Assembly: GCA_017557345.1 (NCBI GenBank)
Contig: JAFYZR010000095.1
Span: 1-32,035 of the forward strand
Source of the DNA: Paludibacteraceae bacterium
GTDB lineage: Bacteria > Bacteroidota > Bacteroidia > Bacteroidales > Paludibacteraceae
Direction of reading: 5' to 3'
DNA: 32,035 nt
Positions 1 to 32,035 of the stretch are shown here, piece after piece. The stretch's first letter is position 1. Every line of letters starts with the position of its first letter. The position numbers and the translations under genes were made by a program. A model generated the notes under the pieces. That model was given only the letters and a program-made list of their open reading frames with translations, was not told the DNA's origin and ran no database searches.

Positions 1-216
1 ATCCTGGACGACAAGCGCCGCTCCGCCTATCTGGAGGGTCTACGCCTGTGGGATCTGGACCGCAGCGTTCTGGCCGCCCCCTGCCTCGAAGCCCAGAAGC
101 GTTTCGAGAACGTCATCGACACCCAGCGCCTCCTGGAAGAACACCATAAGCAGCTCCTGAGAGACGGCTTCTTCCGGGACAAGAAACGCTTCGACGCGGA
201 AAAAGAGGGCAAATGA
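1..216 (+). CDS. C-terminal part of an unrecognised protein (cut by window start)
   Basis: Frame 1 is open from the first base to a TGA at 214-216 and encodes 71 residues. They are rich in Arg, Lys, Glu and Leu, with a helical, charged look and a lysine-rich tail (ending DAEKEGK). I do not recognise the family. The downstream gene begins 36 bases later on the same strand, with no terminator between, so the two are probably cotranscribed. An alternative ATG overlaps this stop codon (ATGA at 213). The G/C-rich third codon positions agree with real coding. The 5' end lies outside the window, so function cannot be judged. Confidence 0.6.
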   Translation: MLDDKRRSAYLEGLRLWDLDRSVLAAPCLEAQKRFENVIDTQRLLEEHHKQLLRDGFFRDKKRFDAEKEGK

Positions 217-251
217 CGATGGCAAAAGAGTACATACATGGAGGCAACGAA

Positions 252-485
252 ATGGCGGAAACACATTGGGCGTTCAACATGGACACAGCCTGCGTGGAAT
301 CGCGGCGGCCGGATGGATCGGTCATTGCCATCGACACCCTCGCCGTGGAACGGGAGTTCGTGGAGACCTGGCTTGACCGGAGGGAGCTGGATTATCTGAT
401 CTACAACGATCCGAACGCTTATGCGGAGTTGGTCTTAGCCAGCGACGTGAAAGAGTACTTGGATACAGTGAGACAGGGGCAATAG
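252..485 (+). CDS. DUF6061-like small protein
   Basis: A 77-residue acidic protein containing NMDTACVE, DGSVIAIDTLAVE and the core LDYLIYNDPNAYAELVL. This arrangement matches my memory of the DUF6061 family, small proteins of unknown function common on mobile elements of gut Clostridia. I chose ATG 252 because GGAGG at 240-244 lies seven bases before it. Longer in-frame starts at 213 (overlapping the upstream stop) and 219 would add 11-13 residues that look unlike the family. The gene ends just before a strong bidirectional hairpin. No enzymatic motif is visible and the biochemical role is unknown. Confidence 0.7.
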   Translation: MAETHWAFNMDTACVESRRPDGSVIAIDTLAVEREFVETWLDRRELDYLIYNDPNAYAELVLASDVKEYLDTVRQGQ

Positions 486-506
486 ACTACTTAGATTGAT
501 AACACA

Positions 507-547
507 ACAAGAGCGCTGCAGATTAAGTAATTCTGCAGCGCTCTTGT
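507..547. terminator. Bidirectional hairpin terminator
   Basis: A perfect 16-bp inverted repeat (507-522 and 532-547) with a 9-base loop sits between the convergent ends of the DUF6061-like gene (plus) and the DUF6036 gene (minus). The outer base pairs ACAA/TTGT give short A and T tracts in both directions. It probably ends both transcripts. Confidence 0.75.
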
Positions 548-558
548 AGGTTATAAGC

Positions 559-1275
559 TCAGTCCTTTTGCTTTTTCTTCCTCGCTTTTTCAATGATTTC
601 ATTGATGTTATCCTCGGTTATTAACTCAGGATACTTTTTGTCGATTTCAAGCACGGCATCCTTCGTTTGTGCCTCCTCGGCCATTTGGGCTTCAAATAAG
701 GATACAAGGTCATCGGTGGCAAGCGCCTTCTCCAGCACAGCTTTCGCGTACGCATCCACGCTGTCCCAAGAGTTATACAGCTCGATCACAGCCCGGTCGA
801 TCATTTCCAAAGTGATTGGCCTCTCCTGCTTTTGCTGTTCATACAGTATCCCGACAATATCGGACAGGTCTTTCTTGTATCTCCGCCCGGAAACCAGCTT
901 CATGGCAATCAGGTATTCTGCACGTACTGTTCGGACTTCCATCACATTGGAACGGGTGAAGAGATATTCAGAATGCTCGTACAGCTTATCACTGTAGGAA
1001 GCGGTTCTTCGGAAATCTGCGTTCAGCCACCCGACGGGCAGCCCATATCGGTCACCTACCCGGTTGATGGCGTCTTTCATAGCATCGGAGGCCTCGATGA
1101 TGGCATCAATATCTACGGTCATTTCCCGAAACCCGTAATTGGCCAGGACGGCAGCACCGCCGACAAGGATGATCTCAGCCTTGACCTTTGTTCCGTTCAG
1201 TTTCCGGTATTCCTTTGCCAGCTCCCGAAGGTAAAAGTCCAGATTATCTTTCGTAATAGTGTTTTCAGCAGACAT
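559..1275 (-). CDS. DUF6036-family nucleotidyltransferase (toxin-like partner)
   Basis: A 238-residue protein with a nucleotidyltransferase core: ILVGGAAVLANYG (residues 36-48) supplies the GG turn, and MTVDIDAII (52-60) supplies the paired metal-binding aspartates. This is the DUF6036/AbiEii-like pattern. The C-terminal 50 residues are helical, ending in a basic stretch (ARKKKQKD). Its start overlaps the end of the upstream XRE regulator by 11 bp, so the two are one operon, regulator first. By analogy with type IV AbiE modules it would be a toxin that transfers nucleotides to an RNA or protein, kept in check by the XRE protein. That pairing and polarity are inference. A hairpin terminator follows at 507-547. 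Confidence 0.8.
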   Translation of the reverse strand: MSAENTITKDNLDFYLRELAKEYRKLNGTKVKAEIILVGGAAVLANYGFREMTVDIDAIIEASDAMKDAINRVGDRYGLPVGWLNADFRRTASYSDKLYEHSEYLFTRSNVMEVRTVRAEYLIAMKLVSGRRYKKDLSDIVGILYEQQKQERPITLEMIDRAVIELYNSWDSVDAYAKAVLEKALATDDLVSLFEAQMAEEAQTKDAVLEIDKKYPELITEDNINEIIEKARKKKQKD

Positions 1276-1840
1276 TTCTTATATCCCTCTCCACGATATT
1301 AAAACGAATGAACTCAGGGATAGACTCGCGAATCGCCTGCGCTTTTACATCAAGGCTTGGATCGATCCGTGCCGCCAGCTCAATATCTCTGGGATAGACT
1401 GGCTTTTTCAAAGACGTTTGCCGGATGGATTCATAGTTGGAGCATAACGGGAGATCATTCTCCCGGCTGAGATAATCCAACATGGCGAGTGTGTAGTATG
1501 CCTCCGGATACCATTGCCGCTCCCAGTACTTTCTGACTTCATCCTCGCGAAGCGTATCAATGATGAAGTCGAGATCGCCTTTTTCCTTCACAGCATGACA
1601 TACGTTGCTTTTAAAGGTTTCAAATGCAGTTCGGGCTTCCGAACTGTGGAGTTGTGCGTAAAGCTCATCCATCGTCATATTAAGCGCTTTCGCCAAGCGA
1701 AAGACGGTTTCTGCCGAGCACTTTTCAATACTGGTTTTACCTTTTACTAACTCCAGAAGAGTTGTATAGGGTATTCTGCTTTGCCGGGAGCATTGATAGG
1801 TCGAGAGCTTTTTCTCATCAAGAATAGCAGAAAGACGCAT
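1265..1840 (-). CDS. XRE-type helix-turn-helix regulator (antitoxin-like)
   Basis: A 191-residue protein. Residues 1-60 form a lambda-repressor-like HTH (helix, STYQCSRQSRIPYTTLLELV, then AETVFRLAKALNMTMDELY). The remainder is a helical domain of about 130 residues that I do not recognise and that probably contacts the partner nucleotidyltransferase. I chose ATG 1840 because GAGGTGATC lies directly upstream at normal spacing; an in-frame start at 1861 would sit inside the promoter transcript start region. The last 11 bases overlap the DUF6036 gene. A sigma70-type promoter with a palindrome in its spacer lies 25 bp upstream, which suggests autorepression, as is usual for antitoxins. Confidence 0.8.
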   Translation of the reverse strand: MRLSAILDEKKLSTYQCSRQSRIPYTTLLELVKGKTSIEKCSAETVFRLAKALNMTMDELYAQLHSSEARTAFETFKSNVCHAVKEKGDLDFIIDTLREDEVRKYWERQWYPEAYYTLAMLDYLSRENDLPLCSNYESIRQTSLKKPVYPRDIELAARIDPSLDVKAQAIRESIPEFIRFNIVERDIRNVC

Positions 1841-1864
1841 GTTGATCACCTCGCTTTCCATTGT

Positions 1865-1893
1865 ATTATAACGGCATACCGTTAGTTCGTCAA
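1865..1893 (-). promoter_or_regulatory. Promoter with operator palindrome for the XRE/DUF6036 operon
   Basis: On the minus strand, TTGACG (1888-1893) and TATAAT (1865-1870) are separated by exactly 17 bp. The palindrome TAACGG-CATA-CCGTTA (1869-1884) overlaps the -10 edge and the spacer. This layout suits a repressor that blocks RNA polymerase, most simply the XRE protein encoded directly downstream. Confidence 0.8.
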
Positions 1894-2021
1894 GAGGGGA
1901 TAAGGGGGATCCGTTTGAGCAAGGAAAGAAACTCTATTCGTTATGATTGATTCTGATCAGAGATACTCTTACGAAAGCTCGGAAAGGAGCTCTTATCTGA
2001 TCGAGACGATAGTATTCTAAG

Positions 2022-2141
2022 TCATATGTGTTCTACACGTGTTCTACACGACCTGCAATCCCCGAAACCCTTGATTTCATTGGGTTTTTGGAAGGTTCAA
2101 AAGATCAAAAATCATATGTGTTCTCCCCATCAGTTCTCCCC
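2022..2141. repeat. Two related direct repeats, each with a doubled core
   Basis: TCATATGTGTTCT occurs exactly at 2022-2034 and 2112-2124. In the first copy the 11-mer GTGTTCTACAC (itself GTGT/ACAC around TCT) is tandemly doubled at 2028-2049. In the second copy the doubled core is GTTCTCCCC-like, at 2120-2141. Between them AAACCC and GGGTTT could pair as a small hairpin. They could be operators for the nearby XRE regulators, or recombinase arm-type sites. No gene product in the window can be tied to them with certainty. Confidence 0.55.
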
Positions 2142-2313
2142 AAAATCCAAGGTGTGTTTTTGAGTCCATTCTATTCTCAATCTCTTTAATTCCGAGGATA
2201 CGCGCAATTGCTTCTTTGTACTGGCTTCCGCTTGCAGTACTATAATCATTGATTTTCTCACCATCAAAGAAAAAATATCCTTGAGCATAAAAGGTATTCG
2301 GACAAAAAATGGA
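2077..2313 (-). pseudogene. Possible coding remnant, no start codon
   Basis: The minus strand is open for 78 codons from just after a TAA (2314-2316) to TGA (2077-2079). It reads like protein (for example YKEAIARILGIKEIENRMD and HLGFWGELMGRTHMIFD), but the only ATGs are near its end. It overlaps the 5' end of the plus-strand XRE gene. It could be the tail of a gene whose front was deleted, or chance. I do not recognise a family, and the gap otherwise holds only repeats. Confidence 0.25.
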
Positions 2314-2631
2314 TTATCTCAACCCGATGTTGCTGCTGCTTTGGGTCTTTCTACCGTTGTTTATTCCCGATATGAGAACGGTTCCCGACAAACGCCCATT
2401 GATGTGCTGATTCAGATTGCCGATCTTTTCGGCGTCACCTTAGATTACCTCCTCGATAGGAAAAGCAGCGAGGATATCACGATCTCAGATTTCGAGAACG
2501 GTTTGTTGATAGCCTCCCGCAATGCTGACGAACGGGCGAGGCAGGATGCACTGAACATACTGCTCTCCCACTCAATGCCTGTCACCAATTCTGAAGACAA
2601 GGCTCCTGACACCAATCCCGAAAACAAGTAG
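2281..2631 (+). CDS. XRE-family transcriptional regulator
   Basis: A 116-residue protein with a compact Cro/CI-type HTH at residues 3-60: IKGIRTKNGLSQPDVAAALG, then VVYSRYENGSRQTPIDVLIQ and the closing helix ADLFGVTLDYLLD. The C-terminal half is acidic and probably flexible. The only plausible start is TTG 2281, with no good Shine-Dalgarno upstream, and the frame stays open further 5', so the start is uncertain and the 5' end may be damaged. A strong terminator follows directly. It may act on the repeats at 2022-2141 or on the promoter of the MNT-HEPN pair; neither is shown by the sequence. Confidence 0.65.
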   Translation: MSIKGIRTKNGLSQPDVAAALGLSTVVYSRYENGSRQTPIDVLIQIADLFGVTLDYLLDRKSSEDITISDFENGLLIASRNADERARQDALNILLSHSMPVTNSEDKAPDTNPENK

Positions 2632-2665
2632 GAGGAACTGCTCGTCGCAGTTCCTCTCTTGTTTT
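2623..2665 (+). terminator. Rho-independent terminator after the XRE gene
   Basis: A 10-bp stem (GAGGAACTGC 2632-2641, GCAGTTCCTC 2647-2656) with a 5-base loop is extended by an outer CAAG/CTTG pairing and followed by TTGTTTT. The XRE stop codon is within the stem base. Confidence 0.8.
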
Positions 2666-2712
2666 AATCGTACGATTCTACACCATCTTCGTATTCGCAA
2701 GGCAAATACCCG

Positions 2713-2741
2713 TTGATTCTGAGTAGGATAACGGATATAAT
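2713..2741 (+). promoter_or_regulatory. Promoter for the MNT-HEPN operon
   Basis: TTGATT (2713-2718) and a perfect TATAAT (2736-2741) are 17 bp apart, and the MNT start codon begins 19 bases after the -10. The match to a sigma70-type promoter is good. Confidence 0.7.
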
Positions 2742-2759
2742 AATTTCGGTGGTGATCAT

Positions 2760-3086
2760 ATGGAACAAGACATGTATTTGGAATTGGTAAGTGGAATCCT
2801 GCTCGCATTACCGGCACAGGTTACGCGGATAGTCCTCTATGGCTCTGTTGCCAGGGGAACCAATGGCCCGGAGTCTGACGTTGATATTGCTATCTTCGTG
2901 AATGCAAAGCTGGATGCTGATATGGAAGATCGTCTCTCCGATGTGGTGGTGGAAATGAACCTCAAGTATGACAGGGTATTCTCTGTAATTGACATTGATG
3001 ATTCAACCTACCAAAAGTGGCGCAGCGTAACGCCGTTCTACCAGAATGTTGACAAGGAGGGAGTTGTCCTTTGGAAGGCAGCGTAA
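2760..3086 (+). CDS. mntA: MNT-domain nucleotidyltransferase antitoxin (MntA-like)
   Basis: A 108-residue minimal nucleotidyltransferase. Residues 25-46 carry the signature: VLYGSVARGTNGPESDVDIA, with the GS turn and the metal-binding aspartates of SDVD. In characterised HEPN/MNT modules such as the Shewanella pair, MntA AMPylates a tyrosine of the HEPN RNase and so neutralises it; the same role is inferred here. The coding end overlaps the HEPN gene start by 16 bp, which indicates translational coupling. A sigma70 promoter lies just upstream. Its small size is typical of MntA and unlike larger aminoglycoside nucleotidyltransferases. Confidence 0.85.
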   Translation: MEQDMYLELVSGILLALPAQVTRIVLYGSVARGTNGPESDVDIAIFVNAKLDADMEDRLSDVVVEMNLKYDRVFSVIDIDDSTYQKWRSVTPFYQNVDKEGVVLWKAA

Positions 3087-3472
3087 TCGACCTTTCTAAA
3101 CACCGGCTTTTAACGGCAAAGGAAGATTTGGCGACCGCACGAAAAAACTTCGAGGATGCCAGCTATCGCGCCTCCGTGAACCGCTCATATTATGCAATCT
3201 TCCATGCGCTCCGGGCACTGACGGCATTGGATCATTTTGATTCCGGGAAGCACTCAGGTATCATTGCGTATGTGAACCTGCACTATGTCAAAGCCGGTGT
3301 GTTCGATAGAGATTTTTCCAAGCTTATCGATTCTGCTTATCGGCTCCGTGAAAAAGCGGACTACGAAGACTTTTACATTGTGGCAGTTGAGGACGCCCAG
3401 AAGCAAATCGAGAAGGCCGAAACGGTTCTTGCTTTGGTTGAGGCCTACGTCCAAGGACGTTGGTCGGAATAA
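3071..3472 (+). CDS. hepT: HEPN-domain RNase toxin (HepT-like)
   Basis: A 133-residue all-alpha protein carrying the HEPN motif RSYYAIFH (residues 38-45, R-X6-H), where the Arg and His form the RNase site. In HepT/MntA pairs the Tyr-rich motif is the target of AMPylation, and the RSYY here preserves such tyrosines. The start is TTG 3071, supported by AAGGAGG at 3054-3060, about ten bases upstream and inside the MNT gene; no ATG fits. It is cotranscribed with the MNT gene and ends 50 bp before a terminator. The likely role is cleavage of tRNA or mRNA when the antitoxin fails, as plasmid/island stabilisation or abortive infection. Confidence 0.85.
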   Translation: MEGSVIDLSKHRLLTAKEDLATARKNFEDASYRASVNRSYYAIFHALRALTALDHFDSGKHSGIIAYVNLHYVKAGVFDRDFSKLIDSAYRLREKADYEDFYIVAVEDAQKQIEKAETVLALVEAYVQGRWSE

Positions 3473-3523
3473 GTGATTTGACTGCAAAGGTAGAGCGACC
3501 ATAATCAAGGGCAATAATTGAGC

Positions 3524-3556
3524 AAGGACGGGATCAATGGTCCCGTCCTTTTCGTG
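3524..3556 (+). terminator. Rho-independent terminator after the HEPN gene
   Basis: A perfect 10-bp stem AAGGACGGGA/TCCCGTCCTT (3524-3533, 3541-3550) with a 7-base loop is followed by a weak T-rich tail. Confidence 0.75.
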
Positions 3557-3644
3557 TTTCCAAAGGAAACTTCTTGAAGTATCCAAAAGAGATTTCTGGA
3601 TGTTTCCAAAAGAAACATCTGGAAGCCTCAAAAACTAACTTCTG
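3557..3644. repeat. Degenerate tandem repeat, about four 22-25 bp units
   Basis: The units read roughly TTTCCAAAAGAAACTTCTGGAAG, diverging between copies (3557, 3581, 3603 and 3627 are approximate unit starts). The same ACTTCTGGAAGT core recurs as an inverted pair at 4664-4698. The stretch is non-coding in all frames. The origin is unknown; it could be a dispersed intergenic repeat of this genome. Confidence 0.5.
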
Positions 3645-3665
3645 GCCTGATTGGGAGAAAGGCCG

Positions 3666-4271
3666 TCAGCAGTATTGACACCCTTTTGAAGCATGATTGC
3701 CGAGTTGAGAAACTTGTATCAATTTAATCATCTGTTTCTCAAAGCGGAACATTCCGTCAAAGCCGCCGTCCTCGCCGCCGTAGTCGTTCATTTCTCCGGT
3801 CTCGGGATCGTGAGGATCCGGGTAGTGGCTGTTAAAGAACTCCACAATGTGGAAGCCACAGCGGTTCACATAGAAATGGATGTTCCTCTTCTCAAAGTAG
3901 GGTGTGCAGGTCTCCCATACCCGCGTCTCCGGGTAGAGGCGCTCCACCTCCTTCCAGGCTGCCTGGCCGATACCCTTGCTGTGGACCTTCGGGTCCACGA
4001 ACAGCAGTTCCAGATGATTGTGCTGCGTCTCCTCATTGATCGACAGCACAAGCCCGCCCACGATCCTACCGTCCTCCCGGATGCGGTAAGCGACACCTGA
4101 GTCGATGCTCTCCTCGATGGTCTTTCGGGAGATGATCTCTCCTTCCTCTTCAAAGTGGTCGTCCCGCTGTCCGAATTCTTCCATTGCTCCGTACTTGAAG
4201 GCGTACTGGTTGTCCAGGATGAACTGCTCCCGGTCGTCCTCTGTGAGAGGCGTCAGCGTGATCTTTGCCAT
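3666..4271 (-). CDS. GNAT-family N-acetyltransferase with a repeat-derived tail
   Basis: A 201-residue protein with the GNAT fold: LTPLTEDDREQFI at the start, a central strand GLVLSINEE, then HLELLFVDPKVHSKGIGQAA (residues 88-107), which provides the acetyl-CoA pyrophosphate loop (HSKGIG), and the C-terminal FYVNRCGFHIVEFFNSHYP. The substrate is unknown. ATG 4271 is preceded by TAAGGAGG at ideal spacing. The family-like part seems to end near FDGMFRFEKQM; the last 18-20 residues (including HASKGCQYC) are encoded by a 23-bp intergenic repeat and its flank, so the original stop was probably lost by a rearrangement. The gene is isolated, with no operon partner. Confidence 0.85.
   Translation of the reverse strand: MAKITLTPLTEDDREQFILDNQYAFKYGAMEEFGQRDDHFEEEGEIISRKTIEESIDSGVAYRIREDGRIVGGLVLSINEETQHNHLELLFVDPKVHSKGIGQAAWKEVERLYPETRVWETCTPYFEKRNIHFYVNRCGFHIVEFFNSHYPDPHDPETGEMNDYGGEDGGFDGMFRFEKQMIKLIQVSQLGNHASKGCQYC
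3674..3696. repeat. 23-bp direct repeat, copy 1
   Basis: ATTGACACCCTTTTGAAGCA followed by TGA; the second copy at 4515-4537 differs at one base. This copy encodes the end of the acetyltransferase on the minus strand. Confidence 0.7.
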
Positions 4272-4471
4272 GGTTTTTCCTCCTTAAACAAATTGAGCCC
4301 GGAAACAAAACGGCATAAAGCCTATTGTTCCGAGCTCACTCGACATCTTATCCGACAGGCGGCCTGCAAAGCTTGCGCTTTACGATCCCCTACGCTACGG
4401 CGTACTGTCCTCCGATGACCGTATTCAGTTGATGAATCAATTATAGCTCCTGGTTTTCTGCTGTCAAGAGG

Positions 4472-4521
4472 GCCGTACCTGAAGTCGGAATTAACAGCCG
4501 TGCCTGAAGTCGGAATTGACA
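4472..4521. repeat. 25-bp tandem repeat, two units
   Basis: GCCGTACCTGAAGTCGGAAT followed by TAACA (4472-4496) is repeated at 4497-4521 with two substitutions. The second unit runs directly into the 23-bp repeat copy 2, so both look like parts of one composite intergenic element. Confidence 0.7.
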
Positions 4522-4537
4522 CCCTTTTGAAACATGA
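4515..4537. repeat. 23-bp direct repeat, copy 2
   Basis: ATTGACACCCTTTTGAAACA followed by TGA; 22 of 23 bases match copy 1 at 3674-3696. The two copies bracket the acetyltransferase gene in the same orientation. Confidence 0.7.
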
Positions 4538-4663
4538 ATAGAGCAAGTCAGTTGATTACCACCTTGCATCTGCAAGTCAAGACGAATAATCTCGAATCTC
4601 TCTGAAATTCGGTACATGCATACGAGAAAACAAGCCACGATACATTGTACATGTTGCGAAGGA

Positions 4664-4698
4664 ACTTCCAGAAGTCCGAAAATCGAACTTCTGGAAGT
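4664..4698. repeat. 12-bp inverted repeat, each arm self-complementary
   Basis: ACTTCCAGAAGT (4664-4675) and ACTTCTGGAAGT (4687-4698) are reverse complements, and each arm also has ACTTC/GAAGT symmetry. The element starts 15 bp after the DUF6329-like stop codon and belongs to the same sequence family as the repeats at 3557-3644. Confidence 0.6.
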
Positions 4699-4712
4699 CT
4701 CAAAAACGGAAT

Positions 4713-5024
4713 TCACTCGCTATAATACGCCGCCCAGCCGACAAAACAGCCGTCCTCCGGCATTACAAGCACGCCATCCGTCCGACCGCGCTGCTGAACA
4801 AGGATGCAGTGCCATGTCTCGCCCTTTGCGCAAAGAGCGGCGTTGTCTTCGATGAACTGTCTGTCTGCGACCATATCTGTGATGAAGTTTTCATAGTCGA
4901 TCTTTGCCAGCTTGACCTGTTTTACGATCTCATATGCCCGCTCATCCTCAACCAGATGCGGTGTGCGCAAGTCCTCTATCCTATGCGGGGCTTTGACGAA
5001 ATACGCGACTCCTGCTTTCTCCAT
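4713..5024 (-). CDS. DUF6329-like small protein
   Basis: A 103-residue protein (start MEKAGVAYFVKAPHRIEDLR, end GCFVGWAAYYSE) that I believe belongs to DUF6329, a family of unknown function found on gut Firmicutes mobile elements; the assignment is from memory. It looks like an alpha/beta domain with a conserved-looking centre (FITDMVADRQFIED) and no catalytic motif that I can name. ATG 5024 is chosen because GGGAGG lies eight bases upstream. The longer frame to 5084 starts at a site with no ribosome binding site and would cover the promoter region. It is divergent from the RHH gene, and the shared region carries three CAAGTAC-type sites. Confidence 0.7.
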   Translation of the reverse strand: MEKAGVAYFVKAPHRIEDLRTPHLVEDERAYEIVKQVKLAKIDYENFITDMVADRQFIEDNAALCAKGETWHCILVQQRGRTDGVLVMPEDGCFVGWAAYYSE

Positions 5025-5058
5025 ATCCTCACCCTCCCAAAATAATGTATACTTAAAA

Positions 5059-5122
5059 CAAGTACATTTTACACATTCTATCACGTACTTGAAATAAGCT
5101 CAAATTATCTTTTATCAAGTAC
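5059..5122. promoter_or_regulatory. Divergent regulatory region with three CAAGTAC/GTACTTG sites
   Basis: CAAGTAC occurs at 5059-5065 and 5116-5122, and its reverse complement GTACTTG at 5085-5091. Two inverted pairs are therefore possible, on the DUF6329-like side and the RHH side. Ribbon-helix-helix dimers bind short inverted sites of this kind, so autoregulation by the RHH protein encoded at 5137 is a reasonable inference. Confidence 0.55.
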
Positions 5123-5136
5123 ACGGAGGACTCCAC

Positions 5137-5316
5137 ATGGATGTGTTAAAGAAGGAGAAGGACAAGCACCTTGGTCTGCGCATTGACAGCGAGCTTCACT
5201 ATAAACTGCACTACATTTCCAAGTACGAGGGACGTTCTGCCAACGGAGAAGTGATTTACTTGATCCGAAAGGCTATTGAGGAGTTTGAAAAAGAACACGG
5301 GAAAATCGAAAAGTAA
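5137..5316 (+). CDS. Ribbon-helix-helix (Arc/CopG-type) DNA-binding protein
   Basis: A 59-residue protein starting at ATG 5137 with GGAGG at 5125-5129. The order is right for an RHH dimerisation unit: a beta strand HLGLRIDSELHYKLHYIS (residues 11-28), then a helix-turn containing GRSANGEVIYLIRKAIEEF (33-51). The strand residues L12, L14 and I16 would alternate with DNA-contacting H11, G13 and R15. The tail is highly charged (EKEHGKIEK). Such proteins serve as antitoxins or mobile-element regulators. No toxin gene is adjacent on the same strand; the divergent DUF6329-like gene is the nearest partner. A strong terminator follows. Confidence 0.8.
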   Translation: MDVLKKEKDKHLGLRIDSELHYKLHYISKYEGRSANGEVIYLIRKAIEEFEKEHGKIEK

Positions 5317-5330
5317 TAGCATTGAGAAAA

Positions 5331-5371
5331 CAGGAGCCCGAAAGCCGCTGTCAACGGTTTTCGGGCTCCTG
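5331..5371 (+). terminator. Strong rho-independent terminator after the RHH gene
   Basis: A 17-bp stem (5331-5347 with 5355-5371, one G-U pair) with a 7-base loop, followed by CTTGTT. Bases 5372-5519, between this and the DUF262 stop, show nothing further I can name. Confidence 0.8.
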
Positions 5372-5519
5372 CTTGTTAATGTCCACGTTATTTATTATCC
5401 AGCTTTGAGATGCCTCATTTTCGGGTGCTCTAATAGACCTTCAGATACAAACAGTCTAACCTTCTGACACTTTTCTGAATATACTTTGCAAGAGAAGAAG
5501 TTCCTTTCAATTAGACATC

Positions 5520-7562
5520 TTATTTTGCCAACATCTTTAGCATTCGTTCTTGGTGATCCTTTATGTCCTCAAATACCCACTCATGTCCTGGTTCCCGACG
5601 ATCTTGATTATCTTTGCATTGTTGCATCATAATCATAAACTTGATCGAAGCAACACTGACTTGCCTGATTTTACCAGTTGGATCGAGATAATGATCCAGT
5701 TTCGTTTTCGGACTCCAATTGGAACCGGAACTGTTGGCCTCACTACCGATCATGGCATAATTTCCCAAGCAATTGATCTGGTTTTCGTCCGGAATACCAT
5801 CCAATCCGTTCACATTTGCCTGAGGATAATAATGCTCAAGGCTTCTGCGGGTTCGGGAGAAATAGAACTGATCGAATACTTTTAGGTCAAAATCGCTGCA
5901 GCCAAGTTCTTCAAAAAACTCTCTGCGTTCTTTACTCCCTTTTTTTGTGCCCTCGCCCCGGAGTTTCAGCGCATAACGCCGCCAAAGCTTATAGTCAAGA
6001 TAGTTGAACACAAACAAAGGGATACCTCGGGACTTTTCCGTCCCATCCCCGTAAATCGCCGTGAATTCCTTTTCCCCTGTATTGGCAAGATCCCCGGTAT
6101 TCACTTTGCTTTCTTGAAGAATCACGTCATCAAAACTGCCGGGAAGAGGTGTGTTGATTTCATTGAGTTTCTCAGAAACAAGATATACATTTCGGAAATA
6201 CTTGTCAGCTAATCCTCTCACAAACCAACAATACCATTTCAGGTATCGGATTCTCTCTGCGTAGGAAGGAAGATCAAACAAATAAAGAAGGCAATAAAAC
6301 AAGTAATTCTTCCTCTGTCTGGCTGTAAATGATACTTCAAACATTGACAGCAAATGCTGAAGCTCAGTTTGTGTATCGTCTTCCGGCACAAGATTCTTCA
6401 GATAGCCTTTCTTCCGCCTATCTCTTTGCCATCTCTGGAGTTTCCATGGGTTGTTCTCAACCCGATCCTCTTCTTTGGAATGATGAACCATATAGTTATC
6501 CAAAAGGAATTTCGCTTTTAGAAGATTGTAGCCAAATCTCTTGACAAACACTTCATCCAGAGACAGTTTTCCAAACTCATTCAGCAGTTCCTTGTCATCA
6601 AGATTGAAGCTCGTCGGAGAAAAAGCCTCTTCTTCACGAATACGAGTCAACTTTAGGACGATCAAAAGAAAATTGGAAAAATCAATGATCGGCTGAAATG
6701 CATCCAGCTGTTCTTCATCATAATCCGGTTTTCCATCCAGACTTCCCGCATCTGGCGCAAGAAGGCTTTCAATACTGATACTGGACTGTTGTTTCACGTC
6801 ATTCGCAGGCAAATCTTCAAAACTCTTCGAAATAAACTGATCCAGACTTTCTCCAAAAATGCGTGTTTCCGGGTATTTCTGTTGGATATAAAGGCTCATA
6901 TCACTACAGCATTCCCATATACGGTTAAACCGACTGCGGTCAGCTGGATCATGCAATACGGCAAGCAGGTTTGCTTTTACAATCTCATGCTTTTCCAGTT
7001 GTTCTCCTCGTGAGTTCATGATCTCAAAATACCGATTGAGGTCGATATCCCGAGGAACCTGATAATGTATAATATGAACCTTATTCTGGAAATACTTTTT
7101 AAATCCGTTGATCTCCTTTTCAGATAGGATTTCACTGATTGCCGTTTTCACAAAGCGAAACCCGTCCATTATACCAATGTCCGGCTCATCAATGTCTTTC
7201 TTTTCCTTTGCCAGAGCGTTAAGCGTATTGGTGGCTTTCCTCCTGGCCCGATATGTAAGCTTGTTTTGCATAGGAATATCAAACGCATCTTGGATCAGTG
7301 TTAGTGTAGTCAGCCGCTGTTGGCCATCTATGATTTCAAAAACATTGTCACCCTTGTGAAAAGACACTAATGTGCCAATATAATAGACCGATCCACTATC
7401 TTTTCTCCATGCATCATATATGTCCTGGATAAGCGCTGTGATTTCATCCTTTTCCCATGCAAAGTTGCGCTGATAGATTGGAACTTCGTATGTAGCCTGA
7501 ATGGTTCCGTTAAACAATTCCTGTATAGAAACTTCTTTAAGCGGCAGGGCTTTCGTCTTCAT
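5520..7562 (-). CDS. DUF262-DUF1524 protein (GmrSD-like restriction enzyme)
   Basis: A 680-residue protein. The N-terminal DUF262 domain shows VPIYQRNFAW (residues 28-37) and the hallmark IIDGQQRLTT (77-86), the ParB-like nucleotide site used by GmrS, SspE and BrxU. Near residues 573-620 a His-Me-finger (DUF1524/GmrD) pattern appears: SLEHYYPQ, then NCLGNYAMIG and NWSPKTK. The middle is helical. The family typically cleaves modified or phage DNA in an NTP-dependent way. I chose ATG 7562 because AGGAGG lies seven bases upstream and only one base separates it from the preceding stop; the longer frame to 7706 would overlap the neighbour by 140 bp. It is translationally coupled to the DUF262 gene at 7564-9033. 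Confidence 0.9.
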   Translation of the reverse strand: MKTKALPLKEVSIQELFNGTIQATYEVPIYQRNFAWEKDEITALIQDIYDAWRKDSGSVYYIGTLVSFHKGDNVFEIIDGQQRLTTLTLIQDAFDIPMQNKLTYRARRKATNTLNALAKEKKDIDEPDIGIMDGFRFVKTAISEILSEKEINGFKKYFQNKVHIIHYQVPRDIDLNRYFEIMNSRGEQLEKHEIVKANLLAVLHDPADRSRFNRIWECCSDMSLYIQQKYPETRIFGESLDQFISKSFEDLPANDVKQQSSISIESLLAPDAGSLDGKPDYDEEQLDAFQPIIDFSNFLLIVLKLTRIREEEAFSPTSFNLDDKELLNEFGKLSLDEVFVKRFGYNLLKAKFLLDNYMVHHSKEEDRVENNPWKLQRWQRDRRKKGYLKNLVPEDDTQTELQHLLSMFEVSFTARQRKNYLFYCLLYLFDLPSYAERIRYLKWYCWFVRGLADKYFRNVYLVSEKLNEINTPLPGSFDDVILQESKVNTGDLANTGEKEFTAIYGDGTEKSRGIPLFVFNYLDYKLWRRYALKLRGEGTKKGSKERREFFEELGCSDFDLKVFDQFYFSRTRRSLEHYYPQANVNGLDGIPDENQINCLGNYAMIGSEANSSGSNWSPKTKLDHYLDPTGKIRQVSVASIKFMIMMQQCKDNQDRREPGHEWVFEDIKDHQERMLKMLAK

Positions 7563-7563
7563 C

Positions 7564-9033
7564 TTATATCCTCCTGAAACCGTGTACATCGAAAAAATGC
7601 AGATAGTTTTGGTAGATGCCTGTTTCTTCATCAACATCATCAATCGTGTCCTGCTTAGCATTGACAGCAATGCCATCAACCGAAAGCGGCATGATTCTGT
7701 CCGCAAGCATGCTGAGAAGAGTCATCGGAGAATCTGCCTCGGTGATTGTCCTGTAAAGATTAAACGAATTGACGATACCCTCTTTGTTCGCTGTACCCAT
7801 TATATAATTCTGAGCAGTAAGCCAGCCTACATTCGTATACTGTGCTCGCATAGAATACGCCCAAATAAATGCATATACAACAAACTGATCGAGCAAATCT
7901 CGATCTGCTTTCGCCGGTTTTTCCGGGCAAAAACGATCTGCGTACAGCAAAATCGCAGTATCAAACAACAGTCTCGTTATACGGTTTCCGATACCGTTGC
8001 GGTATTTCCGAAGATCCAGAGTTTTAACTATTTCACTGTCATTGATGAGATAGCCTTCGTATTTGTCATTATTCTGGATATCAGTAAGGATATCAAAATA
8101 GTGTTTTGCATAATCGAAAAACGGCTTTCCTGCCACAATCGGGGTATCTAACTGAAACGGGCTCAGCTTATGCAAGCCAGTTACAAACGGTATTGAGGAA
8201 TGATTGAGGCTGTCTGCATAAGAAAACGCACCTTTGTAATACTGGGCATACGGGTAATTATCTGAACTTGTGACCCCCTTGAACAAATCAATGTTGTGTT
8301 CATCCAATTCTGCCGCTTTATTCCCCCGTATCCACTCTTTAAGACGATAGAGATAGTCTGTAAACAAGGCCGAGAGATCCTTCTGGTTCATATCCTCCCA
8401 GGTTTTTACGACCTTTTCTGTCTGCTCAGCATCAAGATCTGTCATTTCCCGAAGATGATATGCCTTTAAAAGATCGTGCGGATATAGCTTCTTCCCTCGG
8501 GCATTCTGAGAATCAAAGAACTGAAAAGCCTCTGAAAGGTCATCTGTTATTACAACAATCAGTTCGCAGTTTACCTTAATGTATTCAAGCAGGTCCTTTT
8601 TAACGTCCGGGGAAAGATTATTGATCCGGCGGTCAATCGCCCGATAGTTATTTGGAACATTGTGAAGATTATATGGATTCACTGTCAGTTGCTGACTCAG
8701 GAATTCAATCGATCCTGCACCTAATGCTTTAAGCAGCAAGGAAAAAGTAATTGTTCTCTGTTGCCCGTCAACGATATTGTAGCATTCCCGCTCCTTGTCT
8801 TTGTGCAAGATCAGTGTTCCTACCCGGTAAGTTTCTTTGTTTTCACTCATTGCATGCAGAATATCGTCAAGTAACTGGTTCGCGTTCTTGGCCGTCCATT
8901 TATATGGTCTCTGATACTCTGGAATCTGCAATTTAATATCGTAGATGTCCTGATCGTCTTCTGCTTGAGTAATATGATTGTGGAGAAGCAGATCTCCTAT
9001 CTTCGCAATTCCCAAAATCAGTCGATTTGGCAT
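7564..9033 (-). CDS. DUF262 protein, partner of the downstream DUF262-DUF1524 gene
   Basis: A 489-residue protein with the DUF262 signature: IPEYQRPYKW (residues 37-46), VGTLILH, and YNIVDGQQRTITFSLLLKAL (85-104). The remaining 380 residues are helical (for example FFDSQNARGKKLYPHDLLKA), as in GmrS-type proteins. I see no HxxP/GN...K His-Me-finger motif at the C-terminus, so it probably senses or hydrolyses nucleotide while the neighbour cuts. Its stop TAA is part of the sequence between the ribosome binding site and start of the downstream gene. An AGAGG element precedes the ATG. It follows the AAA ATPase gene by only 36 bp, so all three may share a transcript. Confidence 0.9.
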   Translation of the reverse strand: MPNRLILGIAKIGDLLLHNHITQAEDDQDIYDIKLQIPEYQRPYKWTAKNANQLLDDILHAMSENKETYRVGTLILHKDKERECYNIVDGQQRTITFSLLLKALGAGSIEFLSQQLTVNPYNLHNVPNNYRAIDRRINNLSPDVKKDLLEYIKVNCELIVVITDDLSEAFQFFDSQNARGKKLYPHDLLKAYHLREMTDLDAEQTEKVVKTWEDMNQKDLSALFTDYLYRLKEWIRGNKAAELDEHNIDLFKGVTSSDNYPYAQYYKGAFSYADSLNHSSIPFVTGLHKLSPFQLDTPIVAGKPFFDYAKHYFDILTDIQNNDKYEGYLINDSEIVKTLDLRKYRNGIGNRITRLLFDTAILLYADRFCPEKPAKADRDLLDQFVVYAFIWAYSMRAQYTNVGWLTAQNYIMGTANKEGIVNSFNLYRTITEADSPMTLLSMLADRIMPLSVDGIAVNAKQDTIDDVDEETGIYQNYLHFFDVHGFRRI

Positions 9034-9069
9034 CTTTGTTACCTCTTAGTTGAATCAAAATAACAATTG

Positions 9070-10860
9070 TCAGTTTCTAATTGCACAGAGATACTCTTCA
9101 ACATTCAGATACTGCACATCATCCACCGTTTCAGCAGGGCCGCGGTAGATGACATATCTGCCCGTGATCGAGCCGAAGCGATGCTCGGTCATTCTGCATT
9201 TTTCTTCGTCGATCAAGTGATGCATCTGTTCGGGAACGGCCTCCGTACTGTGCTTGATCTCATAGATCTCGCAGCTGCTGGTCGCCGGATCGAACACGAC
9301 CATATCAAACTCACCGATGGCGAATTGCAGCACGAAGACCTGCTTTTTGGGCTTGGCCAGTTTTGTTTCCAGGAGCACGGCGTCCTCTATCATGCGCCCC
9401 ATGATCTCACTGAGGATTCGTTCCTGTACGCTGTTTCGCTCTGTGATGGAAAGGTCGCTGAACGCCGGATCAAGTAGCAGGCTTTCAATTAGAGCCTTGG
9501 CCTGGGCGTAACGAAGTCCAGGCTGGGCGATTACGGTGCGCGGCAGCTTTTCCCCGCCGGGCATGGTGACGATGTCCACGCTCTGCGTCAGATCCAGCAG
9601 GGTCAGATACTCCTGGATCTCCGCCGCATGTGCCGGTTCCAGCTCGACAGTCTGTTCTGCCCGATTTCTAATCTCCAGCAGCTCCATGAGCCGCCGCGTC
9701 ACACTTTGCGTGTCCACCCGGTCAAGGATGTCGTTGGGCCGCTCCCGGTCTCGGCGCAGATTCCGTGCTGACAAGGCGAGGTCGTTGGATTTGAACTCCC
9801 GTGTCAGAACCTCCACGGTGAAGCGGTGGGTCTGATCCTCCACGACGCGGTTGATAGCACTGGTCAGCTCGTTCTTTTCGTACAGCTCCTGCAGCTTGCG
9901 GAAATGTCCCGCTTGCTGATAACAGCGCAGGGAGTGCTGGATGTTATGGGCGATCGCTGTGTCCACATACTCTCTGGCGTTCTCGCTGTTGGCAAAGGGC
10001 GAGTCCTGGTTGTAGTTCACGCCGCTCATGCTCATGGTGCCGCCGTAGCGGATATACTCGTCGATCCCTTTGATGCCAAGCACCTGCTCGAACTCCCGAT
10101 AGGGGATGAAGGTCGTATGGAGCATGATGCAGCGGTCATATAGCTGCTCGTCCTCGGTGAAAAGGAAACCCAAAGAGTCCGTGCCGGAGAGCACGATCTT
10201 CATGCCGCTGGCGGCAAACACGTCCGAGAGAACCGCTGCGCCGTCGATGAAGTCCTCCATCAGCGTGACTTCATCCAGGAACACGTAACGGCAGCCGTTC
10301 TTCTCCAGCGCGCGCAGATCCTTGTTCACATCGGCAAGCGTGTTCTTAGCCGTGATCTGGATGAATGCGGTCTGATCGAGCATCTGATCATCCATGTCCG
10401 CAAGGACCTGTCGGATCATCGTCGTCTTTCCGGTACGACGGAGGCCATAGATCACGAACACCTTGTCCTGCTGCGGGCCGAACACATAGTCCCGCAAACG
10501 GGCATAGCACTCACGTCGGCGGTAGTTCAGCGCCGGTGTCATGAATGCCCGAAGCTCAGAACCGCGCCGGACGATGGTGACATACTCAGTTTTATCCTCA
10601 TGCGGTGCCTTTTTGGGGGCTTTCGGCAACAGCTTTTTCAGTTCTTTTCTCTGCGCCTGAAGCTCTTTCCGCTGTTCGATCTGAGCGCGAAGCTGTTCCA
10701 GTTCATCCTCCGGGATGAACTGTTCTTTTTTCATTTTTCCTTCATACCAGCGATGGTAGAAATAAGTGTGCCCATTGACCTTCTTAGTGGAGATCGAGCC
10801 GCGGGGAAGAGTGTCGATCTGCTCATCCAGCCCGGCGAGCTGTTCCTTCAAATCATTCAT
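9070..10860 (-). CDS. AAA_14-type ATPase with N-terminal GSIS module and C-terminal nuclease-like domain
   Basis: A 596-residue protein. Residues 1-80 contain LPRGSISTKKVNGHTYFYHR and a charged helix, a module I have seen in front of other Clostridia proteins. The ATPase follows, with Walker A YGLRRTGKTT (138-147) and Walker B CRYVFLDEV (190-198). Near residues 525-550, FDMVVFDPATSSCEIYEIKH gives a D...E-x-K pattern typical of the DUF4143/archaeal-ATPase C-terminal PD-(D/E)XK-like domain. The substrate is unknown. ATG 10860 is preferred over GTG 10872 because GGAGG overlaps the GTG but is ten bases from the ATG. It is driven by a promoter embedded in a perfect inverted repeat, so it is probably autoregulated. 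Confidence 0.85.
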   Translation of the reverse strand: MNDLKEQLAGLDEQIDTLPRGSISTKKVNGHTYFYHRWYEGKMKKEQFIPEDELEQLRAQIEQRKELQAQRKELKKLLPKAPKKAPHEDKTEYVTIVRRGSELRAFMTPALNYRRRECYARLRDYVFGPQQDKVFVIYGLRRTGKTTMIRQVLADMDDQMLDQTAFIQITAKNTLADVNKDLRALEKNGCRYVFLDEVTLMEDFIDGAAVLSDVFAASGMKIVLSGTDSLGFLFTEDEQLYDRCIMLHTTFIPYREFEQVLGIKGIDEYIRYGGTMSMSGVNYNQDSPFANSENAREYVDTAIAHNIQHSLRCYQQAGHFRKLQELYEKNELTSAINRVVEDQTHRFTVEVLTREFKSNDLALSARNLRRDRERPNDILDRVDTQSVTRRLMELLEIRNRAEQTVELEPAHAAEIQEYLTLLDLTQSVDIVTMPGGEKLPRTVIAQPGLRYAQAKALIESLLLDPAFSDLSITERNSVQERILSEIMGRMIEDAVLLETKLAKPKKQVFVLQFAIGEFDMVVFDPATSSCEIYEIKHSTEAVPEQMHHLIDEEKCRMTEHRFGSITGRYVIYRGPAETVDDVQYLNVEEYLCAIRN

Positions 10861-10892
10861 GTCCAAAGCCACCTCCAGAATGATCTGAAAAT

Positions 10893-10944
10893 GATTATAC
10901 CCTATTATACCCTAAAATGCAATAGGGTATAATAGGGTATAATC
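10893..10944 (-). promoter_or_regulatory. Promoter/operator: 22-bp perfect inverted repeat made of four TATACCCTA-type units
   Basis: Arms at 10893-10914 and 10923-10944 are exact reverse complements with an 8-base loop. Each arm holds two tandem ATTATACCC units. On the minus strand TTGCAT (10917-10922, in the loop) and TATAAT (10894-10899) are 17 bp apart and form a promoter for the AAA ATPase gene, about 34 bases upstream of its start codon. A repressor binding the units would cover both promoter elements. Confidence 0.85.
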
Positions 10945-11001
10945 TTGGACGACGAAGAGCCTTTGGTCCATAGCGCTTCAACCACAAAAACTATAGCACA
11001 A

Positions 11002-13260
11002 CTATCTTTCATAGTATTTTTCTAGGTTCTCATCGCATATTTCCTCAATCCGCTTCTTCTCTTCCTCACTCAACTTCTTCCAAACCGTCCCGTCCACCTC
11101 GATGATGCCCATGGTTTTGGTGTGGCGCATCATGTTCATGTCCTCGAAGCGTTTGAAAGGATTGGAGAGGATATTCCGTTCGGCCTCCTTGTCAGTATAG
11201 CCATCTTTGGCAAAGATGCTGTTGGCCTTCTCAACCTTCAGGCCGGCCTTGCGGCGGCCCTCATAGAAGCCGCGGAAATAGGAGACAATATCGCTGATCT
11301 TCACACGCCCAGCGGCATCGGCATAGGTCAGGATCCCTTTTAGCAGGACAGGCTTATAGGAATAGCTCATGTCCATCTGCTCGACCATCTCCATGAATAG
11401 CTGTTTGCGGTTGCTATCGTCAATGAGCTTCCACCCATACAGCTCGGCGTAAGCCTGTAGGGTCTCTTCTTTGAAGTACTTGAAGGTGCGATGCTCGCTC
11501 ATGGGAACGATCAGATCCGGCACCAGCTTGCCTTCCCGCACATAACGCTCGATGGTCTCGGTCTGCACATCGACCCGACGCACAAACTCCATCTGCGAAA
11601 TCATGCCGGCAGCCTCTTCCTGCCAGTTAAAGATATCCACCAGCTCGTAATCCATGGCGTCCACAGGATAGTCAATTACTGCATCCGGCTTTTCACCTTT
11701 GCGGTAAAGATCTTCCTCCGCTTCACGCTGTCCCTTCTTGCCTACGACAGTTCCACCTGCGTGATAGTCTTTCAATTTGAAAAGGCGATGCAGCGAATAG
11801 GGCATGTTATACTGGCTGGCATTGTCCACGAAGTCAAATATCATCAGGTGATCCTTGCCTTCCGCCGTGCGCATACCGCGGCCAAGCTGCTGGGTGTACA
11901 GCACCTTCGACATGGTAGGCCTCGCCATGAACAGCACTTCCGTCTGCGGGCAGTCCCATCCCTCGTTCAGCAGATCACAGGCGCAAAGTACCTTGATTTC
12001 ACCGGATGCGAACTTGGCAAGTTGCTCGTTGCGTTCGGAAGTCTTCATGCTACCGGACACAGCGACCGCATTAACTCCAGCTGCACGGAACAGCTCCGCA
12101 ATTTGCTCGGCGTGTTTCACGGAGGCGCAGAACACAACGGTACGCTTGTCCTTCACATAGTCCAGCCAGGTATCTACGATCAGCTGATTGCGCGCGGTCA
12201 CGCAGATCTTCACATCCAGATCACGGATGTTGTACTGGACGCTGTTAAAGCGCACCTTGGTCATGTCGATGTTTGTGTGGATGCGTATGCAGCGGACGGG
12301 AACCAGCGCACCGATTTCCACAGCGGTCTGGATATCCAGTTTATGGGCGGTGTTCTTGAAGATCTCCAGGATATTAATATCGTCAGCGCGCTCCGGCGTG
12401 GCAGTAAGCCCCAGCGTGAACTGAGGCTTGAAATAGGCCAGCACCTTCTGATATGTATCCGCGGAAGCGTGGTGTGCCTCGTCGATGATCAGATAGTCAA
12501 AGGCATCCTCCCGAAACTGGTCCAGATTCAGCGCTACGCTCTGGATGCTGCCGCATACCACATGGGCGTCCGGCTCCCTGAGATTGTCCGCGTACTTGCC
12601 GACGGTTACCTCAGGCCATAGGTCGCAGAAGGTGTTATAGGCCTGATTGACCAACTCCATCGTGTGAGCAACAAACAGCACTCGGCCGCCGCAGTGTTTT
12701 GCGTCCATGACCGCCGTGACTGTTTTTCCCGTTCCGGTGGCGTGATACAGAAGGGCTATTGTTTCGCGGTTTTGCCGCATGGTTTCCAGTGAATCCAGAG
12801 CCTCTTGCTGATACTCCCGCAACTCCAGCTGATCGGCCTTCAGCGCGCGTCCTCGCTGCGTGGGGAGATAATCCTCGATCTCCTTGAAGCGAGGGTCGCT
12901 GCCGAGGAACACACGCAGTTCGTCCTTCACCGTTTCCGGCTGCTTCTGCATTTGCCGCACAGCCCAGCGGTACACATCCCAGCCAAGGTGGATCATGCTG
13001 TTCTGCTTCAGCAGATCGTCATAGAACTTGTCCTGTGATACCAGCCGCGGATTGTGGGAGGCCTCATCGTCGATCTCAATGGCGACACGGGTCGCTCCGT
13101 TTTCCAGCACAAAGTCAGCAAAGCGAGCGTTCTGATAGATGTCGTAGAACGGGTACTGTGAATACAGATACCCAGCTTTTTCTGCCCCGAAGGTATCTGC
13201 AAAAAGGTCGATGAACAGATCCTCGGCCACACTGCCGGAGGCTGATCTGTATTCAGGCAT
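11002..13260 (-). CDS. PD-(D/E)XK-like nuclease fused to SF2 (DEAH) helicase
   Basis: A 752-residue protein. Residues 45-100 resemble a DUF559/Vsr-like nuclease: FADFVL with D49, then VAIEIDDEASHN (59-70) and a terminal HLGWDVYRW strand. An SF2 helicase follows, with Q-motif-like LELREYQQEAL, Walker A ATGTGKT (174-180), DEAH (260-263), GLTATPER, and motifs V/VI NEGWDCP and QQLGRGMR. The roughly 250 C-terminal residues are helical and unassigned. It resembles type I/III restriction translocases, but no cognate specificity gene is adjacent. ATG 13260 has AGGTGA upstream. It lies 37 bp after the broken HTH gene, in the same orientation. The third positions are GC-rich, unlike the block just upstream. 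Confidence 0.85.
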   Translation of the reverse strand: MPEYRSASGSVAEDLFIDLFADTFGAEKAGYLYSQYPFYDIYQNARFADFVLENGATRVAIEIDDEASHNPRLVSQDKFYDDLLKQNSMIHLGWDVYRWAVRQMQKQPETVKDELRVFLGSDPRFKEIEDYLPTQRGRALKADQLELREYQQEALDSLETMRQNRETIALLYHATGTGKTVTAVMDAKHCGGRVLFVAHTMELVNQAYNTFCDLWPEVTVGKYADNLREPDAHVVCGSIQSVALNLDQFREDAFDYLIIDEAHHASADTYQKVLAYFKPQFTLGLTATPERADDINILEIFKNTAHKLDIQTAVEIGALVPVRCIRIHTNIDMTKVRFNSVQYNIRDLDVKICVTARNQLIVDTWLDYVKDKRTVVFCASVKHAEQIAELFRAAGVNAVAVSGSMKTSERNEQLAKFASGEIKVLCACDLLNEGWDCPQTEVLFMARPTMSKVLYTQQLGRGMRTAEGKDHLMIFDFVDNASQYNMPYSLHRLFKLKDYHAGGTVVGKKGQREAEEDLYRKGEKPDAVIDYPVDAMDYELVDIFNWQEEAAGMISQMEFVRRVDVQTETIERYVREGKLVPDLIVPMSEHRTFKYFKEETLQAYAELYGWKLIDDSNRKQLFMEMVEQMDMSYSYKPVLLKGILTYADAAGRVKISDIVSYFRGFYEGRRKAGLKVEKANSIFAKDGYTDKEAERNILSNPFKRFEDMNMMRHTKTMGIIEVDGTVWKKLSEEEKKRIEEICDENLEKYYER

Positions 13261-13297
13261 GGTGAGTCACCTATTTTCTATTTCTAAACTGATCGCG

Positions 13298-13633
13298 TTA
13301 CTGTATTTTCCCTAAACGGACTAATCGAGAGGCTATAGCACCCTCTGTCCTTTTAAACTCATTACAGATGTCCCGGTTTGAGAGACCTTGTTCAAACATC
13401 CGAATTAGCTTGTCGTCTGCCTCTTGTGACCATGGTTTTCCCGCATTCTCTGGAAGGCTTCTTTCTCGCTTTTCTGCCTTTTCCGCTTTTTCTAAAAGTG
13501 TCACAGCAAGGTGTAGCGCTCTTATAACATCTGGTTGATTACAGCTATCACCATCGGAGAGCACTTAACCTGTTTTTGGATCAAGCCCATCTGCAAGCAT
13601 TTCAAGTAATTCTTTTGCATATGTAATGTCCAT
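13298..13633 (-). pseudogene. Myb/SANT-like HTH gene interrupted by an in-frame ochre codon
   Basis: From ATG 13633, which has AGGAGG just upstream and lies one base after the MazG-like stop, the frame reads 22 residues (MDITYAKELLEMLADGLDPK then TG), then TAA, then continues in the same frame as VLSDGDSCNQPDVIRALHLA and on to the C-terminal HTH: KPWSQEADDKLIRMFEQGLS and IASRLVRLGKI. In proteins of this type that I recall, LDPKTG is followed by Glu, so a GAA-to-TAA change is the simple explanation. GTG directly after the stop might allow reinitiation to make an 88-residue product. The intact protein would be a small DNA-binding regulator. Confidence 0.75.
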
Positions 13634-13634
13634 A

Positions 13635-13955
13635 TTAAGCCTCCTGTACTTCAACTAATAGAATCCGTTTTTCAAAGCTGCCGCGCTTGGCGGCCTTTTT
13701 TGCACGCACTTGCTCCAAATCTTCCAGAGTATATCCACGCGCTTTTGCTGCTGCGTATATTACTTCCAGCAGATCGGCCAGTTCTTCAATATTATGATCT
13801 TTGTGATACTCTGCAAGCTCTTCGTCTAATTTGGCATCAAGCATACGAAGATAGTCCTCTTCGGAGAGAATTTCTGTCATGCAGGTTTTGCCGGACGCTT
13901 TTATAATTTCAGGAATACGATCGCGCACAAGCTTATTATACTGATGTTGGATCAT
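13635..13955 (-). CDS. MazG/HisE-like nucleotide pyrophosphohydrolase
   Basis: A 106-residue all-alpha protein with YNKLVRDRIPEII (residues 6-18), typical of the phosphoribosyl-ATP pyrophosphohydrolase-like group, and the metal-binding helices LDEELAEY (43-50) and EELADLLEVIYAA (57-69), whose E/E/D residues bind Mg. It would hydrolyse a non-canonical or alarmone-type nucleoside triphosphate to the monophosphate and pyrophosphate. No other his gene is near, so histidine synthesis is unlikely. It begins 12 bases after the methyltransferase stop and ends one base before the broken HTH gene, so it is part of the defence transcript. MazG-like enzymes are known to alter nucleotide pools in phage defence; its use here is inferred. 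Confidence 0.85.
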   Translation of the reverse strand: MIQHQYNKLVRDRIPEIIKASGKTCMTEILSEEDYLRMLDAKLDEELAEYHKDHNIEELADLLEVIYAAAKARGYTLEDLEQVRAKKAAKRGSFEKRILLVEVQEA

Positions 13956-13967
13956 TATTTCACCCGA

Positions 13968-14807
13968 TTACCATTCGAATTCATCGTTTCCAAGATTAGT
14001 AATTACAAGTTCTGGGCCCCTAGCGCGGTCATGAGCACTATGAAATAAATCATACTCATGGATGTGATACTCGGCATATATTTCCCGAATTAAATCGCAG
14101 TCGTCGTAGGTTATTATCCACGGTATGGTTTCCAACTGCTGCCTAACGGTGTTTCTAAAGGCGCGATGATCTTGTTCGGAAAAATATTCACTGTATAACG
14201 ACTTCCCCTTAATCACATATGGTGGGTCAATGTTGTAAAAACAGCGAGCATTCTCATCAGCCAGTTCTCTAGTAATTAATTCATTGGCGTCAAGATTGAA
14301 TAACCGTATTCTGTTACGAAGATTACCCACATCGCGGATTCTTTCGATTATGTTTTCCTTGTTAAAGCGGCATCCGATGCTGTATTCACTTTGTTGTTCC
14401 CTGCCTCCAATTGGCCCAGCAAAAAGAACTCCAGAATAATTGACCCGGTTCAAGTATAATGTTGCAAAACCATCTTGGAGTATGGTCGACGCCGGATCTG
14501 AATATCTAGTCTTTTGAATAGTTCGTTCTGCAAGGCTGATCGGGGTGTTACGGACAAGTGCAATCAAGTCATCTGTCTGGAATAATGCAGCCATCCAAAA
14601 GTGAAATACATGTTGGTCGCTATCATTCATTATGGCGTTATCAACTATGTTGTTTGTCAAAAGGTATAATCCCACTCCAAACCCGCCAGCAAACGGCTCC
14701 ACATAAATTCGATTTCGCCAATTGTTTTTTTCGACCAGCCTTTGCACTCGCTTCGATAACTGTGACTTACCGCCAGGATATCGGAGTGGTGATAAAGTTT
14801 TTCCCAT
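13968..14807 (-). CDS. D12-class (Dam family) adenine-N6 DNA methyltransferase
   Basis: A 279-residue protein with the alpha-class motif order: LRYPGGKSQL (residues 8-17), AdoMet motif I VEPFAGGFGVG (36-46), and catalytic motif IV NIDPPYV (192-198). The length is near that of Dam. Residues 95-190 should hold the target-recognition domain; the site cannot be read from sequence. It starts five bases after the stop of the giant helicase and is therefore cotranscribed with it. The likely role is to modify host DNA so that the adjacent helicase complex ignores it, as the methyltransferases of DISARM and type II Druantia are thought to do. Those systems use other methylase classes in many cases. 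Confidence 0.9.
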   Translation of the reverse strand: MGKTLSPLRYPGGKSQLSKRVQRLVEKNNWRNRIYVEPFAGGFGVGLYLLTNNIVDNAIMNDSDQHVFHFWMAALFQTDDLIALVRNTPISLAERTIQKTRYSDPASTILQDGFATLYLNRVNYSGVLFAGPIGGREQQSEYSIGCRFNKENIIERIRDVGNLRNRIRLFNLDANELITRELADENARCFYNIDPPYVIKGKSLYSEYFSEQDHRAFRNTVRQQLETIPWIITYDDCDLIREIYAEYHIHEYDLFHSAHDRARGPELVITNLGNDEFEW

Positions 14808-14812
14808 TCCGA

Positions 14813-17800
14813 TTACCCCTTCGCTATCAACATACGGTATTCCATAAATGTGTTTGGCAGCCAGTCTGACAAATCGTATGGATTAACGTACATGGTCCTA
14901 TTTGTATTCTGCGGCTTTCGATACAATGCTGGAAGCACCTCAAACTGAACCGGGATTTCACTTTCCTGAATATTCATTTCATCACAGATTAGACGCTTGA
15001 GCGGAATCAAGAAATGCTGCTGCGTATTTTTTTCATAGTCTTCAGGAAGAAATCCGCTTTCAGCATAATCTAATAGCTGTAAACCCAAGTGCCGATCGAA
15101 GAAATCGTGACTTCTCTGATTATAGTAATTGTCAAGACAGTTCTTACATGTACGAGCACAATCACAGGAGGATAGAATGGTTCTAGCCCGTTTCAACACG
15201 TTTTCCAAGCAACTACCAATCAGGGAAGAGTAGCCTGCCCCGCTAGTTAGATTGTCATAGAAAAACAGTTCTATATGAAGCAAATCGTTACTATCAATTC
15301 GAGACATCCAACCACCATTTACTTCATTGAAATCGATATCAAGTTCCTGAGAAATGGCTTTTTTGATTGCTTCAAGAAGTGTTGTAGCTGCTGTCCGCAA
15401 AATGAGCCGTTCCTGAGCTGTCCTTCGACCGACCAATCTATTGCTGTCATAGGTTATATCCAGCAAAAACATGTCCGTCAAGAATTCATAACCCAAGAAC
15501 ACTTCTCTTTCAACGAATTCATGTCTGCACACAGGTGCGTTGTTATGGAAAGGCTGAGATACTTTGATTTTTTGCTGACCTTTCGGATCGGCTACTTCAG
15601 CACCACCGCAACAACGGCAAATGTTAAACCCATGCTTTGATTTTCCCATGTTTACTGTAAGGACATGCCGGTTTTCCAACTTCGCAAATCGGAGCTGCCC
15701 CTTATAATGGCTCATTTGCTGTTCTTCCGGTACATGAGAATAATATGGTGCTTCTGCATAGGTTTTATCTTCGTCGTCATCTTCAAGCTCTACGGCGTCA
15801 CCTCGTTCAGGTGCAAATCCCCAAGGTCTTATCATCTTTCTTGTTTCTACAGGTGCATGACAGTATGGGCAGGAATCAATATTATCCTCTTTATGCCCAA
15901 ACCAGTTACACTCTGTGCATACAAGAATATCCTTATAGTACTCGCTATTATCAAAATAGTATTCTGCTTGATTTGAATCATACCCAAAAGGCCTCGGATT
16001 TGCATAAATACCACCACTTTTATATGTTGCTTTGTCAATGGTTACAAATCGACCAGGGGCATATTCACTTATCGCAACAGCAATATCCCTCTCTGGAGCA
16101 TATTTAATCTGGTACGGATTTCTACCTCCATAGGGCGAGGGTTCTTCCACAAAAAACCGAACTACATTTTTGGGGAAAGAGTACGACGGAATAAAACCCT
16201 CCGCATAGAATACATCAAAAGCTGGCGTTTGTTTGTCACCATGTAAATACTCATTTCTGTTCTGCTCACTCAGAACCTTTTCACATATTTCATTGAATGT
16301 CGTGGCTGTATTCTCTGTAGGATATGGGAGGGCATTAAGATGCTCTAAGAATGCAGTTCCATACTTCTCACAAAACTCTATTATCCCGATTTCTGAGATG
16401 CTGTCATATTGAAGCATTTGATCGCTAAACATGAAAGAATTCAATGCTTTCATATTAATATGACGTTGCTGAATCTTTGGATTATCCCGATCAATCCAAG
16501 GGCGTCGAGGTTCGCCAGAAATCATTTCATCAGGATTTTTAAAGTAATGACTATCGTGCACCCCGCCATACGCATAAGTCACAATTGTTGAAATACCGGC
16601 ATTCTTTCTTCCTGCGCGGCCTGCGCGCTGTTGATAGTTTTCGCGCATAGGAGGAATATTGCGCAAACCAACTGCTGTCAATGAGCCAATATCAATACCA
16701 ACCTCCATAGTTGTAGTACAGCTCAGTACATCAATTGACCGCTCACCATTCTCTCCGGCATCAATGTCCTGGAACCGAATTTCATAATCCTCTGTGCGGC
16801 TGATTAAATCGCTGTTGTTATCCTTATGGGACAGCTGGGCCGTATGCTCTTCTGTATCAATGCGATGGATAACATCTTCTTGATCCAGAGCTGCCAAAAC
16901 AGGCTGACGCCAAAAGTCAAACCGTGAAAGATCTGAATATGCGATTTGATGGACATCAACCTTTTTAAAGCATGCTCCGCAAAGGTCTCCCAGCATAAAG
17001 GGGGAGATCTTTCCACATTTCCCGCAGCGATACCAGGTAAAATCTTCACCTGTTGTTTCAATTTTGACAGCTGCAAGTTTTATATAATACTTTCCAGATG
17101 AAGATGCTGCAAAAAACTCAGTCTTGATTGCCTCAAGGAGCTTATCTACCTGAGTATCATCCAAGCCTAATAGTGCCTGTGTTCCTGCAATCCAATCCGG
17201 ATCTAAAGCTTTTCTGAAATCTGACGCGAGTCCAAACCGGTCCGTGTCTGTTTTGCTTCTACCGGGAAGTCGTTTTCTGATGTCATCAGGAATCCGCTCT
17301 CCTAATGCTGCATGATCGTCCATAACGTCCCAAAATAGCAGGGATAAGGCTTGGAATAAATAGTTTTCATCTACTGCTATATCATCGTCATATGACAGAT
17401 CATCCAGCATTCTCTCAAAGAATGTATCCAAAGGCGCAAGGAAGCCTAAGCCGATATCCTTGAACGAACGAGGGCTTTCTGTAAAAAAGGTCAACAGTTG
17501 CTCATAGTATTCTTCTGGAGGAGAAGAAAAATAGTCCCTACATAAATCCTTATAATTTACACGTCTTCCTTTCCTTTGCCGCCGCTTGAAAGTCTTCTTG
17601 TCCTCCTCAAATTTGTCGTGGCTCTTATGAGAAAAGAACGTTGTATTATTCTCGATACACGCCTCTAAGAACGCTGGATACAGTTCATCCATAGAAGCGC
17701 CTTGACTGTCCAGCTTTTTGCTCGCGAGTAATACAATCTGCCGGTAAGCATCGGCGTCAGAGGACTTCGACAAGTCAAGTGCCAGCTTCGCTGCGTTTTG

Positions 17801-20002
17801 TCGAGAATCAGAGAACAGTAGGACTTTCTTCCCTTGATTGACTAAACCAGACCTGGGTGGCTGTAATTCAAACTGCGCTTTCGTAAGATTGTAGAATGGA
17901 ATATTGCCCTTTGTAGCAAAATCAGTCGGTTTCTTTACCGGCATAATCTTTTTGCACTTGGGACAACTTCCAAACTCAAACACACCATTTTTCGATGGCT
18001 TTTCAGAGTAAAGAACTCTAAGCAAACATGGATCATCTTGCGGAGTAGTAAATAGCTTCCCGCTGAACGGGTCTAACGCGCCAATCTTATCATTTCGTTC
18101 TGGTATATAATCTTCCGGTGTGATATAAAGCAACATTTCAACTAAATCGTCAGAACCACCGCTGATCCCTTTAGTTGAAAAAACATGCCAGTATCCTGTT
18201 CCGGTCACTTTTTTTGCATAAACCTTGAAATACAGAGCACCACACTTTGTGTGGTTTTTAAGTTCATAAATCCTTGCTCCGCATTCACATTGCTCTTGTG
18301 GAACGGATATTACTTTTCCAAAACGAAGCTTTTCTCTATCAGAATACTTCACCCCGGCACATGTGCACTTCGGATTAGAACAAGCATATATACCCTGTAA
18401 TCCGCGAACAAACATATGAAGGCGGACGGGGAAGAGCAAGTTGCCGCCCTTCTCTGCGAGTGAAGTAATAACCAATAAAGAATCCAATGCGTCTGCGGCA
18501 TTAGGTTCACCCGGGAAAACACTTGCCTCAAGTTTGGAATATGCTGTTGCCCCTTTACGGCATTCCCGATTCAGGTCTACAAATGCCTGATAGCGTGGAA
18601 GGTTATCATACAACCACTCTTGTGCAGATGAGAGGGTTATGCTTTCTGAAAGGGAGACACCAAATACGCTGGCAGCAAAGTCTCGAATCCGTTTTGTGGC
18701 CTCATCCCCGTATACCTGTGTTGTTCCTATTGCCGCAAGCGCTGTAGCATTTGTTGGAATGAGCCCTTCATCCGGAAGTGGATCTTTTTCTCCCGTCAGG
18801 AACACACATAGATCACTGTTTTTTCCAGTAAGCCCATAATAAAAATCGTTACGGGCGTTTTCATCGTCAGGCATACTGGCTGTAGTAAGGATAAACTGGG
18901 TTTGATCTACCGTAATCTCAAGCCTATCTAATAGTCTGTCCAGCAACAATGCGATTTCTCCGCCAGCAGAGCCTCGATACATATGCGCTTCGTCCAGAAC
19001 TATAAGCAGTTTATTATCAGCAGTTTCGTGTAACCAGTTCTTAGTTTCTTCCCATATTTTAGCCTCCCGCTTCCTCATAAGCATATATTCAAGCATGGAG
19101 TAGTTTGTAACTAGTATATCCGGTGGGCAATTAACCATTTCGAACCGGGTGATGAATTCAGCATCATAGGGGAGCGGATTGTGATCGTTTGTTTCAAGAT
19201 GTTCAATAAACCTTTCCACGCCATCGCTACCATATCGGGCAGGAAATTTATTGATCTTCTTAAGACCTTCAATCCGTACTCTTTGTTTTTGCTTTGCGTC
19301 TTCATCACCATTTTCGTCAATCAAATAACGCGTCCTATATGCTTGCGCCAATCGTTTACTCTTCTCAGATTTAGCGTCACCAGCATACGCCGTTCTGCCT
19401 GTATACATCCCAAAATGGGGGATCCTGTCTGCATGAGTATCTTCAGTAAAAATCTGCATAAACTCTTCGCTTCCCATGATCCTTCTAAAACGTGCCAACT
19501 GGTCGGAAACCAGCGCATTCATGGGATAAACGATAAGCGTTCGAACAGCGTTGTGTTTGAATGATTCCGGGTGATTACGAGCTTCATCGATGCTCTTTGT
19601 CATGATTGGCCATAAGAAACACTCGGTTTTTCCTGAGCCGGTTCCGGTAGATACAAAGAGATCTTTTCCAGAAGCATATGCTTCAAGTGCATCGACCTGA
19701 TGCTTGAATGGAGACGAGAATATACCGACATTTGCTTCTACAAGGCGAAGCAAGGTGCGTTTTACACCCTCATCAACGTGAGTCAATGTGCTAATGCCCT
19801 GGGGGACCTTTTTATATGATGCTGCCGTTTCGATATACGGCTCCCGGGAAATATTCGTATTGATACTATCGCCTGTGCCAAGTAAATCATCGGCATAAAG
19901 CAGCAGAGTCTCGCTATTTGCCAAATAGTCAGACTTAATATAATCATAGAGGCGTCCTTTAATTGCAGCATAGTATTCGTGTACGCCCTTTGCGTTAGAC
20001 AT
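14813..20002 (-). CDS. Giant DEAH helicase with DUF1998 domain (DruE/DrmA-DrmB-like)
   Basis: A 1729-residue SF2 protein. Walker [11 protein letters not shown] is at residues 118-127 and DEAH at 337-340; motif [11 protein letters not shown] lies near 1128 after [11 protein letters not shown]. Several Cys clusters look like zinc ribbons ([36 protein letters not shown]). The C-terminal DUF1998 region carries GAGYSSLIG and [15 protein letters not shown] (about 1610-1625). Size and order resemble DruE of Druantia. DISARM splits helicase (DrmA) and DUF1998 (DrmB) into two genes, and MrfA is far shorter. ATG 20002 follows GGAGGGG and overlaps the upstream gene by 8 bp. The presumed role is NTP-driven translocation on invading DNA. 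The Druantia assignment is an inference without alignment. Confidence 0.85.
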
Positions 20003-21005
20003 AGTTGCCCCTCCATAACGTTCTAATGCCGATATTCTGCAACATCATTTCTATTGTCGGAAGAATTCCCGCTGTAGTAACAAAAGTTATACGATTAAAG
20101 GCGTCTCCCTTTGGCCACGAAGACAGTAAAAGAAAATAATACTCCCTTGTGGGCAATTGAGCAGATAACTTGATTTCATAGTAGGTGTCATCAATTTTGT
20201 TGAACCAAGCTACTGCTGGCTCTCCGTAATGCTCTTTCAATGCAAATAATAGTCTTCTTGTCTCATACGAAGCTAAGCAATCTTTATCAGCAATGTTGGC
20301 TATGTCGGCAAAAAGCAATCTGCTGTCATCTTCGCATATAATACGGTACATAGTGTTAAATGCTCTGTTTCTTGCTACAGTTCGCCTTGTCCGAATCTCC
20401 GTCCCCCACGAAGATGATGGCGGTTTTTTCAAAGTGGGATTAAAGAACTCCAGTGTACTTTGATCAATATCGCGGTATTCAAAATCGAGAGGATTGTACA
20501 ATCCAGAGATGTATTCGTCAGAAGTCAGCGTATCTCTAAGGAAAACGTCAAATAGTGAAGCCTCATTTTGGGGAGTAGTTGTATAGAGACCTAATCCAAG
20601 GGAAAAAGCAATCTTTCCTGGTATTCCAAAATATAAATGTCCACAACCTACTGAAACCGTTCGTCCATATGTAGCAATTGCTTCAAATCCTCGGTCATCT
20701 GTCGTTAAGTATCCAGTTTCTTCATACGCCTTCCTACATTGGATTATGAAGCTGTTGGAATCACGGGTGAATCTTTTGCTCTCAAGATTCAAATGCTTCT
20801 CAAATTCCGCTTGTATCCGTTGAATCCATTCCGTTTGAGCCTTTTTACTGATACCTATTCTGCCACCTTCAACACTCCGTGCAGAATAGAGCAATGATAA
20901 CGCAAGCGCAGAGTAGCATAAACGATAACAATAATCAGAATCCGATTCTCCTTTGTATCGAACAATGGAGAGTTCGTTCCCAATTGTTCTAAGCAAATCA
21001 AACAT
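19995..21005 (-). CDS. Unrecognised 336-residue protein of the DUF1998-helicase operon
   Basis: I do not recognise this family. It starts [19 protein letters not shown] and ends RTLWRGNYV. It is soluble, mixed alpha/beta, with no membrane segment, P-loop or evident nuclease triad. Notable stretches are [20 protein letters not shown] in the middle and [20 protein letters not shown] near the end. ATG 21005 is preferred over 21062 because it overlaps the upstream stop (8-bp overlap) and has GGAGTGG upstream; the longer form would add 19 residues read from inside the neighbour. Its end overlaps the giant helicase start by 8 bp, so it is tightly coupled to the genes on both sides and probably forms a complex with them. 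It could correspond to a Druantia accessory protein. Confidence 0.8.
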
Positions 21006-22662
21006 CACCGTACCACTCCATAAGCAGTCCCTTATGTGCACACTTTCCAGAAAAACCCGCATATTTGTTCAACCTGGCTGAAGCATTATATGGGGAAATC
21101 CCATAAGCTTCTATCGAATAGGGAATAATCGAAAACGCGAGGAATTCATTAAGCATTTCTTCTGAGGTCATTTGTTCCGAGAGTGTAGCCGATACAACTG
21201 TCGGGAATCCAAGTTCGGACATGATTTCTTTACAAAGGCGTTGAACTCTGCTGTTAGGTTCCTTGTATAGAGGAAGGCATAATTCTTCCTTTATTGAAGA
21301 AGGATCTTCATCCAACCCTTTCAGGGTTAATAATTCAGGTATATTATTTGCATTAATGTACGTGCAACTGACTAGCACTTCTTCCGGAAGGAGAAGCGCT
21401 ATTGTTTTGTCGAATTCTGCTGTAATAATTATGATTTTTCTCTTTGCACTTCTCAGAATTGGCAGCAGCTCCATTTCGTTGTAATTGCCAATAAAGGCAT
21501 CAAAAAGCACTATGCGGTCATCAGAATCCAGGATAGCTTGAATATCTCCTGTTGTGATCTCCTTTCTATAAGGGACGATGGTCGGATTCTGGCTTCCACA
21601 TAAGGTGTTTGAAATACACCTGGCTAAAGTGTGGCCGAGTGCTTGATTACAAATGATAGGCTTGTTGTTAAAAACTGTATTATCTAGAAAGCCAAGGAGC
21701 AACGAAAAAAACGGCATGGTCGGGTCTATTCCAATACTTGAGAAATTGTAAGAAAGATACTCTCTGAATTCATCCCTGTCGACCGGGCACAGGACATCCG
21801 CTGTGTCACCATAGACTAATGCCATCGTCGCTTGTTTTTGCTGTTCTATTTGATCAAGTAGACTTTTACAATAATCCAAAGTGGCCAGAATGGCAGCATT
21901 CTCTTTCTCAAGTTCTTGTTTTCGTGCTTCGCTCTCTGCTTGTTGTTCCTGCATCTTTTTGACGCGAATATCCTCAGCTTGAAGGTCTTGTCGTAATTTG
22001 TCTATCTTCGAGGCAGCCTCAAAAAGCTGTTTTTGCAAATTATCTATCTGTTTATTTTCCTCCCGCAAGGAAGAGGCGGTCTTTCTTTCTTTTTCCAGTT
22101 CTTTAGATATGACTTTAATTGTGCCATCTTGTCTCTTAATTTTCTTTTCCTTTTCTTTCAGTTCGGCCTTATGCATCCGCTTTAGGTCCTCAACTTGCTT
22201 CGTTGTTGCAGCAGAATTGTGAAGTTCCTTGATTTGTTCCCTTTCTGCAGATAGAGCAGCCACTCCAGCACAAATAGCAGATATACGCTCTTCGCTGAAA
22301 CCTTCATCAGAGAATCGGAAAAAAGGCCTGACAAATGAGGGGCCTCCTAATTTGGAAAAGGCTATAATATATGCGTAATCAATTTCTCTTCCGTCTTCAA
22401 GTTGTTCTTTAACTAATGCAGGAATCTTTGGAACCCACGAGGATAACAACACTTCTACCATCTTTGCTGTTAAGTTGGAGTGCAGATTATTTGCAATGAG
22501 ATTCCTTCCTACTTCCTCGCCTACACTTTGAGGCCTACGCCCCGACATTAACGCAGAAAAATCCTTTGGGTACTTTTTAAATCCAGTGATCAGCTCTTTG
22601 TACGGAAAACAAAGGCAGATGGATCTGATTTCTTCATCTGTTAATGCAGTATAGTATTTCAT
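20998..22662 (-). CDS. Coiled-coil protein with a degenerate P-loop-ATPase-like C-terminal domain
   Basis: A 554-residue protein in three parts. Residues 1-130 form an N-terminal helical domain. Residues about 135-280 form a long, highly charged coiled coil (for example LKEKEKKIKRQDG and EEQQ/EKEN heptads). Residues 285-554 form a globular domain. In the last, KPIICNQALGHTLARCI (334-350) sits where a Walker A would be but lacks GxxGxGK; RIVLFDAFIGNYNEMELL (383-400) looks like a Walker B strand; and KIIIITAEFDKT (409-420) resembles a sensor strand. This suggests an AAA+ fold that has lost NTP hydrolysis. The start overlaps the CoiA-like gene stop (ATGA) and the end overlaps the next gene by 8 bp. 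The likely role is structural, bridging or regulating the helicase. Confidence 0.8.
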   Translation of the reverse strand: MKYYTALTDEEIRSICLCFPYKELITGFKKYPKDFSALMSGRRPQSVGEEVGRNLIANNLHSNLTAKMVEVLLSSWVPKIPALVKEQLEDGREIDYAYIIAFSKLGGPSFVRPFFRFSDEGFSEERISAICAGVAALSAEREQIKELHNSAATTKQVEDLKRMHKAELKEKEKKIKRQDGTIKVISKELEKERKTASSLREENKQIDNLQKQLFEAASKIDKLRQDLQAEDIRVKKMQEQQAESEARKQELEKENAAILATLDYCKSLLDQIEQQKQATMALVYGDTADVLCPVDRDEFREYLSYNFSSIGIDPTMPFFSLLLGFLDNTVFNNKPIICNQALGHTLARCISNTLCGSQNPTIVPYRKEITTGDIQAILDSDDRIVLFDAFIGNYNEMELLPILRSAKRKIIIITAEFDKTIALLLPEEVLVSCTYINANNIPELLTLKGLDEDPSSIKEELCLPLYKEPNSRVQRLCKEIMSELGFPTVVSATLSEQMTSEEMLNEFLAFSIIPYSIEAYGISPYNASARLNKYAGFSGKCAHKGLLMEWYGDV

Positions 22663-24113
22663 ATCTGCCCTGCCATTATATACTCTAGGGCTTTAACGTT
22701 ACTACTGCCTCTATTCCTACAGTCTTCAATATAGGTTTCTGCAACCTTGCTCAAATGGATACCGGCGATTAATTCATCATGAAAAGGCTCAATTACATTG
22801 TAGTATTTGCAAATATCTATAAGTCTCTTTTCAGCCGTAACTACGGTAGATTCTGGAAGCAGATATACAGCAGTCTGGTAATTTCCTTTGTACTGTATAA
22901 TTCTTGTCCCCTTTAATAGATGATAACGACCAGGAGACAACAAACGGAAGCCATCTCTTCCACAACTATAAAACGTTGATCCTTCCTTTACTTCGACGAT
23001 GTTTGTGGACTCGATTCTGCGGTCATATTTCCGGGTTGGGAGATCAAGGTTTCCAACGGATACCTGCAATGAGGTGTTGGCTTGACTAATGTGAAGCGAC
23101 TTCGAACAGTCTATGGCATATAGTTCGCCATTCTTTGAGATTTGTCCTGAATCACACGATATATTACTACGTGGCCTGAGTTCAAATGTTGATGTGAGAT
23201 AAACAATTCCAGGCCTACATTTCGATTCGCCATCAACCATGTACGAAGGAGGCCATACTAATGTGACACGCTCTGCTTTTTTTAGGTTGTAACCAAAGTG
23301 CCGCATTGTCGCTTGAAGATCAGCTGATAATGATAATATAACAATACTAGCACCATAGACTGTCCCTCCAAGAGCTGGAATATCAACAATTGACCCGATT
23401 GATACATGCGGTGAATAGCGGCTCAGTTTTTCAATATGACTTTTCTTAAAAGCAATCAAATAGTAGTTTGTGTCTGTGTAAATAATCCCATCTGTATGCC
23501 TCTTTGCAATGGTTTGATCACGGTCATTTGTTTGGAGTTTGAAAAATGTTGGGAATTCAATCTCCTTTAGTATGTCATAATTTGAAGTGATAGTTTTTCC
23601 GTTATGCGACCTACTACGAATTGAGATACAACATGAGTTTGAGTTTAACATCAGCGGGAACTTTACTGGATTATCAGGGGCAAAATTCGACTTGTTTATC
23701 AAAACAGGCTTCATAAAGTGATATGAACCCGCTCGGATTTCTAATACATAATCTCCTTCTTGGTACTCAGCTATCTTGTCTTCAGAAAAGGAAATAGAAA
23801 AAGAGAACAATTGCTGTCTAATATCAAAAAAGATTTCTGCATGTGAGTGAGCCCTTTTCTGTGCCTCGGCAACTACGCGTTCTATACCCGTTCCAGTCTG
23901 GAGTAACCCACCAAGATATAACTCGCAGTCCCTGTCTCGATTTCCACGCAAATGGCGGAAATGTGGAGCCACCAGTTTGCTCTGGGCCGCTGCTATATGG
24001 ACTTCTTCACCACAACATAAGCACTCATATCTGAATGGCTCATCAATATTGTTTTTCGCTACTTCATCTGCCGAAACTGTATCTCTAGTTATAGTATCGA
24101 ACGCAAGACGCAT
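22659..24113 (-). CDS. CoiA-like zinc-site protein of the defence operon
   Basis: A 484-residue protein. Residues 28-64 carry a metal-site pattern as in the N-terminus of competence CoiA: YECLCCGEEVHI (C31, C34), then APHFRHLRGNRDRDCELY (H51, H54, C63). CoiA proteins add a nuclease-like domain; here about 400 residues of unrecognised, strand-rich sequence follow instead, with pieces such as RTDG/GIIYTDTNYYLIAFKK. I chose ATG 24113, with GGGGGAG five bases upstream, rather than the TTG at 24164 that would overlap the helicase end. It is the first gene of the overlapping set and may be a DNA-binding sensor or nuclease. No clear catalytic D/E-x-K triad can be named from reading alone. Confidence 0.75.
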   Translation of the reverse strand: MRLAFDTITRDTVSADEVAKNNIDEPFRYECLCCGEEVHIAAAQSKLVAPHFRHLRGNRDRDCELYLGGLLQTGTGIERVVAEAQKRAHSHAEIFFDIRQQLFSFSISFSEDKIAEYQEGDYVLEIRAGSYHFMKPVLINKSNFAPDNPVKFPLMLNSNSCCISIRSRSHNGKTITSNYDILKEIEFPTFFKLQTNDRDQTIAKRHTDGIIYTDTNYYLIAFKKSHIEKLSRYSPHVSIGSIVDIPALGGTVYGASIVILSLSADLQATMRHFGYNLKKAERVTLVWPPSYMVDGESKCRPGIVYLTSTFELRPRSNISCDSGQISKNGELYAIDCSKSLHISQANTSLQVSVGNLDLPTRKYDRRIESTNIVEVKEGSTFYSCGRDGFRLLSPGRYHLLKGTRIIQYKGNYQTAVYLLPESTVVTAEKRLIDICKYYNVIEPFHDELIAGIHLSKVAETYIEDCRNRGSSNVKALEYIMAGQI

Positions 24114-24156
24114 TTTTTCTCCCCCATCAACCCTTGACTGCTTGAAAACGAATTGC

Positions 24157-27100
24157 TTACCCAACCACTAATTTATTTGTCTTCTTCAGATACTTCGCAG
24201 GGATCGGTGCATCCAGCCGCCAGGTGATATTCATGGGCTTTTCGCCATCGTGTTTGACGTAGTTTGCTGTGCCGAGATAGGTGTACGCCTCGGCACCATT
24301 GGTGATCCGGTCGGCTTTGAACTCACGGACAAACAGCAGTACCCGGCTCCCGCGCTCCTTATGATGGATATACCTCTGGCCAGTAGAGGATCGCTCCGCT
24401 GTGGTGCTCTGGCTCTGCCAGTGGAACAGCCATTCGTTGATCGAATAGTCATTATACATGGTTGTGGGCGAATAGTCCTTGTCGGCCTTGTTCAGCGTCA
24501 CGAAGAACACGTCCAGCTTCTGATCTGGCAGCCATTTCACACCCTCGCGCACAGTAGCGGGCTTCAAGAAATCCAGGGCAACCAAAAGCTGATCACGGGT
24601 GTATGTACAATGCAAATCTAGCGGGCAGTCAAGGCCAACGTCTACCGGAGCATCGATGAAGTCAATGCGATCATACTGATATTTCAGCAGTTCTATCAGC
24701 TCGCCCAGCATCACCGGGCTGTCCGCCAGCGCATAGAGATTATCCCAAACCTCGTCACTGCTCCAATCCTCGGCGGCCTTACCCCAAACCGTGATATAAA
24801 ACATCTGGAGCATCCGCTTTTCCAACTCCGGAAGCTGATCGAAGTTCACATCATCCAACCGCGGCAGCACATCCAGCAGGAAGGAGATCCAGCGGCGAGA
24901 GTCGATAACGGCCAGCCGGGACATGGCCTTGGTCATCGTTTCTTCTAACGGCTCGGTGAAGTCATCGATCACATCCGCCCGCGCACACAGCCGAGAGAAC
25001 GTTGCAAACTTGTAGATGCTCCGTGGATCAAGATGGTAATAATCCAGAAAATTGGTAAGGTTCAGCTTCAAACCGGTGTCTTCTTCAAAGGAGGCGACGC
25101 GAGTAACCAGCCCCGCTGTATTACCATACGAAGCACGTATATTATCGAGTATGTACTTGGCAGCCTTCTTCTCCAACTGGATGTAACAGCCCTTGGGAGC
25201 CGACACGAACCCGTCTTTGATCTCACGGGTGACGCTGCGGGTTGTGTTGGAGAGCAGCGCGGCAAATTTGTCCTCGAAGTTATACTTCCTGTTTGCCTGG
25301 CCGATGAAGTCGAGAACGGTCAGGCACTCTTTGTCCTCTGCTAGACGCAGGCCGCGACCGAGTTGCTGTAGGAAGATCGTCAGCGATTCCGTGGGACGGA
25401 GGAACAGCACCGTGTTGACATCTGGAATATCAACGCCTTCGTTGTAAATGTCCACGACGAAGATAAAACGCACCTTGCCGGAAATCAGGCTGTCCTTGGC
25501 GCTGCGCCGTTCTTCGTCCGGAGATTGTCCTGTCAGGAACATGGACGGGATGCCGTGCTCATTGAAATACTTGCACATGAATTCCGCGTGATCCACGGTA
25601 ACGCAGAAGCCCAGACCCTTTACATCATCAATGTCCGTCACATATTTCAGTAATGAAGACACTACATGATCGGCACGCTGCTGGGCCACAAGGCCGCTCA
25701 AGGTATAGATGTTGGAAAGCTCCATTTTATCATACCCACCGGCAGACCATTTCAGCTTGTCCAGGTCCACCGTATCGGTCACGCCAAAATACTGGAAGGG
25801 GCAGAGCAACTTGCGGTCGATAGCTTCCGGTAGACGGATCTCCGCCGCAATACGGTTGTTGAAGTATCCGAGGATGCTCTTGCCGTCCATACGCTCCGGC
25901 GTAGCGGTCAGACCCAGCAGAATCTTCGGTTGGTAGTATTCCAGTAGCTTCTGATAGGTTGGGGCTGCCGCATGATGGAACTCATCTACGATGATGTAAT
26001 CATAGAAATCCGACGATGTCTTCGTGGTGAAATTCTGACTGTTGAAGGTCTGTATGGACATAAAGAGACTGTCCAGGCTGTCCGGGCGATAACTGCTCAC
26101 AAACATTTCCCCAAAGTTGGCATCCTTTAGAACTGCCCGGAAGGTGTACATGCTCTGTTTCAGGATTTCCTCTCGGTGGGCGACAAACAATAGACGACAG
26201 GGCTTCCCGGCATTCTGCTTTTGGAAACGTTTATAGTCCATGGCAGAAATTACCGTTTTGCCTGTGCCGGTAGCTGCAACGATCAGATTGCGGGTATAGC
26301 CGCGGACAGTACGCTCAGCCTCGAGCTTATCCAGAATCTCCTGCTGATAGGAGTAGGGCTGGATATCCATGGTATAGATTTCGGGATTATTGCTGTCATA
26401 GTACTTTTCTGCCTGCAATGCGCGGACCAGACGCTCCCGCTGGCCCTCGTCGTAATACTCGAATTCCTTATCATTCCAATAGAACTCAAAGGTCGCCGTG
26501 ACCTTATCCACGGTCTCCGGAAGATCCTTTTTCGTGATTTTTGTGTTCCATTCCAAGCCGCTGGTCAGAGCCGCATTGGAAAGGTTAGAGGAGCCCACAT
26601 AGGCGGTCGTAAAGCCCGTGTCCCGATAGAAGATATATGCCTTCGCGTGGAGTCGGGTAATCTTGGTGTTGTAGCTGACCTTGATTTGTGTATTGGGGAG
26701 CTTGCGCAGTTCCTCTATGGCCTTCACATCGGTCGCGCCCATGTAAGAGGTCGTGATGATCCTCAACTCGCCGCCGTTTTGTGTGAAGGTGGTCAGCTCG
26801 TCCATGATAAGGCGCAGACCACTCCATTTGATGAAGGACACCAGCATGTCGATCCGATTGCAGGAGACGATTTCCTTTTTGAGCTCGGTGTACATTTGCG
26901 GCTCGTGGACAGCGCCGGTGAACAGGCTTGATTGGGCGATGGAAGTCTCCGGCCGGACAACCTCAGCTTTCTCATCAACGGCCAAAATACTATTCTTACG
27001 GTCAAAAAGCGCAAGAAGCTGCTCCGCCCGCTCCGCAACCGAGAGCGCGTCGAAGTCAGCTTCTTTTGTTTCCGCCTGGATTGTGGTGATAATCTGATTG

Positions 27101-27306
27101 GCCAACGCAACCTGATCGCTCAGATCACCGCCGTTGTCCTTAAGATTCTCTAGCCCGCGCTCGACTACCTCCGCCACATACTTTGCCAGCACTTTGGACG
27201 CCTCGGCTGTATCAATAGGCGCAGTTTGACTGAGCTTGTCCGTGGCGGAAAGCTCAGTATCAAGGCCTTTGTTGATTACTTGTTCGTAGAGTCCGTCGTG
27301 TAGCAT
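24157..27306 (-). CDS. Phospholipase D-like nuclease / SF2 helicase with DUF3427 C-terminus
   Basis: A 1049-residue protein. After an N-terminal helical region, a PLD-type domain spans about 130-290, with RLHAKAYIFY (H220, K222) and YVGSSNLSNAAL (GSxN). The helicase follows: YSYQQEILDKL, Walker A ATGTGKT (345-351), DEFH (441-444), LGLTATPERMDG, and motif VI QQLGRGLR. The last 350 residues fit DUF3427, which normally closes this architecture. Such proteins are common in restriction and defence islands and act on DNA, with the PLD half as the presumed nuclease. The start has GGAGG six bases upstream. The GC-rich codon use differs from the AT-rich genes downstream, from which it is separated by 43 bp rather than overlapping. 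Confidence 0.9.
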   Translation of the reverse strand: MLHDGLYEQVINKGLDTELSATDKLSQTAPIDTAEASKVLAKYVAEVVERGLENLKDNGGDLSDQVALANQIITTIQAETKEADFDALSVAERAEQLLALFDRKNSILAVDEKAEVVRPETSIAQSSLFTGAVHEPQMYTELKKEIVSCNRIDMLVSFIKWSGLRLIMDELTTFTQNGGELRIITTSYMGATDVKAIEELRKLPNTQIKVSYNTKITRLHAKAYIFYRDTGFTTAYVGSSNLSNAALTSGLEWNTKITKKDLPETVDKVTATFEFYWNDKEFEYYDEGQRERLVRALQAEKYYDSNNPEIYTMDIQPYSYQQEILDKLEAERTVRGYTRNLIVAATGTGKTVISAMDYKRFQKQNAGKPCRLLFVAHREEILKQSMYTFRAVLKDANFGEMFVSSYRPDSLDSLFMSIQTFNSQNFTTKTSSDFYDYIIVDEFHHAAAPTYQKLLEYYQPKILLGLTATPERMDGKSILGYFNNRIAAEIRLPEAIDRKLLCPFQYFGVTDTVDLDKLKWSAGGYDKMELSNIYTLSGLVAQQRADHVVSSLLKYVTDIDDVKGLGFCVTVDHAEFMCKYFNEHGIPSMFLTGQSPDEERRSAKDSLISGKVRFIFVVDIYNEGVDIPDVNTVLFLRPTESLTIFLQQLGRGLRLAEDKECLTVLDFIGQANRKYNFEDKFAALLSNTTRSVTREIKDGFVSAPKGCYIQLEKKAAKYILDNIRASYGNTAGLVTRVASFEEDTGLKLNLTNFLDYYHLDPRSIYKFATFSRLCARADVIDDFTEPLEETMTKAMSRLAVIDSRRWISFLLDVLPRLDDVNFDQLPELEKRMLQMFYITVWGKAAEDWSSDEVWDNLYALADSPVMLGELIELLKYQYDRIDFIDAPVDVGLDCPLDLHCTYTRDQLLVALDFLKPATVREGVKWLPDQKLDVFFVTLNKADKDYSPTTMYNDYSINEWLFHWQSQSTTAERSSTGQRYIHHKERGSRVLLFVREFKADRITNGAEAYTYLGTANYVKHDGEKPMNITWRLDAPIPAKYLKKTNKLVVG

Positions 27307-27336
27307 GTCTATCCTCCGTATGTGTTGTCAAAACGA

Positions 27337-28110
27337 TTAGGCAGTAATGGTTCCATCTTTGACGTGATAACTGATCCTGTGATCCTCGCAAAACTTGATG
27401 GTTTCCGCTGCTCGTTTGTTGAAGAAATCCTTGTGCTTTTTGTATGCAGTGACTTCTTTACTATAGTTCATTCTCCCGAAGATAATACGATCAACGAATC
27501 CGACAGCCTCCAGAATCGGCATTAATTCTTGCGTACAGATATTGGGCGTAGGGTACGGCTCGATACTCACCCATGTTTTGCATCCAGCATCATGGAGCGC
27601 TCTCAGTGCAGCCAGCCGTTCCTGAAACGGAGCTGATCCCGGCTCCATTCTCTCTCGGAATGCCTCGTCGAGAGACACCAAAGTGATACCGTATTCATTG
27701 CCCTTAGATAATTCGGAAAGCTTGATTGGCAAAAATCCTTTTGTCAATACCGAGCATTTGATTCCGGCGGTATTCAGCTTTTTTATTGCGGCAATACTCA
27801 TACTCTGTACTTCGGGATACTCATACATAAACGGATCCGTTGTAAAGCACATGTGAAGAATTTGTATCTTATCTTTGAATTTTGGGATTTCCACATCCAG
27901 TAGCTCCAGTGTGTTTTCTACCAGCGCTGGCTCACACCAGTCCTCGTATGATTTGACTTCACCGAAGCGTTTTTTCTGCAGAAATGCATAGCATGGATAC
28001 TTACACCCGTGGGAGCAGCCAAGTACGTGATTCATCGTATAATCGCCATATTCGACTTCTGTTTTATAGATGAGAGTTTTTCTCTTTATAAACTTTTTAA
28101 TTTCTTTCAT
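27337..28110 (-). CDS. Radical-SAM-like protein with CX3CX3C motif (TcmP partner)
   Basis: A 257-residue protein (start MKEIKKFIKRKTL). VLGCSHGCKYPCYAF places cysteines at 32, 36 and 40, that is CX3CX3C rather than the canonical radical-SAM CX3CX2C. The rest matches an SPL/DUF5131-like TIM-barrel (HMCFTTDPFMYEYPEVQ, GIKCSVLTKGF, LVSLDEAFRERMEPG, WVSIEPYP). This spaced motif is the defining feature of the three-Cys-motif family that occurs with TcmP, the product of the gene immediately upstream; their codons overlap (ATGA). ATG 28110, preceded by GAGGTGG, is preferred to GTG 28119. The target is unknown; whether it binds a 4Fe-4S cluster is open. The PLD-helicase gene follows after 30 bp. Confidence 0.9.
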   Translation of the reverse strand: MKEIKKFIKRKTLIYKTEVEYGDYTMNHVLGCSHGCKYPCYAFLQKKRFGEVKSYEDWCEPALVENTLELLDVEIPKFKDKIQILHMCFTTDPFMYEYPEVQSMSIAAIKKLNTAGIKCSVLTKGFLPIKLSELSKGNEYGITLVSLDEAFRERMEPGSAPFQERLAALRALHDAGCKTWVSIEPYPTPNICTQELMPILEAVGFVDRIIFGRMNYSKEVTAYKKHKDFFNKRAAETIKFCEDHRISYHVKDGTITA

Positions 28111-29318
28111 CTCGCCCACCTCAACGAGACCTTCTGCTTATTGGTTTTCTCCTCCATGAACTTAGATGGCCGTCCGGTTCCTGTAACAGCCGGGTCACGC
28201 AGCACTTGAAGATTGCCATATCCCTCCAGATCTTTTAACGCATCTCTAATATCCTTAGTTTTGCAGATCGGACCATACTTCATGAAGAACTGTGCCATAG
28301 ACTCGTTTAGCGACGTATATTCAGAAAACTGTGAATAGTGATCTTCAACTTTTCGCCGGATTTCATCTTCGTCGACACTTTGGTTGTTAACGTCTTCCTG
28401 AAATAGTGTAAACTGGCCACCGTTTTGGACATCTTGCCAAGCTTCCCAGCGGCTGCAGATGTTGTCTACCATCAGCAAGCACCCATCAGGATGATTTGTT
28501 AAATGAATCATTCTGTATTTTGGTCGCTGACCAGGTTTGATCCTCAATGGCATGTTGAGCACATATGCATAACTCTGTGAGAGCCTACGACAATACTGCT
28601 CTGCAAAACGCTCCTCTGCCTCATATCCGTTTATACGCCCTGCTTTATAGTCTTTGATAATAGCCTGCCAGTAGTTGCCACCTGCGATCTCGTTCAGGTC
28701 CTGTACCGATTTATCTGTAGCCGTCAGCTTTGTGGGATCATATTCAACCAGATCATCAAACAATGTTGGATCATCCAGTTGAAGCTGAATGCCCAATGCG
28801 TTACACGCTTCTCGGATAAACCCAAATGAGTTGAGATTAATAAGCAACTCAATAGAATTGAAGGGCGCAATCGCAAAGCTGTCAAACAGAGAGCACCGTA
28901 GGGCTTTGATGCCATACGGATCAATATACAAGAACACATTACGATTGCGGCTACCCCGCAAGAGTCTTAATATATGATCCTCGTACTTTCCGGAAACGAT
29001 ATTTACGTCCTGATACCCTTGAAGGTTATTCCTCAGATCGTCAGCATAGTTCAAGTCGATGAACGTGGTGCGAATCTGGGGAGAGGCCATCTTTGTTGTT
29101 GTCAAGCATTCCTCTATGAGATCCAGCGCTATCAGCGGCGATCCTGGTTTGCCGTCATCAAATTTTCCTTTCCCCGCGAAACAATCAATATATTCAAGGG
29201 GCTTACGCGTGTACAGGATCTTCTGAACATAGGGTTTAAAATAACAACCAAGCAGTTGGTCTTTTACCTCAGACCATGGTTTTTTCTCTTTGAAGAAATC
29301 ATCGTTTTTCTTTGACAT
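28107..29318 (-). CDS. tcmP: Three-Cys-motif partner protein TcmP
   Basis: A 403-residue protein near the usual TcmP length. The start region, KKPWSEVKDQLLGCYFKPYV then YIDCFAGKGKFDDGKPGSPL (residues about 42-61), is characteristic: the FAGKG loop looks like an AdoMet-methyltransferase motif I, and FLYIDPYGIKAL (near 130) resembles a motif IV with DPYG. The C-terminus seems winged-helix-like. TcmP always occurs next to the CX3CX3C radical-SAM-like protein, as here. The joint function is unproven, but the pair is frequent in defence islands. The start codon has GAGG six bases upstream. It follows directly on the truncated Mod fragment, which may supply the upstream transcript. Confidence 0.9.
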   Translation of the reverse strand: MSKKNDDFFKEKKPWSEVKDQLLGCYFKPYVQKILYTRKPLEYIDCFAGKGKFDDGKPGSPLIALDLIEECLTTTKMASPQIRTTFIDLNYADDLRNNLQGYQDVNIVSGKYEDHILRLLRGSRNRNVFLYIDPYGIKALRCSLFDSFAIAPFNSIELLINLNSFGFIREACNALGIQLQLDDPTLFDDLVEYDPTKLTATDKSVQDLNEIAGGNYWQAIIKDYKAGRINGYEAEERFAEQYCRRLSQSYAYVLNMPLRIKPGQRPKYRMIHLTNHPDGCLLMVDNICSRWEAWQDVQNGGQFTLFQEDVNNQSVDEDEIRRKVEDHYSQFSEYTSLNESMAQFFMKYGPICKTKDIRDALKDLEGYGNLQVLRDPAVTGTGRPSKFMEEKTNKQKVSLRWAR

Positions 29319-29344
29319 GGTTTTCCTCTACTTTTTCAAATCAT

Positions 29345-29494
29345 TCATATTGGGGCTATCAGATTATCGCCACGGATAATCATGTTGTCGCTCTTCTCAG
29401 CGTTGTAGGTGTATTTCTCCTCCAGCACCCGATACGGAAATTGCTGGTGATGATTGATCACTTTATCTTTTCCGATCCATTCCGGTGTCGGCAT
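29345..29494 (-). pseudogene. Truncated N-terminus of a Mod-type (type III-like) DNA methyltransferase
   Basis: A 49-codon frame with GGAGG six bases before ATG 29494. It encodes MPTPEWIGKDKVINHHQQFP, then YRVLEEKYTYN and MIIRGDNL, ending IAPI. This is the start of the adenine-specific methyltransferase family in which IIxGDNLxAL precedes the catalytic DPPY motif. Here the frame stops right after GDNL, so everything catalytic is gone. The preserved ribosome binding site shows that the break is downstream. It lies 26 bp upstream of tcmP, suggesting that tcmP and the genes behind it replaced the rest of an R-M locus. Confidence 0.75.
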
Positions 29495-29495
29495 A

Positions 29496-29600
29496 TCATT
29501 CCTCCGCTTTCTTCGCTTCCTTCAAGCCCGCGATTCGAACCCACAACCCTGAAAATGCTCCGTGCTCTTTCGAGAAGTGCCGATTGTATTCGAACCGATC
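29496..29600 (-). pseudogene. C-terminal fragment of a gene upstream of the Mod remnant
   Basis: The frame is open for 34 codons between a TAA (29601-29603) and TGA (29496-29498), reading FEYNRHFSKEHGAFSGLWVR and then IAGLKEAKKAEE. The stop lies one base before the Mod start with the ribosome binding site inside this tail, as in a natural operon. I do not recognise the family. It has no start codon and is cut 19 bp before the DUF4143 ATPase stop. Two TTCGAACC words within it are discussed under rejected tRNA candidates. Confidence 0.45.
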
Positions 29601-29619
29601 TTAGTTCAAAAATCAAATA

Positions 29620-30846
29620 TCATATGATACCGGAGGGTACTATGAAATTGCTTTCGTCAAGTGGAAGAACCATATCTGACATACAAATCACAGCGCCGGT
29701 CCCTACCTGACGCTCCGCGCTTTTCAGAACGGAAAAAGCCTTGATCGTACTTTTGTCCGGTGACGCGGTTTTCTTGATCTCCACCGGATGAAGGACGCCG
29801 TTTTCTTCGATCACCAGATCGATCTCTTTCATCTTGTTATCCCGATAGAAATTGAGATTGACCTTGGATTTGCCATATGCGTAGTGGCGCAGGAGCTCGC
29901 TGATCACGTAATTCTCGTAATAGTGTCCGCTGGCAGCGCCATTCATCAGGACATCTCTCGTCGTCCAAGAGGACAGGTACGCACAGAAGCCGGTGTCACA
30001 GAAATAGAGCTTGGGCGTTTTGGTCAGCCGTTTGAGTTCGTTCGAAGCAAACGGTTCAAGCAGAAAAACGATCCCCATGGACTGAAGGATCTTCACCCAA
30101 TCCTTCGCCGTCACACCGGAGATGCCGGCAGAAGCGCCCAGATCGTTGTAGTTGACAAGCTGCCCCGCAAACGCGGCGCAGGCGCGCAGGAACTGCCGGA
30201 AACCTTCGGTGTCTGTGATCCCGTAATCATCCACAGCGTCGCGCATCAGATAGGTTTCGATATAGGAATTGAAATACTCTCCCAGCTGCTCCTCGTCCTT
30301 TTCCTGCAGGTCCGGAAGCCCGCCCCGCCAGATGTTTTCAAAGGTGGTCAGGATATTGTTCGCGGGGAAAAGTTTCTGTCTGGCCATCAGGGATTTCAAA
30401 GCGAATTCCAGATCATCCTCCGGCGCAATGCCGAGTTTTTCTCTTGCGGACAGGCTGTACATTTTCAAAATGCAGAGACGGCCGGCAAGGGAGTCGCCCG
30501 CTTTTTTCACCAGCTTCTTGCTCTGGGACCCCGTAAGCCAGAACTGTCCGCGATCGTCGCTGTTGTCGCAGATGATCTTGATCTCTTCAAAGAGCTCCGG
30601 CGCTTTTTGCACCTCGTCGATCAGAATGGGCGGCTGAAACGTCTGCAGGAACAGCTTCGGTTCCGTCTGCGCAAAATTGCGAAGCTGCGTATCGTCCATC
30701 GTCACATAAGTTCTGTTCTGCCCTTCGGCCAGGTGCTTGAGCATGGTCGTTTTCCCAACCTGCCGGGCACCGACGACCATGACAGCCTTGAACGCGGAAC
30801 TCATGTGAAGGAATTTTCTCTCCAGGTCTCGTTTGATGTATTCCAT
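29620..30846 (-). CDS. AAA_14/DUF4143 ATP-binding protein
   Basis: A 408-residue protein with Walker A VGARQVGKTT (residues 25-34), Walker B PPILIDEVQ (72-80), sensor FWLTGSQS, and a DUF4143 C-terminus with IDLVIEENGVLHPVEIKK, whose D...E-x-K pattern is the PD-(D/E)XK-like site. Proteins of this family are very common in bacteria and archaea and their target is unknown; many look like selfish or toxin-like ATPases. ATG 30846 is chosen over 30870 because GGAGG lies six bases before it. It has its own promoter with a palindrome in the spacer and stands alone as a transcription unit. Codon use is GC-rich. The 3' end abuts the gene fragment at 29496-29600. Confidence 0.9.
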   Translation of the reverse strand: MEYIKRDLERKFLHMSSAFKAVMVVGARQVGKTTMLKHLAEGQNRTYVTMDDTQLRNFAQTEPKLFLQTFQPPILIDEVQKAPELFEEIKIICDNSDDRGQFWLTGSQSKKLVKKAGDSLAGRLCILKMYSLSAREKLGIAPEDDLEFALKSLMARQKLFPANNILTTFENIWRGGLPDLQEKDEEQLGEYFNSYIETYLMRDAVDDYGITDTEGFRQFLRACAAFAGQLVNYNDLGASAGISGVTAKDWVKILQSMGIVFLLEPFASNELKRLTKTPKLYFCDTGFCAYLSSWTTRDVLMNGAASGHYYENYVISELLRHYAYGKSKVNLNFYRDNKMKEIDLVIEENGVLHPVEIKKTASPDKSTIKAFSVLKSAERQVGTGAVICMSDMVLPLDESNFIVPSGII

Positions 30847-30886
30847 TGGAAACCTCCAAAGAAAGTGCAAATCCTAAGTCCACTTT

Positions 30887-30915
30887 ATTTTAGCACCGAT
30901 CTGTGCTTTTAGCAA
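30887..30915 (-). promoter_or_regulatory. Promoter with operator-like inverted repeat for the DUF4143 ATPase
   Basis: On the minus strand TTGCTA (30910-30915) and TAAAAT (30887-30892) are 17 bp apart. AGCAC (30892-30896) and GTGCT (30903-30907) form an inverted repeat in the spacer, and AAAGTG/CACTTT (30862-30867, 30881-30886) form another just downstream. The layout recalls the promoter of the other AAA gene. Confidence 0.6.
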
Positions 30916-31097
30916 TAGAAAAAGCGAAAACAAACAGGCGGATACTCATAAGAAAGCTTTGAATTAAAATGATTTGGGCACCTGTCTGACAAGGTTGGCG
31001 AACGTAAGCGGATTGCTGTATATTATTCCAGCATTCCGTTTTTGTTGTCTGGAATCTGTATCAAAAACTAAGACTACTCCTTTTCTGAAAATGAGCA
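30916..31097. other. Gene-free stretch upstream of the DUF4143 promoter
   Basis: Together with the promoter and the next terminator, 30847-31158 is a gap of about 310 bp. Apart from those sites I see AT-rich sequence without an open frame, repeat or RNA structure that I can support. Confidence 0.6.
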
Positions 31098-31135
31098 TAA
31101 AAACAGCGCCAGGGATGTTTTAAGTCCATGGCGCT
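31098..31135 (-). terminator. Rho-independent terminator after the cyclophilin-like lipoprotein gene
   Basis: The stem AGCGCCA/TGGCGCT (31105-31111, 31129-31135), with three further GGA/TCC pairs, is followed on the minus strand by GTTTTTAT. Confidence 0.65.
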
Positions 31136-31158
31136 ATGTAAAAGACAGCTGCAACAAT

Positions 31159-31776
31159 TTATTCAAAATAAAGGGTAATGGTCACATCTCCGTGGCTGAG
31201 AAGATCCGACATCTCTGGGGCTGACAGCTCCACATGGCCGAGCCTCGTATAAGCCCAGGAGTTGGAGCCGTAAAAGACAACGATCTGGTTGCCGGAGTAA
31301 AGTACGATATCACCGGCTTCGGTGGTTGTCTGCACATCGTTTCTCGGCAGACTCGTCCCAAGTGAACCGACCTGCTCGAATCCGCCATACATGGACATGT
31401 TGATCGTCAGGGGTGCCTCCCGAATCAGATCCTTAAGCGCTTCGACGCTCTCATTATCTTCCCATCGTACAGAGATTTCTGTATCGTCGATTCTTAGCAT
31501 CATGGTCAATTCCTCTGCCGGGCTTGTTTCCGCCGAAACGGAAGCCTCCTCAGCCGATGACGGTTGTTCTGTCGCTGCCGGATTATCAGTCGGTAATGGT
31601 TGTTCTGTCGCCACCGGCTTATCAGTCGATGAGGTCTCTGTTTCGGACGTCACAGTTTCTTGCGAAGAATGGCTCTCTTTCTCTGCGCAGCCGCCGAGGA
31701 GGAACAGCAGAAAAACGCCGCACAGTACCAAGCTTGCTGTCTTACTCCAGCGCCTTGCCAAACTCATACGCTTCAT
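31159..31776 (-). CDS. Lipoprotein with cyclophilin-like fold
   Basis: A 205-residue protein. Residues 1-30 are a lipoprotein signal peptide: a basic start (MKRMSLARRW), a hydrophobic core, and lipobox LLGGC with C30 as the lipidated cysteine. Residues 31-90 are a low-complexity Ser/Thr/Glu/Pro linker with an internal 36-bp duplication. Residues about 92-205 form the cyclophilin-like domain of the DUF/cyclophil_like group (TINMSMYGGFEQVGSLGTSL, GDIVLYSGNQIVVFYGSNSW, YTRLGHVEL). It is expected to be anchored outside the membrane; isomerase activity is unproven. ATG 31776 overlaps the end of the flavodoxin-family gene by 35 bp, so the two are coupled. No strong Shine-Dalgarno is visible; an alternative ATG lies at 31767. 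Confidence 0.85.
   Translation of the reverse strand: MKRMSLARRWSKTASLVLCGVFLLFLLGGCAEKESHSSQETVTSETETSSTDKPVATEQPLPTDNPAATEQPSSAEEASVSAETSPAEELTMMLRIDDTEISVRWEDNESVEALKDLIREAPLTINMSMYGGFEQVGSLGTSLPRNDVQTTTEAGDIVLYSGNQIVVFYGSNSWAYTRLGHVELSAPEMSDLLSHGDVTITLYFE
31562..31633. repeat. 36-bp in-frame tandem duplication in the lipoprotein linker
   Basis: Two 36-bp units (31562-31597 and 31598-31633) with about six differences encode the doubled ATEQPxxTDxP linker motif. It probably expanded by slippage and may vary in copy number between strains. Confidence 0.75.
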
Positions 31777-32035
31777 CTAATTCCACGCTCCTGCCTGTTG
31801 CTTCACCCGGATCGGAAATGCCGCCGCAGAAAAGCGAACCGGCAAACTCAGCTTTCTCAAAACAATCGACCCATCCCTGCAGTCCGCTGACCGCCTTCTC
31901 GGGAACATAGTCTTCGTCTTCCGCAGCCACGGAGAGCATGTATACCTTCCGGAACTTGTAGTCGGATGGATACAGCGGATTCATGCGATCCAGAAGGGTC
32001 TTCATCTGACCGCTCATCTCGTAGTAGTAGATCGG
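31742..32035 (-). CDS. Flavodoxin-family protein, C-terminal part (cut by window end)
   Basis: The frame is open to the last base and reads PIYYYEMSGQMKTLLDRMNP, the motif of NADPH-dependent FMN reductase/flavodoxin-family proteins in which the YY..SGQ(M)K loop contacts FMN. The rest continues with YMLSVAAEDEDY, GLQGWVDCFEKAEFAGSLF and an acidic C-terminal helix. About 97 residues are visible and the N-terminal FMN-phosphate loop is outside the window. The apparent ATG at 32017 is internal. The stop lies inside the following lipoprotein gene. A flavin oxidoreductase role is well supported; the substrate is unknown. Confidence 0.85.
   Translation of the reverse strand, partial: PIYYYEMSGQMKTLLDRMNPLYPSDYKFRKVYMLSVAAEDEDYVPEKAVSGLQGWVDCFEKAEFAGSLFCGGISDPGEATGRSVELDEAYEFGKALE

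Follow-up and report, generated by a model that had tools for sequence, protein, structure and literature searches.

Which defence system do the tightly packed genes of this locus encode, and does the DNA methylase at their end belong to it? The window (the whole stretch of 32,035 nucleotides that was analysed) comes from a draft genome of a Paludibacteraceae bacterium (155 contigs, 6.84% contamination), which we refer to as a gut-type bacterium. Between positions 13968 and 24113 its minus strand carries a block of five genes, each with an open reading frame (ORF) free of internal stops. These genes and their two close neighbours are:

13635-13955, minus strand: 106-aa protein, starting 12 bp after the methylase
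13968-14807, minus strand: D12-class N6-adenine DNA methyltransferase, 279 aa (Pfam MethyltransfD12, 4.4e-21)
14813-20002, minus strand: DruE, 1729 aa (PADLOC DruE1, 1855.5 bits, residues 2-1725)
19995-21005, minus strand: DruD, 336 aa (PADLOC DruD1 PDLC00008, 1.2e-90, profile 1-330 of 338)
20998-22662, minus strand: divergent DruC, 554 aa (position, architecture, AAA+ fold and weak profile matches)
22659-24113, minus strand: DruB, 484 aa (PADLOC DruB1 PDLC00003, 2.3e-83, profile 1-477 of 477)
24157-27306, minus strand: PLD - ResIII helicase - DUF3427 protein, type IV restriction-like (PADLOC mREase_IV, 763.5 bits, and Pfam)

Re-measurement of the junctions gave overlaps of 4 bp (DruB-DruC), 8 bp (DruC-DruD) and 8 bp (DruD-DruE), followed by a 5 bp gap before the methylase, the same values as in a preliminary description of this DNA, and the overlapping five-gene operon proposed there stands with all five ORFs intact. 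The DruB start is an ATG at 24113, with an alternative TTG-initiated ORF of 501 aa extending to 24164, and that of DruD is an ATG at 21005, within a longer ORF that begins at 21062. Given the close same-strand neighbours on both sides, the transcript may be longer than five genes. The G+C content is 0.41-0.44 across 2-kb windows within the operon and 0.505 (12001-14000) and 0.517 (24001-26000) at its edges; since positions 5001-9000 are likewise low (0.42), this dip is only a hint that the operon is an acquired block.

Subunits and placement among known systems

DruE is a YprA-family SF2 helicase with the Pfam domains DEAD, Helicase_C and MZB (DUF1998), intact helicase motifs and a CxC...CxxC site, and it is the only recognised motor within the Druantia part of the operon. 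The PADLOC DruE1 model scored 1855.5 bits over residues 2-1725, as compared to 621.7 bits for DruE2, bearing out the earlier view of an operon built around a Druantia-family giant helicase. With this score and the near full-length matches of DruB1 and DruD1, profile evidence places the operon in the Druantia type I lineage and not in type II, which the preliminary description had offered as an example and which the DruE1 and DruE2 scores contradict. It had also matched the three accessory proteins to no known part; this was wrong, with DruB1 (2.3e-83) and DruD1 (1.2e-90) both matching near full length. Two of the three accessory proteins, DruB and DruD, are thus named subunits by sequence, and the third is tied to DruC by its position in the operon, its domain layout, its fold and some weak profile matches. 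The good fit of PDLC00003 and PDLC00008 indicates that subunits of this lineage are already represented in PADLOC.

To compare the subunits across the family we aligned the window protein with reference proteins from related loci, excluding near-copies, split, cut and second copies (25 of 29 references for DruB, giving 26 rows; 28 of 34 for DruC; 29 of 33 for DruD), with locus L002 also added to two of the alignments (A3 and A4). The 26 DruB rows matched Pseudomonas putida DruB in hhalign at 95% (E 2e-8). At the DruB N-terminus lies a CoiA-N-like zinc site, CxxC...H...C, whose ligands (Cys48, Cys51, His71 and Cys80 in the numbering of the 501-aa ORF) are kept in 26/26 rows, while the Pfam CoiA_N match itself is weak (E 0.14). 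The CoiA-like character earlier given to the first protein therefore holds for its N-terminus: zero acidic residues are invariant across the 26 rows, which confines the likeness to the zinc region and rules out DruB as a CoiA-like nuclease. PDLC00008 matches 29 of the 30 DruD family rows, and the comparison of DruD with P. putida DruD reached just 2.7% in hhalign. In profile searches against the PDB, DruB returned a single meaningless match (E 0.98) and DruD zero matches.

DruC is composed of a helical N-terminal part, a coiled coil (approximately residues 156-279) and an inactive, MoxR-like AAA+ C-terminal part (approximately 291-542). The AAA+ fold and its degenerate P-loop confirm the coiled-coil protein with a dead ATPase that had been described. 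The window protein is matched weakly by PADLOC (E 0.042, through the coiled coil), DruC1 models match 10/30 and 5/30 of the family rows, and a DruG2 match occurs in one of the 30 (5.6e-5); against P. putida DruC the family gives a weak hhalign result (39%, E 3e-4), and the two PDB matches are both to coiled coils. A divergent DruC whose AAA+ domain is dead is the best reading of this protein.

Other known systems share some features with the operon. Like Druantia type II (DruMFGE), for which PMC12458937 also uses the name type IV CoCoNuT, it combines a DNA methylase, accessory proteins including a coiled-coil partner, and DruE. Unlike type II, its methylase is of the D12 adenine class rather than a DruM cytosine methylase, and DruF and DruG models found none of the three accessory proteins in PADLOC at E values up to 1; together with the DruE1 preference, these profiles rule type II out. 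Type IV is given as DruE, DruF and DruL in PMC8565338, and neither DruF nor DruL appears in the operon's listed matches (for DruE, the best 25 of 35). A YprA-family helicase with a methylase, and DNA defence linked to methylation, are also found in DISARM and ARMADA, from which the operon differs in that its listed matches include neither a PglX-type methylase nor a separate BrxHII gene; DrmA matches DruE weakly and locally (best 8.3e-11 over 87 residues; NCBIfam DrmAL 0.0034), and membership of DISARM, which calls for DrmA, DrmB and a DISARM methylase, was ruled out by these profiles. Finally, the best PADLOC match of the methylase is PD-Lambda-5_B (6.2e-93, followed by MTase_II, 1.9e-69), but PD-Lambda-5_A is absent among the matches listed for ten proteins (the best 25 for four of them) and the methylase here sits in a Druantia operon.

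DruA and the recurrence of the four-gene order

Druantia type I was reportedly defined by Doron in 2018 as DruABCDE. The operon shares with it the order DruB, putative DruC, DruD, DruE, the tight junctions and the DruE1 match along nearly the whole helicase; it differs by the absence of DruA (DUF4338, PF14236) from the genome, by the extra D12 methylase and by its short (554 aa), divergent DruC. In the window's own genome, neither PDLC00001, in a search whose control was silent too, nor PF14236 found a DruA, at the locus or elsewhere. With DruA missing and a methylase added, the suggestion of a variant form of an existing Druantia type stands.

Related loci allowed this absence to be followed further. 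We gathered 39 loci from named genomes in one scan with DruE motifs common to the window and L002, and the group is therefore enriched by construction. The same-strand order of DruB, DruC, a DruD-sized ORF and DruE was found in 31 of the 39, arguing that the arrangement is more than chance; DruD was assigned in these loci by ORF size and position, DruB is cut in L023 and L037, and DruC is split in L023. Their junctions are mostly overlapping or near-touching, gaps of roughly 100 bp or larger being few. DruA was seen in none of the 39 fetched stretches, at least 600 bp before DruB being visible in 27 of the 31 loci with the four-gene order. At the genome level, covering 31 of the 39 loci (L017, L020, L026, L028, L031, L035, L037 and L046 excluded), PDLC00002 found DruA in 0/31 genomes of same-lineage loci, and PF14236 in 0/31 (30 locus genomes and the window's own), with 3/3 plasmid controls positive in each search. 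One of the 31 genomes checked for DruA, that of L045, shows no DruB.

In a quick DruE tree, which has long branches, 37 DruA-less rows including the window form one group (SH-aLRT 99), separate from the eight plasmid rows that have a DruA close by; L046, whose stretch also has no DruA, lies outside both groups on the longest branch. These results bear on the possibility that the locus is a decayed, non-functional type I Druantia that has lost DruA. The published five-gene definition, DruABCDE, does include DruA (PMC13316683 and PMC7251935), yet every ORF is intact, and the recurrence of the DruA-less order in several phyla, within one supported DruE group, makes a dead relic highly improbable.

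Most hosts belong to the Bacillota and some to the Pseudomonadota, Planctomycetota and Thermodesulfobacteriota; many of the host genomes are from gut or rumen by title. The lineage is scattered but rare. The DruD model found the window's own genome alone among 395 genomes of its class, 200 relatives and 395 genomes of its phylum (overlapping samples), and the DruB model, among 393 genomes of its order, found the same genome and three marginal matches of 18-19 bits. Plasmids yielded no DruD and no near DNA; their DruE relatives, 164 records of which 8 reach a coverage of 80% or more, were all below 60% identity. Two partial DruE matches came from phages, one of them L002.

The adenine methylase and the neighbouring genes

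The fifth gene had been called a D12 adenine methylase, in agreement with its MethyltransfD12 match (4.4e-21) and its motifs EPFAGGFG and DPPY; it also has a PDB profile match to 7m6b (8.6e-10), and its own genome has no D12 match besides this copy in the operon. The complete five-gene unit is found once more, in L011, where the junctions measure -4, -14, -1 and +7 bp (longest ORFs), and in 0 of the remaining 38 fetched stretches. Identity between the two loci is 71.4% for DruE, 61.3% for the methylase, 47.6% for DruD, 42.5% for DruB and 36.8% for DruC. Upstream, L011 is flanked by a MobA/MobL gene, and downstream by a serine-type recombinase, both unrelated to the window's flanks; apart from the five, it carries no window protein in the 2.4 kb before and the 9.1 kb after them. 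These observations indicate that the five genes have travelled and diverged as one unit. The window and L011 are sisters in the DruE tree, so the coupling of the methylase to DruBCDE amounts to one evolutionary event. Further five-gene loci were found neither in viral contigs nor among 296 relatives of the L011 genome, where only that genome itself was recovered.

Does the methylase then act with the other four proteins? A serious alternative, although a somewhat doubtful one, is that DruBCDE is the full defence unit, and that the methylase is a passenger or has a separate one-gene function (an orphan epigenetic mark or anti-restriction), sharing only the transcript. A related D12 methylase lies behind DruE in only the window and L011 among the 39 fetched loci and the window, that is, in 2/32 loci with all four Dru genes (31 fetched and the window); the other 30 have none in the stretches covered, some of which stop soon after DruE. 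In addition, 12 of the 31 genomes carrying the lineage (30 locus genomes and the window's own) have no D12 match at all, ruling out a general requirement for a D12 methylase: most such systems must manage without that mark. On the other hand, both sister loci retain the methylase 5-7 bp behind DruE while their other neighbours differ, and this coupling has been kept across deep divergence, down to 36.8% identity in DruC. We lean, by a little, towards a joint explanation, in which a DruA-less defence of the type I lineage (DruB-C-D-E) works together with an operon methylase that marks self.

The neighbouring genes raise the further possibility of a larger unit, in which the PLD-helicase protein would supply the missing nuclease to DruBCDE and the methylase. 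Its gene is on the same strand and ends 43 bp upstream of DruB, it has a PADLOC DrmC match (8e-5), and homologues lie near DruBCDE in L015 (92.7%) and L027 (81.5%). In both of these loci, however, the gene is downstream of DruE; it has no match in L011 and none in the other fetched stretches save, distantly, L046, and its PADLOC label marks a known type IV-like family, leaving the larger unit quite unlikely. The 106-aa protein on the other side, which we take to resemble an NTP pyrophosphohydrolase, has zero Pfam matches at 0.01; homologues occur in L015 and in L031, there behind DruE, and L011 has no match.

A proposed mechanism and its implications

Under the joint explanation, DruB, DruC and DruD would form a module that reads the target, by analogy with type III, for which DruE is reported as a helicase-nuclease and DruH as a likely sensor (PMC13192584). 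DruB would contact DNA through its zinc site, and DruC may act through its coiled coil as a scaffold or switch, with an AAA+ domain that would not hydrolyse ATP; the three would load the DruE motor onto phage DNA as it enters or replicates. As for the methylase, its mark on a short sequence of the host's DNA would lead the complex to spare that DNA. No active nuclease is recognisable in DruB, DruC or DruD, so that phage DNA would be blocked, unwound or handed over to nucleases of the host. For type I and type II DruE, only inactivated C-terminal nuclease domains are reported (PMC12458937).

Identity falls in the order DruE > DruD > DruB > DruC in 11 of 11 compared pairs, which are not independent and include a few cut or split genes. 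The faster divergence of DruB, DruC and DruD fits a reading module, and by this order DruC and DruB would be the parts under most pressure to change. According to one review (PMC12904381), evasion of type I is linked to phage DNA being methylated at specific sites, which would make a co-encoded adenine methylase a natural self-mark.

What differs from the published DruABCDE is the DruA-less form and the operon methylase, and the literature covered by our search gave no description of a type I system that lacks DruA, nor of such a system with a D12 methylase. We tentatively entertain, at something less than even confidence, that DruBCDE and its D12 methylase make up a Druantia subtype of their own, with a co-encoded adenine mark deciding between self and non-self, and that the DruA-less lineage is distinct, either having no need of DruA's function or having replaced it. 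In that case, one self-contained operon would be enough to test the proposed methylation gating of type I.

DNA methylation is believed to gate DISARM-type systems. The mechanism of type I Druantia is unsettled in the literature surveyed, and a natural DruA-less system points to DruB, DruC, DruD and DruE as its core. A natural system that also bears a methylase would offer a direct test of methylation gating in this helicase family.

Druantia-like loci elsewhere

The DruE helicase of the window found its best sequence matches in the PDB in two large helicase chains, 9tu7 and 9wae (2108 and 1970 residues), whose molecule names point to no particular system. Variant arrangements of the Druantia genes were seen in DNA from other sources:

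L044:603-18770, Anaerobiospirillum succiniciproducens: DruBCDE, then a further B, C and DruD-sized set, all on one strand
L002:1193-10858, unannotated faecal 'Bacteriophage sp.' contig: one DruB-like gene, one DruC-like gene and a DruE truncated at its N-terminus
L003:6376-17430, haloarchaeal plasmid: two genes, then DruE; a larger DruA is encoded on the other strand

The contig of the doubled locus L044 stops past the second set. In the phage contig DruD is absent between the DruC-like gene and the cut DruE, and this gap may reflect a deletion or an assembly join; an ORF upstream resembles a transposase. On the haloarchaeal plasmid, one of the two genes ahead of DruE had no match and the other a partial match to DruD1, the PADLOC model of type I DruD, while DruA adjoins other genes, an FtsK-like gene among them. 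The annotation of L004 and L005 resembles that of L003.

Genes flanking the operon

On either side of the Druantia operon the window carries:

5520-9033: two GmrSD_N (DUF262) genes, ORFs overlapping
11002-13955: 106-aa gene, then at some distance a ResIII helicase
24157-27306: PLD - ResIII helicase - DUF3427 gene, matching PADLOC mREase_IV
27337-29318: radical-SAM protein and TcmP three-Cys-motif partner protein, ORFs overlapping

The PLD-helicase gene, upstream of the operon, has near homologues in the related loci L015 (92.7%) and L027 (81.5%), there downstream of DruE. The radical-SAM/TcmP pair weakly matched the PADLOC candidate families PDC-M30 and PDC-M41.

Beyond the methylase, the 106-aa gene follows after 12 bp, and the ResIII helicase carries a weak MTES_1575 nuclease match; homologues of both follow DruE in L031, another related locus. 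One gene of the GmrSD_N pair contains DUF7834 and the other a below-threshold GmrSD_C match; the pair is a predicted additional restriction-like module.
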